A stretch of DNA of 64,000 nucleotides, taken from an uncultured bacterium (GTDB lineage Bacteria; Cyanobacteriota; Vampirovibrionia; Gastranaerophilales; Gastranaerophilaceae). Numbering within the stretch: position 1 is the first letter of the stretch; the number at the start of each line of letters is the position of its first letter. The position numbers and the translations under genes were made by a program. The notes under the pieces are model-generated. The model was not told the DNA's origin. It was given only the letters and a program-made list of their open reading frames with translations, and did not search any database. The DNA is taken from assembly GCA_902777855.1 (NCBI GenBank), contig CACYVN010000002.1, positions 62,001 to 126,000 on the forward strand. The letters are read 5' to 3'. This document shows positions 1 through 64,000 of the stretch, in pieces.

Positions 1-1316
1 TCAAAGTTTGATGGGAATGCACATCTGCCTTCATACCCAAAGAAATGTGATTGAGTAGAGAATTTACCAATATACAGACCCTCCGATTTCAGTTTTGCAA
101 GTTTTGTTGAAAGCATTTCAATAAGTAATTTTTCAGTTTCGATTTTTGAAACCTGAACATTTCCATGCGGATCTCTGTCTGCAAGCAATTGTTCTTTAAT
201 TATTGACGGCAGTGATTTATAAACCTCAGCATTTTCATCGTCAAGTCTGTGTTCAACAATCGCAAATTTGTCACGAATGGTTGTTGCATTAACAAAACTC
301 TGATCTGACTCAAGTTCAGCCATAATATCGTTCAGATTAGCAATCATAGAACCCATTTCCGGTATAAATTCTATTAAACCTTCGGGGATAACCGCAATAC
401 CGAAATTTTTGCCTGCGTTTGCACGTCTTACAATAATGTCTGACATATAGTCAATTATTGATGATAGTGACATTTTCTTTGCTTCAACTTCTTCACTGAT
501 TAAAGTGATGTTCGGCTGAGTCTGAAGTGCTGCTTCGAGTGCAACGTGGGATGCACTTCTGCCCATAATTTTTATAAAGTGCCAGTATTTTTTAGCTGAA
601 TTTGCATCTCTCTGGATGTTTCCGATTAATTCAGCGTAAGTTTTTGTTGCGGTATCAAACCCGAATGAAATTTCTATCTGGTCGTTTTTTAAATCACCGT
701 CAATTGTTTTCGGGCATCCGATAACCTGAATACCTGTGTTATTTTTTACAAACCATTCAGCAAGAAGTGCCGCATTTGTGTTTGAATCGTCTCCGCCGAT
801 AATTACAACTGCGCTGATGCCAAGTTTTTGACAAACTTTGTATGATTCTTGGAACTGGTCTTCTGTTTCTAATTTTGTTCTGCCTGAACCGATAATATCA
901 AACCCGCCGGTATTTCTGTAAGCGTTGATAAATTCATCATCAAATTCAACATATTTTCCGTCAATAATACCACTTGGACCGCCTAAAAATCCGTATAATT
1001 TGCTTTGCGGATTTGCACTTTTAAGTGCATCATAAAGCCCTGCGATAACATTGTGCCCCCCGGGAGCCTGACCGCCTGAGAGAATTACACCTACATTTCT
1101 TGCCGGAGTTGTCTTTTTATCAGATGTTGATTTAAATGTAACAGTCGGTTTTCCGTAAGTATTAGGAAACAGGTTTTGTATATCCTGCTGATCTGCAACA
1201 GATTGAGTTGCAGAACCTTCTGTCATTTCTAATGAATTAATACCGTTTTTCAAACTTGCCGGAAGTTTCGGCTGGTATTTTAATCTTTCAATTTGTAATG
1301 GTGAAAGTTTTGTCAT
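1..1316 (-). CDS. pfp: Diphosphate-dependent 6-phosphofructokinase, C-terminus cut by window edge
   Basis: Phosphorylates fructose 6-phosphate with pyrophosphate in cytosolic glycolysis/gluconeogenesis. The reading frame opens at the ATG at 1316 and runs off the left edge without a stop, giving about 438 visible residues. Visible PFK motifs are [11 protein letters not shown] (phosphate-binding loop), GFLGG, IGGDDSN and CPKTIDGDL. The GGDDS form, with Asp where ATP-dependent PFKs have Gly, and the PKTIDGD signature point to the PPi-dependent long-chain (plant-like) family, which has an N-terminal extension like the one seen here. It lies 39 nt downstream of the MarR gene on the same strand, so it may be the last gene of a dnaN-marR-pfp transcript. 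Family assignment is firm; cofactor use is inferred from the motif. Confidence 0.93.
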
Positions 1317-1355
1317 AATTTATTTTCCTTTCTTCTTATAATTTCATTGCATATT

Positions 1356-1817
1356 TTAATTTTTTATATTATTCGACAAAGCAGTTTCAAACTGTCTGCT
1401 CATTTTGTGCAAAAGTTCTATTTCTTCGTCAGGTATGTTTGCAAAAATTTCCGTTATATATTTTTTTATTTTGGGCATATTATCTTCAACAAGTTTTTTG
1501 CCTTCAGGAGTAATTTTTAACTGATAAACAAGTCTGTTATTAACTTTGCCTACTTCTTTTATAATCAAACCCTTATCAACAAGTATCTGAATCATTCTTG
1601 TTGTGTTAGATTTGTCTTTCAGCATTATTTCAGATAACTTTTGCGGGTAAATATTGTCATAATAAGACACAGTATCAAGCACAACAAACTGTTCTCCGGT
1701 TATTCCCAAATTAAGTTTGTCAATTCTGTGCTTGAGTTTTGTTTTTAAATTTTTGATAATCATATCAATAGAATAGATTACCGTATCTACATAATGGTTT
1801 AATTTAATCTCTTTCAT
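1356..1817 (-). CDS. MarR family transcriptional regulator
   Basis: A 153-residue winged-helix protein. The central part (about residues 55-110) reads as the MarR HTH and wing: LSEIMLKDKSNTTRMI is the recognition helix region and NNRLVYQLKITPEGKKLV is the beta-wing followed by the usual 'T.eGk.l' segment. Flanking helices would form the dimer interface. Length is normal for MarR proteins. It starts 6 nt after the dnaN stop on the same strand, so it is probably cotranscribed with dnaN. No effector can be read from the sequence. The target might be the pfp gene just downstream, but that is only a positional guess. Confidence 0.85.
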   Translation of the reverse strand: MKEIKLNHYVDTVIYSIDMIIKNLKTKLKHRIDKLNLGITGEQFVVLDTVSYYDNIYPQKLSEIMLKDKSNTTRMIQILVDKGLIIKEVGKVNNRLVYQLKITPEGKKLVEDNMPKIKKYITEIFANIPDEEIELLHKMSRQFETALSNNIKN

Positions 1818-1823
1818 AATTTT

Positions 1824-2945
1824 TTATCTGATTTGAACCGGCATAATCAGGCAAATGAAATCTTCTTCACTTTGCGGTTTTAATACTGTTGCAGAAAGTG
1901 CCGCATTAAGCCCGATTATTACATTGTCACTTTCTATTATTCTTAACGCATCAAGTACAAATCTATAGTTAAAAGCTATTAAAAGCTCTTCTCCGTTGTA
2001 TTCTATATCAATTGTATCTTCTGATTTACCTGCATCCGGAGTGTCACCGCTTAATGTTAATTCGTTTTCATTAAACAACATTTTGACAATACTTGTTTTG
2101 TCATTTACCATAACCGAAACTCTTTCCAATGCTGAAATTAACCGAGAAACATTAACAACAGCCTTTTTTGGACTTTCTGATGGAATTAGCTGATTATATC
2201 TTGGGAACTGCCCTTCCAATAATCTTGAAATTGTCGTAATTTTTTCAGATTTAAAGATTATTGTTGATTTATCTTTGCATATTTTTATTGAATCTTCCTC
2301 AATAAAAGAGCTCATTTTCAGAAATTCATTTAATGTTCTTGATGGGATTATCAGCTGTGTTTGCTCTGTTATATCGCTTTTAAGTTTTTCTCTTACTCTT
2401 GCAAGTCTGTTACCATCAGTTGATGCAATTTCTAATATACCATTATTAAAATCACAAACTATTCCCGATAAAAGATTTGATACTTCATAACTTGCGGCTG
2501 CAAAACCTGCCTGATGAATTCCTTTTAAAAACGGTTTTAATTCAACATCAAAACATTTTGAATCGTCTATTTGATAATTGAAAATATCTGCCGGAAATTC
2601 ATTTGCACTAATTCCTTTTATATCAAATTTTGATTTTTTACAAGTTAAAGAAACATTTGTATTATCACTTTCCATTTCAATAGTAACAAGTGCATTTTCC
2701 AGTTTTGAAACTATTTCATTGAGCTTTTTGGCGGGTAATGTTATTTTACCCTGTTCCTGGATTTGTGCATCTATTGTTGTTATAACCGTAAATATCAAAT
2801 CTGTTGCACTTAAACGTATTTTATTATTATCTAATGTTTCAATCAAAATATTATATAAAACAGGCTGAACTGCTTTTTGGGCTGTTGCCCGCTCAACTAT
2901 TCTTATCCCGTTTAATAAATCTTCCTTTTCTATAATAAATTTCAT
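1824..2945 (-). CDS. dnaN: DNA polymerase III subunit beta (sliding clamp)
   Basis: A 373-residue ring-forming processivity clamp for replicative DNA polymerase. It shows the family's three-domain layout: N-terminal MKFIIEKEDLLNGIRIVERA, a middle domain ending in LARVREKL, and the C-terminal end 'ATVLKPQSEEDFICLIMPVQIR', which matches the conserved P-M-x-[LVI]-R clamp terminus. Full length for the family. It is not beside dnaA or recF here; the downstream genes are marR and pfp. The start ATG at 2945 is preceded by AAGGAG about 7 nt upstream on the minus strand. Confidence 0.95.
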   Translation of the reverse strand: MKFIIEKEDLLNGIRIVERATAQKAVQPVLYNILIETLDNNKIRLSATDLIFTVITTIDAQIQEQGKITLPAKKLNEIVSKLENALVTIEMESDNTNVSLTCKKSKFDIKGISANEFPADIFNYQIDDSKCFDVELKPFLKGIHQAGFAAASYEVSNLLSGIVCDFNNGILEIASTDGNRLARVREKLKSDITEQTQLIIPSRTLNEFLKMSSFIEEDSIKICKDKSTIIFKSEKITTISRLLEGQFPRYNQLIPSESPKKAVVNVSRLISALERVSVMVNDKTSIVKMLFNENELTLSGDTPDAGKSEDTIDIEYNGEELLIAFNYRFVLDALRIIESDNVIIGLNAALSATVLKPQSEEDFICLIMPVQIR

Positions 2946-3053
2946 ATACCCTACTCCTTAAAAATATCCTGTAATCTTATAATACGACAAACATAAGAAA
3001 AAATAAATATTTTTTGAGAACAATAACATAAAAAATAGGTTTTGTTTAATAAA

Positions 3054-3083
3054 TTGCAATTAATTTTCTTTTAATATTATAAT
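3054..3083 (+). promoter_or_regulatory. Putative sigma70-type promoter of the glyoxalase gene
   Basis: TTGCAA at 3054-3059 and TATAAT at 3078-3083 are separated by 18 nt. They sit 20 nt before the start codon at 3103, which has an AAAGGAG ribosome site. Predicted by eye only. Confidence 0.5.
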
Positions 3084-3102
3084 TTTCAGAAAGGAGAATA
3101 AA

Positions 3103-3486
3103 ATGAAATTTTTACATGCAATGATTCGGGTAAAGAACATAGAAAAGAGTCTGGATTTTTATAAAAATCTTTTTAATTTAGAACTTTGTAAAAAGAAAAG
3201 ACTTGAAGACTGTGAATTATACTTTTTGGAAGATAAAGAAACCGGTTTTCAGATTGAACTGACCTACAACGATGAAACACCAAAAGACGGATATCTAATC
3301 GGTACCGGATTCGGACATTTTGCCTTTGGTGTAAAATCAATGGATGAATTTACTAAAAAATTAAAAAATTTTAATTACGAATATTTATACGAACCGTTTG
3401 ACCTGACAGGTAAAGGTTCAAAAATTGCTTTTGTTAGAGATCCGGACGGATATGAAATAGAACTTATAGAAAAAGTAAACTGGTAA
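3103..3486 (+). CDS. gloA: Lactoylglutathione lyase (glyoxalase I)
   Basis: A 127-residue single-domain VOC-superfamily enzyme that isomerises the hemithioacetal of methylglyoxal and a thiol. The four metal ligands of bacterial glyoxalase I can be placed: His5 (LHAMIRV), Glu52 (QIELT), His72 (GHFAF) and Glu120 (YEIELIE), matching the H-E-H-E spacing of E. coli GloA. The DPDGYEIELIE end is characteristic. It is a monocistronic gene with its own promoter, divergent from dnaN. Substrate thiol (glutathione or another) cannot be told from sequence. Confidence 0.93.
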   Translation: MKFLHAMIRVKNIEKSLDFYKNLFNLELCKKKRLEDCELYFLEDKETGFQIELTYNDETPKDGYLIGTGFGHFAFGVKSMDEFTKKLKNFNYEYLYEPFDLTGKGSKIAFVRDPDGYEIELIEKVNW

Positions 3487-3713
3487 AAGTAAAAACAAAA
3501 ATTATAATTATTAATTAATTTATATATTAATAAAATTAAAATGTAATGATTGTAATAACAAAAATTAATTGTAAAAAACTGTGAGAATAATAATTATAAT
3601 TAAATATAAATATGTATAAAAATTGTAGAAAAAGTTGATATAAATAAAATAATCTTGTAGAAAAAAAAATAAAAAGCCAAAAAAGAAAATATTCTACAAA
3701 AGAAAGTAAAGAA

Positions 3714-4274
3714 ATGTTCAAAAACTATAAAAATTTTATACAGGATTTTGACACTGCATTAAAACTAATATTTGAAAATCAAAAAAAATATATACATTGC
3801 AAAAAAGGATGTACCGGTTGTTGTACAAAAGGAGATTATCCTTTCTCACAGACAGAATTTGCCTATCTTACACAAGGTTTTGTAAATCTTGATAACGATA
3901 AAAAACAAATTGTGCAAAAAAATATAAAAGAATTATTAGAGCAAAAATCTAAATCTAAAGGAAAAAGATTTGAACATAAATGTCCTTTTTTAATAGAAAA
4001 TGAATGTTGTGTGTACGAATACAGAGGAATAATTTGCAGAACATTCGGAGTTTGTTATTATGATGACAAAGAAGGTTATGTACGGCTTCCGGATTGCGTT
4101 TTTGACGGTTTAAATTACAGTAAATATTATGATAAAAAAAATAATATATTGAAAATAAAAGATGTACCAATGGTAAATTTAAGAATTGACAGAATATTAA
4201 ACAGTCAACTGGCAAAAAAATATAATATTGAATGTGGAGAAATACGTCCGATGCTTGATTGGATAAACGGATAA
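3714..4274 (+). CDS. YkgJ-type cysteine-cluster protein (putative zinc/iron-chelating)
   Basis: A 186-residue soluble protein. The N-terminal cluster has Cys29, Cys33, Cys36 and Cys37 (HCKKGCTGCC), followed further on by KCPFL, CCVYEYRG, ICRTFG and PDCVF. This is the pattern of the UPF0153/YkgJ family, where the cysteines are thought to bind zinc or iron. The family's biochemical role is not established. No clear Shine-Dalgarno site precedes the ATG, and the upstream 200 bases are extremely AT-rich. It is followed by a strong hairpin terminator. Confidence 0.8.
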   Translation: MFKNYKNFIQDFDTALKLIFENQKKYIHCKKGCTGCCTKGDYPFSQTEFAYLTQGFVNLDNDKKQIVQKNIKELLEQKSKSKGKRFEHKCPFLIENECCVYEYRGIICRTFGVCYYDDKEGYVRLPDCVFDGLNYSKYYDKKNNILKIKDVPMVNLRIDRILNSQLAKKYNIECGEIRPMLDWING

Positions 4275-4280
4275 TAAAAA

Positions 4281-4306
4281 GACCCGCTTTTGAGAGCGGG
4301 CCTTTT
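4281..4306. terminator. Bidirectional hairpin terminator
   Basis: A CCCGCT/AGCGGG stem with an AAAAA run on the left and a TTTT run on the right lies between two convergent genes, so it could stop transcription from both sides. Confidence 0.85.
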
Positions 4307-4318
4307 ATAAATATTGTA

Positions 4319-5080
4319 TTATGCTGTTAATTTAATTTTTTCATTTTCATGAATTATAACAACTCTTTTTCTGCTATCTTCAGGAAGTGGTTTTTTGTAT
4401 TCTTTTTCATTTAATTTAATTAATTTTTCTGTTAATTCAGCAATTTCTTTGTTTGTCGGTTTATAATTCGGATCATCTTTATGTTGATCTTTCAAATATT
4501 GTTTTGCGATATTCCAAAGATTATCACCTTTTTTAACAGTATAATCTTTTGGTGTGTCAGGATTTTCCTGATTTTCTTCGGGTTTTACCGGTGGTTTTGT
4601 TGGTTCTGCCGGTTTTGTTGGTTTTACGGGCTTAGTTGGTTTTGCCGGAGTAGGAACAGGTGTTTTTGCTGGTGCATCAGCCTGTGATTTGTCATTTTTG
4701 TATTTATTGTATAAATAAAGACCACCACCGACAAGCCCTGCAATACCTAAACCAATTAATCCGAATTTGGCAATTTTTTTCAAAATGCTTGGTTTTTTAG
4801 CGGCTTGTTTTACAACATTTTTGGTACCTTGTTTAAATGTTTCATTTACGGCTTTAATTGCTTTTGCTTCAGCAGGTGTTGCACTTACATGAAGATTTTT
4901 TGTAGCATCAAATACAGTTACATTACCGGCTTTTGAAGCTTTTCTTGCTGCTTTTTCTGTAGCTTGTGCAAGACGTCTTTCTGCCTGTGCTTTTACTTGT
5001 TCTGCAGAAACCGAAATATATTGATTTCCTGATTTAACGGTTTTACCGCCAAAATTTCCGCCAATTTTTGAAATAGTCAT
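4319..5080 (-). CDS. LysM-domain membrane protein with proline-rich linker
   Basis: 253 residues from the ATG at 5080. That start is chosen because AAGGAGG lies 7-8 nt upstream; a longer in-frame start at 5152 lacks such a site. It opens with MTISKIGGNFGGK, an NFG-type N-terminus. Then come an Ala/Lys-rich helical region, a transmembrane segment (IAKFGLIGLGIAGLVGGG), a Pro-Thr-Lys repeat linker (KPTKPVKPTKPAEPTK) and a C-terminal LysM motif (YTVKKGDNLWNIAKQYL...). LysM domains bind peptidoglycan or chitin-like glycans, so the C-terminus is probably outside the inner membrane. There is no cleavable signal peptide. Gene partners are unknown. Confidence 0.8.
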   Translation of the reverse strand: MTISKIGGNFGGKTVKSGNQYISVSAEQVKAQAERRLAQATEKAARKASKAGNVTVFDATKNLHVSATPAEAKAIKAVNETFKQGTKNVVKQAAKKPSILKKIAKFGLIGLGIAGLVGGGLYLYNKYKNDKSQADAPAKTPVPTPAKPTKPVKPTKPAEPTKPPVKPEENQENPDTPKDYTVKKGDNLWNIAKQYLKDQHKDDPNYKPTNKEIAELTEKLIKLNEKEYKKPLPEDSRKRVVIIHENEKIKLTA

Positions 5081-5302
5081 TCTAAATTCCTCCTTAATTT
5101 CCCTAAAAATAATTTTGTATCCCCTATGTTTATATAAAGATTTTTTAGCCATGAAAATTTACAAAGAGTATTTATTGCGTATATACATTCTGTAACAAAA
5201 CTTAATAAAAACAGTAGAAATCCTTATTTTTCAACCTTTTGATGTATGTAATCAAAGATAAGAAAATGTATAATAATAATAAAATAAGGGAGGAGAAGGA
5301 TT

Positions 5303-5626
5303 ATGATTTCTAAAACTTTAGATAAGTCTATGGAAAAAGCCTTAAAATTTGAGAATCTTACAAAAGCATCAAAATTTGGAGGAATTTTTAAGAATACCGT
5401 GACTGAAAAATCTGTAGAAAAAGAATTTGAAATGCTTCAAAAAATATCTCCATACACAAAAGAAAATAATATTGAAATTTCAAAAGAAGATGCAGAAGTT
5501 TTAGAGTACATTACAGAAAATCCGGATGAAATTGCTCCTGTTTTAGATTTTAAAAATTCCCCGTCAACCGGTTTACCGTTTTTTAAATCAATAGATTATA
5601 AATTATCAGAAATTTTCAGTGTATAA
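5303..5626 (+). CDS. Small hypothetical protein, 107 aa
   Basis: The ATG at 5303 is preceded by a strong GGGAGGAG ribosome site. The protein is charged, helical-looking and soluble, with no membrane segment, signal peptide or cysteine motif. I do not recognise a family. It is followed 36 nt later by another small gene on the same strand, and the two may be cotranscribed ahead of pheT. The ribosome site and coding composition support a real gene. Confidence 0.6.
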   Translation: MISKTLDKSMEKALKFENLTKASKFGGIFKNTVTEKSVEKEFEMLQKISPYTKENNIEISKEDAEVLEYITENPDEIAPVLDFKNSPSTGLPFFKSIDYKLSEIFSV

Positions 5627-5662
5627 TAATTTTGTTGGTACAAAATATTATAGAGGTGAAAA

Positions 5663-5866
5663 ATGTTTCAGGTTTATACGGCAAAAGACAAATCTGAGTT
5701 GTCAAAAAATTTAATCGGTGAATTTAAGGAATATGACGATGCAATGGATTGTGCTGAAAAAGCAATAGAAGGGCATTCAGATTTAAGATATATTGTTGAA
5801 GAAACAAACGGTTGTGTTAACAGTTACGGAGAACTTATAGCAACTGTTGTAGCAGAAAGTGACTAA
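5663..5866 (+). CDS. Small hypothetical protein, 67 aa
   Basis: Preceded by AGAGGTG about 6 nt before the ATG. The sequence (MFQVYTAKDKSEL...) is acidic and reads as a compact alpha/beta fold with no membrane segment. No family recognised. It sits 69 nt before pheT on the same strand and may share a transcript with it. Confidence 0.6.
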   Translation: MFQVYTAKDKSELSKNLIGEFKEYDDAMDCAEKAIEGHSDLRYIVEETNGCVNSYGELIATVVAESD

Positions 5867-5935
5867 ATTATTTACAATCCCCCTGCTTTGTAATACTATT
5901 TTTATGTATTTAAAAGAAAAACGAGGGATTTTATA

Positions 5936-8416
5936 ATGCAAATATCATTGAATTGGTTAAACGAATTAGTTGATTTATCTGACAAAGAACCTTCTCAAAT
6001 TGCACATGAACTTACTATGAGCGGTTTAGAGGTTGAGGCAATAGAGGATTTAAAACCGTCTTTTACCGACATTAAAACGGTAAAAATAGAAAAAATTGAC
6101 AATCACCCAAATTCAGATCATTTGCATTTGGTTACAGTAAACACAAGTACTGGTATAAAAACAGTTGTTTGCGGTGCGCAAAATATTAAAGAAGGTCAGA
6201 TTGTTCCTTATGCAAGTGTGGGTTCAAAAGTTTTGGACAGAAAAACAGGCGAGCAGTTTGAGCTTACTCCTGCAGTTATTCGCGGGGTTGAATCTCAGGG
6301 CATGCTTTGTTCAGCTGATGAATTAGGGGTAAGTGAAAGAAATTATCAGGAAGAAGACGGTATATTAATTTTGAACAGAATTTTTCCTGATGTTCAAATC
6401 GGTGTTGATGTAAAAGATGTTTTGGGTTTTGAAAAAGATACTATTATTGATGTTGCGCCGACCGCAAACAGGGGTGACCAGATGTCTGTTATCGGAGTTG
6501 CAAGAGAGCTCTGCGCCTTGTTTAATAAACCATTGAAATTTAATCCGATAGAATGTACAAAAGATTTGACAACCGATAAATTCAAGGTTGAAATTATTGA
6601 TAAAGATGTCTGCAAATACTATAGCGTTGGACTTTTAAAGAATATAAAAATCAAAAAATCACCCGAGTGGATGCAAAAACGCCTTATAGCATCAGGCATG
6701 CGCCCGATTAATAACGTTGTAGATATTACAAATTATGTGATGCTTGAATATGGCTGTCCTCTGCACGCTTTTGATGCCGACAAATTAGACGGATATTTAT
6801 GCGTAAGACGTGCGCATGAAGGTGAAAAACTCACGACTTTAGATAGTGTAGAAAGAGAATTAACCCAAGACAGCGTACTTATTGCCACAAAAGATAAAGG
6901 TGTTTGTCTTGCGGGTGTATTTGGCGGTGAAAATTCCGAAATAGATGAAAATACAACATCAATGGCGCTTGAAGCAGCTTATTTCACCCCTGTTTCAAAC
7001 AGAAGATCGGCTCGCAGTGTCGGTTATCGCAGTGAAGCAAGTGCAAGATTTGAAAGAGGAATTGATATAGAAGCGGTTAAGCCTGCATTGATGCGTGCTA
7101 TGCAGTTGCTTGTTGAATATGCGGATGCTCAAGTGATTGGTGTTGTGGAAGATGGTGAAAACAAACTTCCGCCAATGGATATTACACTGCGTTATGCACA
7201 GATAAAAAGAATTTTGGGTTGTGAAATTGATTCAGAAAAATGTATTAATATACTTGAAAAGCTTGGGTTTGAAAAACTCGGAGGAAACGAACTTGCCGCA
7301 AAATTTGCAGTACCGAGTTTCAGAGCGGGAGATGTGACTCGAGAAATAGATTTAATCGAAGAAATTGCAAGAATAAACGGTTATGATAAGATTTCACCAT
7401 CATTGCCGCCAAAATCTGAATTACCCGAAATTTCTCTTGAAGAAAGAGTTATCTCAAAAGTCAGAGATGTTATGCAAAGCGCAGGACTTAACGAAATTCA
7501 GACAAGTTCGTTAATCGGGAAGTCTTTGTTAGATAAGTTCAAAATGACTTATGATGATGAAAATGCAGTTAAAGTTGCCAATGCGGCAAGTGAAGAATTT
7601 TCAATGTTAAGACAAAATCTTGCAGCAAGCGTACTGAATTGCATGAAAACAAATTTTGATAATGGTCAAAAAACATTTTGGGCTTATGAAATTGGCAAAA
7701 CTTACATCAAAAACGGTGTTGCGGATGAAAAAAATACCGGAGTGAAAGAAACAAGAGTTTTAGAAGGTATTTTAACAGGTGAAATTCAAAATTCAAAATG
7801 GGAAGTTAAAGCAGAAACAGGTTTTTATTATGTCAAAGGTATTATTGAAAACCTGTTTAATGAACTTGATGTATCAAGAAGGATAAAATTTGTGGCATTA
7901 GACCAAACAGAACTTGCGCAGTCACACAATGTTCTACATCCGTACAGAACGGGTGTTATAATGCTTTTAGGCAAAAAGCCGACCCCGATTGGGTATTTGG
8001 GGCAGTTGCATCCGACAGTTGAAGATAAATTGAAATTAAACCAAAAAGCGTATTTATTTAAGGTTGATTTGAATGAACTTATCGGTGCGGTGAAAGAATC
8101 TGTTCCGAGATTTAAACACATACCGCAGTTCCCTGAAGTCCGCAGAGATATTGCGTTTATCATTAACGAAAATGTCACCTGTGAGGATATTCAAAAAGTT
8201 ATTAAAGGTTCGGTTAAGCAAAATATCTTTAAAGGTTCTGAAATTTTTGATATTTATCAGGGTGAACATGTTGAAGACGGTTTCAAATCTGTTGCGTTCA
8301 GGATAAAAATGCAGGATGAAACAGCAACATTGACCGATGAAATTATCGAGCAGCAGATGCAGTCTGTTCGTGAAAAACTCCAAAAAACTTATGCACAGAT
8401 AAGTTTTAGAGAGTAG
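5936..8416 (+). CDS. pheT: Phenylalanine--tRNA ligase subunit beta
   Basis: An 826-residue beta chain of the (alpha-beta)2 PheRS that charges tRNA-Phe. Domains in order: N-terminal MQISLNWLNELVDL, an EMAP/tRNA-binding OB fold (about 40-150, KIEKIDNHPNSDHLHLVTV), the B3/B4 editing domain (RPINNVVDITNYVM), the B5 domain (about 400-470), the core catalytic-like domain, and a C-terminal FDX-ACB anticodon-binding domain (FPEVRRDIAFIINENVTCEDI to the end). Length is normal for bacterial PheT. The alpha subunit gene pheS, often directly upstream, is not in this window; two small unknown genes precede pheT instead. Ribosome site GAGGGA lies before the ATG. Confidence 0.96.
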   Translation: MQISLNWLNELVDLSDKEPSQIAHELTMSGLEVEAIEDLKPSFTDIKTVKIEKIDNHPNSDHLHLVTVNTSTGIKTVVCGAQNIKEGQIVPYASVGSKVLDRKTGEQFELTPAVIRGVESQGMLCSADELGVSERNYQEEDGILILNRIFPDVQIGVDVKDVLGFEKDTIIDVAPTANRGDQMSVIGVARELCALFNKPLKFNPIECTKDLTTDKFKVEIIDKDVCKYYSVGLLKNIKIKKSPEWMQKRLIASGMRPINNVVDITNYVMLEYGCPLHAFDADKLDGYLCVRRAHEGEKLTTLDSVERELTQDSVLIATKDKGVCLAGVFGGENSEIDENTTSMALEAAYFTPVSNRRSARSVGYRSEASARFERGIDIEAVKPALMRAMQLLVEYADAQVIGVVEDGENKLPPMDITLRYAQIKRILGCEIDSEKCINILEKLGFEKLGGNELAAKFAVPSFRAGDVTREIDLIEEIARINGYDKISPSLPPKSELPEISLEERVISKVRDVMQSAGLNEIQTSSLIGKSLLDKFKMTYDDENAVKVANAASEEFSMLRQNLAASVLNCMKTNFDNGQKTFWAYEIGKTYIKNGVADEKNTGVKETRVLEGILTGEIQNSKWEVKAETGFYYVKGIIENLFNELDVSRRIKFVALDQTELAQSHNVLHPYRTGVIMLLGKKPTPIGYLGQLHPTVEDKLKLNQKAYLFKVDLNELIGAVKESVPRFKHIPQFPEVRRDIAFIINENVTCEDIQKVIKGSVKQNIFKGSEIFDIYQGEHVEDGFKSVAFRIKMQDETATLTDEIIEQQMQSVREKLQKTYAQISFRE

Positions 8417-8464
8417 TTTATAACTTGAAAAATGCAGAATAATAGTTTATAAAATAAACAAAAT

Positions 8465-8491
8465 TGTCATGCTGAACTCGTTTCAGCATCT
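8465..8491. repeat. Dispersed intergenic hairpin repeat, copy 1
   Basis: Contains inverted arms ATGCTGAA/TTCAGCAT. A second copy at 13684-13710 differs by paired changes in both arms that keep the hairpin. It resembles the small dispersed TGTCAT..CTGAA intergenic repeats found in many genomes. Confidence 0.7.
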
Positions 8492-8524
8492 CCTTGTTAA
8501 TCAAATTTAGGAGTGTTCAGATTT

Positions 8525-8594
8525 GTAGGATGGGCAAAGCGATGAGCGTGCCCATCTTTATTATATTTGTGGGCACATTACATTTTGCCCACAC
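8525..8594. repeat. Intergenic inverted-repeat segment
   Basis: GATGGGCA...TGCCCATC (8529-8556) and the related GGGCA...TGCCCAC (about 8571-8592) form hairpins. The composition looks like a small non-autonomous repeat; no coding capacity is seen. Confidence 0.5.
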
Positions 8595-8670
8595 TACTTT
8601 CTTTTCTCTCCGCAGGGGCGATAGTTGGTAGGTTGGCTAATGTTTATGTCGACAATTATTTAACCCCACC

Positions 8671-8711
8671 CGAAAATCAAAGATTTTCACCCTCCCTCAA
8701 GGGGAGGGTAT
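8671..8711. repeat. Intergenic GC-rich hairpin repeat
   Basis: GAAAATC/GATTTTC and CCCTCC/GGAGGG inverted arms lie side by side in a 412-base gap (8417-8828) between pheT and the next gene. The gap otherwise shows no gene, tRNA or clear promoter motif. Confidence 0.5.
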
Positions 8712-8828
8712 GAGAATTGTAGATAGGGCATACTTGTTCAACACAAGGTCTTTTTTGATTCTTGTATTTTTTTTTATAATTACTATAATAATATTTAGAT
8801 TGAATTTTTCAAAACAGAGGGCAAATTC

Positions 8829-9473
8829 ATGAAAAAAATATTTTTATCAATATTTATGGTTTTATTTTTGGCATTGGGATGTTTTGCAAAGGATATAATT
8901 CCGACCCAGCCGTCAATGGAAGGTGTGCGTACGGTCGGATTATATCAGGTTAAAGACGATATAACAATCTACAAATTTCCCGATGAAGATGCGCAAATTC
9001 TCTATCGTGTGCGCTGGAACAAAGAGGAATTTTTTCCTGATTCAATAGGGGCAGATAATTTCTTTTCGGTATTTATAGCAAAAAAAGATTTGGCTTATGT
9101 CAATGTTGTTGATATTGTTGATGGGTGGGTTGAAATTGTTTACGATAACTCAAAAGGTCTTACAGGCTGGATAAAGGAAGATGACCCCTATAAATTTATG
9201 ACCTGGACTAATTTTTACACAACTTATGGCAAAAAATACGGTTTGAATATTTTAAAAGGTGCCCCGTCAACTTGCAAAGACATTAAAGGTTCGCCCGATG
9301 ATTTGTCACAGACGATCTCTACAATGAATATGCCCCAAAAAATTCATCTAAATCTAATCAGGGGAAATTATGCACTTGTCAGTGTAATGGATCTGGATAA
9401 AACGCCAAAAACCGGCTATGTCAGATGGCGCAGTGATAATGGTGTAAGATATTTCTTTCCCGCAATAAAGTAG
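8829..9473 (+). CDS. Exported hypothetical protein with SH3-like features
   Basis: 214 residues. An N-terminal signal sequence (MKKIFLSIFMVLFLALGCFA) gives export; the single Cys just before the end of the hydrophobic stretch could be a lipoprotein site, though the lipobox (LALGC) is imperfect. The mature part contains 'TGWIKEDDPYKF', reminiscent of bacterial SH3-like repeats, and ends with 'YVRWRSDNGVRYFF'. No catalytic motif is seen. It is transcribed alone; the next gene is convergent and begins with no gap. Function unknown, probably periplasmic. Confidence 0.7.
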   Translation: MKKIFLSIFMVLFLALGCFAKDIIPTQPSMEGVRTVGLYQVKDDITIYKFPDEDAQILYRVRWNKEEFFPDSIGADNFFSVFIAKKDLAYVNVVDIVDGWVEIVYDNSKGLTGWIKEDDPYKFMTWTNFYTTYGKKYGLNILKGAPSTCKDIKGSPDDLSQTISTMNMPQKIHLNLIRGNYALVSVMDLDKTPKTGYVRWRSDNGVRYFFPAIK

Positions 9474-10433
9474 TTAATTATTTAAACAATTTTGCAAATA
9501 TTGTTTGTATTCCTTTTGGAGTGATTTTGGTGAGAGAATTTTACATCCCTCGCCCCATCTGAAAACATGCCAAATAATTTCTTTATCTCCGCTGGCTCTA
9601 AATGTTACGGTATAAGTACCATCTTCATTAAATTTTCCCTTTTGTGTAGGGTGAAAATTGAAATTATTTGCTTCCTGTGCAAGTTCTTTAGAGAAAAGAA
9701 GTTTGACATTTAAAATTTCACCGTGATAAACCCCAAAAGATTCTTTTGCGTATTCGTGCAGGTTGAAATCCCCTTTGTCAAAGGTTTTTTCCGAGAGTTT
9801 AAGGTCAGAAAATTTGTGTAAAAGATAGTTGTAAATTTCATCGCCTTTTGCTTTTTCTCTTGCAATTAAATAGATTTTTTCTCCGTAAATCATCCCTAAC
9901 GGTTCAATCTCACGCTTTTTATTGTGATAAATTCCTGTAACTTTTTTTGATGTCTGAAGTGCCTTTCTAATAATTTCCAAAGTATTCAAATCAATTGAAT
10001 ACTGTGGCATTTGGCGAATGGCATAGCCCTCGGTTTGCATAAAAAGTTCAATATTTTCTTCGGCATTAGTTTGTCTTTTGTTTGCAAGAGCTTTAATTTT
10101 TGTAATGGTATTTGTAAGTTCATTTTTCAGTTCTTTATTTGTTGTACGCCTTTGCATTTGTTCTAAATTGGCGATTTCTTTTGGTTTAAAACTGATTAAA
10201 CTTGATATGACATTGTTTGTAAATCCCCAGTGTTTGAGGGAGTCGTTTGTTTCAATTTCATCAACTTCGGGAAAAATATTCATAAGACTGTCACGCATGC
10301 GTTCTGCCGTTCTGCGTGAAACATTGTATCTTTCCATAATATCGCTGATAGTAATTCCCTGAACTTTAGATGCCATATAAGTCGCAAGGTCAATAATATC
10401 TGAAACTCTTGAATATCTTGGTTTATCCAACAT
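9474..10433 (-). CDS. WYL-domain transcriptional regulator (HTH + WYL)
   Basis: 319 residues from the ATG at 10433, chosen because AAGGAG precedes it by about 7 nt; a start at 10478 has no such site. The N-terminal winged helix (about 10-60) contains 'ISDIMERYNVSRRTAERMRDSL'. The middle and C-terminal WYL region includes 'REIEPLGMIYGEKIYLIARE', the ligand-binding SH3-like fold, and a WCX-type C-terminal extension ending near 'EIIWHVFRWGEGCKIL'. WYL proteins bind nucleic-acid-type ligands and often regulate DNA-damage or defence genes. No defence gene is adjacent here. Confidence 0.85.
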   Translation of the reverse strand: MLDKPRYSRVSDIIDLATYMASKVQGITISDIMERYNVSRRTAERMRDSLMNIFPEVDEIETNDSLKHWGFTNNVISSLISFKPKEIANLEQMQRRTTNKELKNELTNTITKIKALANKRQTNAEENIELFMQTEGYAIRQMPQYSIDLNTLEIIRKALQTSKKVTGIYHNKKREIEPLGMIYGEKIYLIAREKAKGDEIYNYLLHKFSDLKLSEKTFDKGDFNLHEYAKESFGVYHGEILNVKLLFSKELAQEANNFNFHPTQKGKFNEDGTYTVTFRASGDKEIIWHVFRWGEGCKILSPKSLQKEYKQYLQNCLNN

Positions 10434-10526
10434 TTTATACTCCTTAAATTTATATAACCGTTTTTGACGCATGCACATAATAACATAAAAATATCGAAAT
10501 TGAAAAAAAATTAAAGGAGAGAAGAA

Positions 10527-10817
10527 ATGAAAAATTTATTGTATCTTTTGACAATGTTATTTAATGCTTTAGGATTTTTATTCAGTCTGTCATTAGTTTT
10601 TTATATAAATCTTGATAATGTATTGTTTTTACCGATAATTGCTTTGAGTTGTTTTATTTTTGGAATTTCATTTGCTTTAACGACTGCGGATTTTATTCAC
10701 TCTAAAAATTCGGCAAGACAAAAAAGACTCTCTCATTATGTTCCTCAAAAAAATAAAGTAGTCATTGATTACAAAGACTACTTTATTTCCCAAAAATCTG
10801 ATTTTATTATCGGATAA
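10527..10817 (+). CDS. Small membrane protein, 96 aa
   Basis: Preceded by AAAGGAGAG. Two hydrophobic segments (about 2-25 and 30-52) predict two membrane helices, followed by a basic cytosolic tail (HSKNSARQKRLSHYVPQKNK). No family recognised. Its last codons contain a perfect 13-bp inverted repeat that seems to serve as terminator for the convergent fabD gene. Confidence 0.65.
   Translation: MKNLLYLLTMLFNALGFLFSLSLVFYINLDNVLFLPIIALSCFIFGISFALTTADFIHSKNSARQKRLSHYVPQKNKVVIDYKDYFISQKSDFIIG
10746..10788 (-). terminator. fabD terminator located inside the opposite gene
   Basis: A 13-bp perfect stem (10751-10763 with 10776-10788) is followed on the minus strand by a run of seven T. It lies 32-70 nt beyond the fabD stop, within the coding end of the plus-strand gene. 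Confidence 0.75.
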
Positions 10818-10819
10818 AG

Positions 10820-11764
10820 TTATACATTTGCAAGTTCATGCTCTAAAGTAGAAACGGTTGATTCTAATGATTCTTTATCGTAAACATTGTAAGTTTTGAT
10901 TTCAGGATTGATTTTTCTGTTTAAACCAGCAAGAACTTTACCCGGTCCGATTTCAACAAAAGTATCAACACCATTTTTGACCATATTTTCAATGGTTTGA
11001 GTCCAGTGAACCGATGAACAAATCTGACGTGGCATTTTATTTCTGAAATCTTCGGCACTAATTGTTGCTGCCGCATCCACGTTTGTCACAACCGGAATTG
11101 ACGCACTTGAAAGGTCTAATTCCTTTGCAAATTCACCAAATTCTTTGCTTGCTTCATTTAAGTATTTTGAGTGGAATGCACCGGAAACTGCAAGAGGCAC
11201 AAATCTTCTTGCTCCTGCTTCGGTTAGTAATTCACCGGCTTTATTTACGGCTTTTTCATCACCTGTCAAAACAACCTGAACAGGAGAATTGTAGTTTGCA
11301 ACATCTACATAACCCTCTTTTGAAGCTTCTTTCAATGCTTTTTCAAGACTTCCTTCAGGTGCGTTCAAAACAGCTGCCATCATACCTTTATTTACCTTGT
11401 TCATTAAAGTTGCACGTTTTTGGATTGCCAAAAGTGTAGTTTTAAGGTTCATAACACCTGAACAAAACATTGCACAATATTCACCTAAACTGTGACCTGC
11501 CGTAAAATGCGGAGTAAGGTTGAGTTTTGATTTAAAAGCTTCTAATGCGGCAATAGACATTGTTACTATTGCAGGCTGAGTGTTTATTGTCTGTTTTAGG
11601 TCATCTTCAGGACCTTCAAAACACATTTTTGTTACTTTTTTACCTAAAACTTCGTCAGCGGTATCAAAAACTTTTTTTGCTGCAGGGTAATGTTCATACA
11701 AATCTTTTCCCATTCCAACAACCTGAGCACCTTGCCCGGGGAAGATAAATGCTAATTTATTCAT
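10820..11764 (-). CDS. fabD: Malonyl-CoA:ACP transacylase
   Basis: 314 residues. Transfers malonyl groups from CoA to acyl carrier protein in fatty-acid synthesis. Motifs: FPGQGAQ near the N-terminus, the nucleophile elbow GHSLGEY with Ser92, substrate-binding Arg115 (QKRATLM) and catalytic His196 (SGAFHSKYL). Length matches FabD. No other fab gene is adjacent, so it is separate from a fatty-acid cluster here. Confidence 0.95.
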   Translation of the reverse strand: MNKLAFIFPGQGAQVVGMGKDLYEHYPAAKKVFDTADEVLGKKVTKMCFEGPEDDLKQTINTQPAIVTMSIAALEAFKSKLNLTPHFTAGHSLGEYCAMFCSGVMNLKTTLLAIQKRATLMNKVNKGMMAAVLNAPEGSLEKALKEASKEGYVDVANYNSPVQVVLTGDEKAVNKAGELLTEAGARRFVPLAVSGAFHSKYLNEASKEFGEFAKELDLSSASIPVVTNVDAAATISAEDFRNKMPRQICSSVHWTQTIENMVKNGVDTFVEIGPGKVLAGLNRKINPEIKTYNVYDKESLESTVSTLEHELANV

Positions 11765-11852
11765 AATAATATCCTTCTTATTTTTAAAATTTCTCTCAAT
11801 AGAACAATTATATTACAAAAATACTCATAATATAGTTTATGTAAATATAATT

Positions 11853-11881
11853 TTGTAAACAATTCATATTTATAATATAAT
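11853..11881 (+). promoter_or_regulatory. Putative promoter of hisS, probably leaderless
   Basis: TTGTAA (11853-11858) and TATAAT (11876-11881) with a 17-nt spacer. The -10 ends only 6 nt before the hisS ATG at 11888, and there is no Shine-Dalgarno site, so the transcript may begin at the start codon. Confidence 0.5.
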
Positions 11882-11887
11882 CAAGTC

Positions 11888-13126
11888 ATGGCAAATATGA
11901 TAAAAGTTTTAAAAGGAACAAAAGATATTTTACCTCAGGATATTGAAATGTGGCATTTTGTTGAAAAAAATGCACTAAAAACATTTTCATCTTTCGGGGT
12001 AAAAGAAATAAGAACACCAATTATAGAAAGTACCGATTTGTTTCAGCGCGGGGTCGGTGAAACAACAGATATAGTAAACAAAGAAATGTACACGTTCGAA
12101 AAAAGCGAACGTTCAATAACTTTGCGTCCTGAAAATACGGCAGGAGTCGTTCGCTCATATATAGAAAACGGTATGCACAGACTTCCCGCACCCGTAAAAC
12201 TTTGGTACAAGGGTCCTATGTTTCGATATGAACGACCACAAGCGGGACGCCAAAGACAGTTTCATCAGGTAGGGGTTGAAATGTTCGGAGTTTCTCAGCC
12301 GTCAGCTGATGCCGAAATTATCTTGATGGCTGAAAATTTCCTAAAATCTATCGGGCTTAATGATTTAGATGTAGAAATAAATTCTTTAGGTTGTCCGAAA
12401 TGTCGTACGCAGTTTAAAGATAATCTCAAAAATGTAATAAGACCGTATCTGAATGATTTGTGCGAGGATTGTCAGGAAAGATTTGAAAAAAATCCGTTAA
12501 GACTTTTGGACTGCAAAGTTCCCGATTGTCAGGAAGTTTTTTCAAAACCCGAAATTCAAAATGTAATAACATCAGATTTTTTGTGTGATGAATGTCGTGA
12601 ACACTATACACAATTAAAAAAATATTTAGACGAATTAAATGTAAAATACAGTGAAAATAAACTCCTTGTAAGAGGTTTAGACTATTATACAAGAACAGTT
12701 TTTGAGATAAAATCAAATAATTTGGGTTCTCAAAACGCAGTATGCGGCGGCGGAAGATATGATAACCTTGTAGCAGAACTCGGCGGAGAACCAACTCCTG
12801 CAATCGGTTTTGCTATGGGCATGGAAAGACTTATATCTTTACTAAAAGAAAAAGAATGTTCAAAACTTGACGGTTATATTGTTTCAAACAATACGACAGA
12901 AGCATTAAAACTTGCACAGGAATTGAGGTTGCAGGGGTTAAATATAGAACTTGATTTAACCAATAAAAAATTCACAAAACAACTTGAAAAAGCGTCAAAA
13001 ATTGCAAATTATGCACTTATCTTAGGTGAGGATGAGATTAAAAATAATAAAGTATCAGTAAAAAATTTAACAACAGGAGAACAAATTACAATTAGAAGAG
13101 AAGATTGTAAAAAAAATATAAAATGA
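11888..13126 (+). CDS. hisS: Histidine--tRNA ligase
   Basis: 412 residues, class II synthetase that charges tRNA-His. Motif 1 region: LKGTKDILPQD... with VKEIRTPIIESTDLF. Motif 2: LWYKGPMFRYERPQAGRQRQFHQVG. The histidine-specific signature is LLVRGLDYYTRTVFEIK, and motif 3 is PAIGFAMGMERLI. The C-terminal anticodon domain follows. A Cys cluster (CPKCRT, CEDCQE, CKVPDC, CDECRE) is inserted between about 164 and 240, which suggests a structural metal site. An alternative start at codon 4 is possible. Confidence 0.96.
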   Translation: MANMIKVLKGTKDILPQDIEMWHFVEKNALKTFSSFGVKEIRTPIIESTDLFQRGVGETTDIVNKEMYTFEKSERSITLRPENTAGVVRSYIENGMHRLPAPVKLWYKGPMFRYERPQAGRQRQFHQVGVEMFGVSQPSADAEIILMAENFLKSIGLNDLDVEINSLGCPKCRTQFKDNLKNVIRPYLNDLCEDCQERFEKNPLRLLDCKVPDCQEVFSKPEIQNVITSDFLCDECREHYTQLKKYLDELNVKYSENKLLVRGLDYYTRTVFEIKSNNLGSQNAVCGGGRYDNLVAELGGEPTPAIGFAMGMERLISLLKEKECSKLDGYIVSNNTTEALKLAQELRLQGLNIELDLTNKKFTKQLEKASKIANYALILGEDEIKNNKVSVKNLTTGEQITIRREDCKKNIK

Positions 13127-13347
13127 AAGTCCAGAGAATATTAGACGAATATTTACACAGCCATATAAGAAAATCTGCGGGCGATTGGGATGATATATCA
13201 AATGTCCCAGATATAACGGATTCTTTTACGGAAGAGAACGAAAATCCGTTTGATAAAGAATTTTGGGACGAACGAATTTTAACAAAACCGTCAATTTCTG
13301 ATTTGTCAAAGGAACAGGACAAAAAAATATTAGATATCTTTGCATAA
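13123..13347 (+). CDS. Small hypothetical protein, 74 aa, overlapping hisS
   Basis: The ATG overlaps the hisS stop by 4 nt (ATGA), the classic translational coupling arrangement, which is the best evidence that it is real. Highly acidic and probably soluble; no motif recognised. Confidence 0.6.
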   Translation: MKVQRILDEYLHSHIRKSAGDWDDISNVPDITDSFTEENENPFDKEFWDERILTKPSISDLSKEQDKKILDIFA

Positions 13348-13418
13348 AATATCTGCTTGCAAAATGGGGAAATATCGCTTATAATAAACACTGTTAACCG
13401 ATTTGGAAAGGAAAAGAA

Positions 13419-13610
13419 ATGACAACACAAATTACAATTCGTTCAGACAGACAAACAGATTACAAATTCATGTACAAGGGAGAAGAAGTTGTTTTAGGTG
13501 CAGGCAAAATTATTTCTATTGCTGATGGTTTAGAGCATGTTGTTCTTCCGACAACCGCAATGAAGATTATGAATAATTTGATTGTTGTAAAAGAAGATGT
13601 TAAAAAGTAA
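13419..13610 (+). CDS. Small hypothetical protein, 63 aa
   Basis: Preceded by GGAAAGGAAAAG. Soluble, beta-rich-looking (TQITIRSDRQTDYKFMYKGEEVVLGAGK). No family recognised. It is followed by a hairpin terminator and sits downstream of the hisS pair, about 70 nt later. Confidence 0.6.
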   Translation: MTTQITIRSDRQTDYKFMYKGEEVVLGAGKIISIADGLEHVVLPTTAMKIMNNLIVVKEDVKK

Positions 13611-13639
13611 TTACAATATACATAATAAAAGCAATTTTT

Positions 13640-13675
13640 AAGGACAAGAGAAAAATCCCTTGTCCTTTATTTTTG
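13640..13675 (+). terminator. Hairpin terminator
   Basis: Stem AAGGACAAG/CTTGTCCTT followed by a T-rich tail, 30 nt after the preceding plus-strand gene. Confidence 0.85.
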
Positions 13676-13683
13676 AAAAATAT

Positions 13684-13710
13684 TGTCATTCTGAACTTGA
13701 TTCAGAATCT
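13684..13710. repeat. Dispersed intergenic hairpin repeat, copy 2
   Basis: Arms ATTCTGAA/TTCAGAAT. It matches copy 1 at 8465-8491 with compensating changes in both arms. Confidence 0.7.
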
Positions 13711-13718
13711 TCATATTA

Positions 13719-15119
13719 TTACTGTTCAAGAATATATTTAACAAGTGTACGGACACCGCAGGCAGTTGAACCGTTGCAGAAAAATTCTTTCTGAGGTTTT
13801 TCTAAAAATGCGGTTCCCGCAATATCTAAATGTGCCCATTTTACATTATCGGTAACAAATTCTTTTAAAAACATACCCGCAGCAGAAGCTCCGCCATAGC
13901 GTGTTCCGGTGTTTTTCATGTCGGCAATTTCACTGTTCATATTATCTCTGTATTCCTGCCACATCGGAAGTTCCCAGAATTTTTCACCTGCAATTTTTCC
14001 TGTTTCAATAATTTTATTTATAAATTCTTCATCATTACCCATAATTCCTGATGCTGCAGTGCCTAATGCCACCATACAAGCACCTGTAAGTGTTGCTATA
14101 TCAACAACTTCATCTACATCAAGTTTACATGCATAACAAAGAGCATCCGCAAGTGTCAAACGACCTTCTGCATCTGTATTATCAACTTCAATTGTTTTAC
14201 CGTTCATAGCGGTCAATATGTCACCCGGTTTGTATGCACCCATTCCAGGCATATTTTCGCATGCGGCGATTATTCCGTGAACTTCGACATCAGGTTTCAA
14301 TTTAGCCATTGCTTTCATAATACCTATTACAACAGCCGAACCTGACATGTCATCTCTCATTGTTAGCATTGAATTTGCAGGTTTTAAATCTAATCCGCCG
14401 CTGTCAAAGCACAAACCTTTACCGATAATTGCGATACGTTTTTTAGGATTTTGAGGAACATATTTCATGTGGATAAATTTCGGAGGTTCAATACTGCCTT
14501 TAGCAACGGCTAAATATGCCCCCATCCCCATTTGTTCGATTTTGTTATGGTCAAAAACTTCTGTTTCAATACCGTCAAGATTTTGTGCAATTTGTGCAAG
14601 TTTTGTCGGTGTAGCATAAGCCGCAGGCTCATTTGACAGATTTCTTGAAAGTTCCATAGACTCAGCCACAACAAGCGCTCTGTTTACAAGTTCATTGTCA
14701 ACATTCGACAGATAAAGTTCATCAATATGATGGTCTTTTTTTGTTTTATATTTATCGAAACGATAATCGGAAATCTTTGCACCCAAAACGGCAGGTCCGC
14801 CGTAATTAAAATCTGTAGCAAAACAAATTCCGACTTTTTTTGCTTTCAAATCCCCACATTTTTTAATTGCTTTTGCGGTATTTTCTCTTATGACGTTATT
14901 TGAAATTTCTTCTTCTTTGCCAAGCCCTACAACCATAATGTTTTTAGCAGGTTTTTGATTGTGTGTGTGAATAACAAAAGTTTCACCTTTTTTGCCCTTA
15001 AAATCTTCCGGTAAAAATTCGTTTACAAAATCACAAGCAGTCGGTTTATCTTCAAACTTGTTGATAATCAAAACATCACATGGCATGTCTTTTACATTTT
15101 CTACAATTTTAACTTCCAT
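13719..15119 (-). CDS. pepA: Leucyl aminopeptidase (M17 family)
   Basis: 466 residues. A cytosolic two-zinc aminopeptidase that removes N-terminal residues, especially leucine. The M17 signature NTDAEGRLTLADAL is present, together with IGKGLCFDSGGLDLKP (metal-binding Lys and Asp) and MRDDMSGSAVV. The N-terminal alpha/beta domain carries VVGLGKEEE. Length is slightly short of E. coli PepA. Monocistronic, convergent with the small genes after hisS. Confidence 0.94.
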   Translation of the reverse strand: MEVKIVENVKDMPCDVLIINKFEDKPTACDFVNEFLPEDFKGKKGETFVIHTHNQKPAKNIMVVGLGKEEEISNNVIRENTAKAIKKCGDLKAKKVGICFATDFNYGGPAVLGAKISDYRFDKYKTKKDHHIDELYLSNVDNELVNRALVVAESMELSRNLSNEPAAYATPTKLAQIAQNLDGIETEVFDHNKIEQMGMGAYLAVAKGSIEPPKFIHMKYVPQNPKKRIAIIGKGLCFDSGGLDLKPANSMLTMRDDMSGSAVVIGIMKAMAKLKPDVEVHGIIAACENMPGMGAYKPGDILTAMNGKTIEVDNTDAEGRLTLADALCYACKLDVDEVVDIATLTGACMVALGTAASGIMGNDEEFINKIIETGKIAGEKFWELPMWQEYRDNMNSEIADMKNTGTRYGGASAAGMFLKEFVTDNVKWAHLDIAGTAFLEKPQKEFFCNGSTACGVRTLVKYILEQ

Positions 15120-15232
15120 AAAACTCTCCTTTTTTTGAAATTATAGCATTTTTTATATTATCGGGATAAAATTTAACATTTATTTGACAAAAAATTTTAT
15201 AGATTTTAGCATATAAATAATGAGGAGAAAAA

Positions 15233-16423
15233 ATGAAAAAGATTATACTATCTATATTATTGATTTTTAATTTTGCAACCATATCTCTTGGTGCAGATAA
15301 TTTAAGTTTTATATATATAAACGGTTCAAATAATAATGATGAAAAAATGGCAAATTGGTACGAAAAAGGAGTAAAAAAATTACATCCCGTATTAAGAAAA
15401 AAATTTCTCAAAAACCGTTCAATAAAGAAATATTATTCAAATATCGGCGGACTAAATATTGAAGAAGAACCGGTAATATTTTTCTGGGGTTATGACAGTA
15501 AAAACGATTTGGATTTTGTAAAAGGACAACTTGAAATCTCAAAAATGGTCAGTTCATCAGGAGCATATCTTGTAAGAAGTTTAACAACAAAATTTTTGCA
15601 TGATGCTATTTGGGTACAAAAACCTCACAACATGAAACCGATACTTGACGAGTTGAACAAAACGGTAAAAATTGAATCTCAAAAGAATAACAAGGTCATT
15701 TTGTACGGTTACAGTGCCGGAACATTTGTTACTTATCAATATATGTTTAACAGATTAAGATACATTGATTTGGAGAAACTATTTAAAGAAGCCGGCGCAG
15801 ATGATGATATGATGAATTTTGTAAAATCAAATCCAAGACAAAATACCTGTATTACAGCATTATCAGAAGACGGAGCAGGACTTGGTACTTTTTCATCCAT
15901 TGGTCATATGATTGTAAATCCAAATAAAGAATTATTAAAAGACGGCTACCTAAAACTTGATAAAATAACGGAACAAGTTTGTGCGCCAAAAGATGATGTA
16001 ATCGGAATTGTAAATTTTGCAAGCCCGTTAGTTTTGTTTTATTCAGAAATATCAGATCCGAATTATGAATTAAATTATTACAATCGTCTGATGATTAAAT
16101 ATATTCTTGAAAAGGGGATATTTATGATGACGATAAATTTCAGAGAAGACCCGCTCGGATTTCCGACAAACAGGAATGTCACCATAAAAGAGATAGAAAA
16201 ACTTTTGGAAATAGAGGTGGAAAATCCGTCAGGGGTAATTTATGACAATTCCGGTGTATGGAGCAGAAGAATGTTTCCGTTTGCACATACGGCATACTGG
16301 AGTGCAAGAGGAACTTTTTCTTCCGCAATAGTAAAAAGTTTTGTAAACGCGTACAAATTTCAATATGACGAAAAATATCAGAAAAAAATTATAAAAAGAA
16401 ACAGAAAAAAATCAGAATTATAA
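15233..16423 (+). CDS. Exported alpha/beta-hydrolase-like protein
   Basis: 396 residues with a clear signal peptide (MKKIILSILLIFNFATISLGA). Around residue 160, 'KVILYGYSAGTFVTYQYM' has the GxSxG nucleophile elbow preceded by a hydrophobic strand, as in alpha/beta hydrolases. 'SFIYINGSNNND' after the signal peptide resembles the oxyanion-hole region. A catalytic acid and histidine cannot be placed confidently; 'FAHTAYW' near the C-terminus is a candidate for the histidine. Ribosome site GAGGAG precedes the ATG. Substrate unknown; probably periplasmic. Confidence 0.65.
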   Translation: MKKIILSILLIFNFATISLGADNLSFIYINGSNNNDEKMANWYEKGVKKLHPVLRKKFLKNRSIKKYYSNIGGLNIEEEPVIFFWGYDSKNDLDFVKGQLEISKMVSSSGAYLVRSLTTKFLHDAIWVQKPHNMKPILDELNKTVKIESQKNNKVILYGYSAGTFVTYQYMFNRLRYIDLEKLFKEAGADDDMMNFVKSNPRQNTCITALSEDGAGLGTFSSIGHMIVNPNKELLKDGYLKLDKITEQVCAPKDDVIGIVNFASPLVLFYSEISDPNYELNYYNRLMIKYILEKGIFMMTINFREDPLGFPTNRNVTIKEIEKLLEIEVENPSGVIYDNSGVWSRRMFPFAHTAYWSARGTFSSAIVKSFVNAYKFQYDEKYQKKIIKRNRKKSEL

Positions 16424-16464
16424 ATTGTCTAATAGTAAAATATAATTTGTTTGTATCAGGTATT

Positions 16465-17430
16465 TTAAATATTATTTTCTTCCAAAATATCCTGCAGAGT
16501 TTTTGCAGATTTTTGTAATTTTTTTGTTTCTTCTTTATTTAACTGTATCGGAACATGTGTTTCAACTCCGTCTTTGCCTACAATTGCAGGCATGGATAAG
16601 CAAATGCCGTCAATTCCGTACTCGCCGTGCATCATTGATGAAATTGGCAATATTGATTTTTCATCACGAATTATTGCTTCGCAAATTCTTTTTACAGCCA
16701 TTGCGACACCATAGTATGTTGCTTTTTTCTTTTCAATAATTTCATAAGCACTGTTTTTAACACTATCGGCAATTTGTTTGGTTGCCTGTTCATGATTAAA
16801 ATGTCCTCTCATTTCACAGAATTTATTTAGCGGAATACCTGAGACATTCGCACTTGACCAAGCTGCAATCTCACTGTCACCGTGTTCTCCGATAATAAAA
16901 GCATGAACACTTCTTGAATCAACGTTAAGATGGTTTCCCAATTCATATTTTAGTCTTGCAGTGTCTAAGACTGTTCCGGATCCCAAAACTTTATTCTCAG
17001 GAAGTCCGGATAATTTTATGGTAACTGTTGTTAAAATATCCACAGGATTTGCTACAATAAGTAAAATACCTTTATAATTACGTTTTTTGATTTCGGGAAT
17101 AATTGATTTAAAAATTGAAATATTTTTTTTGACAAGATCAAGCCTTGTTTCGCCTGTTTTTTGATTTGCACCTGCACTGATAATAATTAACGAAGCATCT
17201 TTTATATCGTCATAATTTCCCGCATAAATTTTTATCGGTTTCGCAAAAGGGATACCGTGACTTATATCAAGAGCTTCACCTTCGGCTTTTGCTTTGTCTG
17301 CATCAATGAGAACCATTTCCGAAAACAAGCCGGATTGCATAATCGAAAAACAACAGGCAGCTCCGACAAATCCGCAACCAATCATTACAACTTTTCTTAC
17401 TTTGTTACAATTTAAACAATTTTTTTCCAT
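16465..17430 (-). CDS. ldh: L-lactate dehydrogenase
   Basis: 321 residues. Reduces pyruvate to lactate with NADH. Rossmann motif MIGCGFVGAACC, Asp in LIDADK for NAD preference, substrate-loop Arg in KTGETRLD, NPVDILT, catalytic Arg/Asp in LDTARLKYELG and catalytic His in IGEHGDSE. Malate dehydrogenases are related, but the TGET R-loop and GEHGDSE form favour LDH. There is an unusual short N-terminal extension containing Cys residues (NCLNCNK). Confidence 0.93.
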   Translation of the reverse strand: MEKNCLNCNKVRKVVMIGCGFVGAACCFSIMQSGLFSEMVLIDADKAKAEGEALDISHGIPFAKPIKIYAGNYDDIKDASLIIISAGANQKTGETRLDLVKKNISIFKSIIPEIKKRNYKGILLIVANPVDILTTVTIKLSGLPENKVLGSGTVLDTARLKYELGNHLNVDSRSVHAFIIGEHGDSEIAAWSSANVSGIPLNKFCEMRGHFNHEQATKQIADSVKNSAYEIIEKKKATYYGVAMAVKRICEAIIRDEKSILPISSMMHGEYGIDGICLSMPAIVGKDGVETHVPIQLNKEETKKLQKSAKTLQDILEENNI

Positions 17431-17569
17431 AAATAAAAACTCCTATTAGTATATTTTATAATATCTTAAAATTTATGCAATTGTAAAAAAAGTTAATTTA
17501 AATAGCAAAAAATCCATAACTTATGTTTTTATATACATGTGTGGAAAAAAATGAAGTGTCGGAGGTTGC

Positions 17570-18019
17570 ATGAAAATTAATGCAATAACAAGTTACCAAA
17601 CTAATTTTGGAAATAATCAGGTAAAAAAGCCTGAGCAATCGGAAAAACAGGCAACTCAGCCATTGGCGGGATTAATTTCTCCTAAAAAACCTTTACCGCC
17701 ATTGCCTACAATTACTCCACCAATTGGTGGTTTAATTTCACCTCCTAAATCACCTAAAATCCCGTTTCCGGTTGTGCCGACTCCTATTGGAGGATTAATT
17801 GCTCCTCCTCCGTCAAAACCTAATATACCATTACCAACAATACCGACTCCGGTAGGCGGATTGATTACTCCTCCTCCAAAACCTCTTGATCCTAAAAGTA
17901 TAGTAGAAACGGGTGTTATTTATCATCCTGATTATATCCCGAGTCCTGATGATGAAAAAATTGCACAACAAATTAAAAAGATGACGGAAGAATTTGCCAA
18001 AAAGACCGAAAAACAGTAA
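17570..18019 (+). CDS. Proline-rich repeat protein, 149 aa, next to radical SAM gene
   Basis: Starts MKINAITSYQTNFGNN, an NFG-type N-terminus. Residues of about 30-110 contain four spaced repeats ending in G-G-L-I or A-G-L-I plus [SAT]-P-P/K, separated by Pro-rich spacers (LPTIPTPVGGLITPPP). A charged helical tail follows (AQQIKKMTEEFAKK). No signal peptide or cysteine. The ribosome site GGAGG lies 5 nt before the ATG. The radical SAM/SPASM gene starts 28 nt downstream, so the pair is probably one operon. It could be a structural protein or a repeat-type precursor peptide; neither is proved. Confidence 0.7.
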   Translation: MKINAITSYQTNFGNNQVKKPEQSEKQATQPLAGLISPKKPLPPLPTITPPIGGLISPPKSPKIPFPVVPTPIGGLIAPPPSKPNIPLPTIPTPVGGLITPPPKPLDPKSIVETGVIYHPDYIPSPDDEKIAQQIKKMTEEFAKKTEKQ

Positions 18020-18047
18020 AATTATACGTAATATAAGGAATTAAATT

Positions 18048-19055
18048 ATGTATAATCTTGTTACTGTTACTTTGGAAGTCACAAGAAGGTGTAATGCAAA
18101 CTGTATTCATTGCATTATAAATGCCGGCTGTGAAAAACAAAATGAACTTTCCAATAATGAAATTATAAAATTGCTTGAAGATATTGCGGATTTAGGCTGT
18201 CGTAATGTGGTTATAACAGGCGGTGAACCTTTATTAAGAGAAGAATGGCCTATGTTTATTGCAAAGATAAACAATCTTGGTATGCAGGCTATTATCATGA
18301 CAAATGCTTTAATTATAGATGATGATGTCATTGAAATTCTGAAACTTTATCCTTCAACGGCAATTGGTATAAGTCTTGATGGTGCGAATGCTAAAACTCA
18401 CGATTATATTAGAGGAACAAAAGGGATTTTTGATCATTTTTGCGATATTGTGCCTAAATTAAAACAGGCGGGAATTTATGTTGCCGTACCGACAACTGTT
18501 ATGCAGTCAAATTATGAGCAACTTGATGATATTTTGAATTTGCTTATAAGTCTTGGTGTTGATACGTGGCAGTTGCAGGTCGTAAAACCGAGTGAAAAAC
18601 TGCCAAAGGAAGAACTTTTGAGTCAAAAGCAATACTATGAACTCGCTCAAAAAATTATTTATTACAGAGAAAATTATTCCGACAAAATCTCCGTAACCGA
18701 ATCTGATTGTATTGGATATTTTTCCGCATTTCAGCCAAAACTTGCCATTCAAAATTGGAGGGGATGCGAGTGCGGAATATACAGTGCAAGTATTGAAAGT
18801 GACGGAAATGTCAAAGGTTGTCCTAATATGAATAATTCCGAGGGAAACATAAGGCAAAGACCATTTAAAGAAATATGGGCTGATCATAATTCGTTTAGAT
18901 ATAACAGATGCCCACAAATAGAATTATTACAGGGTTATTGCAAATCATGTAAACATAAATACATTTGCAGAGGCGGATGTCCGGCAAATAATAAAGATAA
19001 ATCAGGAGCATCGTATTGCTTATATAAAATAGAACAATGTGGTTGCGAAGAATAA
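18048..19055 (+). CDS. Radical SAM protein with SPASM-type C-terminus
   Basis: 335 residues. Cys15, Cys19 and Cys22 (RRCNANCIHC) form the CxxxCxxC cluster that binds the [4Fe-4S] used to cleave SAM. GGEPLLREEW is the SAM-binding GGEP motif. The C-terminal Cys set (CECGIY, VKGCPNM, CPQIELLQGYCKSCKHKYICRGGC) is the SPASM domain that holds auxiliary clusters, typical of enzymes that modify peptides or proteins. Family is clear, substrate unknown. The repeat protein just upstream is a candidate partner. Related SPASM proteins include heme-biosynthesis-like AhbD/NirJ enzymes, so a peptide substrate is not certain. Confidence 0.88.
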   Translation: MYNLVTVTLEVTRRCNANCIHCIINAGCEKQNELSNNEIIKLLEDIADLGCRNVVITGGEPLLREEWPMFIAKINNLGMQAIIMTNALIIDDDVIEILKLYPSTAIGISLDGANAKTHDYIRGTKGIFDHFCDIVPKLKQAGIYVAVPTTVMQSNYEQLDDILNLLISLGVDTWQLQVVKPSEKLPKEELLSQKQYYELAQKIIYYRENYSDKISVTESDCIGYFSAFQPKLAIQNWRGCECGIYSASIESDGNVKGCPNMNNSEGNIRQRPFKEIWADHNSFRYNRCPQIELLQGYCKSCKHKYICRGGCPANNKDKSGASYCLYKIEQCGCEE

Positions 19056-19255
19056 TTTTTAAAATATTTATGTTTAACGATTCTATTTTTTACGGAATGA
19101 AAATAATCAGTATCAATAAATTTTGTACCTGTTGATAATCCTAAATTTTCATATCCGGCAAAATCATCTTTCATTAAATACATTGAACGCATGATAAAAA
19201 AATTGCATTTTATGATATATTTGGTATAGGTTTTAGTATTTAAGAGGTTACTTAT

Positions 19256-19570
19256 ATGGATGTTATAATTAATAGAATCGGCTTAGACGGATTAAACGTA
19301 AAGGCTTCAGGAAGATTAGATCTTGATAATGCAGTTGAGTATGGTTCAACAATAAAGAATTTTATAGAAGACAGTGACGAAGTTATAAAAGATGTAACTC
19401 TTAATTTTTCAGAAATCACATTTATATCCAGTTTTGGTTTGAAAGTAATTCTTGAATTATATAAACAATTAAAAGCTCAAGAGGGAACTTTAAAACTTAA
19501 GGATGTTGATGAACAATTAATGAATTCTTTTAAAATGGTTGGTTTTGACAAATTTTTAATATTTGAATAA
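19256..19570 (+). CDS. STAS-domain protein (anti-sigma factor antagonist, RsbV/SpoIIAA-like)
   Basis: 104 residues, a complete STAS domain. 'LNFSEITFISSFGLKVILEL' contains the conserved region with the phosphorylatable Ser (ISSFGL). Such proteins bind the anti-sigma kinase when unphosphorylated and release it when phosphorylated. Its TAA overlaps the next ATG by one base (TAATG), so the pair is translationally coupled. The sigma factor or other output is not in this window. Confidence 0.88.
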   Translation: MDVIINRIGLDGLNVKASGRLDLDNAVEYGSTIKNFIEDSDEVIKDVTLNFSEITFISSFGLKVILELYKQLKAQEGTLKLKDVDEQLMNSFKMVGFDKFLIFE

Positions 19571-21897
19571 TGTTTAAATCTATAAAATCAAAAATTATTA
19601 TTACTTCTATTGTAATGCTTACAGTTTTAATGTTCGCAGTTTCACTTTTTGCCCTGTATTCCCGACAGAGTACCAAACAGCTTATGGTACAAAATTACAA
19701 ATATTTTATCGTTTCCGAGTATCTTGAAAAAATTTATGATAATATCGTAACTTTGGAAAATAATCTCAGAGGATTGTCTCTTATTGGAAGTTTGTACTAC
19801 AAAACTGACCATGATGATGACTTGACATACCCTGTTATAACAAGAATTTTTAGTAATTATCCCGATACTTTGGGTGGCGGAATTTGGTTTAAGCCATATA
19901 TTATTGATAAAAATATAAAATATAAATGTTTTTATGCGTTCCGAAACAAGGACCGTGAAATTGTATTTGACAAAGAATTTGCAAGTAAAAAATACGATTA
20001 TCCTGATCAGGAATGGTATAAAGAAATAATCTCAGAGGTCACGCCGGAACGCAACGTAGTATGGACAAAACCATATTATGAGAATTTAGGAAGTTATACA
20101 AAGATGATAACAGCCGGTACAGGCATTTATGTTGACGGAAAACTTGTCGGTGTAGCTACTGTCGACTGGAAAATTAGTGATGTTATAGAAAATATTTCCA
20201 AAATAAAACTGAAAGAGAGAACTTTTTCCATGTACAAAAGCGGGGGCGAACTTAAAGGTATTTTTGTTTTATTTGCAAATTTGAACGAAGATAGTGTAAT
20301 TGCAACAAATGACCCCTATCTCGACAGTAATTCTTTAGTTGGTCATTCACTGAAAGAAATTCCATGGTATGCATCTGATTTGTATGCAAAAACTTATATA
20401 AAATATCATGGAAATATATACATTCCGTTTACCAAGAAATTACCTAACGGAACGGAAATTATTGTATGTGTTCCAAAATCAGAAATTTTCAAATTTGTTG
20501 ACAGATTCTATTTCCCTTGGGTTTTTGGAATCCTATTTTTCATTTTTGCAATTCTTGCACTTGTTTACTATGGAATGAACCGCTATATTATGACTCCTAT
20601 TGATAAACTAATAAATATCGCACACAAAATCAGTAACGGTGAAGATGCAAATATAAAAATTGAAAAGCCTGCCGAATTTGCGCAGCTTGCCTCAACGTAT
20701 GATAAAATGACAAATGATATTAAAACCGCTGCAAAAGAAAAAGAGCATATTGTTTCCGAACTTAATATTGCAAAAAATATTCAGTCTTCAAGTCTGCCAA
20801 GTGTTTTTCCGGCATTTCCCGAAAGAAACGAATTTGATATTTTTGCATCAATGGAGCCTGCAAAAGAAGTTGGTGGTGATTTTTACGATTTTTATTTTAT
20901 TGATGAAAATAATTTGGTATTTTTAATCGCGGATGTTTCAGGTAAAGGTGTTCCTGCAGCACTATTTATGATGACGGTTAAAACGCTTATAAATAATCTT
21001 TCTGAAATGGGTTATGAACCTGAAAAATTAATAGAGATTATTAACAAAAAAATATGTGAAACTAATAAGCAGGGATTTTTCGTCACTATGCTTTTATGTA
21101 TTACTAATGTAAAAACCGGCAAGACAAGTATTATAAACTGTGGTCACAATCTTCCGCTGATAAAAAGACAAAACGGGAAATATGAATATTTGAAATTAGA
21201 ATCAAATATTGTATTGGGTGTATTTGCTGATTCTGAATTTGAAATATACAATACAATTGTTAATCCCGGTGATATAATCTATACTTATACCGACGGGGTT
21301 ACGGAATCCACAAATACAAATAATGAAATGTATGGTGAAGAAAGACTTTATGATTGCTTAAACAGTATTGAAAGTGATGATGTAATGACAATTGCACAAG
21401 ATGTAAAGGCTTCTGTTAAAGAGTTCGCTGACGGTGTATTGCAAAGCGATGATATTACGATGTTGATATTTAAATATAACGGTAATCAGAATGGCGTAAA
21501 AACATTCAAACAATTTGCGAAAAAACAAAATTATAACAAATTTTATACATGGCTTAATAATACTTGTACAGAATGGAATTTAGATAAAGATTTAACAAAC
21601 AAAATTGATATGTGTGCAGAAGAAATTTTTGCTAATATTGCGTTTTATGCATATCCTGATAAAGATGGTACTATTGAGGCTAAGTTAGAAAAAACGGAAA
21701 ATAGTATAATTTTTGAATTTCTTGATAACGGAATAAAATATAATCCTCTTGAAAAACCTGATCCTGATATTACTTTACCCCCTGAAGAACGACCAATAGG
21801 CGGTTTGGGCATTTATATGGTTAAAGAAATGACAGATGAAATTTCTTATAAACGTGAAAATAATAAAAATATTTTAACTTTAATTTTTAAAATATAG
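19570..21897 (+). CDS. Sensor PP2C (SpoIIE-type) phosphatase fused to HATPase anti-sigma kinase
   Basis: 775 residues, membrane-bound. TM1 at about 10-29, an extracytoplasmic Cache-like sensor (to about 300, with GGGIWFKPY and VTVDWKISDV), TM2 at about 315-337, and HAMP (about 338-395, PIDKLINIAHKI). The PP2C/SpoIIE phosphatase (about 400-635) has VGGDFYDF, IADVSGKGVPAALFM and a C-terminal QSDDITMLIF that supply metal-binding Asp residues. The C-terminal HATPase_c domain of RsbW type (about 645-775) has MCAEEIFANIAFYAYP (N box), FLDNGIKYNP and GGLGIYMVKEM. One chain therefore holds both opposing activities acting on the STAS partner upstream. Confidence 0.92.
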   Translation: MFKSIKSKIIITSIVMLTVLMFAVSLFALYSRQSTKQLMVQNYKYFIVSEYLEKIYDNIVTLENNLRGLSLIGSLYYKTDHDDDLTYPVITRIFSNYPDTLGGGIWFKPYIIDKNIKYKCFYAFRNKDREIVFDKEFASKKYDYPDQEWYKEIISEVTPERNVVWTKPYYENLGSYTKMITAGTGIYVDGKLVGVATVDWKISDVIENISKIKLKERTFSMYKSGGELKGIFVLFANLNEDSVIATNDPYLDSNSLVGHSLKEIPWYASDLYAKTYIKYHGNIYIPFTKKLPNGTEIIVCVPKSEIFKFVDRFYFPWVFGILFFIFAILALVYYGMNRYIMTPIDKLINIAHKISNGEDANIKIEKPAEFAQLASTYDKMTNDIKTAAKEKEHIVSELNIAKNIQSSSLPSVFPAFPERNEFDIFASMEPAKEVGGDFYDFYFIDENNLVFLIADVSGKGVPAALFMMTVKTLINNLSEMGYEPEKLIEIINKKICETNKQGFFVTMLLCITNVKTGKTSIINCGHNLPLIKRQNGKYEYLKLESNIVLGVFADSEFEIYNTIVNPGDIIYTYTDGVTESTNTNNEMYGEERLYDCLNSIESDDVMTIAQDVKASVKEFADGVLQSDDITMLIFKYNGNQNGVKTFKQFAKKQNYNKFYTWLNNTCTEWNLDKDLTNKIDMCAEEIFANIAFYAYPDKDGTIEAKLEKTENSIIFEFLDNGIKYNPLEKPDPDITLPPEERPIGGLGIYMVKEMTDEISYKRENNKNILTLIFKI

Positions 21898-21959
21898 TAT
21901 GCCGGTAAAGGTTTTATATTACTGTAATTTAAACATTTATTCATCCTAATAGAGTTAAA

Positions 21960-22886
21960 GTGGATTCCGAAAGCGGAGCAAAATATATTACTGCAACGCA
22001 AGACGATGTTTTGCTTGTTCATGCAGTCGCAGATAAATATGCTGTTGATTCAATGGCAAGTATTATAAAAGCAACTAATGACCCAACAGAAATTACTTAT
22101 ATGTCTACATCTTTGGTAAATAAAAATTCTGCAGTTTTTAATGAAAATATTTATGGATTAGTTTTAAATAATAGAAGTAAAAATGTTACTACGGCTGGAT
22201 ATGAACAGTTTACAGCTTACAATCGAAATTTTGTTCATGATTTTGTAAAACATAATTCTGCACCATTAAGCGACAGAGAAAACTTTGTATTTATAAAAAC
22301 ACATTTAACTAATTATTTAAAAAATAATGGAATAGAATTATCCGATAAAGAATATGTTCAATTATTTGATAAATTAAAAGGTAAACAATATTTTAGTCAA
22401 ATTACAGAAGATATTATCGTGGGAGATAAGGTAATAAAAGCTGATGTTCTAAGAGAATCTTTAGAACAATCAAATATTGATTTAGCCGGCAAAATGTTGT
22501 ACGGAGAGAGTTCAAATAATGAAGTAACATCTATTGTAGATAGAGTACGTGGAATTTTTGCTCGTGTAGATAATATTGCAGATGTAAAACCTGAAGTCAA
22601 AGTATTTGCAAAAGAAAATAATTTAGACATAATTTTGCTTGGTAAACCTACAGAATTTGAAAACTTTAAATCAAATCCTAAATATATAGAAGAACTAAAT
22701 GTCCTAAAAACTCAACTTGCAAATGGCGAAATTTCAGGTAATGACTTTTATACCAAAAGGGATACATTAAATGCAAAATATACAGAAATCGATAAGCTAA
22801 ACAAAAAATCATTAATGGCACGAACAACATCACAGCAAGAAGCCGATAAAGCTGCTGCGAGTAAAAAGCCATATACAAGACCTTAA
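21960..22886 (+). CDS. Hypothetical protein, 308 aa, uncertain 5' end
   Basis: Reads from a GTG at 21960 with no clear Shine-Dalgarno site. The same frame stays open upstream to the stop at 21930-21932, so the true start may be different or the 5' end may have been lost. The protein is soluble and helical, with 'NRNFVHDFVKHNSAPLSDRENFVFIKTHL' style charged helices and a C-terminal Lys/Ala-rich tail. I do not recognise the family. It is the last gene before the mobile cassette. Confidence 0.55.
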   Translation: MDSESGAKYITATQDDVLLVHAVADKYAVDSMASIIKATNDPTEITYMSTSLVNKNSAVFNENIYGLVLNNRSKNVTTAGYEQFTAYNRNFVHDFVKHNSAPLSDRENFVFIKTHLTNYLKNNGIELSDKEYVQLFDKLKGKQYFSQITEDIIVGDKVIKADVLRESLEQSNIDLAGKMLYGESSNNEVTSIVDRVRGIFARVDNIADVKPEVKVFAKENNLDIILLGKPTEFENFKSNPKYIEELNVLKTQLANGEISGNDFYTKRDTLNAKYTEIDKLNKKSLMARTTSQQEADKAAASKKPYTRP

Positions 22887-23235
22887 TTTTAATTATTTCA
22901 AAATGTCAAACTGGTATATAGAACAAGTTTAAAAATCAATCCCAAACAATTCTTTTTCAATTTGTTTAAAATTTTTCGACGAAAAAGTTTTTGCTCATTT
23001 GTCCTTCAGACAGATTTATGCTTTTGTAACACACACCATACCAAAAAAGAGAATAATACAAGCCTATTCTCTTTTTTGGTGGAGGATGTAGTCCAGGCAG
23101 CAAAATGCTCTGAATAAAAAAGTGCTATGCTGTAAAATACAGGCAGAGCAAGTGTTTATAACCAATCAGAACATTAATAACAGTGTAATAACACGGAATT
23201 AACAGGGAATAAAAAAATAAGCTGAGATTCTCAGC
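22887..23235. other. Gap with structured sequences at the island's left edge
   Basis: No coding sequence seen. It holds a 13-bp stem terminator (23042-23076, AAAAAAGAGAATA with its complement). Then come nested inverted repeats: AGCA/TGCT near 23098-23108, GCTCTG (23107-23112) with CAGAGC (about 23153-23158), and CTGTA/TACAG between them. The structured part could be a small RNA, an operator or an attachment region. Near 23077 there is an 8-base match (TGGTGGAG) to the 3' end of the tmRNA gene. Confidence 0.4.
23042..23076 (+). terminator. Strong hairpin terminator
   Basis: Stem AAAAAAGAGAATA/TATTCTCTTTTTT, with the U-run built into the 3' arm. It lies about 155 nt beyond the preceding plus-strand gene. 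Confidence 0.6.
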
Positions 23236-23240
23236 TTATT
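23210..23240 (-). terminator. Terminator of the leftward mobile-cassette genes
   Basis: Inverted repeat AATAAGCTGAGA with its complement, followed on the minus strand by a run of T. The stop codon of the 23236..23508 gene lies inside the stem. Confidence 0.8.
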
Positions 23241-23508
23241 TTTGATTTAATAGTTCTTTCAATTTTTCATTTAATTCTTCAATAAATAATGAATCCTTGA
23301 CAAAACTTTGGTAAGCGGTATCTGTTCTGGTTGGAAAATTCTGTTGAGACTGTTTAGTTTGTTGCTCTTTTTTCTTCTTTTCTGCTTCATTATCTCTTTT
23401 AATTCGTTCTTTTTCTTTTGCAATTTCATCGTCAAGTGATTGCCGCTCTCTTCTGTGTCTTTCCATCATCTCTCTTTTTTTCTTTTTTAATTGTTCTAAT
23501 CTATCCAT
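23236..23508 (-). CDS. Small coiled-coil protein, 90 aa
   Basis: Residues of about 1-55 are almost entirely charged heptads (RLEQLKKKKREMMERHRRERQ...), a predicted coiled coil, followed by a short C-terminal helix. It overlaps the upstream DUF5681 gene by 8 nt, so it is coupled to it. Last gene of the leftward set. No family recognised; it may act with the phage-like neighbour. Confidence 0.6.
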   Translation of the reverse strand: MDRLEQLKKKKREMMERHRRERQSLDDEIAKEKERIKRDNEAEKKKKEQQTKQSQQNFPTRTDTAYQSFVKDSLFIEELNEKLKELLNQK

Positions 23509-24007
23509 TGTTTTCTCCTTTTATAAAATTTTCGTTACTCATTTCAATCAATGCTTCTGAAATTATACGAGCCATCTTTTCTCTGATATCAGGGTCTGTT
23601 TCAGCCCATTGGAGCAGTAACTTTCCATATTCATTTTCAACATCAATTATTTTTTGTTGATCAGGACTGTATTCGAGTTCCTGTTCTTTTGAAACCAGGT
23701 TCATTAAATCTTGCCGATATAAGAGCCTTCTTGTTGGTCCGTCTTTTGAAATTGCATCTGCAATTGTTTTTGACGCAAGCGCTTCCAAACAAGTTATCTT
23801 TTTAATATCGCCATTTTCGTTTTTAGTTGTGATCTCTTTGTTAAATGAAACCTGTAATGCTTCTTTCAGGGTACGAATTTTCTTTGGGCGACCATTGGGA
23901 TTAGGGCTTTTACAGCCCTTTCCCCAACGAAATTCTTTTGGGGGTTTCCCATAACCAACTTCATAATTAGCCTTTTGTTTTTTACTCTTTTTCTTATTTT
24001 TTGCCAT
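23501..24007 (-). CDS. DUF5681-type protein (phage/mobile-element associated)
   Basis: 168 residues. The N-terminal region 'YGKPPKEFRWGKGCKSPNPNGRPKK' matches the DUF5681 pattern (G.PP....F..G..GNP.GRPK), typical of proteins next to phage-like or transposable methyltransferase genes. A helical region follows that could bind DNA, as in small terminase-like proteins, although that role is not established. Overlaps the methyltransferase gene by 14 nt and the coiled-coil gene by 8 nt. Confidence 0.7.
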   Translation of the reverse strand: MAKNKKKSKKQKANYEVGYGKPPKEFRWGKGCKSPNPNGRPKKIRTLKEALQVSFNKEITTKNENGDIKKITCLEALASKTIADAISKDGPTRRLLYRQDLMNLVSKEQELEYSPDQQKIIDVENEYGKLLLQWAETDPDIREKMARIISEALIEMSNENFIKGENNG

Positions 24008-25289
24008 TAGTGCTTTCCTTATTTAATATTATTTGATATTTTTGACCGGTTAAAGCTTCCCACCTTGCAATTATTACATCACAATACCGTGGGTTAAGCT
24101 CGATTAAACGAGCTCTGCGTCCTGTTTGCTCAGCTGCAATAAGTGTTGAACCGCTTCCGCCAAATGCATCTAATACAATATCTCCCACATTTGTTGAATC
24201 AAGAATTATATCCATCAGCATACCTGTTGGTTTTACCGTCGAATGCAGTTTTCTTAATTCCTGAGCATCTTTAGTTGCCGTGTTCATACCTGCATAATTC
24301 CAAACATTGCTGCGATTTCTGCCGTCTTTACCAAGATTTATATTGTTTATGTGTTTTCCTGTGCCGTTTTGATAAATAAAACACAGTTCGTGTTGCGAAC
24401 GATAAAATGAACCCAGTCCTGCTTGCTTTTTTGCCCAAACTGCTAAGTTAACAAATTTTGGAAAAATCTTACAAACTGTTTGTAATTCATAATTGCGTCG
24501 CCAATCCATATAGAAATATTGCAGTGAATTTTCCTTAGAGAATTTTTTTAAATTTTCAATAACAGGTGTTAAGAATTTTATGAAATCTTCAGATGTTGGC
24601 TCATCAGAGCATTCGATAAATTCCTGGTGATGCTTCTGTTTTGTAACGTTACCCTGTATTTTACATCCATACGGTGGATCTGTAATAACTACATCAGCAT
24701 ATTTGCCTTGCATCAATTTTTCATAACTTTGTATCTCTTTTGAATCTCCGCACAATAAAAGATGATTACCGAGTTTAATCAAATCTCCGTGTTTAACAAT
24801 TTTCGGGATTGTTTCAAGCGGATTTTCGATTACTTCATCAGGTTTTTCTTCCTCAGGCATAACAGGCTTAAATAATAATGAATCAATTTCAACCGAGCTT
24901 AAACACAAATCTTCGGGTAAAAATAATGGCTCATCATCAGTAAACCAAAAGTTCATCTTATCTTTGATAATCTCAAAATCCAGCTCTTCAAAAGATACTA
25001 TTTGATTAAGTGCTATGGTGTATTGAAGAACCTCATCTTCACTTAAACTTCCGATTTTTACTATAGCGATTTTATCAAAGCCAAGGGCTTTGCAGGCTTC
25101 ATAAACCTGCAACCCCTGAATAATAAAATAATTGTCATCCGTAATTACCGGAAGTTTTTGCCCATACTTTTTAACAAAAGTGGTTACTTTTTCCTGATCT
25201 GCTTTTTTGATTTTGATTAGCTTTTGTTTCGGAATTTTTACCAATTCAATGTTAACAAAATCAAATTTCATGTTTGTACTGCTATCCAT
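23994..25289 (-). CDS. ParB-like domain fused to beta-class DNA methyltransferase
   Basis: 431 residues. The N-terminal ParB/Srx-like fold (about 10-95) has VIQGLQVYEACKALGF in place of the usual 'dG.hR..A....g' motif. The methyltransferase (about 160-425) has TDPPYG (motif IV, 203-208) before the SAM-binding AFGGSGSTLIAAEQTGR (motif I) near the C-terminus. That circular order is the beta class, usually N6-adenine. ParB-methyltransferase fusions are common in phages and mobile elements and are often orphan methyltransferases. No cognate nuclease is adjacent. Confidence 0.88.
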   Translation of the reverse strand: MDSSTNMKFDFVNIELVKIPKQKLIKIKKADQEKVTTFVKKYGQKLPVITDDNYFIIQGLQVYEACKALGFDKIAIVKIGSLSEDEVLQYTIALNQIVSFEELDFEIIKDKMNFWFTDDEPLFLPEDLCLSSVEIDSLLFKPVMPEEEKPDEVIENPLETIPKIVKHGDLIKLGNHLLLCGDSKEIQSYEKLMQGKYADVVITDPPYGCKIQGNVTKQKHHQEFIECSDEPTSEDFIKFLTPVIENLKKFSKENSLQYFYMDWRRNYELQTVCKIFPKFVNLAVWAKKQAGLGSFYRSQHELCFIYQNGTGKHINNINLGKDGRNRSNVWNYAGMNTATKDAQELRKLHSTVKPTGMLMDIILDSTNVGDIVLDAFGGSGSTLIAAEQTGRRARLIELNPRYCDVIIARWEALTGQKYQIILNKESTNGKK

Positions 25290-25294
25290 AATTA

Positions 25295-25996
25295 TTAACC
25301 TCCTATTACTTCATTAACTGTTGAAATATACTGATGAATATTAAACCAGATTTCATCTTCATCCCAAAGTTCGTCAAACTTATTACAAAATTCCGGATAA
25401 GAAACTTTATACTGACGTTCAAAAAGCAATGCATAAAGATTGTACGCAAAACCGGTACAAATACTTTCATCTTCAAATTGATTTCTCAGATTATTTGCAG
25501 ACAGAATTTTTCCGTAAAGCGAATCCATGTATACTGCATTTATTTTGATTAACCCGTTTTCTTTTGCATAAAGGTATTGATAAATTCCCGCAATAACATT
25601 TCTTTCACGGTCAAGAACTACCGGTGTACTGAGGTTGATTGCCTCTTCTTCATCCAAAAAACCACCCCACGGGTACTGTTTAACCCCGCAAATGTCTTTA
25701 ACTTCGACCTGTATAACGGGTATTGTATTGATGTTAGTTTCAAAACCTAAGGTAAACCCTTTTACAGCTTCTTTGTAAAAAGCAATTCTTTCAGCTTCAG
25801 CATCTTTAATGCAATGTTCTTGTATGCTTTGTGCTTTGTTCCCTCTTAAAAATTCAGGTTTTGGTATTTGATTTTCGGCTTCATTTTGAGTGTTATATGT
25901 CACTCCGTTTTTAATTTTTCCCATACTTGTTTCTCCTATCGTTTGTTTGTTTACTACCTGAGTTTTGTGTCCTCCGACAAATCTTTTGTTAATCAT
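25295..25996 (-). CDS. ParB-like N-terminal-domain protein of mobile cassette
   Basis: From the ATG at 25996 (GAGGAAG upstream) the protein has 233 residues. A start at 25924 has an even better AGGAG site, so the first 24 residues are uncertain; one at 26041 is less likely. The middle contains 'LSTPVVLDRERNVIAGIYQYLYAKENGLIKINAVYM', similar to the ParB signature that recognises a site and its neighbours. Six nt separate it from the methyltransferase gene. It may form a paired module with the ParB-methyltransferase, but its role is unknown. Confidence 0.6.
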   Translation of the reverse strand: MINKRFVGGHKTQVVNKQTIGETSMGKIKNGVTYNTQNEAENQIPKPEFLRGNKAQSIQEHCIKDAEAERIAFYKEAVKGFTLGFETNINTIPVIQVEVKDICGVKQYPWGGFLDEEEAINLSTPVVLDRERNVIAGIYQYLYAKENGLIKINAVYMDSLYGKILSANNLRNQFEDESICTGFAYNLYALLFERQYKVSYPEFCNKFDELWDEDEIWFNIHQYISTVNEVIGG

Positions 25997-26143
25997 ATTT
26001 GCTTCCTCATATTTTTCTACGGTAAAGAAAACTCTTTCCAACTTTAATAAGAAAATTTGTTTTCAATTATCAATAAATTAATTAAAATAACGAAAAGCAC
26101 CTGTAATAAGCCGTATTGGCATTATTATATTTTTTTTGACAAA

Positions 26144-26171
26144 TTGACTATGATAATTTTTAAAATATAAT
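26144..26171 (+). promoter_or_regulatory. Promoter giving a probably leaderless transcript
   Basis: TTGACT (26144-26149), a 16-nt spacer, then a perfect TATAAT (26166-26171). The ATG at 26178 begins 6 nt after the -10, with no room for a Shine-Dalgarno site, so translation would start at or next to the mRNA's 5' end. Confidence 0.65.
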
Positions 26172-26177
26172 ATTTGT

Positions 26178-26636
26178 ATGGTTGATTACAAAATATGCCC
26201 ACGTTGTAAACTAAAAATGGGTGTTCGTAACGGAAGTCAAATAATAAACAAACGTGGTGAAAAAAAACAATATTTTATATGTCAAAATTGTGGAAAGCAG
26301 TTCCCTATAAAGAAAGAAACTTTAAACAGAACAGAAAAACGTCTATTTTCTCTTTTATTCAACCTTATTGTTTATACGGGAAAAGAAAATGACACATTAA
26401 AAACTATTGCGAGTATTTGTAATAATGAAGTAAAATCAATTGGAAAACTTGATTTACAAATGACAAAAGAAAAAATCGAATTAGATAAACTCGAAAATGT
26501 TTGTTTGGCTGTTTGTTTCAATAAAAAAGAAAATAAAATTAATATTATTAAAACCTACCCGGAAATTGAATCATATACACTTAGCGATCTCAGTAAAATT
26601 TATCAAAAAAAATTTAAAGAACTTTTAGACGAATAA
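26178..26636 (+). CDS. Zinc-ribbon protein, 152 aa
   Basis: Residues 1-45 hold two CxxC pairs (ICPRCKLKMG and FICQNCGKQF), a classic zinc ribbon similar to the N-terminus of IS1-type InsA and phage transcription regulators. The rest is helical (FSLLFNLIVYTGKENDTLKTIASIC), consistent with an HTH. It is transcribed rightward toward the DUF2924/recombinase genes, so it may regulate that module. DNA binding is inferred. Confidence 0.6.
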   Translation: MVDYKICPRCKLKMGVRNGSQIINKRGEKKQYFICQNCGKQFPIKKETLNRTEKRLFSLLFNLIVYTGKENDTLKTIASICNNEVKSIGKLDLQMTKEKIELDKLENVCLAVCFNKKENKINIIKTYPEIESYTLSDLSKIYQKKFKELLDE

Positions 26637-26724
26637 TGAACTTGACTCTATTTGGCTTATAAAAATGATAACATTTGTGTCTAAATGCTTGACTTTACTG
26701 ACATTGCAAGTGATAGATGTGAGT

Positions 26725-27141
26725 ATGAACGATATAATTAATGAGTTGAAATTATTATCAAAAGCAGAAATTGAGCAAAAATATTACGACACTTTCGGAT
26801 ATTTACCACCGAATGGATATACGAAATCCTATCAAATCAAAGAAATTGCCTGGCAAGAAAAGTACAGTGAATTACCTGCGGATATACAAAGCAGGATAAA
26901 TAAACTTGTAAATGAATATGAAAATATAAAATCAGTAAATATTAAAAAGATTAGAAAATTTGAAACTACTGTTGGTACAAAATTTATACGTGAATTTAAA
27001 GGTGAAAAGCACGAAGTTATAGCTATTGAAAACGGGTTCAAATATAAAAACGGAACATATAAAACCCTTTCGGCTATTGCAAACGTCATAACCGGTACAC
27101 ACTGGAACGGTAAAAAATTTTTTGGAGTAGCTAATGGATAA
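26725..27141 (+). CDS. DUF2924 protein (recombinase partner)
   Basis: 138 residues from the ATG at 26725; an earlier start at 26665 would add 20 hydrophobic residues not usual for the family. The C-terminal half 'LIREFKGEKHEVIAIENGFKYKNGTYKTLSAIANVITGTHWNGKKFFG' is the DUF2924 signature (R.W.G..H.V....GF...G..Y.SLS.IA..ITG..WNG..FF). Such genes usually sit immediately before a serine recombinase, as here: the recombinase ATG overlaps its end by 8 nt. Probably an accessory for recombination; function unproved. Confidence 0.85.
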   Translation: MNDIINELKLLSKAEIEQKYYDTFGYLPPNGYTKSYQIKEIAWQEKYSELPADIQSRINKLVNEYENIKSVNIKKIRKFETTVGTKFIREFKGEKHEVIAIENGFKYKNGTYKTLSAIANVITGTHWNGKKFFGVANG

Positions 27142-28741
27142 AAAGAACATCAGATGCGCTATTTACACAAGAAAATCCTCAGAAGAAGGATTGGAACAGG
27201 ATTTCAACTCGCTAAATGCACAAAGAGAAGCTTGTGAGGCTTATATAAAATCTCAAATGCATGAGGGTTGGATACTTGTTGAGAAAGAATATGATGACGG
27301 TGGATATTCCGGAGGCACAATGAATCGTCCGGCATTTCAGGAACTTTTATTGGATATTGAAGAAAATAAGATAGATATTGTCGTTGTATATAAAGTTGAT
27401 CGTTTAACCCGTTCCCTTATGGATTTTTCAAAAATTGTTGAAATTTTAGATAAACACAAAACCTCGTTTATATCAATAACTCAGCAATTTAACACAACAA
27501 CTTCAATGGGCCGCTTAACGCTAAATATGTTATTATCTTTTGCTCAATTTGAGCGGGAAGTTACTGGGGAGAGAATTCGGGATAAGATTGCAGCATCAAA
27601 GAAAAAGGGTATGTGGATGGGCGGTTGCACTCCGCTTGGTTACAAGAAAGAAAATAAAAAACTTGTTGTAGAAGAAAATGACGCAGAGAAGGTAAAATTG
27701 ATTTTTGAAAAATATTTGGAATTACAGAGCGTTCCGAAATTAATGGAGTGGTTAAGGAATGAAAATATTAGGACAAGAACAGATAAAGAATTTTATAAAG
27801 GCGAATTATATCATATGCTTTCAAACAAGGTTTATATCGGGAAAATTGTGCATAAAGATAATGTTTATGAGGGTGAACACGAAGGCTTTATTGATGAAAT
27901 TACCTTTGAAAGGGTACAAAAACTTTTGTACGAAAATAAAGTTGATAAAATTTGCGGGACTAAATATTCTTCAAACTCTTTACTAACCGGTTTAATATTT
28001 GATGATAACGGAAACCGAATGACACCGTCACATAGTTGCAGCCATAAAAGAAGATACCGATATTATGTAAGCCAGGCAATAAAAAAATATAATAAATCTC
28101 AAGCAGGTTCGGTGTCAAAAATTCCTGCCGGTGAAATCGAGAAATTTGTCATTCTGACGACAAAAGAGCTATTGCAAAATAAAAAGCAGATGCAACACAT
28201 TCTTTCGGAGTTTGATGTTAATACGCAAATTAAGTTGATAAAAATCGCCAAAGATATTGAGGATTACGCCGAACCAAAACTTATACAATCTATTGTCAGC
28301 CGGGTTGTAGTTTCGGAAAAGATAATTGATATAACTTATGATGCAAAGAATATCAGAGAAATATTATTAATCTTAAGCAGCGGAGACAAGCTCAATTTAA
28401 TTCCGAAGAATAAAGAAATAGAGCCAATTACTGTGACAAAACAAATACGGATTTCACAGCCATCAAAAAGCGGTAATATATTGATTCTTAAGACAAAAGA
28501 GAATGATGTCCCGGAACCAAATCCGTATTTAGTTAATGCCATTGTCAAGAGCTATTACTACCACAAGCAAATTCAAAACGGCAAAACTATTGAGGATTTA
28601 CAAAACGAAGAAAACCTTAAAGACTCAAAATATATCCGAAATATCTTGAACCTCAAGTACATTTCACCAACCATAACAGAACAAATTTTAGATGGCACAC
28701 AACCAGATAATATGAGCTTACAAAAACTCATAAATTCATAA
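27134..28741 (+). CDS. Large serine recombinase
   Basis: 535 residues. The N-terminal resolvase domain (about 5-150) has the catalytic Ser15 in IYTRKSSEEG, followed by LNAQREACEAYI, EYDDGGYSGGTMNRPAFQELL, VYKVDRLTRS and FAQFEREVTGERIRDKIAASKKKGMWMG. The recombinase domain (about 165-260) and a zinc-ribbon-like region follow. The C-terminal tail ITEQILDGTQPDNMSLQKL is typical of this branch. Such enzymes integrate and excise phage-like elements at att sites without high-energy cofactors. It is the only intact recombinase in the window and is likely responsible for mobility of the cassette. Confidence 0.93.
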   Translation: MDKKNIRCAIYTRKSSEEGLEQDFNSLNAQREACEAYIKSQMHEGWILVEKEYDDGGYSGGTMNRPAFQELLLDIEENKIDIVVVYKVDRLTRSLMDFSKIVEILDKHKTSFISITQQFNTTTSMGRLTLNMLLSFAQFEREVTGERIRDKIAASKKKGMWMGGCTPLGYKKENKKLVVEENDAEKVKLIFEKYLELQSVPKLMEWLRNENIRTRTDKEFYKGELYHMLSNKVYIGKIVHKDNVYEGEHEGFIDEITFERVQKLLYENKVDKICGTKYSSNSLLTGLIFDDNGNRMTPSHSCSHKRRYRYYVSQAIKKYNKSQAGSVSKIPAGEIEKFVILTTKELLQNKKQMQHILSEFDVNTQIKLIKIAKDIEDYAEPKLIQSIVSRVVVSEKIIDITYDAKNIREILLILSSGDKLNLIPKNKEIEPITVTKQIRISQPSKSGNILILKTKENDVPEPNPYLVNAIVKSYYYHKQIQNGKTIEDLQNEENLKDSKYIRNILNLKYISPTITEQILDGTQPDNMSLQKLINS

Positions 28742-28838
28742 AATTTATCGCTGTAAGTATATGCATCAAAGCTATTTTGAAAAATATTAATAAGAATATA
28801 TTTTTTTGTTTAATATATTGAGTGAATTGAATAAATAT

Positions 28839-28857
28839 AATTAATATAATATTAATT
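28839..28857. repeat. AT-rich palindrome downstream of the recombinase
   Basis: AATTAATAT and ATATTAATT, nine-base perfect arms around one A, in the 160-base gap between the recombinase and the defence operon. It may be an operator, an att-site part, or only AT-rich chance. Confidence 0.35.
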
Positions 28858-28901
28858 GTAATAAAGGTTTAAAAAGTCTAGAAACATTACATAAATAAAA
28901 G

Positions 28902-30821
28902 TTACTCTTTTTTTATATCTACATCTAAATAGTTTTTAACTGCAACAAATGGAGTTTTGGGTTTAGCATAATTTAGATTAAGGTCATCTGCAATTCTTTC
29001 CCAACCATCCGGACTAATGTTTGAAATCATATATAATCTATTTTTTGCACGTGTAGCTCCAACATATATTATGGACCTATTCATAGTACCATTAAATATA
29101 TTTGGAGTTATATCAATTAAAATAATTACTTTTGCTTCTAGTCCCTTATATTTTCTACATGTTGTGAAATCAAATTCTTTACCTTTATAACAATATTTAT
29201 ATTCATATTTTTTCTCATAATCATTATTATAATTTTCGTAATCTTCTTCTGTTACCTGTTTTAATTTATCAGATTTTGATAAGATACTACTTTCTATAGT
29301 TTTAACTGTTAAAATTTCTACTTGAGATTCTTCTATTTTATTGTCAATGCATTGTTGTAAAATCATTTCTAAATTTATTATTTGTTTCTGCTCATCTTCA
29401 GAATTATACATTATTGGTTTTTTACTTTTGATATTATTATTTAATACTTTGTTTTTATTACTTATTATTTTTGAGGATGTCTTAGCAATGTTTGCAGTGT
29501 TTCTACAATTTGTGTATAAGGTTAATTTGCAATCTGCATCTAATATATATTGAGGGATATTTTTGCATTGTACCATTTGATTTTTATCATAAAATAAATA
29601 GAATGTTCCAGGGTTTAAATCGTCTATCATTACCGTATCTTGTAATGCTTGAATAACATTACAAATACTGCTGTCGTATACTTTTTCATTGAATTTTGCT
29701 CCAAAATCCTGACCCTCATCAATAATGACATGTTTATATGGAAATTTATCATACATATTACTAATAGTATGTGCAAGCTCATCATAATCTATTTTTTTAC
29801 AGTATTTATAAGAGAGTTTATCAAGTGTATAAAAATCAACATTTTCCATATCACTATTGTTTTCATATAAATTTTTTAATTGTTTGCAAAGCCGCCTGTT
29901 GTAGCACAAAAATAGAACATTTTCTCCATTCCTTGAGTGCCTTAGAGCTTTTTCACAGGCAATATGGGTTTTACCTGTTCCTGCAGCCCCATTTATTATG
30001 GCTGAATGTTGTTCTTCAAGATAATTTAAGATTAGCTTTTGCTCATGTAACAAGTAATCTAATCTCATATCTTCAGATTTAATATTTGTCGATTCAGAAC
30101 CTGCAAGTATTAACATAGGGTTAAATATTTTATCTATTATTTTTTCAAAATCATCCTCGGAAAGTTTTGTTGGATTTTTATATACCAATTTAAAATATTC
30201 AGAATCGGTCATTTTTGCATAATTTGGATTTTCATCTTTCTTTTTATGATAAATTTCTTCTTCAAACTCATCAGGAAGTGAAAATATTTTATCAATATCT
30301 TTTGCTAATATTTCAGTATCTTCAATATCATCGAAAGTAAGAGTGCGATATAGATTCATATCCAAACCAGATGCTTGTTTTATAAAATCTGTTTTTGTTA
30401 AATCAGCAAACCAAACTGCATGTTGGAATTTGCAATATTTTTTTAATCCATTGATTTGTTCTTTATCAAAAGTGTTAAATATATCAAACTTAATATTTGA
30501 TGCTTGTTGATATGGCGTTATTGTATGTTCTGTACGGTCTTTGCCATTTATTTGAATACAAGTTCCGTTTTCAAACCTGATTTCACCAGCTTTCCCCTCA
30601 ATAACTAAAATACCTTTATCTTTATGAAATATTATAAAATCCGCTTGATGTTGATGAAAAGCTTGAAAAACATCATCAGATTGTCTTTTCCCAAAATAAT
30701 CAAAGTTTACTGAATGTAAAACAAAGTAATTATCATCCAAAGATTCCAATGCTTGAAACATTAAATTTTCTTTACTCGATTTTTCGTATGGTCGCATATA
30801 TTTTGGAAACATTTGAGCCAT
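28902..30821 (-). CDS. NERD nuclease-domain protein fused to UvrD-like helicase
   Basis: 639 residues. The N-terminal NERD domain (about 15-145) has Asp61, Glu75 and Lys77 (ADFIIF...VIEGKAGEI), the nuclease core pattern. Walker A GAAGTGKT at 278-285, Walker B-type HVIIDEGQDFG, and the C-terminal VGATRAKNRLYM (motif VI-like) show an SF1 UvrD/Rep-type ATPase. NERD helicases occur in several phage-defence loci. It is the last gene of the leftward operon, 2 nt after the large helicase gene, so it is likely produced together with it. Possible role: processing DNA recognised by the other proteins. Confidence 0.87.
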   Translation of the reverse strand: MAQMFPKYMRPYEKSSKENLMFQALESLDDNYFVLHSVNFDYFGKRQSDDVFQAFHQHQADFIIFHKDKGILVIEGKAGEIRFENGTCIQINGKDRTEHTITPYQQASNIKFDIFNTFDKEQINGLKKYCKFQHAVWFADLTKTDFIKQASGLDMNLYRTLTFDDIEDTEILAKDIDKIFSLPDEFEEEIYHKKKDENPNYAKMTDSEYFKLVYKNPTKLSEDDFEKIIDKIFNPMLILAGSESTNIKSEDMRLDYLLHEQKLILNYLEEQHSAIINGAAGTGKTHIACEKALRHSRNGENVLFLCYNRRLCKQLKNLYENNSDMENVDFYTLDKLSYKYCKKIDYDELAHTISNMYDKFPYKHVIIDEGQDFGAKFNEKVYDSSICNVIQALQDTVMIDDLNPGTFYLFYDKNQMVQCKNIPQYILDADCKLTLYTNCRNTANIAKTSSKIISNKNKVLNNNIKSKKPIMYNSEDEQKQIINLEMILQQCIDNKIEESQVEILTVKTIESSILSKSDKLKQVTEEDYENYNNDYEKKYEYKYCYKGKEFDFTTCRKYKGLEAKVIILIDITPNIFNGTMNRSIIYVGATRAKNRLYMISNISPDGWERIADDLNLNYAKPKTPFVAVKNYLDVDIKKE

Positions 30822-30823
30822 GG

Positions 30824-33800
30824 TTATCTCCTATTAAAACAAATTTCGAATTCATTAATGTTAAATTGTTCGTTCAAAATAAAACATTTCCAGTTAGAAT
30901 CTTTAGCCTTTTCATATTCTACTTGATTATCAGTGAAAAATAAGAGTATTTTATTATTATTCCATATTAAATCTGCATGAACTATGCTGCCATTTTGTTT
31001 ATTAGTTAAATTAGCATCTTCTGCAAGGGTTTCGTATTCATCAATATAATCAAGTCCTTTTATTTTCAAAAGATTAATAGTATTGATATCATTTTCCTCA
31101 AAATCATATAAATTTATAATATTAGAAATAACATCACTATTATTTTCTCTTTCATGAGTAGTACTATCCTGTTCGTTATAAGATAATATTATTTTTGCAT
31201 TCCTATCAGAAGTTCCATTGAGTTGTTTTACTACTTCTTCCGGTCTAAATAATAAATCAAAAATATTTATATCTTTATCTTCATCAGATTTATACAGAGG
31301 ATGAATTATATTAAAGTCATTTTCTTTTTTTACTATTTGACAAAGTTCATTGAGATTTTTATCAGCCTTTTCTTTTAAGTTTACCCAATAATTTTCTTTT
31401 AGCGATGGTACAAAGGTCTTATCATACATCATTCTTGCCATATCAAGTCCTAATCTCCAATTTAGGAGTCCATGATAATGCAAATTATCATAGCTTTGCA
31501 TACACTCATAACAAGAATTATCACATTTCTCAATATGGTTATGGTTTGTCAAACTTATATAAAAATCTCCATTTTTATCAGCAATAGATTTTAGAACATC
31601 AATAAAGTTTTTTTCATTACATAACCATTTGCTATAACCAGCCCCATTATCAAGAGTATCAGATAAAAATATTTGATTTGTTACTATCTCTCCATTATTA
31701 ACAGGTCGTAATCCAACAGAAATTTCTCGTTTATTTATATCTAGTATATTTGAAGCAGCATCCCTCAATAGAAATGCGAGTGAATAATATGCTATTTTAG
31801 AATATATATTTTCACCATATTTATTAACAACAGATAAATCTATTATATTTGGTATATTAGATATTTCAGCTAAAAATATATCAGTTTTTTTAGATGAAAT
31901 AAACGCAATTTCAGTAGATTCATATTCATTATTTATTCGAGGTTCATATTTTAAGTATTGATTTGCTTCTTTTGATTTTTTATTATATTTTTCAACCGCT
32001 TCGTCAACAACCCAGAATTTTTCATCTATACAATGATTCATAACTTTCTTTTTAGGATTGTCCATTATTTTAGTTACTTTGTAATTGTTTCCCTTATTAT
32101 CATTAATTGCTACTACTTGCATAAATTGTGTTTCTGGAAGATATTTGTAATTATTTCTTTCACTCGTTCTTAATATAATATCATCTGAATGATTAATTTG
32201 AGGTTTTTCTGAATATGGGGCATAATCGAAATTTCCATCATAATATATTGGTTTACAGCTATAATCTGCAGCTTGCGGAGTAAAGAAATTTTCTGGTTGT
32301 ATCGTTTTTGTTTTTATATCATTTTCATAATTACAAACTTCACATATATGAGTTTCTTTGTTATTCTGTTGATTAATTTCAGTTAAATTTTTACAATTTG
32401 GGCAGACCCAAAAATCACGTGTTTTACCTTCATCATCAGCATTTTGAGGTATTTTCCCACTAACTACTCCAACAGACATGTGTATTTTTTTATCTCTTAC
32501 AGTTTCACCTTTTGGAATAAATTGGCTCAATGCGATATCTAAATCTCTATTGATAGAATCCTTTATACTTTGATCACAATCAAATTCTATAATTAAATCT
32601 CTTGTTCTTGTTGGAAAACCAAACATAGGCAATATACCTGCATTGGCAAGTAATTCACTTAAACTTTCATCAAATTCAATTCCATACTCAATAACAGCTT
32701 TATCAATAGTTCCTACTAAGTCATTTTGTATATAATTAATCAGTTTTCCTTTATTATTAAATTTTGATTCTTTTAATAAAACATCTGCAATTTGTTCTAT
32801 TTTATCTTTGTTTTTCTTTATCCATTCTTGAACATAAATTTTATCATCTGCCCATTCTTCTGGAGTTCCAAAATCGCCATGAACATATCTCGTTGCATAA
32901 GAGTCCTTCAATTCCCTATAAATTAACCTTAAAACTTCTTTATTCAGAAAACGTTGGATAATACTTTCTCTTTCTGTATCTAAATAGGGTGGCTTTGGAG
33001 GATCATTTGTTATTTTGTTAGGATAATTAAAATAGTAATTATCATGATTTCTATTCCTACAGATAGTTAAAGCAGTTGCTAATGGTTTTCCTCTACGACC
33101 TGCACGTCCAACTCTTTGTTGATAATTGAATCTTTCAGGTGGCATATTTGCCATCAAAACAGAATCAAGTGAACCGATATCAACACCTGCTTCCATTGTT
33201 GTTGTAACACTTAATATTTCTATAGAATCTTTAATATCGCACTCATTTCCACTAAGAGTATTTTCTTCATTATTTGTTGTATATTTGTCTGTCTTATATT
33301 TATATACATTTTGAAATATCCTTTGTCTGTTTCTTTGTTCCTCTTTATTAGTTTGTGCTGTTAATTCTTCGCATGTAAGTTTTTTAGGAATATTATTTAT
33401 CAAATTAAGATAAAAGTTATGTTTCTTGTCGAATTTATCATTAGTTAAAACTTCTAATTTTTTCCCTTTACAATTTTTATTGATACATTTTTCATTAGAT
33501 GGATTAACATATATCATTTGACACTTTGGACAATAATACATGTTATCCATATCATCTTTCAATTCAATATATAAATCTTCAGTCTTTAAAAAATTATTAT
33601 CATCAATTAAATCCAAATCTTTCATAAGGTTATAAAGATAAAATTTATCCTCTTCTGGGAAAATGAATTTACTATAGTCGTTTAAAAAGCTTCCTTCTTT
33701 TTTTGTTTTTGTTCTATTTGATACATCAAATCTATTTTGCTGTCCCATTATGCGGATAGCTGAATTTATTGCCTGTTTTTTCTTATTATCTAGCTTATAT

Positions 33801-36589
33801 TTATCTTGATTATATGTAATTATTCCTATTCCGAGCGCTTCAATTCCACGACTTTTATAGAATAAAGTTTTTAATAGTTCTAATTTATTCTGGTCTTCAA
33901 CTATTCCTTTAAATTGGCTAATATCTGTATTTGATTTGCTATCTCCTTTAAATTTGTTATTGCTCCATTTATAGCAATCAAACCAATTTTTATCTTCTTT
34001 TTCCCCATACTTATTAAACTTATAGCTTCCTGGATTTATTCCTAGTTCTAACATTTTTTTATAAACATTATCTTGCAACTCATTGAATGGGCAAGGTTTG
34101 GTTATATTAAAAGTTTGGCTCTTAATTGTTTTTATTTTATTCTTAATTTCTTCCTTGTCTTCATAAGTTAAATCTTCATCATCACGGTAATAAGCGTCAA
34201 TATTGCTTCTATCGCTATTTGATTTTTTTAATTTTTTGCGATCTTCATCTTCTTTTTCATTTATACATTTATCTTTATATTTTTTCTCACACAATTCAAT
34301 AAAATATTTATCATCATTATCTTTTTGTGATTCATTTTCCTTTCGTTCTTGAAGTGATTGATACATAATTTGTCTTAATGTGTCACGAAAGTGATCCATC
34401 TCTATTCCTGCGGATAATTTTGCTGCATCTTGCCTACTATCAGTAAAAATAACTAGTTTACTTTTTTTCTTATTTTCTTCTTCTATTCCTCTACTTTGAA
34501 TATACAATAATTTATCAGCTAAAATTTGGTTAATTTTTTGGAAACCATATATGATAGGTTTTATAACTGTATATTTTATTTCTTCATTTGGTTTTGGTTC
34601 CCATTTAGTATCGCAGTATGGACACTCAATTGGAGTTGAGATTGTATTGTCACCTTCTATAATATAATATGCTGAGTTAAATTCACCTCTTTTCCCAGCA
34701 GAACAAATTGTTCCTTTAAAACAATTATATTTTGCTTTTTTCCATTTCCAAATTTTATTAGTAACAGCCCCCTTTGGTTTATAATCTAAATCATTTATAT
34801 AATTATTTGCTTCTACAGCATCTTCTTCTGGATTTGGAATTAATACAAGATAATTTTTAGTTATTCTTTCCGTATCCAAGGCATTTGGCATTTTTTCATA
34901 ATCATAGTATTGAGGGAATAAATAAATATCTTCTTTTGAACTTTCTAGTTTTTTCACTGCTTTTTCATCATGATATCCCCCAAGTAGTACATCTCCACAC
35001 TGTTGACATATTAATAATTCTAGTATTCTCCCACCACATTTGCACATTGCCTGAGGTTCTGAATATAATTTCCCAACTTTTCTTTTTTTTCTTTCTTCTT
35101 CATCTATACCATGAATTTCTGTACAATTTGGGTTTGAACAAGCCCATATACCCTTAAAATTTTTAAAGAAATAATGTGCTCTTAATCTAAAGTTATTGTT
35201 ATTTGTTTTAATCTCATAGAAATGTTTTTTTTCTAAATCTGATAATGATTTTGCAATGTATTTTTCCCCATCATAGAACATCTCCCTTAATTTTTTGAGA
35301 TTTTCATCCCCTTTTGTTTCTTGAGGAGTTATTATATCACCTGTAATTATTTCAAATTTACTTGTATCATTGCATCCAAAAAATTGTTGTAAAAAATTCA
35401 AACTTTCTTCTTTTGTACCTAATGATGCTGATGTTGCAATAATTTGAAGTTGAGGACTGTCAGGATTTAAATCAAGTCTATCTAATAATGTTCTAATTAA
35501 ATATGCTATTTCAGTACCTTGTGTCCCTCTGTATGAGTGTAGTTCATCTAATACAAGTTGAAATTTATTATTTTTATCTTTCTTTAACCATTCTTTTGTA
35601 GCATCAAAAATATTATCCTCAACTTTCCTCATCATCATAACATTTAACATAGAATAATTAGTGACAAAAATATCAGGTGGATATTTTTGCATATCCCATC
35701 TTGAATACATTTCTGAACCATCCAAGTTTTGAATAAGAAATCTCGCTTCTTCTGCGGGTTTACCATCTTCATTTCTAAATTCAGAATCTTGTATAGCTTC
35801 TAAAGCTTTTATTTCTTTATACAAATTTTTTCGTTTTTCTTTTTCTTCATTTGTAATTTTGGTATCAATATTATCACCTGGTCTTTCACCAGGAATTGGG
35901 GTCGAACTATTATAACGACCGAAATATATTAAATTACCATGAGTTTTTTCCTTAATAATTCTTTTTGCTTCATCGCTGTCAAGAGTTTTTCTTAAACGCA
36001 CCAATTGATCTTCAACCAATGCGTTTAGGGGGTACATTATTAATGTTCTTATAGCATGGGCTCGTTTTTCACCATGACGTTGGTATGGATAAGTCATTTC
36101 CATATTTGATATACTCTTATAAGGTTTTTGGGGGATTTCTCCTCTATTTTCCCATTTTTTTGCCTCATTAAGTATATTTGCTAAAACAGGAAGTAAAAAT
36201 GATTCAGTTTTACCTGAACCTGTTCCAGACGTAACAACAACGTGTTTTCCTTGTTTTGCATAGAATAGGGCATCTTTTTGATGAGTGTATAAAGATATTT
36301 TATTATTATCTTTTGGAAAAAGCCCCGTTTTTTCTATTGAAATCAAATCATATAAATCTTGTTCTTCCAAATCATTTGAAATATCTTTTTCTACTGTATT
36401 ACCTGTTGACTTATATTGATTAATAAGTTCTACGTATGGATCTTGAAATAATGTATCTCTGACAATTTTCTCACAATCTCTGTTTAAGGATTCTGATTTG
36501 AATTTATCTCTTGTCAGAACATAATCGATATATGTATTTTCTAATTCTTCATAATTTTCTCTAATTTTATCTTGTACACATTCTGTCAC
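30824..36589 (-). CDS. Very large DEAD/DEAH helicase with DUF1998-like C-terminus (DruE-like)
   Basis: 1921 residues. Q-motif-like YTHQ (101-104), Walker A SGTGSGKTES (121-130), DELH box (348-351) and motif III ATSASL (about 385-390) define the first RecA domain. The second has VTTTMEAGVDIGSL and the QRVGRAGRRG motif VI. Many CxxC pairs (CMKCGG-like, CPYCDTKW, CPNCKN, CEVCNYE) suggest zinc ribbons. The C-terminal CDNSCYECMQSYDNLHYHGLLNW is the DUF1998 signature shared by MrfA, DrmB and DruE. Size and architecture best match DruE of Druantia. It overlaps the 36589..37530 gene by one base and is the core of the operon. Confidence 0.87.
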   Translation of the reverse strand: MTECVQDKIRENYEELENTYIDYVLTRDKFKSESLNRDCEKIVRDTLFQDPYVELINQYKSTGNTVEKDISNDLEEQDLYDLISIEKTGLFPKDNNKISLYTHQKDALFYAKQGKHVVVTSGTGSGKTESFLLPVLANILNEAKKWENRGEIPQKPYKSISNMEMTYPYQRHGEKRAHAIRTLIMYPLNALVEDQLVRLRKTLDSDEAKRIIKEKTHGNLIYFGRYNSSTPIPGERPGDNIDTKITNEEKEKRKNLYKEIKALEAIQDSEFRNEDGKPAEEARFLIQNLDGSEMYSRWDMQKYPPDIFVTNYSMLNVMMMRKVEDNIFDATKEWLKKDKNNKFQLVLDELHSYRGTQGTEIAYLIRTLLDRLDLNPDSPQLQIIATSASLGTKEESLNFLQQFFGCNDTSKFEIITGDIITPQETKGDENLKKLREMFYDGEKYIAKSLSDLEKKHFYEIKTNNNNFRLRAHYFFKNFKGIWACSNPNCTEIHGIDEEERKKRKVGKLYSEPQAMCKCGGRILELLICQQCGDVLLGGYHDEKAVKKLESSKEDIYLFPQYYDYEKMPNALDTERITKNYLVLIPNPEEDAVEANNYINDLDYKPKGAVTNKIWKWKKAKYNCFKGTICSAGKRGEFNSAYYIIEGDNTISTPIECPYCDTKWEPKPNEEIKYTVIKPIIYGFQKINQILADKLLYIQSRGIEEENKKKSKLVIFTDSRQDAAKLSAGIEMDHFRDTLRQIMYQSLQERKENESQKDNDDKYFIELCEKKYKDKCINEKEDEDRKKLKKSNSDRSNIDAYYRDDEDLTYEDKEEIKNKIKTIKSQTFNITKPCPFNELQDNVYKKMLELGINPGSYKFNKYGEKEDKNWFDCYKWSNNKFKGDSKSNTDISQFKGIVEDQNKLELLKTLFYKSRGIEALGIGIITYNQDKYKLDNKKKQAINSAIRIMGQQNRFDVSNRTKTKKEGSFLNDYSKFIFPEEDKFYLYNLMKDLDLIDDNNFLKTEDLYIELKDDMDNMYYCPKCQMIYVNPSNEKCINKNCKGKKLEVLTNDKFDKKHNFYLNLINNIPKKLTCEELTAQTNKEEQRNRQRIFQNVYKYKTDKYTTNNEENTLSGNECDIKDSIEILSVTTTMEAGVDIGSLDSVLMANMPPERFNYQQRVGRAGRRGKPLATALTICRNRNHDNYYFNYPNKITNDPPKPPYLDTERESIIQRFLNKEVLRLIYRELKDSYATRYVHGDFGTPEEWADDKIYVQEWIKKNKDKIEQIADVLLKESKFNNKGKLINYIQNDLVGTIDKAVIEYGIEFDESLSELLANAGILPMFGFPTRTRDLIIEFDCDQSIKDSINRDLDIALSQFIPKGETVRDKKIHMSVGVVSGKIPQNADDEGKTRDFWVCPNCKNLTEINQQNNKETHICEVCNYENDIKTKTIQPENFFTPQAADYSCKPIYYDGNFDYAPYSEKPQINHSDDIILRTSERNNYKYLPETQFMQVVAINDNKGNNYKVTKIMDNPKKKVMNHCIDEKFWVVDEAVEKYNKKSKEANQYLKYEPRINNEYESTEIAFISSKKTDIFLAEISNIPNIIDLSVVNKYGENIYSKIAYYSLAFLLRDAASNILDINKREISVGLRPVNNGEIVTNQIFLSDTLDNGAGYSKWLCNEKNFIDVLKSIADKNGDFYISLTNHNHIEKCDNSCYECMQSYDNLHYHGLLNWRLGLDMARMMYDKTFVPSLKENYWVNLKEKADKNLNELCQIVKKENDFNIIHPLYKSDEDKDINIFDLLFRPEEVVKQLNGTSDRNAKIILSYNEQDSTTHERENNSDVISNIINLYDFEENDINTINLLKIKGLDYIDEYETLAEDANLTNKQNGSIVHADLIWNNNKILLFFTDNQVEYEKAKDSNWKCFILNEQFNINEFEICFNRR

Positions 36590-37530
36590 TACACTTCTCC
36601 TAAAATTTGACCTAAAACATTAGCAACATACCTTGCTGTGTTTAAGTCAATATTAGCATATACACGCTGATTTTCAATAACTTGGGGATTAAAACCGCTA
36701 AACATAGTCAAAGCCCTATCAATTAATTCAGGAAGCTGTATACCAAGTCTTATATAGAGAGATTTATCTTTATATCGCATTATTTTGTTGTTTTCTCTCT
36801 CTTTATTATGAACTATAAATATTCCATAATTTCTGTCAATTTCGAACCATTTTTGATTATCATAAAGATAGTACGTATTATAACCATAATTTTTTTCTTC
36901 ATATAGACCAAAAGTTAAATTATGTGCATTACTATTTTCAAAATTAAACTTAATAGGATTATATTTTTTTATGAATTTATCAGTTTGTCTAATTGGTGTT
37001 TTTACTTCTTTTAAATTTTTTTGTATAACAGTTATATTTGGAACAATTTTTAATACATTATCACTAAAGTTCTCTGATATCCTTAATTGAGGGAATCTTT
37101 CTTTTACATAATTCAAATCATCAAATTTTATTTTAATACATTTAGGAGCATTACTATTATCTATTTCTTTATATTTTTCAGAATATGTCTTTAATAATAT
37201 TTTAAGTCCTTTTGTTCGACTACCCACAATAAATCCTTCTTGTGTATTCGGAATAACAACTAATGTAGGCGGACAAACTGCAAATTTACTATTTATATAA
37301 TCAAACTCAATATGTCCTAATCTTGAGAACATGCTAAATATTTGATTATATATACTAAAATGGCCGCCTTTTTCGGTTAATTCATTTTTGTAGTCATTCA
37401 AATTGTCTTCATAATCAATATTATTTATATATTGTTTAAATTGAGCAATTGTTCCTGATTTTATATAACTCAGATATTCAAACAAAATATCATAATCAAT
37501 ACAACTTAATATATTATTATTTCTACTCAT
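36589..37530 (-). CDS. Defence-operon protein, 313 aa (DruD-position)
   Basis: Soluble mixed alpha/beta protein. 'MFSRLGHIEFDY...AVCPPTLVVIPN' and 'GFIVGSRTKGLKILL' read like a folded N-terminal domain, and 'YGIFIVHNKERENNKIM...LYIRLGIQLPELIDRALTMFSG' a C-terminal one. No catalytic motif recognised. It stands directly before the DruE-like helicase, where Druantia type I places DruD of similar size, as I remember it. Start overlaps the upstream gene by 8 nt. Could be a specificity or adaptor component. Confidence 0.7.
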   Translation of the reverse strand: MSRNNNILSCIDYDILFEYLSYIKSGTIAQFKQYINNIDYEDNLNDYKNELTEKGGHFSIYNQIFSMFSRLGHIEFDYINSKFAVCPPTLVVIPNTQEGFIVGSRTKGLKILLKTYSEKYKEIDNSNAPKCIKIKFDDLNYVKERFPQLRISENFSDNVLKIVPNITVIQKNLKEVKTPIRQTDKFIKKYNPIKFNFENSNAHNLTFGLYEEKNYGYNTYYLYDNQKWFEIDRNYGIFIVHNKERENNKIMRYKDKSLYIRLGIQLPELIDRALTMFSGFNPQVIENQRVYANIDLNTARYVANVLGQILGEV

Positions 37531-39451
37531 TTATACCCTCAAGATTTGAAGTGTATTTTAATTCATACTGTTTCATAAAATCAGGAGTTTCAAAAGAATT
37601 ATTTTTATCTGATTTTTTTATAAATACAAATTTTAAATTATCAAGCTTTTTAATATTCCTGTAAACATCATCTTCTTTGTTTACTTTTATATTGGGATTT
37701 ATTAGAGATATTCCATCTTGTTTTTCTTCTATATTTTTAATAAACGTCTCTAAGTATATAGATGGCATAACCCTGTTATAATCCCTAAAAACTACAATTC
37801 CCATAGGAATATTTGGATTATTTTTTAACTCCTTATAATAATCAGATATTCCTGTAGCCGAAGGTATAAAACTTCCATCATCTTTAAAGTACCCAAACCA
37901 ATCTTTATATGAGAGCCAATCAAAATCTGGACGTACATAATGTATTTTATAATCAAATTCATCTTGTGCATTTTTCCATGCTCGTAATTCTTTTCCGTTG
38001 TTTAATACTACAAAGAAATTATTCATTTTATCATACAAATCTAATATGTAATCTTCTGAACCATCTATTTCTTGAGATAAATTGGATATGAACTTATCTG
38101 GGTCGGTATCTGAAAGTAAAGCTATTCTCGAACTGCTATGCATATATTCTTGAGATTTTATTGTTACATCATATTCATTAGACAAGACCGTTCGATTTGT
38201 ATTAATCTTTAATTCTTTATCAATATTACGCTGATCTCTTCTGTTTGCAACTTCTAAAACTACTTCTTCTTTTAATTCTGGGATTTTTTTTATGATAAAT
38301 TCACATAATGCTTTATCCGATATAACCATTTTTTTTAAATCTTGTTTAAATTGTGATTCATATCGTATTAAATTTTTTAAATTATCAGTAGTAATACATT
38401 TCCAGTTTCTTAATTTATCATTTTCTCGTTTTATATCCTCATAATCTGAAAATTTGTCTAGCTCCTTCTGTTTCTCTTGAAGTTTATCTTCATAATTTTT
38501 TTGCATCTTCTCAAAATCACCTGAAGGAGTTTTTTTATTTCTTAATTCATAATTTTCATTTTTTAGATTTTCTTTATCTTTTTTTATTTGATCATAATCA
38601 GCATATTTTTCCTGAAGATTTTTTATTTCTTTATAAAAATCTTCTTTTTGCTCAGCCAATTTTTTCTCATTGTCATCTTTTAATATCGCAATTTGTTTCG
38701 CTAATTCATCTTTGTGTTCTTTTTTTAATTCATCAATCTGCGCCACATGTTTTTTTGAGTTTTCTATTAATTCTTTCTCGATATCCTTTTTTGCTTGTTT
38801 TATTTCGTCATAATCTTTTTTATTTTTTAATTCAGATTCTAATTCTTTTACTCTACTATTTAATTTTTCTAAATTTTTATCTCTGTCATCTTTTTCGTTC
38901 ACCTTATTCAGTAATGCTAACCTATAAGGAGCAGTTTTAATCTCTTTTTCTATTTTTTTACTTGTTGAAATAGGTGAAAATCTATATAATGTCGATAATG
39001 TTTCTCTTGAAACTTTATTTTTCTCTTTAAGTAAAATTTTAATAAGTTGATTATAATCGGGTTTACCATCTAATTTTGGGATTGTCCCTATTTTATTTAT
39101 TTCTGCATTTGAAACACTCCATGCTAATATAACTCTACTAAATACATCTAATGCGATTTCTTGCGGCGTTACTTTCTGGGTGTGCTTACTATTCATAAAA
39201 AACCCTTTTATTTCCCCTTTTAAGGCTTTACAATAATTTTCTTTTGTTTCTTTCCCAAATTTTATAAGATTATTCTTTTCATTTTTGTATTTTGAAACTA
39301 CAAATTTTAAAAGGACATAATTATTTAAAAACGTGCGCGCATCACTAACAGATATTTCATCCAGCAATTGCATTAATTCTTCAACAGGACTTGAAACTAT
39401 TAAATCTATTTTTTCTTTCGGATAACCATAATTTTTTTCTTCGTCCATCAT
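37523..39451 (-). CDS. Coiled-coil defence-operon protein, 642 aa (DruC-position)
   Basis: An N-terminal helical domain (about 1-185), a long coiled coil (about 190-350; repeated Lys/Glu heptads such as KELESELKNKKDYDEI), then a C-terminal globular domain (about 360-642) with 'SSSRIALLSDTDPDKFISNL' and 'PNIPMGIVVFRDYNRVMPSIYLETF'. No nuclease or ATPase motif seen. The size and place (second of three genes before the DruE-like helicase) match DruC in Druantia, from memory. The coiled coil suggests a dimeric scaffold or sensor. Start ATG pairs MM; 1 nt after the 604-residue gene's stop. Confidence 0.7.
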   Translation of the reverse strand: MMDEEKNYGYPKEKIDLIVSSPVEELMQLLDEISVSDARTFLNNYVLLKFVVSKYKNEKNNLIKFGKETKENYCKALKGEIKGFFMNSKHTQKVTPQEIALDVFSRVILAWSVSNAEINKIGTIPKLDGKPDYNQLIKILLKEKNKVSRETLSTLYRFSPISTSKKIEKEIKTAPYRLALLNKVNEKDDRDKNLEKLNSRVKELESELKNKKDYDEIKQAKKDIEKELIENSKKHVAQIDELKKEHKDELAKQIAILKDDNEKKLAEQKEDFYKEIKNLQEKYADYDQIKKDKENLKNENYELRNKKTPSGDFEKMQKNYEDKLQEKQKELDKFSDYEDIKRENDKLRNWKCITTDNLKNLIRYESQFKQDLKKMVISDKALCEFIIKKIPELKEEVVLEVANRRDQRNIDKELKINTNRTVLSNEYDVTIKSQEYMHSSSRIALLSDTDPDKFISNLSQEIDGSEDYILDLYDKMNNFFVVLNNGKELRAWKNAQDEFDYKIHYVRPDFDWLSYKDWFGYFKDDGSFIPSATGISDYYKELKNNPNIPMGIVVFRDYNRVMPSIYLETFIKNIEEKQDGISLINPNIKVNKEDDVYRNIKKLDNLKFVFIKKSDKNNSFETPDFMKQYELKYTSNLEGINE

Positions 39452-39452
39452 A

Positions 39453-41267
39453 TTATGCCTCCAGTTCTTTCATATATCTTTGTTTTAACCCATATAATTG
39501 AGGTTTGTACAACTTGGAATTATTCAATCTCATATCAAATGCTTTTATTATATTGTTAATATAAGTCTTTTTATCTTCATTAATGGAACCGGGCTTATTT
39601 GATAAAAACAAATTCTCTATATAGCATCCATTAATGAAATTAGGGTTTTCACCATTTCCGTTTGTTTTAACAAATATGCCATCTTGAAAATAATTGTATA
39701 TGAATTCTTGATCACGTTCTTCAAATTCATATTTTATTTCATAATTTTTATTAGGAACATGCTTAACTTTTATACAGTGAGGCCCAATTTGCTTATCATT
39801 TAATCTTATCGGGATTTTATAAGGTTGAAAGCTGCCATTATCTATACTATAATCCGTTGAAGAATTCTTATTGTTAATTATGAATACTTTTCCATTAGTA
39901 TTTTTTCGCTTTATGTCGTTTTTATTAGATTTATTTATATTTAATATTGGCCCGGCATTTTGTAAGTATTCATCTTTTTGTCCATTTTTAAGACCTTTTA
40001 ATAATTTTATTGTATCGCCACTCTTTATATTAAAATCAGAGTCTGGGCATTTACAAGTTGCACCTAAAATATATAGGCTTGACAAATTATTTTCTCCTAA
40101 AGATTTTTCTTTGATATCTTTATCAAAAATTTTATTTAAATTTTTTCGGTATTTATTAAAAAACAATCTACCTGCAATTATTACAACATTGTCGCTCACA
40201 TTTGCAGAAAAATTTTCTATATAATCACCTTGTTCTTCAGCGACCAATAATATATATTCTTTTGTGTAATCATTTTGTAAATATTTTATTTCTTCATTTT
40301 CTATATAGAATTTATTACACATAGAAACTTCTTCGGGTTCTATATATTTATAAAAAACATCTCGGTCTTTTTTATATTCTTCGAATTCTTCAGGAACATT
40401 TTTCTTTTGTTTAAACTCAAGAAGAAATTCCCCACTATCACTATAATAACGTAGTTTAGGGCTAATTACTAGTTTTTTGCCATTAATAGTATCTATATAA
40501 TCATCGCCATTTTCTAAAAAATAATTATATAAATCTTTTATTATATCTTTTATTTTTTCTTTTAGTTCTTCTTGCGCAATTGCTTTTTGGAAACCTTTAC
40601 TATATCCACTTTGATTTATTATTTTTTTGTAGTCATAATCACTCAATCCATTATTATTTTTATTTATTTTTTCAAATTGTTTGTTTAATAACCTACGATC
40701 TTTATCTGAAATAATCGCCTGTGAGATTATTCTCCCAACAATATCGTTATTGCCTCTTTTATATAGTTTTTGAAATTTAATCTTGTATCCTTGAGATTCT
40801 ACAGACTGTTCAAAATTATCAAATAATTCTGAACAATAGTCATATTCATTAGCATATAAAATATTTCTATCAACTTGTTCTTCAGATATATTCTTATATT
40901 TTGCTATTATTTTTTTTATCTTGCTTCCCCAATAAGCATTAGATGAAAAGTTACCTTCATTGACCATAATTGTTGCAGCATATACAAAAAATGCTATCAG
41001 TGCGGTTTGTTTAGGGATATTATCCTTTATTTTTTCAATATTTTCTATTTTAAAACCGTATATACCTTTATTACGTGGTCTTTCTTCACAAATCTCATTT
41101 AGCACACACTTACAAAAGGATTCAAGAGGTTTTTCTTCTCCTAATTTTTCCCCTATATTGTTAATGAGTTTTTCGTCCACGTAAAATAAACAACGAATTC
41201 CTTCTGGATTTTCGTTAAAGAAGTAATTATATATTTCATTATTCCAGTCTTGATAATTTGCCATCAT
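39453..41267 (-). CDS. First protein of defence operon, 604 aa (DruB-position)
   Basis: Reads MMANYQDWNNEIYNYFF then a helical N-terminal domain (about 60-270) and a beta-rich C-terminal domain from about 300, with 'YLLVAEEQGDYIENF'-like and 'VFIINNKNSS' strands and a C-terminal helix. A CKCPDSDF pair of Cys lies near residue 405. No catalytic motif recognised. It stands first in the operon, where Druantia places DruB, and has a good promoter in front. Either of two adjacent ATGs (41267 or 41264) could be used; the ribosome site is weak. Confidence 0.7.
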   Translation of the reverse strand: MMANYQDWNNEIYNYFFNENPEGIRCLFYVDEKLINNIGEKLGEEKPLESFCKCVLNEICEERPRNKGIYGFKIENIEKIKDNIPKQTALIAFFVYAATIMVNEGNFSSNAYWGSKIKKIIAKYKNISEEQVDRNILYANEYDYCSELFDNFEQSVESQGYKIKFQKLYKRGNNDIVGRIISQAIISDKDRRLLNKQFEKINKNNNGLSDYDYKKIINQSGYSKGFQKAIAQEELKEKIKDIIKDLYNYFLENGDDYIDTINGKKLVISPKLRYYSDSGEFLLEFKQKKNVPEEFEEYKKDRDVFYKYIEPEEVSMCNKFYIENEEIKYLQNDYTKEYILLVAEEQGDYIENFSANVSDNVVIIAGRLFFNKYRKNLNKIFDKDIKEKSLGENNLSSLYILGATCKCPDSDFNIKSGDTIKLLKGLKNGQKDEYLQNAGPILNINKSNKNDIKRKNTNGKVFIINNKNSSTDYSIDNGSFQPYKIPIRLNDKQIGPHCIKVKHVPNKNYEIKYEFEERDQEFIYNYFQDGIFVKTNGNGENPNFINGCYIENLFLSNKPGSINEDKKTYINNIIKAFDMRLNNSKLYKPQLYGLKQRYMKELEA

Positions 41268-41284
41268 TTACACCCAACACAATG

Positions 41285-41313
41285 ATTATATCTATTTTTT
41301 AGTGATTTTGCAA
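41285..41313 (-). promoter_or_regulatory. Promoter of the five-gene defence operon
   Basis: On the minus strand TTGCAA (41308-41313) and TATAAT (41285-41290) are 17 nt apart, just before the ATG at 41267. It faces left toward all five genes. Confidence 0.7.
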
Positions 41314-41489
41314 GGTTGTTATATACTACTTATACTGTTTATATAAATAAATGATAATTTATTATCCTGTCAATTCTGGACATAATAATATATGAAATTT
41401 ACTATGTCTAAATGATACAAATTTTAATTTAGTGCTTGATACATTATCAAAAACAAGTGATTAATATCATAGCAGAAAGGAGTTTTGCT

Positions 41490-41690
41490 ATGACAGAAAG
41501 AGATTATAGACTTTATGGTACAAAAATTTTAAATGTAAAAACACAAGAAATAGGTTTATTGATTTGTCTTTGGGAAAATAAATTTGCAGATAAAACTGTA
41601 GATTTTGCGACTTGTGTTGATAAAACTGGTAAGCGATACAATATTGAACTTGATAATATCAGAGGGTTTGAAGATGATTTTGAAAAATAA
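41490..41690 (+). CDS. Small hypothetical protein, 66 aa, between defence operons
   Basis: From the ATG at 41490, chosen for the AAAGGAG site 8 nt upstream; a start at 41436 lacks one. A compact beta-rich protein (TERDYRLYGTKILNVKTQEIGLLICLW), similar in style to small mobile-element proteins. Not recognised. It overlaps the next gene by 17 nt. Confidence 0.6.
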   Translation: MTERDYRLYGTKILNVKTQEIGLLICLWENKFADKTVDFATCVDKTGKRYNIELDNIRGFEDDFEK

Positions 41691-41907
41691 ATTAACTAAA
41701 GAAACGTTGGACATTCCGTACTCAGAATTTAGGATAAAGTTTGCAAAAGAAATCCAGGATGCGTTTGAAAGTTACCGCAAAACGCAATTAAATAAATATT
41801 CTTGGAACTTCAAAGACGACAATTCTTTGGAGTTTAATTTTTACTTTGAACTTCATTGGAATTTCAATCGTTTTGGAAATAGCAACTGGTATATTGAAAA
41901 AATGTAA
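41674..41907 (+). CDS. Small hypothetical protein, 77 aa, paired with the previous gene
   Basis: Start at the ATG 41674, inside the end of the preceding gene; AGAGGG lies 5-6 nt upstream. Charged, with an aromatic C-terminus (NFYFELHWNFNRFGNSNWYIE). Not recognised. The overlap suggests coexpression. The pair runs rightward between two leftward operons, so it has its own control; a toxin-antitoxin-like or regulator role is possible but unsupported. Confidence 0.55.
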   Translation: MILKNKLTKETLDIPYSEFRIKFAKEIQDAFESYRKTQLNKYSWNFKDDNSLEFNFYFELHWNFNRFGNSNWYIEKM

Positions 41908-41916
41908 GTGAGATTA

Positions 41917-42594
41917 TTATAAATTTTCTATTTCAACTAGTTTGGGGTTAGCACAGAACTTTTTGACTAAACTTGTGCACCTTGGACTCGGATGTGAAGG
42001 CTGTTTTGCACCAGACTTATTTATTCTGTATGCTTGAACAAGATGTCTTTTTGATTTTATTGAATAAATCAAGTCTTTTAAATGACTGTAATATTCATTA
42101 TTTAATTTTGTTTTAACACCATTACCCCAGGCAATTATTATCTTGGATACATTGCTTGGATATTTATCAGTAAGTCTAAAAATCGGATTGTTGGCATATT
42201 CATACTCACAATCGATCATTCTTACAGCATCTTCTACTTGAGGATGACGGATAGTAAAAGAATTATAAATTAACATTCCGCCACATTTAACTTTTTCATC
42301 AGAATAATTTTGAAGTGCATAGCAAATTCTAACACAATTTTTTAGGGTTTCATCTAACACATTCGCATTTGCGATACTCGGGTTAAATAAAACAAATATA
42401 TTGCGATTAGGGCAATTTTTATCCCAAATAACTTCATAACTTAGCCTGTTTTTGGGACATCGGCTATTCCCTTTTTCGATAACAGATAATTTCTTATAAT
42501 AGGATGAAGCAAGATTTGTATATTCGTCTTTCCCATATATGGGATTCTTTTCAGCATTATTATTTACGAAATCAACAAATTCTTCAATATCCAT
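41917..42594 (-). CDS. DUF1643 protein
   Basis: 225 residues. Shows the DUF1643 pattern: 'IFVLFNPSIANANVLDETLKNCVRIC' (LNPS.ADa..D.T...), 'CGGMLIYNSFTIRHPQ' (GG...vN.f..R), 'IIIAWGNGVKT' (aWG) and 'AKQPSHPSPRC' (G.P.HP). The family's activity is unknown, but it is often found on mobile elements and near restriction genes. It starts 10 nt after the GmrSD-like gene, so the two are one operon. Confidence 0.85.
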   Translation of the reverse strand: MDIEEFVDFVNNNAEKNPIYGKDEYTNLASSYYKKLSVIEKGNSRCPKNRLSYEVIWDKNCPNRNIFVLFNPSIANANVLDETLKNCVRICYALQNYSDEKVKCGGMLIYNSFTIRHPQVEDAVRMIDCEYEYANNPIFRLTDKYPSNVSKIIIAWGNGVKTKLNNEYYSHLKDLIYSIKSKRHLVQAYRINKSGAKQPSHPSPRCTSLVKKFCANPKLVEIENL

Positions 42595-42603
42595 ATCATA
42601 TCC

Positions 42604-44415
42604 TTATATTGAATAATAGAAATTCTTAATTTTTTCAGCCATCATTTTTCTACGCTCGAGCAAAAATTCATCATAATCGTTTGCTTGCATAGAGAATATC
42701 TTTTCCGGGATACAATTCATTTTTAAATTATTTCTTAAATCTTCTTCATTTAATATTGTTCCAACAGTACATTGGTTATTGTGGCATTGTTCAAGTGCTT
42801 TCGTGAAATATTCGTTTGGAGCTTGTTTCCCAACGGAAATATTAACGGTTGTATCTAAATAAGTATAATTAGCAACTTGGTTATATTTTGATTTATCATC
42901 ATATCCGTTTTGTTTTAAAAATTCTTTTGGGAAAATATGATGAACGTGACCAGTTACAGTTACTAAATCAGAAACTTTTGTTGTACTTGAAAATAATGAT
43001 TGTTCTGCATTCAAAACTTGCGCAGCTATAAATGTATTAAAGTATGGACTGTTTATTGATGATGTTTCCAAGTTTTGAACTAATCCAACATTCCAGAAAG
43101 TATCTGATAATTCTGCTTCTTCAACTTCTGCAAAGAATCTTCTGAATCCTTTTTCTTCTATATTTCTTAAGTCTCTGTCCATTTGAGATTCTGGGGAACC
43201 AATATATCTGCTAGTTAATGTAGATAATACAAACCATTTTTGAACAAATCTTTTTATCTCAATTTTATCAATATCTTTTGAATTATTTAAAATCAAATAT
43301 AAAGTATAAGCAAAATCCAATGTCATTTTTGAATTTAACAATTTTTCATTAATAAAACCGCAAGCTTTTATTAATAATACAAAATTCTTAAAATTATATT
43401 CGTTCATAAAATTTTTAACACCAGATGTTAATTGATTAAAACTATTTTCTGCAATTTCTTCTTTAAAAGTCCTGGTTTCAAAATCTCTGCCTGATAATAA
43501 ATTAACTAAATCTTTTAACTTACCTCTACCAAATTTATGCATCAAACAAACTCTCAACATATCATTATAATCGGGATCGTATATTGCTTCTTTATCATCT
43601 TTTAGCCATTTTAACATCGGAGCAAATTCTGATTGCATAAATTCATCATCTGTCGAAGATAATTTTTCATAAAAAATAGGATCTACTGCAAGATGGCAGA
43701 AATAGTCAATTGCTTTTCTTAAAATATTTCCACCATATTTAGAATCTGCTGCAATTTTTGACATCGCAAAGTCAGATTCATTCAAGCGTTTGCCTTGTGA
43801 ATTTATTCTAACAAAGATTTCTGTTACTTCATTAATATCTAAATCAGGAACTAAAATAATTGTCCCCATTTGACATGTTCGTATGTCTAAAAGTTTTTGG
43901 ATTGCTTTATTAATAACATCAGAAGATACTTCCGGGTTATTAGCCATATATTCATTAATAAAATTAAAAGCATTAAAATCTGGTTTAAAAACAACAGCAA
44001 TATCTGCAATCCAATTTTTACTTTTTACATGAACGGGGGTCTGGACAGCAAATCTTTCTTCATTACCTTCTGCCAATGGATTAAATGCGATTTTGTATGC
44101 TTTTGTTTCATAATCCTCAGTTAATATCTTCTGTCCCGCTAATGCCGTCATTAATGCGGTCACGCGCTGTTGTCCATCTATTAAAATTTTAGTACCACCG
44201 GCTTCTTTACCGTCTTTTAATCTTACAGTTGGATTCTGCCAAATTATTAAATATCCTGTTGGATACCCACTATACAAAGAATCAATTAAATCCCTTACTT
44301 TGCTTGGGTTCCATACAAACGGTCTTTGTATTTCTGGTATGGATATTTCACCACTATTAATGAAACCTAAAATATTATCTACTGAATATTGTGCAACTGA
44401 ATATTTATTAGTCAT
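42604..44415 (-). CDS. GmrSD-like type IV restriction protein (DUF262 + DUF1524/HNH)
   Basis: 603 residues. The N-terminal DUF262 ParB/Srx-like NTPase domain has IPEIQRPFVWNPSKVRDLIDSLY and IDGQQRVTALMT (DGQQR at 80-84), the motif that hydrolyses nucleotide. The C-terminal DUF1524 HNH nuclease has VHHIFPKEFL around 490 and NYTYLDTTVNISVGKQAPNEYF. Single-chain GmrSD enzymes cut DNA carrying modified (for example glucosylated hydroxymethyl-) cytosines, and the fused form is common. Target modification here is unknown. It is followed by DUF1643. Confidence 0.92.
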   Translation of the reverse strand: MTNKYSVAQYSVDNILGFINSGEISIPEIQRPFVWNPSKVRDLIDSLYSGYPTGYLIIWQNPTVRLKDGKEAGGTKILIDGQQRVTALMTALAGQKILTEDYETKAYKIAFNPLAEGNEERFAVQTPVHVKSKNWIADIAVVFKPDFNAFNFINEYMANNPEVSSDVINKAIQKLLDIRTCQMGTIILVPDLDINEVTEIFVRINSQGKRLNESDFAMSKIAADSKYGGNILRKAIDYFCHLAVDPIFYEKLSSTDDEFMQSEFAPMLKWLKDDKEAIYDPDYNDMLRVCLMHKFGRGKLKDLVNLLSGRDFETRTFKEEIAENSFNQLTSGVKNFMNEYNFKNFVLLIKACGFINEKLLNSKMTLDFAYTLYLILNNSKDIDKIEIKRFVQKWFVLSTLTSRYIGSPESQMDRDLRNIEEKGFRRFFAEVEEAELSDTFWNVGLVQNLETSSINSPYFNTFIAAQVLNAEQSLFSSTTKVSDLVTVTGHVHHIFPKEFLKQNGYDDKSKYNQVANYTYLDTTVNISVGKQAPNEYFTKALEQCHNNQCTVGTILNEEDLRNNLKMNCIPEKIFSMQANDYDEFLLERRKMMAEKIKNFYYSI

Positions 44416-44437
44416 ACTCTAATCCTTTTTCTTTTTA

Positions 44438-44512
44438 GGGTATCACAAACATGGATTTAAACATATTTTGAATGGAACTCAATTAGAAGATTTGAGTTTG
44501 CAAAAAACTGAT
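44438..44512 (+). pseudogene. 3' remnant of a second serine recombinase
   Basis: The plus-strand frame from 44438 reads HILNGTQLEDLSLQKT, nearly the same as the C-terminal tail ILDGTQPDNMSLQK of the intact recombinase at 27134..28741. The frame is closed upstream by TAG at 44435-44437 and the rest of the gene is missing. It therefore marks an old recombinase end. Confidence 0.75.
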
Positions 44513-44540
44513 AGAATTAATAATATAATTTTTAATAAAG

Positions 44541-44570
44541 TTGCATTTATTTTGTTTTCTATGTTAATAT
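44541..44570 (+). promoter_or_regulatory. Putative promoter of the riboswitch transcript
   Basis: TTGCAT (44541-44546) and TAATAT (44565-44570), 18 nt apart; transcription would begin just before the aptamer. Confidence 0.45.
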
Positions 44571-44578
44571 TTCAGCAT

Positions 44579-44660
44579 ACCTATAAAGAGTGTACGAGGG
44601 ACAAGCCCGTTGACTACACAGCAACCTATTAAGTTAGGTGCTAAAGCTTGAATGATAGGT
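44579..44660 (+). promoter_or_regulatory. S-box (SAM-I family) riboswitch aptamer
   Basis: Conserved S-box features appear in order: GAGGGAC...GCCC, TGAC, CAGCAACC, AGGTGCTAA. P1 is ACCTAT (44579-44584) with ATAGGT (44655-44660). The ATAGGT strand can instead pair with ACCTAT at 44673-44678, giving an antiterminator that excludes P1. Binding of SAM would favour P1 and hence the terminator (OFF switch). The P4 region is short, so it may be a variant of SAM-I. Confidence 0.78.
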
Positions 44661-44671
44661 GGATGATAAGA

Positions 44672-44697
44672 AACCTATCGCTATGGGTTCCTTTTTT
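44672..44697 (+). terminator. Riboswitch-controlled terminator
   Basis: AACCTAT/ATGGGTT stem with four-base loop, followed by CCTTTTTT. Its 5' arm is the alternative partner of the riboswitch P1 strand. Confidence 0.75.
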
Positions 44698-44736
44698 GTT
44701 GCTCTTATAGGTTTACAAGAAAAAAGGAGAAAAACT

Positions 44737-45342
44737 ATGGAACAACAAGAAGAAAAAAGTTTGAAGAATTACTACGCAAATTGCGTACTTAAAAACAAAT
44801 TCGGATTATCAAGAGATTTGGCAGAAATTGTATCAAAATTTATGCTAAACTTTTATGACAAATTTTTTGAAGATTTTGATCCCGAAAAGGCAAAACATTA
44901 TCGTAATGCTGCATCAAATATGATGAGCCCAAGACCTAATTACACTTCAAAAATAGAGTTTTACATAGGCTTAATGGATAAAGATACAAGATCATATCAC
45001 TATACAAAAGAACAGGCAAAACAAAAAGTGTTTGATGTCTTAGGAAATTGTACAATTATAGAAGCCACCGGCTGTTATACAAATGATAAAGGTGAACGCA
45101 TGATTATGGATACTCTCGTTGCAACAAAAATTCTGGAACAAGTGCCAAAAGATTTTCAGCACGATGCATCTTATAAATTAAAAGAAATCTTTAATCAATC
45201 AAGCATACTAAATGTAAGAAATACTTGTGAAATTAGATATAATAATGAATTTCCTGAAACAGTTCGCTATATTCAAATGACAATGAATGATTATGATTTA
45301 TCGTGGGAAGAAGCAGAACAAGCGATGAATGCTGGATGGTAA
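44737..45342 (+). CDS. Unknown protein, 201 aa, under SAM-riboswitch control
   Basis: Starts at the ATG 44737 with AAAGGAG upstream; the earlier ATG at 44659 lies inside the riboswitch/terminator and is unlikely. An N-terminal helical part (about 1-65) is followed by 'FYIGLMDKDTRSYHYTKEQAKQKVFDVLGNCTIIEATGCYTNDKGERMIM', which looks like a small alpha/beta domain, then a C-terminal helical tail. I do not recognise the family. Not a known methionine or SAM enzyme. It lies between the recombinase remnant and a methyltransferase pair, so a SAM-related role is suggested by the switch alone. Confidence 0.7.
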   Translation: MEQQEEKSLKNYYANCVLKNKFGLSRDLAEIVSKFMLNFYDKFFEDFDPEKAKHYRNAASNMMSPRPNYTSKIEFYIGLMDKDTRSYHYTKEQAKQKVFDVLGNCTIIEATGCYTNDKGERMIMDTLVATKILEQVPKDFQHDASYKLKEIFNQSSILNVRNTCEIRYNNEFPETVRYIQMTMNDYDLSWEEAEQAMNAGW

Positions 45343-45357
45343 CATTAAATCACAGAC

Positions 45358-45385
45358 TATATTCTTTACAGATGTAAAGAATATA
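45358..45385. repeat. Perfect 12-bp inverted repeat
   Basis: TATATTCTTTAC and GTAAAGAATATA around four bases, downstream of the riboswitch gene. There is no U-run directly after it, so it may be an operator or a weak terminator. Confidence 0.55.
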
Positions 45386-45441
45386 AATAAAAAATTTGGG
45401 AAAAGTATTATATCAATATGTGTACTAATAATATTCATATT

Positions 45442-45471
45442 TAGACAAAATAACTATTTCTGTTGTATACT
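45442..45471 (+). promoter_or_regulatory. Putative promoter of the methyltransferase pair
   Basis: TAGACA (45442-45447) and TATACT (45466-45471), 18 nt apart, before an AAGGAG ribosome site and GTG start. Confidence 0.5.
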
Positions 45472-45493
45472 ATAGTTACTAAGGAGAACGTTA

Positions 45494-46762
45494 GTGGTCT
45501 TATTAGAATCAGAAATACCTAAAAAAAACATTTTAAGTGTAACAAAAATAAAGCCAATGGATGGGACATTCAAAAATAATTTTGATATTCCTATTCATCG
45601 TTGGTACCCTTATATAGAAGGGTTTTCTATAAATTTTGTTCGGTCAATTTTAAACAATTATCCCCAAAACATTATTGTATATGATCCATTTAATGGTTCT
45701 GGAACAACAACCTTAACTGCAAGTTCAATGGGAATTAAGAGTTATGCTTCCGAAGTAAATCCATTTATGCGTTTTATTGCAAATACAAAAGTAAATGTTG
45801 TTAAAAGCATATTAGAAAATAACGAAATATTTGTTTTAAACAAAACATTTAAGGATTTATGTGATAAATTATTAGACACAAATTATAGAAAAAAAGTATT
45901 CAAAGAATGTAAAACAGTAAATGATTGTTACATAGAAAAAGATTTTTTCGATAAGAAAGTTTTACAAGATATTTCTTATATTAAATATTTGATAAAAAGT
46001 ATAAATAATGATGATATTGGAAATATCGCTTTGTTAAGTTTAGCCTCAATCACAGTTGAGATCTCAAATATGATTAGAGCTGCTGACTTGCGAAAGAAAA
46101 CATTAAAAGAAAAAGAGTTAGCCTCTAACAGTACAATAGATTTATTTATACAAAAATTCTCAAATGTTATTTCTGATATTCAATCAGTGAGAAACATGAA
46201 TTTTGAAGTAACAGAGTTTATAAGTGATAATGCAAAATCTATTAGTAAAAATTATTATAATACCGTTGATTTAGTGATAACATCACCACCTTATGTAAAT
46301 GGCACTAATTACTTTAGAAATACAAAATTAGAATTATGGATTTTAGATTTTATTTCAAAAGAAACAGACTTGAAAGTATATAGAGAACAAGCCATTACGG
46401 CAGGAATAAACAATGTTTCAGTTAATAATAAAATAAATCCATTAGATATTGTTGAACCATATGCAAAACAATTAGATAAATTATCTACAGATAAGAGAAT
46501 ACCAAAAATGATACGAGCATATTTTAGCGATATGAATGTTGTTTTCAAAAATTTTAACTTACTTCTCAAAAATAATGGAAGAATATATTTTGATATAGGT
46601 GATTCCGAATATTATGGTATTCATATTCCAGTGGATGAATTAATTGTATCTATAGCCAATAGCAATGGTTTTAAATTAATAGAATGCAAGTTACTGAGAA
46701 AAAGGCATTCAAAAACCGGAAATACTTTGTCTCAAAAATTATTAATCTTTGATAAGGAGTAA
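45494..46762 (+). CDS. DNA methyltransferase 1 of a restriction-modification pair
   Basis: 422 residues with a GTG start at 45494, supported by AAGGAG 8 nt upstream. Motif I DPFNGSGTTTL at 64-74 binds SAM, and motif IV is TSPPYVNGTNYF near 264. The I-then-IV order with TSPPY is typical of N4-cytosine or N6-adenine gamma/alpha-like type II enzymes. The last residues 'HSKTGNTLSQKLLIF' are unremarkable. The second methyltransferase begins 2 nt after its stop, so both are coupled and probably protect the two strands of an asymmetric site. Confidence 0.88.
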   Translation: MVLLESEIPKKNILSVTKIKPMDGTFKNNFDIPIHRWYPYIEGFSINFVRSILNNYPQNIIVYDPFNGSGTTTLTASSMGIKSYASEVNPFMRFIANTKVNVVKSILENNEIFVLNKTFKDLCDKLLDTNYRKKVFKECKTVNDCYIEKDFFDKKVLQDISYIKYLIKSINNDDIGNIALLSLASITVEISNMIRAADLRKKTLKEKELASNSTIDLFIQKFSNVISDIQSVRNMNFEVTEFISDNAKSISKNYYNTVDLVITSPPYVNGTNYFRNTKLELWILDFISKETDLKVYREQAITAGINNVSVNNKINPLDIVEPYAKQLDKLSTDKRIPKMIRAYFSDMNVVFKNFNLLLKNNGRIYFDIGDSEYYGIHIPVDELIVSIANSNGFKLIECKLLRKRHSKTGNTLSQKLLIFDKE

Positions 46763-46763
46763 A

Positions 46764-47927
46764 ATGCGAGAACTACTTTGTAAAGACGAAACATTTGAGA
46801 ATTTGGCAAAAGATTTTATAGATAAATTCCCTTATCAGGAAGAACCTTATTGTTCTCGTAATTGGGGACATAGATGGCACTCTTTTTGTTCTTATCACGG
46901 TAAATTAAAGCCCGCAATTGCACACTTTTTAATTAAAAACTTTACCAATGAAAATGACACTATACTAGACCCTCTTGGCGGAGTTGGCACAATAGCATTA
47001 GAAGCTATATTACAGGGTAGAAATGCAGTATCAAATGATTTGAGTGAATTAGCATATGTCATTACAAAAGCAAAAATTGAAAAAAATAATTATGAAAATA
47101 TTTTTAAGGTAGTAGAGAATTTATCGGCATATATAGAAAATAACAAAACCAACGAACTTGAGAATCATTTATATGACGATTTTGGACTAAATGGTAAAAT
47201 TCCAGAATATTTTGAAAAAAACACCTATGCTGAAATTCTTTCAGCAAGAAAATATTTTAAAAATAAAAAGCTTGAAGATTTAAGTCCGGCAGAATGTGTT
47301 GTCTTTGCATCTTTTTTACATGTTTTACATGGAAACAGACCATATGCACTGTCTAGAAATTCTCATCCACTTACTCCGTATGCTCCTACTGGTGAATTCA
47401 TATACAAAAACGTTATAGAACATATTGTAGATAAAATAAATCTTACGTATAAAAATAACTTTTTTAATGAATATAATGGAATCGGTAAATCAGCTTTGGG
47501 AAATTATACGCAATTAAGTAATATTTATAATAATTATTTTGATGCAATTATTACTTCTCCTCCATTTTTAAGTTCTTTAAAATTTTACTCTCAAAATTGG
47601 ATGCGTTTATGGCTTTCAGGTTGGGAACCGGAAGACTACACAAATGCAAATATGCGTTTTTTAGAAGGTCAACAGAAAAAAGATATAAATGTATACGATA
47701 GCTTTTTTGAAATGTCATATAATGTTTTAAAGTCAAATGGTCGTATTATATTGCATTTAGGGAAAACTGAAAAATACGATATGGCAGATTTGTTATCTTC
47801 TATTGCAAAAAAATATTTTGTGGAAGTTTATAGAGGTGATGAATCAGTCAAAAACATTGAGAAGCACGGAATAAAAGATAAAGGTGGAACAACTCATCAT
47901 CAATACTTATTCTTAATCAAACGCTAA
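46764..47927 (+). CDS. DNA methyltransferase 2 of a restriction-modification pair
   Basis: 387 residues from the ATG at 46764 (AAGGAG upstream). Motif I DPLGGVGTIALEAILQGR (69-86), motif IV TSPPFLSSLKF near 262, and 'LNVLKSNGRIILHLGKTEKY'-like motif V/VI region. PPF instead of PPY in motif IV is a variant seen in active enzymes. Ends in a 4-nt overlap with the convergent HNH gene. With methyltransferase 1 it forms a two-MTase system. Confidence 0.87.
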   Translation: MRELLCKDETFENLAKDFIDKFPYQEEPYCSRNWGHRWHSFCSYHGKLKPAIAHFLIKNFTNENDTILDPLGGVGTIALEAILQGRNAVSNDLSELAYVITKAKIEKNNYENIFKVVENLSAYIENNKTNELENHLYDDFGLNGKIPEYFEKNTYAEILSARKYFKNKKLEDLSPAECVVFASFLHVLHGNRPYALSRNSHPLTPYAPTGEFIYKNVIEHIVDKINLTYKNNFFNEYNGIGKSALGNYTQLSNIYNNYFDAIITSPPFLSSLKFYSQNWMRLWLSGWEPEDYTNANMRFLEGQQKKDINVYDSFFEMSYNVLKSNGRIILHLGKTEKYDMADLLSSIAKKYFVEVYRGDESVKNIEKHGIKDKGGTTHHQYLFLIKR

Positions 47928-49399
47928 TCATGTTTTAATGTAATGCTTTTAGGATACTTATTTGTTTTTCGATTGTATTCTTTTATCAAATCAATTTTTA
48001 GACCAGATGCGATTATAACTTTTTGTATTGAATGATATATTTGGTCTGCCGCTTTTTTACCTTCCCTTACTTTTTGATAATCCTTATGCATTAAAAATTC
48101 ATCAAAAAACCAATCTATTTTGCTAACTAATTTTTTTACAGCTTCTAAATTAATAATTTTAGATGATAAAATTTCAAGTGAAAGTTTTGTTATTTTTGAT
48201 AATTGCACTAAATGGTCTTTGTCATAAAACTCAACAGGAAATAAATCGCTCTTTTTACTATTACAAGATGAACAAAGACATGTGGCATGAATATCAAGTG
48301 GCCACAAATAAGCTAATGGCATAGTATGGTCTAAGTCCATTTCATTAACAGTAATACTTTTACCACAATTAAAACACTTTTTGTCAAATGTTTCCCAAAT
48401 GTGTTTATCAAATTCTTTCTTTTCTTGTTTACGGAACTTATGATAAATCCACTCATTATCAAGAAGCGTATCTACTAAAACTTCTATTGCACGTCTTCGT
48501 AGGGAATCTTCTCTATGTTGTGTTGAAGTCCGCATTGGATTTAATGGTGCATTTACAAAGAATTTTTTACAAGCCTTACATTCTAATTGATGTCCATAAT
48601 AAGTTTGGACTTGATTATCCTCATTTATTTGTTCAATTTTCGGATAATTTTTATTCATAATTTTATACTTTGCAAAATTTTTATGTGTACACGGCGCCCT
48701 TGATGCACAATGATTTGAATATGCAAGAGTAGTTCTCTCCTCATCTATGTTAATAGGAATATATCTCGAGCAACGATTACAACTTTTTATGACAAGAATT
48801 TTCCCTTCTTTAAATGCATTGATAGAAGGATTCACCAAATTTAGTGCTATGTCTTGTTCATGATTTAAGTAATAAGTTTCAGGAACAGTAATTGCTGTTT
48901 TTTTGTTGAATTCACTCAATGCATTTTCATTATCAATATAATGAGGCTGGGTAACTATATCAAAATCTAAACCATATATGTGATATGAAATTTCTTTTTC
49001 TCCAGAGAATGCAATTTCAATAAATACATTTTCTATTTCATCATTTTTTAATATGTCGATATAATCGTGTACACCAATTTTATTCCATTTGTTGTAATCT
49101 AAATCAATCGCAAAATTCGTACTGCATTTTTTATCTTGATATAAATATTTAAACTTGATTTCAACAGACATTTTACTCTCTGGGAAAATATAAAAGCCTA
49201 AAGCTAACATAGCTTTATTTAATCCAAATATATCAACTAATTTTATGCTTTTCTTATAAAATTTTAGCAAAGCAGATTTATTTTTATCATGAAAAAACCA
49301 GGATTTAACTATCTTGCATTCGCTTCCCGTAGTCTCACCAGAGGTATGAAAACCACTTTCTCTTGTTGTATCGCGTCTTTTATAAGTTCTAAATCTCAT
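47924..49399 (-). CDS. HNH endonuclease (putative type II restriction enzyme)
   Basis: 491 residues. Two Cys-rich regions near 205-240 (CNRCSRYI, HCASRAPC) and about 285 (LECKACKK) probably bind zinc. The HNH core (about 335-380) is CFNCGKSITVNEMDLDHTMPLAYLWPLDIHATCLC then CNSKKSDLFPVEFY, with the DH catalytic pair and a second Cys pair. It is convergent with and abuts the second methyltransferase, the normal relationship in type II restriction modules. Which sequence it cuts is unknown. A homing-type HNH protein is less likely because of its size and context. Confidence 0.85.
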   Translation of the reverse strand: MRFRTYKRRDTTRESGFHTSGETTGSECKIVKSWFFHDKNKSALLKFYKKSIKLVDIFGLNKAMLALGFYIFPESKMSVEIKFKYLYQDKKCSTNFAIDLDYNKWNKIGVHDYIDILKNDEIENVFIEIAFSGEKEISYHIYGLDFDIVTQPHYIDNENALSEFNKKTAITVPETYYLNHEQDIALNLVNPSINAFKEGKILVIKSCNRCSRYIPINIDEERTTLAYSNHCASRAPCTHKNFAKYKIMNKNYPKIEQINEDNQVQTYYGHQLECKACKKFFVNAPLNPMRTSTQHREDSLRRRAIEVLVDTLLDNEWIYHKFRKQEKKEFDKHIWETFDKKCFNCGKSITVNEMDLDHTMPLAYLWPLDIHATCLCSSCNSKKSDLFPVEFYDKDHLVQLSKITKLSLEILSSKIINLEAVKKLVSKIDWFFDEFLMHKDYQKVREGKKAADQIYHSIQKVIIASGLKIDLIKEYNRKTNKYPKSITLKHD

Positions 49400-49584
49400 T
49401 TTTATATTTTATAACAGATAAATTTTAGACACAACTAAGTATATAAAGTTAATATTTTAGGTATTTTATAAAAATTCAAAAAACATTACTATCAACAGAT
49501 ATGTCTAATAAAGAATAAATATATTTAAAAACATTTGTTTATTATAAAATTATATTATTAAAAGTAATATTTTACAAAAGGAAT

Positions 49585-50589
49585 ATGGGACAATCTAATT
49601 CAAATATAAATTATATTGATAATGGAGGAGCCAATGCACAGAAAGGCTTTAATTATCAAGATGCATTAGCGATGCTTATAATTATTACCAACTTTTCTAA
49701 AAATGATTTTTGTATATATCTTGAATGTAGAGATGATTTGGAAGTAGATTTAACAGAGCAAAAAATTTTTATACAAGTAAAATCTACTAAACAAAGTGTA
49801 GCAACTCTTATACGACAAAACAAGAAACGGGATGGGACTTATAATAAGTCTACTTTATACAAGAATTTAAATAAATCTTGTGATGACAAATTGAATAAAT
49901 ATAAAATCGTCACGACATCATACCCAGAAGGGAAATCAACAATTAAAGGAGAAATCTTTAATGAGTTATATCAATATACTGATGAACAAAAGAAATTAAT
50001 TGTTGAAACCCTTTTGCAACAAGGACTAAAAAAAGAAGAACTTGAACAAAAATTAAAAAATAGTTATATTTATGTTTCACCATTTGATAATAATTTAGAT
50101 GTTGCACTTACTTATTTGCTTGGAGTTATGGCTGAAGAAGGTATAAGTGTCGACAATGACCGAGGAAGATTGCTTTTATGTGAGTTGCTAACTGATATAC
50201 ATAAAAAAGCAGAAAAAAAGATCATAACGCCAAGTGATATAGAAAAAAAGAAATTAAAAAAGGATGAATTGATTAAACTTGCAAAAGTAGAAAAATGCTA
50301 TAAATATATGGAAGAAATTACTACGAAGCTTGACAATGCAGGAATTATAAATTTTGATGACAAAATAAGAATTAACGAATATATTCGGGTTGTTGATCTA
50401 AAACATAAATCTGAATATAAGATTGTAGATGATTCAATAATAGATTCTGAATTATCTGGAAACCCTGAGCAAGTTATAAAAGTATTACACGACAAATTAA
50501 TTTCTTTAAACATCAATTCTAATTTACTTTATGCAATATTGATAGATAAATATGTTATGCTCGCTTTTTATAAGGAGAAAATAAATTGA
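49585..50589 (+). CDS. Cap4/DUF4297-type nuclease-domain protein (LmuA-like)
   Basis: 334 residues. N-terminal 'GGANAQKGFNYQDALAMLIII...FCIYLECRDDLEVDLTEQKIFIQVKST' is the dsDNA-nuclease pattern of DUF4297/Cap4: a GF-YQ motif followed by E...DD and a (I/V)QVKS catalytic block. The C-terminal 140 residues (about 195-334) are helical without a recognised motif and may be the partner-binding part. It overlaps the SMC-like gene by 4 nt, so both are coupled. Fits the effector of Lamassu or related ABC-three-component systems. Confidence 0.78.
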   Translation: MGQSNSNINYIDNGGANAQKGFNYQDALAMLIIITNFSKNDFCIYLECRDDLEVDLTEQKIFIQVKSTKQSVATLIRQNKKRDGTYNKSTLYKNLNKSCDDKLNKYKIVTTSYPEGKSTIKGEIFNELYQYTDEQKKLIVETLLQQGLKKEELEQKLKNSYIYVSPFDNNLDVALTYLLGVMAEEGISVDNDRGRLLLCELLTDIHKKAEKKIITPSDIEKKKLKKDELIKLAKVEKCYKYMEEITTKLDNAGIINFDDKIRINEYIRVVDLKHKSEYKIVDDSIIDSELSGNPEQVIKVLHDKLISLNINSNLLYAILIDKYVMLAFYKEKIN

Positions 50590-52244
50590 TAATTGAAAAA
50601 ATTATAATTGTTGATAATGCAAATAAAGAAGCAAATGCATTCGATTTTAGTGCAAATGCTAATATAATAACGGCTAAAAACAATACACAGGGTAAATCTT
50701 GTTTATTGAAATCTATATATTTTGCATTAGGTTTAGATATTAAGACATTTAAAATTGATTGGCAACCTACCCAAAAAATGTTTAAAATATTTTATGAACA
50801 TAATGAAAAAAGAGGTACCATATTAAGATATAAAAATAGAATATGGATTGACAAAAATCCAGATAGCGTTGATTTAAAAGAATATGCGCAATGGCTGTCT
50901 GAACTTTTTAATATTAAAATTAAGCTTCCTTTAAAAGATACAGAAAATTATGATGATGTTTACCCATCTGCATATTTATTGCCATTTTATGTTGATCAAG
51001 ATAACTCTTGGGCAGGCGCCATATATAAGAACGTTGTCAATGAACTTGGAGCATATAATTCTACGTATATCCCTAAAAGTATGTTTGAATATTTATTTAA
51101 AATTTCAAATGAAGAAATTATGCAATTAGAAGAAGAACAAAATCAGTTAAATATACAAAAAAACATAATAACTAATAGAAAAAATGTAATACAAGACTTG
51201 AAAGATAAGTTTATTTCTGATGTTGAACCTATATTATTTAATGAAGATGATGTCAAAGAATATATTCAAAAATATTTATATTATGCAAAACGTATTAGTA
51301 AGAAAATTCAAATAAAAAAGAATGTTATTTATGAAATGGAAATAAAATTAGATAAACTAAGATTAGAGCTATCTGAAATAGAGGATATTATTGCTTGTAT
51401 AGATACAGAATATGATAATATAAAAACAACATGCAAATATTGTCATTCTGAATTAACAATGAGCCAATCAATACAAAGACTTAAATTATCTAATAACAAA
51501 TATGATTTTGGACTACGCAAAGAACAACTAAAACGTGAAATATTAAAACTTGAAGAAGACCTCAAGGAACTTGTAGATGAAAAGGCTGGTTTGGAAGATG
51601 ATTATACTGAATTATTGCAAATTACCGAAATAAAGCAGCAAGAATATACATTAAATGAATATATAGAAAATAAGTCAAAATCTTTTACGAGAGATAATTA
51701 TTATAAAATAGAAGACAAACTAAGTTTGGATATATCACACTTAGAAGATGAAATTAAGATAATACAAAAAATCGTAGCAGAAAAACGAAAAGCTCAGGAA
51801 TCCTTAAGCGAAAGTATATCAAGTCGTTTTAATGAATTATTGACAAAATTAAATGCAAAATTTCCAAACGTTGATATGAATATGCATAGATTTATGGAAT
51901 TTAAAGGAATTAAAAATAGTGGTGCTACAAAAAATGCAGAGTATTTTATCCTTTATATGATTTATTTAAGACTTTTAATTGAGTTTTCTCCTGTCCAAAT
52001 TCCAATAGGATTAGATTCCGTTATAAAAGATGAAGTAGATGAAAGTAATAAGAATAATTTTTATAAAATTATTGAAAAATATATATTAGAGTCTAATAAA
52101 CAATCTTTTGTTGTAATGTTAGAAGATAAGATTTCTGTTTTGGAAAATTCTACCAATTATAAATATTTAAATTTACAAAAACCAATACTAAAAAGTGAAA
52201 AATATGATGAATTAATAGGTGAATTTAATATTATTTTTCAATAA
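50586..52244 (+). CDS. SMC/Rad50-like ATPase (LmuB-like)
   Basis: 552 residues. Walker A-like NNTQGKSCLL at 32-41, flanking coiled coils (about 180-270 and 310-450) joined at CKYCHSEL, a zinc-hook CxxC at about 282-285, and a C-terminal ABC half with a signature-like SGATKNAEYFILYMIYLRLL and 'PIGLDSVIKDEVDESN' acting as Walker B/D-loop. Rather short for Rad50 but normal for defence SMC proteins. It starts inside the end of the nuclease gene. Expected to sense unusual DNA ends or structures and activate the nuclease. Confidence 0.85.
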   Translation: MIIEKIIIVDNANKEANAFDFSANANIITAKNNTQGKSCLLKSIYFALGLDIKTFKIDWQPTQKMFKIFYEHNEKRGTILRYKNRIWIDKNPDSVDLKEYAQWLSELFNIKIKLPLKDTENYDDVYPSAYLLPFYVDQDNSWAGAIYKNVVNELGAYNSTYIPKSMFEYLFKISNEEIMQLEEEQNQLNIQKNIITNRKNVIQDLKDKFISDVEPILFNEDDVKEYIQKYLYYAKRISKKIQIKKNVIYEMEIKLDKLRLELSEIEDIIACIDTEYDNIKTTCKYCHSELTMSQSIQRLKLSNNKYDFGLRKEQLKREILKLEEDLKELVDEKAGLEDDYTELLQITEIKQQEYTLNEYIENKSKSFTRDNYYKIEDKLSLDISHLEDEIKIIQKIVAEKRKAQESLSESISSRFNELLTKLNAKFPNVDMNMHRFMEFKGIKNSGATKNAEYFILYMIYLRLLIEFSPVQIPIGLDSVIKDEVDESNKNNFYKIIEKYILESNKQSFVVMLEDKISVLENSTNYKYLNLQKPILKSEKYDELIGEFNIIFQ

Positions 52245-52315
52245 TTATTAATTTATGTTACTTCGTTTTGGACTAGGTAAAGCTCAAGTAGAGAATTTGG
52301 CGGAAAATTTGCATT

Positions 52316-52354
52316 AAAAAACAGAGAATTATCGTAATTTTAATTCTCTGTTTT
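52316..52354. terminator. Bidirectional hairpin terminator
   Basis: AACAGAGAATT/AATTCTCTGTT stem, with A-run before and TTTT after, 70 nt beyond the SMC gene and facing tmRNA from the other side. Confidence 0.75.
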
Positions 52355-52433
52355 GATTAAATCGCTATATTGTCCCGTGTTTGCAGGATTTTTAGTTAGA
52401 GAGTTTGGTCTTATCTCTCTATTTAAGACTAAA

Positions 52434-52833
52434 TGGTGGAGACGGTGGGAGTCGAACCCACGTCCAAAACGGATGACAACATACTTCTACGAGTGTAGAC
52501 AATTTTTTGCTCAACTGATTCAGGAAAATGTCTAAACCATACGAATCAGCCCAAGGTTTTATTTAAAGGAAACTCTAAACCTTGCAAAGTTGTCTTGATG
52601 CACTTACTTTGCATAGATGCACTGCCGCTTGCATAATGGACTCATAAAACCGGCAAGCTGGGCAATATGAGTGGCTAAGCATAGACTAAGCAGCTAATGC
52701 ATAAGCACCAGCGAAGTCTACTTTTCTTACATTGTTAGCACTTAATTTGTTTTGCTCGTTGATGACGGAGAACAGCGCTCCGACCCGCCGCATATTACCA
52801 CCAAAACGTCCTGTCAAATGCCAAAACGTCCCC
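52434..52833 (-). ncRNA. ssrA: Transfer-messenger RNA (tmRNA)
   Basis: 400 nt with tRNA-Ala-like ends: 5' GGGGACG pairs with CGTCTCC before ACCA encoded at the 3' end, and a T-arm GGGTTCGACTCCC. The internal tag frame (52687-52740) starts at GCT and encodes ANNVRKVDFAGAYALAA followed by TAG; the LAA end is the usual protease signal. It rescues stalled ribosomes with SmpB. It marks the right edge of the accessory island. Confidence 0.96.
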
Positions 52834-52862
52834 ATGGATATTGTAAATGTACGATTATTACC

Positions 52863-52890
52863 ATTATAATTGAATTTAAACCTTTTTCAA
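52863..52890 (-). promoter_or_regulatory. Promoter of tmRNA
   Basis: On the minus strand, TTGAAA (52885-52890) and TATAAT (52863-52868) with a 16-nt spacer, about 30 nt before the mature 5' end. Confidence 0.65.
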
Positions 52891-52999
52891 CCCTGATTGT
52901 AACAAAATGTTAAGAGCATGACTAAAAACATTAAAGTTCATGCTTTTATCTGCCGACATGCATGATAACGAATAAAATACGACGAAAGGAAACACTGTC

Positions 53000-54055
53000 A
53001 TGGGAATGTCAGCATCACAAGCAAGATTTTTAAGTTTAACCGCGAGAAAGAACAATGTTGAATTTGAAGGACAACAAATTAACCAGCAAAGAACGACCTT
53101 GTCTAACGAATCAGCAAGTTACTACAGCGAGTTATGTAACATGAAAGTACCGACACCGCCGTCAATTGACGATTATACAAAAGTGTCTTACATCTTTAAT
53201 GATGGTGCGATGACCAATACATTGATTTCTTTATTGCCAAAATCAGGTACAAATAATCAATATGTTGTCAACTATGTTGAAGAATGGCAGGATGATTATG
53301 CTATTGTTCCTGCTGCATCAAGTTTAGTTGAAAGAGGTGTTACTGATGCAGGAGCAGCCGATGGGACTTATTCAATCGGTAGTTGCAAATTGAGACCGGC
53401 AGGAACTGCCCCGAGTAATATTTCAGATGATGAATATTATGAATCGCTTTCTCCGGCACAACGTAGTGCATTATTGGAAAATGAGCAGTATTTATTAAAA
53501 ATGGCTCAGCAAAAAACCGGTGATAATGGCAGATTCTTTATCAGATATGTTAAAAATACTACTACAGGTAACTTTGAACCGTATTTATATGCAGAAAGTG
53601 AATTGACTCAGCCTCAAAAATATAACAACAAGAATTTGGCAAGTATCCCTTGTTATTCACTGGGTTCAACAACCCAAACAAGAGAAATATTACATAAAGA
53701 TGCAACCGTTGAAAAGGATTCTTCAGGAAGATATGTTGCGATAACAATTAAATTGGGTAAAGATGAAAATGATAATGATATTGAACGTACATATGCTTTA
53801 ACAACAACGACAACAACCGACGAAGAGGCATACAACGATGCAATGAATCAGTACAATTATGCACAACATGAATATGACCATAAGATTCAGGAAATTAACT
53901 CTAAACTTGAAATTGTACAACAACAGGATAAACAGTTAGAGTTGAAACTGAAACAACTTGATACCGAAGAAAATGCAATTTCAACAGAAATGGATGCAGT
54001 TAAGAAAGTTATTTCCAAAAACGTTGAATCTTCATTCAAAACATTCAATGCGTAA
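53000..54055 (+). CDS. Hypothetical protein with C-terminal coiled coil, 351 aa
   Basis: Preceded by AAAGGAAAC. Starts MGMSASQARFLSLTARKNNVEFEGQQINQQR, a helical N-terminus in a style I associate with this lineage's secretion/appendage-like proteins (flagellar-hook-like resemblance is only an impression). The middle (about 55-230) is a globular region, and the C-terminus (about 275-345) is a Gln/Glu/Lys-rich coiled coil. No signal peptide or catalytic motif. Function unknown. Followed by a clear terminator. Confidence 0.65.
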   Translation: MGMSASQARFLSLTARKNNVEFEGQQINQQRTTLSNESASYYSELCNMKVPTPPSIDDYTKVSYIFNDGAMTNTLISLLPKSGTNNQYVVNYVEEWQDDYAIVPAASSLVERGVTDAGAADGTYSIGSCKLRPAGTAPSNISDDEYYESLSPAQRSALLENEQYLLKMAQQKTGDNGRFFIRYVKNTTTGNFEPYLYAESELTQPQKYNNKNLASIPCYSLGSTTQTREILHKDATVEKDSSGRYVAITIKLGKDENDNDIERTYALTTTTTTDEEAYNDAMNQYNYAQHEYDHKIQEINSKLEIVQQQDKQLELKLKQLDTEENAISTEMDAVKKVISKNVESSFKTFNA

Positions 54056-54074
54056 GAGAAATAGAAAAGAATAT

Positions 54075-54108
54075 AAAAAGACTTGTCATTTTGACAGGTC
54101 TTTTTTTT
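54075..54108 (+). terminator. Hairpin terminator
   Basis: Stem GACTTGTCA/TGACAGGTC with flanking A- and T-runs (eight T), 20 nt after the preceding gene. Confidence 0.88.
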
Positions 54109-54239
54109 ATTAAAACCCATCCCTGCCCCTTCCCTATTGAGAGAAGGGAAATTTTTTAAAAATTTAATAATAAATTTCCCCCACTATGCAAAAGTCTGAT
54201 TTTCTGTTATACTTTTAAGCATAAAGAAAGGTGGTTATT

Positions 54240-54776
54240 ATGAAATTTGTATGTACAGTATGCGGTTGGTCAACAGAATCCGATACGATGCCTGATAAAT
54301 GTCCTATTTGCGGGGCAACAACGTTCAAGGCAATCGGCGGAGAAGGAAAAGTTTATGCTTGTGAGCATCATGTAGGTGACGGAAAAGTCGAAGATGCACA
54401 AGTTATGGAAGGTTTGAGAGCAAACTTCAGCGGTGAATGTACTGAAGTCGGTATGTATCTTGCAATGTCGAGAGTAGCTGAAAGAGAAGGCTATCCGGAA
54501 GTTGCCGAAGCTTATAAAAGATATGCTTTTGAAGAAGCAGAACACGCTGCAAAATTTGCAGAACTATTAGGCGAAGTTGTAACGGATTCTACAAAGAAGA
54601 ACCTTGAACTTCGTGCTGAAGCAGAATTTGGTGCTTGTGACGGAAAATTGGAACTTGCAAAAAGAGCAAAAGAATTAGGCTATGATGCAATTCACGATAC
54701 AGTTCACGAAATGGCTAAGGATGAAGCACGTCATGGCAAAGGTTTTGACGGTCTTTTAAAAAGATATTTCAGTTAA
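54240..54776 (+). CDS. Reverse rubrerythrin (N-terminal rubredoxin domain)
   Basis: 178 residues from the ATG at 54240 (AAAGGTGG upstream; an in-frame GTG at 54231 is less likely). The rubredoxin domain (Cys5, Cys8, Cys21, Cys24: CTVCG, CPICG) comes first, then the ferritin-like diiron domain with [38 protein letters not shown] and [12 protein letters not shown]. The order is opposite to classical rubrerythrin. Reverse rubrerythrins reduce hydrogen peroxide and oxygen in anaerobes. Monocistronic; fits an obligate anaerobe. Confidence 0.9.
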
Positions 54777-54790
54777 GATTTAAAGGCTGA

Positions 54791-54824
54791 AAAGTTGAAA
54801 GGTTATCTTTAGCCTTTCAACTTT
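54791..54824. repeat. 12-bp perfect hairpin
   Basis: AAAGTTGAAAGG/CCTTTCAACTTT, about 15 nt after the rubrerythrin stop. Could act as its terminator, although there is no T-run, or be an intergenic repeat. Confidence 0.6.
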
Positions 54825-54881
54825 AAACCTTCAACCATTTATATGATTACACAATTTTGAAATTTATGGTAAGTTATAATT

Positions 54882-55568
54882 ATGAGAAACAGAAAATCAA
54901 GTAACGGACAGTTAAAAATTTTATTATTTGTAGGTGCAATAATATTGGCACTTGGTATTGCGGTATTCGGATTATCAAAGATTAAAGTTGATGAATTTCA
55001 CAAGGCATCAGTTATATTTATTGTAGATTCTTCGGCATCAAATGCAAAGGAATTACCTGAGCAAACTGCAACATTGAAGCAGTTATGTTCAATGCTTGAC
55101 CCTGAAGATCACATTAAAATTTTAAGAGTTTCCGAAAAATCGTACATAATTTATGAAGGTTCGCCTCAATCTACATCAGAAATTCGTAAATCGTTAAAAG
55201 AATTTACCAAAATTGATGGTGATGAATACGGAACGGCTTATGGTTTAGCGATACAAAAAGCATTTAATCATTCGGAAAATCTTTACAAGAGCGGCTACAT
55301 TCCGGCAATCGTTGTAATGGGTGATTTGGAAAATGAAGGTAAATGGGAAAACCAGATACACTGGGATACTTTCCCGTCAGAAGTTGCTCAGGTCAAGAAG
55401 AATACCGGAGATAAACTTGCGATGATGTTTTTGTATGCATCTCCTGCAAAGTTGGATTATGTTAAAGAAAAATTAGGTCCTGTTTTGGGTGAAGATAAAC
55501 TTATTATTGGTAATAAAACCGGTGCTGCAAGAGTTTTAAGTAAATTCTTGGGGGCAATAGGAAGATAA
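54882..55568 (+). CDS. Membrane-anchored VWA-like protein
   Basis: 228 residues. An N-terminal membrane anchor (LKILLFVGAIILALGIAVFG) is followed by a von Willebrand A-like fold. 'VIFIVDSSASN' is the MIDAS DxSxS motif, preceded by a hydrophobic strand, and 'TAYGLAIQKAF' gives the usual later Thr/Gly region. Such proteins mediate metal-dependent protein contacts. It leads a three-gene set with an FHA-like multi-TM protein and a repeat TonB-like protein; the spacing to the next gene is 25 nt. Confidence 0.75.
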   Translation: MRNRKSSNGQLKILLFVGAIILALGIAVFGLSKIKVDEFHKASVIFIVDSSASNAKELPEQTATLKQLCSMLDPEDHIKILRVSEKSYIIYEGSPQSTSEIRKSLKEFTKIDGDEYGTAYGLAIQKAFNHSENLYKSGYIPAIVVMGDLENEGKWENQIHWDTFPSEVAQVKKNTGDKLAMMFLYASPAKLDYVKEKLGPVLGEDKLIIGNKTGAARVLSKFLGAIGR

Positions 55569-55593
55569 TAAAATTTTTGGGAGAGCAAATTAA

Positions 55594-57219
55594 ATGAATG
55601 TAGAAATCAAATTCGGAAGTAATATACAAGTTTTTGAAGATCAGCAAAACATAGTCATCGGTTCTACCCCTGACTGTGATTTTGTAATTGATGGAATCAA
55701 TGAAATTATCAATGTAAAGATGGTATTTTCACCGAAATATAACAGTTATGTGCTTGTTAATTCAGATGAAAATAATGACATTTTATTTAATAACAGAACA
55801 TTTAAAAAAGTTCTTGTTCCTGCGCATTTTTCAATTGGTCTTGCCGGTTCAAAAGAAAGTATTTTGGTTGTTGTCAGTGCATCAGAGCCAAGTAAAGATT
55901 TATCGGTTGAAAAAGACGATAAGGTAATAAATGCGGTTGTAGTGCCTATAGCAACCGAAACAACCGAAAAAGTTGCCACTCAGGTGCAAAACAGCAGAAT
56001 GGTAAGCAGAGATAAAAAAGATATTTTAAACGGTACAATTGAAAATAACAGAATTGCAATTGTGAAAGAAATCGGGTACAAAATTCAGGCTTTGAAAAGC
56101 CAGATTTCATCTCTTGGAAAAGTTTCATTTGTTGCAAATGCCGCAATCTTAGTTTTATCAATTATTTGTTCTTTTGGTATGACAAACTTTATTTTGCATT
56201 TGCCGATTGATACAAGTAAAGGTGTTTTGAATTTGACTACAAACTACGGATTTTTAATCGCAATTTCACTTATTGTTTTTGCAGTATCTTTCGCAATGAA
56301 ACAATCGGTATTTTCTTTAATTGAATCAAGTCAAAATAAGAGATACGGTGAAAACAATGATATTCAAAGACTAATGGTTTATGCTTCATGCGTATTTATG
56401 CTTGTAATTTATGCGATAAACCTGTTCTATTATAAAGATATTGCATTTGTTGCTTCAATTTTTGTATCTTTATTGTTTGTCGGAGCATTGGCTATTGTTT
56501 CTGCGGCATCAGGATATTTCAAATATCAGTTAAAAGCAGCAAATTATCAATTGATGAATGTTGAATACAGAGAAGATTTTGAAACAACTCTTAAGGGTTA
56601 TCGTTCTTTGATTTCACAGTATATTAACAGTTTGAGTGATAATAAATTAGATTCCATAAAAGACAGTTTGTTAAATGCTCAAATAAAAATGGCAGGTGAA
56701 ATTTTAATCGGTATGTTAACTGCACCGTTCCTTGCTTATGGTGTATCAAACACTTTGGCAAGTTGTTTCCCTGAAGCTGCAGGATGGATAAGAATTTCAG
56801 GTTTGAGATTTAGCCCTATTTTCCTTGTACTTGCTACTTTCTTGATTATTTTTGCTTTCTTTTCATTTGTAAGAGCGTTTACTATCGGAAAACAAATTAA
56901 GGCTTCTGAAATTATTAAATTTGACGGTTTTCATGATTATGCAAGCCACGGTGTTAATATCTTAGGTCTGGATGCTATCAAAGGGCTTCATAAAGAAAAG
57001 AATATTACAATGGCAATTGCATGTGTAATTGTTGCTATTGAATTTACAATGAACGTTTCATACTTTATTCAGGAAATCGGTGGAGATATTTCCGGTATGT
57101 TTATCAGTTCAATGGCAGCGTTCGTTCCTACAGCGCTTTTGATAGCTGAAACGATGATGCTCAGCGGAACAACACATAAGATTAATAACTTAAATGAAGT
57201 TTTCCATACATTGGATTAA
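55594..57219 (+). CDS. FHA-like, multi-pass membrane protein, 541 aa
   Basis: An N-terminal beta-rich domain (about 1-95) with 'NIVIGSTPDCDFVIDG' and a later 'NNRTFKKVLVP' resembles a degenerate FHA domain, which binds phosphothreonine. From about 190, hydrophobic segments (IWF-type: 'VANAAILVLSIICSF', 'FLIAISLIVFAVSF', 'FMLVIYAINLFY', 'ASIFVSLLFVGALAIVSA' and C-terminal ones) predict at least seven membrane helices. No transporter signature recognised. Lies between the VWA-like and TonB-like genes on one strand; probably part of one envelope complex. Confidence 0.65.
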   Translation: MNVEIKFGSNIQVFEDQQNIVIGSTPDCDFVIDGINEIINVKMVFSPKYNSYVLVNSDENNDILFNNRTFKKVLVPAHFSIGLAGSKESILVVVSASEPSKDLSVEKDDKVINAVVVPIATETTEKVATQVQNSRMVSRDKKDILNGTIENNRIAIVKEIGYKIQALKSQISSLGKVSFVANAAILVLSIICSFGMTNFILHLPIDTSKGVLNLTTNYGFLIAISLIVFAVSFAMKQSVFSLIESSQNKRYGENNDIQRLMVYASCVFMLVIYAINLFYYKDIAFVASIFVSLLFVGALAIVSAASGYFKYQLKAANYQLMNVEYREDFETTLKGYRSLISQYINSLSDNKLDSIKDSLLNAQIKMAGEILIGMLTAPFLAYGVSNTLASCFPEAAGWIRISGLRFSPIFLVLATFLIIFAFFSFVRAFTIGKQIKASEIIKFDGFHDYASHGVNILGLDAIKGLHKEKNITMAIACVIVAIEFTMNVSYFIQEIGGDISGMFISSMAAFVPTALLIAETMMLSGTTHKINNLNEVFHTLD

Positions 57220-57229
57220 TTTGTAGAAC

Positions 57230-58132
57230 ATGAGAAAGAAAAAACATAATCCCAAAGTTCCCATAATAGTTGGTGCTGTACTGTTTGTAGGCATATCGAT
57301 TGTGGTTATTAATGCAAAAGATATGCAGACTATTTCGAGGGTAAAAGTAAGTAATCAGGAAATTGTTATTAATCAGGGAGATACCGGATTTTCCAATACT
57401 GAAGTTGGATTTAATAATTCCGGGAATTTGAGCAACCAAAATGTAGGCGGAGCAAATACCAATGTTAATATCGGGAATAACGGTAGTTTAAACAATGCCG
57501 GAGGCAGTTTTAATAATAATGGTAATCTGAATAATCAAAATACAGGTTTTGGCAATCAGGGACAGTTTGGTAATACCGGCGGAAGTTTTGGTAATAATGG
57601 CAATTTTAACAACCAGAATACAGGTTTTGGTAATCAGGGCAGGTTAAATAATACCGGTGGTAATATCGGGAATCAGGGTGGTCAATTTGGCAACGATAAC
57701 GGAGAATTTGGCAATTATAATGTAGGCTTTGGTAATCAGGACTATCGTTCCGAAATGGACAAATATAAGTATCAGGATATTGACTGGAGTACATGGAAAA
57801 GTAATTTTGTAAACAGGATTCTTGACGATAGTATGTATATTACGAGTCTTGACCTTTATGGTGTAGGAACCTGGTTTTACTATTCATTTAATGTAACAGA
57901 TAAGGGTGAAATCAAGGATGTATTCGTCTTTTCATTGTATCTGAATGATGACGATAAAAGACAAATCAGAGATTTAATCAGGAGTTATGCTCATAAACCG
58001 ATTACGATATTCCCGAAAGATTCTCAGCGTAAAAAAGCAAAAGTTAAAGCTATTATGCTGTTAGGTGACACGGAATCCAAATCAAACGCATCTAACTTTA
58101 ACGATATTGAAAAGATTAAGATTAAGTATTAA
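57230..58132 (+). CDS. Asn/Gly-repeat protein with TonB-like C-terminus
   Basis: 300 residues. Short basic start, one membrane segment (VPIIVGAVLFVGISIVVI), then a long Asn/Gly/Phe repeat (about 60-175) built from units such as GFGNQG, FNNQN and GSFGNNG. The C-terminal 120 residues ('WSTWKSNFVNRILDD...FNVTDKGEIKDVFVFSLY...KKAKVKAIMLLG') resemble TonB C-terminal domains. This suggests an inner-membrane anchored protein spanning the envelope on a flexible linker. TonB function is inferred. The next gene is convergent and overlaps by 11 nt. Confidence 0.65.
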   Translation: MRKKKHNPKVPIIVGAVLFVGISIVVINAKDMQTISRVKVSNQEIVINQGDTGFSNTEVGFNNSGNLSNQNVGGANTNVNIGNNGSLNNAGGSFNNNGNLNNQNTGFGNQGQFGNTGGSFGNNGNFNNQNTGFGNQGRLNNTGGNIGNQGGQFGNDNGEFGNYNVGFGNQDYRSEMDKYKYQDIDWSTWKSNFVNRILDDSMYITSLDLYGVGTWFYYSFNVTDKGEIKDVFVFSLYLNDDDKRQIRDLIRSYAHKPITIFPKDSQRKKAKVKAIMLLGDTESKSNASNFNDIEKIKIKY

Positions 58133-58715
58133 TCTTCCTTTTAAGCATCATAGCAGGGGCGTATTGGGGCAATATTTCAAGACATATATCAATTTCTCTT
58201 GTGCAGTTTTTGATATCCTTATTTGTGTAATAAATATATGCCAAAAGATAGTGGAGCTCAGGGTCTTTGTATAAATTATCCTGTGCTTTTTGCAGAAAAA
58301 ACATTGCAGGAGTCATAAAGTTATGAGCCCAGAATGCGCGTCCGATAAATTTGTAACACTCCATATTATAAAATGCCATAAAATCAGCATATTTTATGAT
58401 TTGCTGAACAATATCGCCTTTACAATAAGTCATAAAAATGTCCAAATCTGCTTCTAAAAAGTTTCTGACTTCAAAATAAGTTGGTGACATCGAAATTTTT
58501 TCTTCTATCATTTGTAAAAGCATTAGTCCCCAATGTCCTCTGATGTCATTTACTTTTGCTTTTTCAAACAGTTCTTTTGCTTTTACAAAATTATCAAGTA
58601 CCATATAGCAATAGCCTGCTTCAAGCGGGTAATTGTGCATTTCAAAATAATCACGACAGCCCTTTAATCTGCCTGATAAAAAATCCCGCTTAACCTGTTG
58701 ATATTTTGTTGTCAT
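58122..58715 (-). CDS. TPR-like protein, 197 aa
   Basis: Helical repeats of about 34 residues, e.g. 'GYCYMVLDNFVKAKELFEKAK', 'AFWAHNFMTPAMFFLQKAQDNLYKDPELHYLLAYIYY' and 'KDIKNCTREIDICLEILPQYAPA', are tetratricopeptide-like protein-binding modules. No signal peptide. Its 3' end overlaps the convergent TonB-like gene by 11 nt. Partner unknown; 29 nt separate it from the longer TPR gene on the same strand. Confidence 0.7.
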   Translation of the reverse strand: MTTKYQQVKRDFLSGRLKGCRDYFEMHNYPLEAGYCYMVLDNFVKAKELFEKAKVNDIRGHWGLMLLQMIEEKISMSPTYFEVRNFLEADLDIFMTYCKGDIVQQIIKYADFMAFYNMECYKFIGRAFWAHNFMTPAMFFLQKAQDNLYKDPELHYLLAYIYYTNKDIKNCTREIDICLEILPQYAPAMMLKRKINT

Positions 58716-58744
58716 ATATTCTTAACAAGACCTTTTAGTGCAAA

Positions 58745-60022
58745 TTAAAACCCTGATGAATTTGTATCAATTATATTTGGCATAACTGATTGCATCATCA
58801 TCATTTGAACTACTTCCGGTGAAATATTTTGGTCATCTTTTGCAAGCTGAGGGAGCAAGGTTGTCATATCTGAAGTTAAATCACTTGTCCCGTAATCTCC
58901 GAACATCATTTTTATTTCGTCAAGCTCTTTTTTATTTTGGATATATTCTGGACTTTTTAATATGTCTTCAACATCCATTCTGTCTGCAAAAGCGAGTTTT
59001 ATTGTTGTTTCGCCCTCAGATTTTTTTTTAGAGTCAAATTCCTTAATATCTCTTATGTTTTGGAAATATTTACCAGGAGTATTATTATCATCGCTGTTAA
59101 TCTGATCTTTAAGATTTTTAAGTTGCAGTTGCTTATATTCCTGTTCAAGTTCAGGTGAGAATCCTGTTCCGTAAGGAGCATTGATAAATCTGTCAAGCGA
59201 ATCATCTTGATTTTGGAATGGTAATGTAATTTTATTTTCACCATCCTGACCTGCATTATCAACAGGCGGAACAACAGGATTAAGTCTTTCTTGTAATTCT
59301 GTAAGATTTCTGTTTATCAAATCCTGCGGATTAACAGGTGTCAAACCGATATCCTGAGCCATTTCTCTGTACGGATATATATATTCGGGTTCATTAACAT
59401 TCGGGTAACATTTTGCTTCGTCTTCGTTTCCTATCACGCAGTTTCTGCCGTTTGTTGCATATTTCACAATCATCGGGTTATCATTCAGATTTATAACCAT
59501 TTCATAGGCAAGAATGGCATCTTCTTTTTTCCCGCATTTTGCATAACTCATTGCAAGATAATAATATCCCAAAGTATCATGCGGATGTGTTTTGACATAA
59601 GCTTCACATTCCTGCATACATCCTGCAAAGTTACTCAAATGATATTTTTCTATAATACTGCCTAAATTTGGTTCTTCGTAAAAATACGGACCTTTAGTCC
59701 AATTCGCAGTACCTGTACCAAAAACTTTTCTTGAAGATTCACGCAGGTAATCGTTTCTCCTTTGCGGAACATCCAATTTAACTTCTATTGTACCTTCTTC
59801 CGTTGTAGGTACCTGTGCAGGCGGGCGATTCATAGATTGAGAATTTTGTGCCTGATTATTATAGTACATTTCACTCATTGCATTGTTTGTTGGAGAGTTA
59901 TCCGTGTGAGTGTCGGCATATAAATCATAATTTTTGAGCGGATTGACAAACCCGTAAGATATTTGCGGGGCAATTCCCGCTATCATTATTGCCGTAAGTA
60001 AAATACTTATTTTTCTTTTCAT
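58745..60022 (-). CDS. Exported TPR protein, 425 aa
   Basis: From the ATG at 60022 (TGAGGT upstream), a signal peptide (MKRKISILLTAIMIAGIAPQISYG) is followed by a low-complexity Asn/Gln region, then TPR-like helices around 'HDTLGYYYLAMSYAKCGKKEDAILAYEMVINL' (about 160-210). The C-terminal half is acidic and unstructured-looking. An in-frame start at 60139 would add 39 residues before the signal peptide and is unlikely. Probably periplasmic or surface-exposed scaffold; function unknown. Confidence 0.75.
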   Translation of the reverse strand: MKRKISILLTAIMIAGIAPQISYGFVNPLKNYDLYADTHTDNSPTNNAMSEMYYNNQAQNSQSMNRPPAQVPTTEEGTIEVKLDVPQRRNDYLRESSRKVFGTGTANWTKGPYFYEEPNLGSIIEKYHLSNFAGCMQECEAYVKTHPHDTLGYYYLAMSYAKCGKKEDAILAYEMVINLNDNPMIVKYATNGRNCVIGNEDEAKCYPNVNEPEYIYPYREMAQDIGLTPVNPQDLINRNLTELQERLNPVVPPVDNAGQDGENKITLPFQNQDDSLDRFINAPYGTGFSPELEQEYKQLQLKNLKDQINSDDNNTPGKYFQNIRDIKEFDSKKKSEGETTIKLAFADRMDVEDILKSPEYIQNKKELDEIKMMFGDYGTSDLTSDMTTLLPQLAKDDQNISPEVVQMMMMQSVMPNIIDTNSSGF

Positions 60023-60265
60023 TTTTACCTCACAATTAAGTGGATATTCTACATCACAATTATTATATGATATATAATTATGCACGTCATAATCCAAATG
60101 TATGAGATTATAATCATGATATTTTTTAATAATTTCCAATATAATTTCAAATAATAAAATTTGTAAATAACCCCCGTCAGGTATTTATTTTTGTATAAAA
60201 AAAATGTATAATCTTTACAAGAGGATGTTTTTAGTTTACAAATATCTTATAAAAGGACAGAAAAA

Positions 60266-60907
60266 TTGCTTAATAATTTTGAAAGTTTTGATAATTCTGA
60301 GACTGCAACAAAGAAAGATGTAGTTATACAAGAAAGAGTTGATTTATTGTCAACTCATATGTATAAGCAATTTTTGAATTATCAGCACGCAACAGTCAAC
60401 ACAAATGAAATTTTTTCAAGAATGATTGATTGTTTAAATATAGTTTCAGATAACATGAAACTGTCCTTTTCTTCAAGAGGGGTTTCCACTCAAAATATTT
60501 ATGTGGAATCTGATGCCGTTAAATCTGTTTCTGTTATAAATGTTTTGTGGAAAACAATAAGTTTTACTACACGTTGTAACTTTGAGCCGCAGGTGCTTTC
60601 AAGAGATGATGGAAGAAATATTCCGTCAAACAGGATTATGGCGCTGAAAGGTAATTATAATGAACTTATGCAGGGTGTAAAAAATCATGATGAAGAAATG
60701 GCAAGACTTTTGGAAAATGAAATTGCATCATTATATGTACCTTCTGATGAAACACAAAAATGTATTTTTAAAATAAAATTTACAGGGCAGGAATTTATGC
60801 TTAACCAGACTGATGCACCAAGAGAGTTTGTTTTAAAGGTGGTTGAAAATGTTTGTGGTCCGAATGAATATCATAAAGACGGATTCCCGAGAACTTTTAT
60901 CCAATAA
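60266..60907 (+). CDS. Hypothetical protein, 213 aa, TTG start
   Basis: Starts with TTG at 60266; AAAAGGA lies about 8 nt upstream, which decides this start. Soluble, mixed helix and strand, with 'FTTRCNFEPQVLSRDDGRNIPSNRIMALK' and 'FKIKFTGQEFMLNQTDAPREFVLK'. No known domain recognised. The small gene 58 nt downstream runs the same way and may be cotranscribed. Confidence 0.6.
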   Translation: MLNNFESFDNSETATKKDVVIQERVDLLSTHMYKQFLNYQHATVNTNEIFSRMIDCLNIVSDNMKLSFSSRGVSTQNIYVESDAVKSVSVINVLWKTISFTTRCNFEPQVLSRDDGRNIPSNRIMALKGNYNELMQGVKNHDEEMARLLENEIASLYVPSDETQKCIFKIKFTGQEFMLNQTDAPREFVLKVVENVCGPNEYHKDGFPRTFIQ

Positions 60908-60965
60908 ATTTTTACAAATTGACTTGAGAGAAAAAATAATTAAGATGTTATTGTAAAGGGTAGTA

Positions 60966-61208
60966 ATGAAATTAATTAACAAATTAAAAGCGTTCGAAAA
61001 CCAGTATGCTTATATGAAATGGGCAATGGGAGGAGAATACGGAAAAATTAAATATGTTGGTGAGGATTATATTGAATTTGATATTATAGATATTGATTCA
61101 ATGGCATATCAGGAAACCGTTTTTATAGCATCTCATTTGATTTTGGAGGTTTCAGTCGGAGGTGCTGATATTTACCGTATTGTTGCCGAAATCTCTTCGC
61201 AGTTGTAA
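60966..61208 (+). CDS. Small hypothetical protein, 80 aa
   Basis: The ATG follows AAAGGG by about 5 nt. A compact soluble protein (FENQYAYMKWAMGGEYGKIKYVGEDYIEFDIIDID) with many aromatic and acidic residues. No family recognised. It is followed by two hairpins before ileS. Confidence 0.6.
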   Translation: MKLINKLKAFENQYAYMKWAMGGEYGKIKYVGEDYIEFDIIDIDSMAYQETVFIASHLILEVSVGGADIYRIVAEISSQL

Positions 61209-61246
61209 TAAAGATATTATACGCAGATTATGTTAAAACATGTAGG

Positions 61247-61302
61247 GTGCAATTTTTTGCACCAAAACAGTAGGTCGTGGTTTTACCACGACCTACTGTT
61301 TA
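61247..61302. terminator. Double hairpin between convergent genes
   Basis: GGTGCAA/TTGCACC followed by a perfect 17-bp stem (61266-61282 with 61286-61302, around GTAGGTCGTGG). It likely ends both the small plus-strand gene and minus-strand ileS, and resembles a dispersed intergenic repeat. Confidence 0.75.
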
Positions 61303-61337
61303 AAATTTCTGTCTATATTAATTTCACATTATTTAGA

Positions 61338-64000
61338 TTATTCCCCAACTGCTTCGGCACAGTCAAGACAAATTCCGTTTGAGTTGAGCTCACGATATTT
61401 CCAGCAGCGTGAGCATTTTTCACCTTTTGCTTTAACTACCCAAACCTGATAACCGTCTTGAGCGTATTCATTCAGGATTTCTTCAGCCGGTTGTTCATTT
61501 GTTAATTGTGCCTGAGAAACGATATAAATATCAGCTAAATCGTTTTCGTTTGCTCTTAATACAGAATCTTCATCTGCTTTCACATAAACACCGACTTCTA
61601 AAGCACTTCCGACTTTTTTGTCTGCTCTTAACGGTTCAATTGCACGGGTTACAACCTCTCTTGATTTAAGGATTTTTGTAAAATCCTCTGCAAGTTGTTC
61701 ATTATTCCACTCAGGGTGAACTTTAGGGAAATCGGCAAGCAGAATACTTATCAAACCGCCTTTTTGAACTTCTGGAACACTCTGCCAGATATCTTCTGCC
61801 TGATGTGGCATAACCGGAGTTAAAATTCGAACTAATGCCATTAAGTTTTCATACAAAACTGTCTGACAAGCACGACGTGAGAGTGATTTTTTGCCGGCTG
61901 TATAGAGTCTGTCTTTTACAATATCAAGATAGAATGAACTTAAATCTACCGCAGCAAAATTTTGTAAGCATTGGAAATACCTGTAAAATTCATAACTTTC
62001 AAAGCTTTGGGTTACTTCCTCAATGAGTTTGTTGAGTTTATGGAGTGCAAATTTGTCTATAAGTTTTAAATCATCATATTTAACATAATCGTTTACAGGA
62101 TCAAAATCAAACAGATTTCCTATTAAGAAACGGGCTGTATTTCTTGTTTTCTTAAAGATTTCAACAAGCTGCCCGACAATGTTATTTCCGATTTTAATAT
62201 CGTTTTTATAATCAACAGATGCCGCCCATAATCTTAAAATGTCCGCACCGTAGTTTTTGATAATATCATCCGGACGAATATAGTTGCCTAAAGATTTTGA
62301 CATCTTTCTGCCGTCCTCTCCGAATACAAATCCGTGAGTTAGAACTTGTTTATAAGGTGCTTTTCCCTGAGTAGCTATAGAAGTCAAAAGTGAAGATTGG
62401 AACCATCCTCTGTGCTGGTCTGAACCTTCCAGATACATATCAACCGGTGTATGCCCGAGTTCATCACAACGTTTTTCAACAACAGCGCTCCATGATACAC
62501 CCGAGTCAAACCAAACATCCATAATATCTTTTTCTTTTTTGAAATGATTTTTCCCGCATTTAGGACAGACAAAGCCTGACGGTAAAAGTTCTTGCGCACT
62601 GTGGTTTACCCATGCATCCGAGCTTTCTTTTTCAAAGATTTTTGCTACATTTTCGATAGTTTGGTCGTTACATATAACTTCTCCGCAATCTTCGCAGTAG
62701 AATATCGGAATAGGGACGCCCCACGCTCTTTGACGGGAAATACACCAGTCTGTTCTGCTTTCAACCATGTTTCCGATACGGCTTTCCCCGCTTACAGGAA
62801 TCCATTTAACATTATGGATAGCATCCATTGCCTGCGCTCTGAATTTGTCAACTTTTACAAACCATTGCGGAGTTGCTCTGTAAATAACAGGGTGTTTACA
62901 TCTCCAGCAGTGCGGATAAGAGTGGCTGATTTCGTTTTGATACACTAAAGCTTTTGTTTCTTCAAGCATATCAATTACCATATCGTTCCCTTTGTAGTAT
63001 GGAACACCAACAAGTTCAGGAATACCGACTTCATCTTTCCAGCAACCTGTTGCATCTAACGGTGAAAATACTTCAACACCGTATTTTACTCCGACTTCAT
63101 AATCTTCAAGACCATGCCCCGGAGCGGTATGTACTAAACCCGTACCTGCATCAAGCGTAACATGTTCGCCCAAAATAATTTTTGATTTTCGCTCTACAAG
63201 CGGATGTTTTGTTTCCATCAGTTCAAAATCCTGTCCGATTGCAGTTCCGATAACATTAATATCACTTTCTTTCCAGCCTACATCTGCTAAAAATGTGCCA
63301 AGCAAATCGGTTGCCGTTACATAAATGTCGTCTTTGTAATCAAACAAAGTGTATTCAAATCTCGGGTGCATTGATATTGCAACGTTAGACGGAATTGTCC
63401 AAGGAGTCGTTGTCCAAATGATTGCATAGACTTTCTTTCCTTGTGTATCAATCATATTTTTAATTTTCAACATTGATTCATCATCAAATTCAAATCTTAC
63501 ATAAATAGATTTTGAAGAAATATCTGCATATTCAACTTCGGCTTCCGCCAAGGCAGTTTCGCAGGATGCACACCAATAAACAGGTTTTAAACCTTTTTCA
63601 ATATAACCTTTTTTGTACATCTCACCAAAAACTCTGACCTGCTGAGCCTCGTATTCGGGATTAATTGTAAGATAAGGATTTTCCCAGTTCCCTAAAACAC
63701 CAAGACGACGAAATTCGCTTTCTTGTCCTTTAAGATTTTTATGAGCAAATTCTCTGCATTTTGCTCTCAATTCTCCTTCTGTTATTGAATGACGACCGCC
63801 TTTGATATTTTTTACAACAGCATTTTCAATCGGCAGACCATGTCCGTCATACCCCGGAACCATCGGCGCATAAAAGCCTTTCATAGTCTTATATTTAATC
63901 AAAATATCTTTCAAAATTTTATTCAGAGCTGTACCAACATGAATTTTCTCCGAACTCAAATACGGCGGGCCGTCATGCAAAACAAATGAATTTGTTTTAT
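61338..64000 (-). CDS. ileS: Isoleucine--tRNA ligase, N-terminus beyond window edge
   Basis: About 887 visible residues; the frame continues past 64000 (…[11 protein letters not shown]), so the leftward gene's start lies outside. Class I HIGH-type motif in [11 protein letters not shown]1 editing domain ([13 protein letters not shown]), KMSKS loop in [10 protein letters not shown], and a tail zinc module [21 protein letters not shown]. It charges tRNA-Ile and edits Val. TTG at 63980 is an internal Leu, not the start. Identification is firm. Confidence 0.95.

Follow-up and report, generated by a model that had tools for sequence, protein, structure and literature searches.

A five-gene operon of a Gastranaerophilaceae genome, best read as a Druantia type IV variant with two added genes

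Which defence system is encoded by the five-gene operon found at 28902-41267 of the window, i.e., the whole 64,000-nucleotide stretch of DNA analysed here, which belongs to a genome of 1.94 Mb in 31 contigs, most likely from one of the non-photosynthetic Cyanobacteria of the gut (Melainabacteria)? An earlier note, made from the letters alone, had described five leftward, tightly packed genes behind one promoter and proposed that this may be a new Druantia subtype, or a different system built on a Druantia-like core, with genes 1-3 in the positions of DruB, DruC and DruD. The layout was borne out in the sequence. Indeed, the ORF listing gives five minus-strand ORFs coding for proteins of 604, 642, 313, 1921 and 639 residues (Table 1), and the junctions, read from the sequence, consist of a 1-nt gap (genes 1 and 2), an 8-nt overlap (genes 2 and 3), a 1-nt overlap (genes 3 and 4) and a 2-nt gap (genes 4 and 5). 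The single promoter stood in part: some 18 bases before gene 1 there is indeed a consensus match, TTGCAA-17-TATAAT, but the region holds about as many promoter-like sites as chance would give (114 vs 98.6, sd 10.9), so that this site argues only weakly for one promoter before gene 1.

Table 1. Coordinates of the operon features and of the surrounding island (positions in the window).
Feature	Position	Strand	Basis
Gene 1, DruF homologue, 604 aa, first in operon	39453..41267	-	PADLOC DruF4/DruF2 and profile-profile comparison
Gene 2, coiled-coil protein, 642 aa, proposed counterpart of type II DruG	37523..39451	-	Orthologues, AlphaFold2, motif pair
Gene 3, DruL homologue, 313 aa	36589..37530	-	PADLOC DruL4 and profile-profile comparison
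Gene 4, DruE, YprA-like SF2 helicase with DUF1998 cysteines, 1921 aa, GTG start	30824..36589	-	PADLOC DruE4
DruE C-terminal extension, about residues 1796-1921	30824..31204	-	Alignment of 12 DruE proteins
Gene 5, NERD nuclease-UvrD helicase, 639 aa, last in operon	28902..30821	-	PADLOC RTasNERD-Hel, motifs
Promoter-like site 5' of gene 1	41285..41313	-	TTGCAA-17-TATAAT, consensus match only
CcrB-like serine recombinase, site-specific, in island	27134-28741		
GmrSD-type protein in island	42604-44415		
DNA methyltransferases in island	45494-47927		
Lamassu LmuA-LmuB pair in island	49585-52244		
tmRNA at island edge	52434-52833	-	

Druantia type IV, published in 2021, consists of DruE, DruF and DruL (PMC8565338), and the profile searches recognised all three in the operon. 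Gene 1 matches the PADLOC models DruF4 (1e-19) and DruF2 (2e-17), the best model being covered in part (residues 4-300 on model positions 2-300 of 678), and gene 3 matches DruL4 (3.8e-27). Profile-profile comparison with the type IV sets built from other loci gave 99.7% over 427 columns for gene 1 against DruF, and 99.8% over 287 columns for gene 3 against DruL. Gene 4 matches DruE4 with 1405 bits, DruE2 with 1366 and DruE1 with 686. By contrast with this set, the PADLOC profiles of DruA, DruB and DruD found no match in genes 1-5, so that the type I set (DruA, DruB, DruC and DruD with DruE) is not present; neither is the type II set (DruM, DruF, DruG and DruE), since the operon has no DruM and no match to the DruG model. 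Type IV is defined without DruM and DruG; gene 2 lies in the DruG slot and may be a divergent DruG, but with no significant profile match. Genes 1, 2 and 3 had no match among PDB sequences. Judged by its profiles, the operon is a member of the Druantia type IV family. As genes 1 and 3 are DruF and DruL homologues and the helicase is nearer to the DruE of types IV and II, what had been taken for a new subtype or a different system is the type IV of 2021 plus two genes, and the lack of DruA, correctly noted, is what the type IV set formed by genes 1, 3 and 4 leads one to expect. Among the subtypes of the Doron systems newly introduced by PADLOC, this one was reported to have the widest distribution (11 phyla), and we found no functional work on any type IV system in the literature.

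The reading of gene 4 as a giant DEAD/DEAH helicase with a DUF1998 Cys signature was upheld. Its SF2 core is intact (GTGSGKT at 122-128, DELH at 348-351, QRVGRAGR at 1158-1165) and the cysteines C1689, C1693 and C1696 are invariant among 12 homologues, the Pfam MZB/DUF1998 match itself staying at 17.9 bits, below the cut-off of 24.2. Pfam found no nuclease domain in gene 4; from these absent matches and by analogy, this DruE would have no recognisable nuclease. After residue ~1796, the alignment of the 12 proteins reveals an extension present in the window and in one relative (locus L011) only, and absent from the ten others; the two tails are weakly alike (E 0.004), and any fold of this extension is putative and unproven. 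In a quick tree with several long branches, the window DruE clusters with three other Gastranaerophilaceae DruE (support 100), apart from type II, and the type II DruE falls beside a different set of type IV loci.

DruE-like matches (E <= 1e-50) are found in 6 of the 382 genomes of the class sample, four of them, the window's genome included, in the window's family. In these four loci (the window, L009, L010 and L011), the order DruF-gene 2-DruL-DruE and the strand are kept, the gene 1 homologues occupying the equivalent position, although identity to the window is only 25-49%; this hints that the set is under selection. Gene 2 has orthologues in the same four of 383 family genomes; plasmids and viral contigs yielded none, and public genome contigs only two relatives that were already known. 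The type IV loci of other Cyanobacteria, of a Deinococcus plasmid and of viral contigs are arranged as DruF-DruL-DruE, or with DruF fused to DruL, without gene 2. Hence, the homologues do travel together, genes 1-4 in 4/4 loci and gene 5 in 2/3 observable loci, as L010 stops at a contig edge after the core.

For gene 2, AlphaFold2 predicts with confidence an N-terminal helical domain (about residues 12-170), followed by a long helix or coiled coil (~165-415), the C-terminal part being unreliable (pLDDT in the 30s-40s); Foldseek gave no meaningful match for the full-length model or for this low-confidence C-terminal part. Inspected by eye, the C-terminal part presents a degenerate first strand, NFFVVLNN, which lacks Walker A. 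It is followed by VRPDFDWLSYKDWFG and, 25-30 residues later, by GIVVFRDYNRVMPSIYL, a pair co-linear with FHPSYSYEDF...VLVIEEINRG of McrB. Among 410 proteins, a pattern for this pair, composed after inspecting the sequences, retrieved the whole gene 2 family (four proteins), three true McrB and nothing else. Type II DruG itself aligns with McrB at 35.2, above all 192 unrelated decoys (26.7), and Bell et al. describe inactivated CnuB/McrB-like proteins in Druantia I and II, the type II protein having an extended coiled coil (PMC12458937). Gene 2 also sits between DruF and DruL, thus between DruF and DruE like type II DruG. Two further loci present coiled-coil genes in a comparable setting, one (L013) with a methylase, the coiled-coil protein, DruL and DruE, the other (L065) with a DruF-like gene, the coiled-coil gene, a small third gene and DruE. 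Both coiled-coil genes match gene 2 weakly but in register, with scores equalled by 5 and 8 of 192 decoys, respectively.

The additional gene announced by the earlier note, a NERD helicase, was confirmed. Gene 5 matches the PADLOC RTasNERD-Hel profile (1.5e-46) and keeps the NERD active-site pattern D61...E75-x-K77 and the helicase motifs GAAGTGKT and DEGQ intact. It occurs in 2 of 269 family genomes, the window's and that of L011 (37% identity), and follows DruE immediately in both. These are also the two loci whose DruE carries the C-terminal extension, a correlation drawn from two loci. In the Deinococcus type IV locus, a NERD-UvrD gene of another subfamily lies 3' of DruE, 640 bp off.

Could the operon nevertheless be a type I core (DruB, DruC, DruD and DruE) from which DruA has disappeared and to which a NERD helicase was added? 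The sizes and order of the first four products (604/642/313/1921) resemble B-C-D-E, and gene 2 has DruC as its sole PADLOC match (E 0.059). We consider this improbable, because genes 1 and 3 match DruF and DruL and not DruB and DruD, because the DruE scores are twice as high for types II and IV as for type I, and because the DruD1 model had no match in the genome to which the window belongs. DruD1 was silent in 262 cyanobacterial genomes as well, where the controls were silent too, so that this does not show absence; the plasmid, phage and viral scans revealed no recognisable type I locus. As for the DruC match, in 215 of 292 genomes the model picks up coiled coils, and we discarded it on this ground: gene 2 as DruC by sequence was rejected as chance coiled-coil noise, and gene 1 as DruB and gene 3 as DruD were dropped at the sequence level. 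The proposal that genes 1-3 occupy the DruB, DruC and DruD positions thus fails, at the sequence level, for genes 1 and 3; since gene 2 fills the slot that DruG has in type II and, by the order DruABCDE, DruC in type I, its positional analogy may hold. Much further from the evidence is a TALON- or ARMADA-type system, i.e., a YprA-like helicase with a NERD nuclease. TALON does associate a YprA homologue with a NERD endonuclease (PMC12458937), and the operon likewise has a NERD nuclease beside a YprA-family helicase. However, here the NERD domain is fused to a UvrD helicase, the helicase is a DruE by its 1405-bit match, DruF and DruL are present, and the TPR-CSD and TATA-binding proteins, the PglX methylase and the BrxHII helicase are all missing from the operon, which makes this reading very hard to sustain. 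The operon is best read as a type IV variant with two added genes, the family being known and the added gene 2 and gene 5 being unusual.

The two added genes leave more room for discussion. For gene 2, we lean towards a divergent DruG/CnuB-like pseudo-GTPase, on the strength of the motif pair, of the DruG position together with the McrB score of DruG, and of the account of Bell et al.; it is unproven, and the profile and fold searches do not confirm it. A serious contender, which we rank somewhat lower, is a coiled-coil scaffold specific to the lineage and not related to McrB, CnuB or DruG. Indeed, gene 2 belongs to no database family, its score against the McrB profile (16.8) is matched by 37 of 193 decoys and is not significant, its score against the DruG profile also lies inside the decoy range, and coiled coils alone could explain such weak matches; given this decoy control, a single alignment of gene 2 with McrB was not taken as proof. 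Yet a mere scaffold accounts poorly for the operon position shared with DruG, for a motif pair spaced as in McrB, for profile matches that are weak singly but in correct register, and for a predicted C-terminal strand-helix order that, at low confidence, fits a P-loop core. In the same way, genes 1-4 could be the defence system and gene 5 an independent neighbour on a shared transcript. The four-gene core of L009 is without gene 5, which, with L010 ending at a contig edge, makes gene 5 accessory at most, and NERD-UvrD helicases serve as modules in several further systems (PADLOC RTasNERD-Hel, C3a187). We find such independence rather unlikely, since only 2 nt separate gene 5 from DruE, both copies known in the family directly follow DruE, and both loci concerned carry the DruE extension.

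The type IV variant lies in a wider, low-GC defence island (Table 1). The operon stretch has 25-29% GC, against about 30-39% for most of the window's sequence beyond the island. The boundary comparison covered the tmRNA side: in genus relatives, similarity commonly starts at query positions 33-38 (window 52432-52437), i.e., at the tmRNA 3' end, and stops towards the island, an edge that fits integration at the tmRNA. A GmrSD_N protein is encoded near DruF in both the window and L011 loci, with an identity of only 24% between the two across the domain they share.

Going by its gene content, the operon is probably anti-phage. We regard it, with somewhat better than even confidence, as a split-gene, expanded relative of type IV (F, a G-like protein, L and E plus a nuclease-helicase), most likely directed against phages or plasmids. 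DruF, gene 2 and DruL could form a recognition or scaffold part, which would sense infection or load DruE. DruE, as an ATP-driven helicase, may then open or hold phage replication intermediates bearing ssDNA, as suggested by type III, whose DruE, bearing PLD nuclease domains at its C terminus, unwinds and cuts after loading on 3' ssDNA (PMC13192584). In types I and II, the C-terminal nuclease of DruE is inactivated (PMC12458937). In the operon, gene 5 is proposed as the cutter because gene 4 has no recognisable nuclease domain; drawn to the same DNA, the nuclease-helicase might degrade it, the least certain step of the scheme. An intact nuclease-helicase coupled to the operon thus suggests a cutter where DruE has no recognisable one, and since all candidate modules are separate genes in a natural locus, their roles can be tested singly. 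If gene 2 is truly a DruG/CnuB-like pseudo-GTPase, the Druantia types would be rearrangements of one machine. More speculatively, and we hold it to be slightly on the doubtful side, types I, II and IV may share descent from a single machine of four modules, F-G-L-E, or may have converged on it; F and L would have been fused in type II, G would have been lost from common type IV, and the present operon would keep the four separate and add a NERD cutter.

Compared with the known systems, the operon is closest to type IV, with which it shares DruF, DruL and DruE in the order F-L-E on one strand, in abutting or overlapping genes, an arrangement also found in the three-gene type IV loci of other Cyanobacteria and of the Deinococcus plasmid. 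It differs from them by a coiled-coil gene between DruF and DruL, a NERD-UvrD helicase after DruE, and the DruE extension. Type II (DruM-DruF-DruG-DruE), which is the Type IV CoCoNuT of PMC12458937, has in common with the operon a coiled-coil protein between DruF and DruE and a close DruE, but the operon is without DruM, and DruL, a separate gene here, is apparently fused in the long DruF2. With type I (DruABCDE), the resemblance lies in three uncharacterised genes ahead of a DUF1998 helicase, whereas DruA is missing here, genes 1 and 3 have other identities and the DruE1 score is halved. Type III (DruH-DruE) shares the DruE helicase core; the operon has no DruH, and the C-terminal PLD nucleases of the type III helicase were not recognised in gene 4.

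In many relatives of the same genus, similarity to the window starts at the 3′ end of the tmRNA (position 52434; compared stretch 52400-52834), and on the island side of this end it stops short of the island. Such a break is as would be expected for an element integrated at the tmRNA. Between the operon and this edge lie several further genes, and a recombinase gene is found on the other flank of the defence genes (see table).

Features around the operon and Druantia-like comparison loci
Feature	Coordinates	Location	Content
Recombinase flank	window 26665-28741	left flank of defence genes	DUF2924 protein, then CcrB-like large serine recombinase
Upstream genes	window 41917-44415	upstream of operon, same strand	GmrSD_N-domain protein, DUF1643 protein
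Methyltransferase genes	within window 45494-49399		tandem pair of type II-like DNA methyltransferase genes, opposite-strand gene
Lamassu-like pair	window 49585-52244	adjoins tmRNA	Cap4/LmuA nuclease, LmuB SMC-like ATPase
L013	1334-11081	same class, another family	DNA cytosine methyltransferase, coiled-coil protein, DruL, DruE
L065	5883-16116	viral contig	four genes: DruF-like gene, coiled-coil gene, short third gene, DruE
L053	5973-16750	Deinococcus aquaticus plasmid	DruF-DruL-DruE

The nuclease and the ATPase of the Lamassu-like pair were matched at 3e-54 and 9e-131, respectively. The gene opposite the methyltransferase tandem has a weak HNH match, and the three together possibly form a restriction-modification set. 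In L011, a locus of the same family sharing the operon core, DruF is likewise adjoined by a GmrSD_N gene, which is divergent and no more than 24% identical to that of the window.

Outside this family, the first three genes of the viral locus gave no meaningful PADLOC match, and its four genes are followed by a protein weakly matching the PBECR3 nuclease. The locus of the class relative, in which no DruF is recognisable, may be intermediate between type II and type IV. The plasmid locus, which adjoins type III-A CRISPR genes, carries, 640 bp downstream of DruF-DruL-DruE, a NERD-UvrD gene belonging to a different subfamily from gene 5 of the operon.

Follow-up and report, generated by a model that had tools for sequence, protein, structure and literature searches.

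A P4-less SAM-clan riboswitch precedes mobile accessory genes in Gastranaerophilales, including one for a probable SAM-lyase-fold pseudoenzyme

The DNA analysed here (the window) is a 64,000-nt stretch of the Gastranaerophilaceae contig CACYVN010000002.1, positions 62,001–126,000, from a genome of 1.94 Mb. Coordinates are window positions and all features of Table 1 lie on the + strand; L and G numbers label loci and genomes, all loci come from assembled (MAG-type) genomes, and the findings are computational. The locus consists of a SAM riboswitch leader, the 201-aa gene behind it (P0001) and two DNA methyltransferase genes. A PADLOC scan, which covered the window, returned a Druantia-like operon (30824–41267), a GmrSD-type gene (42604–44415) and two type II methyltransferases (45494–47927), in agreement with the preliminary description, which had placed the gene in a defence island next to DNA methyltransferases. 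Within 28902–44415, DruE, DruL and DruF matches are followed by DUF1643 and GmrSD-type genes, and a 642-aa gene of no assigned family (37523–39451) sits inside the Druantia-like operon. Two further proteins adjoin the methyltransferases (47924–50589), one of 491 aa that weakly matches HNH_5 and one of 334 aa that resembles Cap4 nucleases.

Table 1 Features of the riboswitch locus (window positions)
Feature	Position	Strand	Basis
P4-less SAM-I-type aptamer (P1, P2 with L2, P3)	44578..44661	+	RF00162, R1 model, covariation
L2 CAAG, pseudoknot 5′ half	44602..44605	+	complementary to 44647–44650
J3/4 CTTG, pseudoknot 3′ half; then short joint to P1, without P4	44647..44650	+	
Antiterminator GATAGGT 44654–44660 / ACCTATC 44673–44679	44654..44679	+	folding, same layout in relatives
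Intrinsic terminator hairpin and U-run (predicted)	44672..44697	+	folding
Element X, complementary to aptamer 5′ strand	44694..44713	+	−16.6 kcal/mol in window
Shine–Dalgarno AAGGAG	44724..44729	+	sequence
P0001, 201-aa riboswitch-controlled gene	44737..45342	+	ATG 44737, stop ends 45342
N-terminal helical extension (predicted), residues 1–69	44737..44943	+	A2 alignment, low-confidence full model
SAM-lyase/GlnB-like domain (predicted), residues 70–165	44944..45231	+	fold model; Met124 at catalytic Glu position
Type II DNA methyltransferase, next gene downstream	45494..46762	+	PDLC03389 284 bits; Pfam N6_N4_Mtase
Second DNA methyltransferase-like gene	46749..47927	+	family scans

The preliminary description had proposed a SAM riboswitch and an Rfam search as its check. 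Searching the entire window, we obtained RF00162 over the aptamer with 57.3 bits, above the gathering threshold of 44.4 (E 1.3e-10), and in competition within the SAM clan this model was the best, no other clan model scoring higher on the window aptamer. A model built from 11 short copies (R1) gave 105.6 bits. The P1 helix pairs ACCTAT (44579–44584) with ATAGGT (44655–44660), and L2 and J3/4 are complementary; L013 and L017 (the same places as L081 and L084) carry CTAAG with CTTAG, a matched insertion in both pseudoknot halves, so that support for the pseudoknot consists of complementarity and this insertion, outside the covariation scoring. Between GGTGCTA and P1, where P4 would stand, 46 of 49 copies have 8–11 nt, the other three being decayed or unclear, and the Rfam alignment of the window aptamer shows a gap at P4. 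Among 50 aligned copies, in an alignment that was fitted to the model and is hence biased towards structure, 96.8% of cells were paired (32–44% in slid controls), 9 of 20 pairs had changes on both sides, and none of 500 shuffles reached the observed covariation on four of five measures. From alignment A1, L014 (the same place as L097) was excluded owing to a P3 insert, and L001, L002 and L008 were trimmed at the aptamer end. Positions corresponding to the SAM-I core (A6, U7, G11, C44, A45, A46, U57, G58, G86, A87 and U88) were kept in 47–50 of the 50 aligned copies, with G86 in 46. Judged by its sequence, the S-box is real; because the P4 helix is missing, we class it as a SAM-clan variant and not as canonical SAM-I. 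SAM is presumably its ligand in vivo.

The variant occurs sporadically in this Gastranaerophilales-type family: the R1 search of 383 family genomes found 48 copies in 42 of them (16 of 41 genera), and when 383 genomes were drawn from the whole order, in part overlapping with these, 38 had a match, G067 and G071 alone lying outside the family. RF00162 itself matched in 17 of 98 relatives scanned. Among the matches listed for these, all those of the own family were short, without P4 and ahead of non-metK-like genes, and those outside it mostly preceded MetK-like starts (8 of 21 matches listed, by eye), the MetK-like genes downstream of canonical copies being named by a MetK signature. The genome of the window has three RF00162 matches: the one described here, L001 ahead of an N-formylglutamate amidohydrolase-like gene and L002 ahead of a 149-aa zinc-ribbon-like protein. 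Drift from a canonical S-box was considered and rejected: the metK gene of the same genome (L107) had no SAM-family match at E≤1 and no R1 match, and elsewhere in the order and class, in other families, canonical copies with P4 stand ahead of metK-like genes.

With SAM-I (RF00162) the variant shares a score above gathering, P1, P2 and P3, the L2 × J3/4 pseudoknot, the core positions and a terminator/antiterminator of OFF logic; it differs in the absence of P4, in leading mobile accessory genes instead of methionine or SAM genes, and in the post-terminator element X that many copies add. From SAM-IV (RF00634) it appears to differ, in that no P5 or PK-2 was seen in it by eye and that clan competition chose RF00162. 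In the part of its description available (PMC6890682), SAM-IV is without P4 and has PK-2 and P5, and to that extent the missing P4 and the presence of PK-1 are common to both. For SAM-I/IV (RF01725), the sections available of PMC6890682 and PMC2864571 describe a riboswitch with P4 and without the P2 internal loop and PK-1; the ligand-binding core is shared by that partial description, but the variant is the reverse, with PK-1 present and P4 absent, and falls outside this class.

We took a census of the genes behind 49 leaders (48 fetched loci and the window), scanning one or two members per type against families and assigning the remainder by reading. P0001 relatives (family A) followed 10 leaders, zinc-ribbon proteins (B) 20, N-formylglutamate amidohydrolase-like proteins (C) four, small excisionase-like proteins (D) three, IS1595-type transposase-like genes accompanied by a partner gene (E) nine, and other genes or none three. 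By these gene assignments the variant does not regulate methionine genes, leading five accessory gene types instead, of which the zinc-ribbon, amidohydrolase-like and IS1595-type ones have no evident link to SAM. The suggestion that P0001 is no ordinary methionine gene thereby holds: its candidacy as one was dropped, family scans giving no Met-family match. The conservation of gene and riboswitch in relatives, proposed earlier as a further check, proved close. The A profile had 11 matches, 10 of them riboswitch-led, comprising all 10 strong members, and the unlinked one was weak; of the 24 matches to the B profile, 21 were riboswitch-led, including all 20 strong ones, and the unlinked ones were among the weakest. 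In both families gene and riboswitch are thus tightly linked.

The defence setting is less constant. By eye, six of the 10 P0001-family members lie near defence-type genes (L050, L051, L052, L059, L077 and the window) and four among housekeeping genes (L054, L062, L079, L085), the nine neighbourhoods other than that of the window having been judged in this way; a defence island is present in the window, but that such an island is the regular home of the gene is not supported. In L051 and L052, Mu-type transposase and ATPase genes follow the P0001-family gene. In L059 a Cas9-like 1035-aa protein, recognized by eye, lies upstream of the short P0001-family gene, about −3855 to −748 from the aptamer. 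The IS1595-type loci (L065, L073, L074, L076, L078, L080, L082, L086, L094 and L101) carry a conserved ~160-aa partner gene behind the SAM riboswitch, a check that covered all of them except L101. Their conserved unit starts at a promoter-like stretch ~70 nt ahead of the aptamer, and similarity around the aptamer spans about −70 to about +1826; the unit was rejected as a complete insertion sequence, since no convincing terminal inverted repeats were found. A Lar-like identity of the B-family zinc-ribbon protein was likewise discarded, the matches being weak and below cut-off.

Both the antiterminator and the terminator drawn in the preliminary description are present as described, in a layout that would be OFF with SAM. 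The antiterminator excludes both the P1 3′ strand and the terminator 5′ arm, and the terminator hairpin (AACCTAT-CGCT-ATGGGTT, 44672–44689) is followed by CCTTTTTT. Folded to the U-run, the window leader reached −32.8 kcal/mol with the antiterminator versus −30.4 kcal/mol with P1 enforced and the terminator formed, a predicted gap that is small, as a switch needs. The window terminator is weak (−6.8 kcal/mol, one mismatch, versus −10.0 for the hairpin of the typed relative and about −10 to −11 for other A-family members), and it was absent from the listing of a generic terminator scan. Among the leaders examined, a script detected a hairpin with a T-run in 41 of 46, counting L061, L091 and L092, whose hairpins are negligible (−1.3 to −1.5 kcal/mol). 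It detected none in L064, L083, L066, L069 and L070; in L064 and L083 a hairpin with a shorter T-run is visible by eye. These leader analyses, like those of X pairings and accessibility below, were made without L093, L095 and L096, and in them the start of L074 and the aptamer end of L097 were set by hand. The predicted layout of aptamer, antiterminator and terminator fits transcription control, OFF with SAM.

The exchange of ATAGGT between the two ACCTAT copies, on which the earlier account of the switch relied, is not the whole story, as a third complementary element (X) follows the terminator and can pair with the 5′-most ~22 nt of the aptamer. This pairing amounts to −12.6 to −21.8 kcal/mol in families A, B, C and E and to −9.1 to −12.4 kcal/mol in the three D members; in L081, L084 and L087 the terminator itself holds the best X match. 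A second partner of X is the Shine–Dalgarno, in all four C members and in the majority of B and E members, exceptions being L087 (−3.4) and L073 (−7.4) (X of L082 and L086 was set by hand for this comparison). This pairing is clearest in C (−15.1 to −17.4 kcal/mol), and in E it favoured own sites no more than B sites. Of 32 B, C and E members, 13 lost more than 0.2 of Shine–Dalgarno accessibility when P1 was enforced and none gained as much; no such drop was seen in the 10 A or three D members. B, C and E relatives thus probably have a second, translational layer of control. The amidohydrolase-like genes of L053, L055, L057 and L097 show strong pairing of X with the Shine–Dalgarno, with a compensatory change in L057.

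For the window, X was rejected as an anti-Shine–Dalgarno: the pairing is worth −5.0 kcal/mol, 32 of 32 sites of other families were as good (shuffle p 0.88), and accessibility was unchanged with P1 enforced. Two-layer control of P0001 is accordingly unsupported, and X may merely lock the ON state there. In L066, L069 and L070 the terminator is absent and X is kept directly after the aptamer with its pairing retained, and we predict these to be translation-only versions of the switch. Known dual transcription/translation platforms, in the portion of the source available (PMC2258182), carry the Shine–Dalgarno within the terminator 3′ arm; two control layers are what the B, C and E relatives are predicted to share with them, and a separate post-terminator X that pairs with the aptamer 5′ strand or the Shine–Dalgarno is what sets the relatives apart from that partial description. 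One aptamer type would then, by prediction, occur in nature with control of transcription alone, of translation alone and of both.

P0001 had been called unrecognised, and no Pfam, NCBIfam or PADLOC family matched it, neither DUF3574 nor S-AdoMet_lyase among the Pfam families appearing at E≤0.1; a weak match (2e-4) was to phrog_3543, a PHROG of unknown function. Its closest kin were found in Candidatus Gastranaerophilales and related MAGs. The family has ~201-aa and ~105-aa forms with a common C-terminal domain and the start MEQQ, the N-terminal extension being missing from the short ones. Structure prediction of the 201-residue protein had been another of the checks proposed. The full-length model was too poor (pLDDT 51.8), and we therefore folded residues 70–165 alone, obtaining from 4 close sequences a beta-alpha-beta-beta-alpha domain with pLDDT 80.6 and pTM 0.71. 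This model best matches a SAM lyase, and to that extent the gene is no longer unrecognised. Foldseek placed the phage SAM lyase Svi3-3 (6zm9) at the top (E 5.7e-4, TM 0.66 by query length), the sole match at E≤0.001 among 1115, followed by CutA and PII proteins. In VIA, 6zm9 was again first (Z 9.5, rmsd 2.1 Å, 89 aligned residues), with its apo form 6znb at Z 9.0; the SAM-AMP lyase 9gad (Z 7.7) was on par with the unrelated ferredoxin-like chains MscS and S6 (Z to 7.5), ferredoxin-like folds being widespread and matches below Z 8 possibly reflecting common arrangements.

Compared pairwise by sequence, the family resembles SAM lyases weakly, and identity of the domain to the known lyase is ~17–21%. 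Searched with an A2 profile, all PDB sequences gave 6zm9 as the only match at E≤10 (E 1.1), and hhalign of the A family to the SAM lyase gave E 0.0029 with a probability of 10.8%. Against nine T3-type SAMases the A family gave E 0.2 with a misalignment; the unrelated control A5 gave 0.13. By hhalign the A-family profile matched, at E 2.1e-8, the L118 protein, a DUF3574-like product of 102 aa from relative G318. Sequence alone is insufficient for kinship with SAM lyases; sequence, predicted fold and SAM-riboswitch context nevertheless agree.

The lyase active site allows the comparison to be carried to single residues. In the portions of the Svi3-3 study available (PMC7877911), G56, E69 and Q104 are conserved SAM-binding residues, Y58 packs on the ligand, S50 and S71 contact adenosine and ribose, E69Q and E69A cut activity 4500- and 1500-fold, and the active sites sit between subunits of a trimer; the matching E71Q in a SAM-AMP lyase abolishes immunity, according to the available part of PMC12255297. 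Residue equivalences were taken from the profile–PDB alignment, and hhalign gave the same register. T106, G112 and Q154 (equivalent to S50, G56 and Q104) are invariant in the 10 P0001-family members, and residue 126 (S71) is T or S in all 10. Y58 corresponds to Y in six, F in two and C in two, and the E105 equivalent is variable. Since 12 of 75 columns are invariant, the chance of three given positions all being so is 0.003, which is approximate, conserved columns being favoured by the alignment itself. Residue 124, at the place of the catalytic E69, is M in eight members and L in two; the Glu is kept in the nine T3-type SAMases fetched and in the L118 protein. Because this residue is replaced, P0001 is not filed here as a SAM lyase. 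It shares with the phage SAM lyases (Svi3-3, T3 SAMase) and the type III CRISPR SAM-AMP lyase the predicted fold and the ligand-side residues, and differs from them in the Met or Leu for Glu, in SAM-riboswitch control and in the helical N terminus of its long members. P0001 is probably a SAM-lyase-fold pseudoenzyme, which we infer could bind SAM.

We consider it reasonably probable that P0001 is an accessory gene induced at low SAM, that its product is a pseudoenzyme of the SAM-lyase fold and that responding to SAM loss is what it most likely does. With SAM bound, P1 would form, the terminator would fold and the mobile accessory gene would be off; as SAM falls, the P1 3′ strand would join the antiterminator and the gene would be transcribed. 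The C-terminal domain of the product would be ferredoxin-like (GlnB-like) with the fold of phage SAM lyases; the lyase residues that hold SAM (S50, G56, S71 and Q104) have their equivalents in it, but Glu69 is replaced by Met or Leu. Such a pseudoenzyme might have SAM, or its relatives MTA and SAM-AMP, as a ligand, or pair with true lyase subunits, without lyase activity of its own, and might, next to SAM-using restriction–modification genes, answer a loss of SAM such as phage SAM lyases cause. Since a true SAM lyase induced at low SAM would make little sense, a product without the Glu suits such a switch. The idea, raised in the preliminary description, of a response to phage SAM-degrading enzymes gains indirect support because the C-terminal domain has the predicted SAM-lyase fold without the catalytic Glu; the suggestion made along with it, protection of methylation, is speculative. 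An anti-SAM-lyase or SAM-sensing defence role for P0001 is plausible.

How such a protein would act can be pictured in several ways. As a PII-like sensor, a trimer would bind SAM, MTA or SAM-AMP and regulate a partner such as a nearby methyltransferase, nuclease or transposase; the GlnB-like predicted fold, the retention of ligand-side residues despite loss of the catalytic Glu, the extra N-terminal helical part of long members and the Mu-type transposase genes in L051 and L052 speak for this, but neighbours vary among genomes and no constant partner is visible, and we regard it as a tentative possibility. Alternatively, the dead lyase-like protein would enter phage SAM-lyase trimers and inactivate them, so that falling SAM induces its own remedy. 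The active sites of the lyase are common to neighbouring subunits in the sections of PMC7877911 available, the adjacent ligand positions persist with the Glu gone, the layout is ON at low SAM and methyltransferases adjoin in the window; yet at such low identity hetero-trimers with known lyases are doubtful, and no protein above the cut-off for PF23780 (phage SAM lyase) was found in 98 relatives, which makes this mode of action unlikely. Phage relatives of P0001 were found neither by tblastn nor in viral scans.

The role in SAM loss would itself be put in question if riboswitch and gene formed a selfish or neutral cassette in integration hot spots, the defence setting being coincidental and the function elsewhere. 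Its sporadic occurrence, the unrelated gene types behind the same riboswitch (IS1595-type transposase genes included) and the A members in housekeeping settings are compatible with that, and it deserves about the same guarded credence as a PII-like sensor; against it, a SAM-lyase fold in a SAM-riboswitch gene would be a striking coincidence. That the aptamer senses a relative of SAM (SAH, SAM-AMP) could be argued from the missing P4 and the unusual regulon genes, but the retention of the SAM-I core positions (46–50 of 50 copies) makes this the most improbable of the alternatives.

Phages are known to use SAM loss against defence systems that depend on methylation. The preferred reading, a response of P0001 to SAM loss, can be extended to a SAM-depletion alarm kept by bacteria in defence islands, in which the P4-less riboswitch would sense a SAM crash caused by phage SAM lyases or SAM-AMP lyases, the dead lyase-fold protein would neutralise the phage enzyme or its product, and the same signal would control other mobile genes, IS1595-type transposases included. 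We hold this extension to be quite unlikely, a shade more so than the inactivation of phage trimers; were it true, SAM loss would be a general infection cue in this lineage. In our literature search, outside which subscription journals mostly lay, no host sensor of SAM loss was reported, nor a P4-less variant, a defence-island SAM riboswitch or SAM-lyase inhibitors. The P4-less SAM aptamers would constitute a family whose regulon consists of mobile genes. Because the defence island joins a SAM riboswitch and a predicted lyase-fold pseudoenzyme in one transcription unit, host sensing and answering of SAM depletion become testable with one cassette.

The L118 protein (1483–1791, − strand) keeps the Glu and most active-site positions and weakly matches Pfam S-AdoMet_lyase (0.0041) and phrog_2226 (0.01); it is a candidate SAM or SAM-AMP lyase, of bacterial or prophage origin. 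Phage SAM lyases are often annotated as SAM-dependent methyltransferases, as in T3 (NC_003298, 901–1359), and so is phrog_2226.
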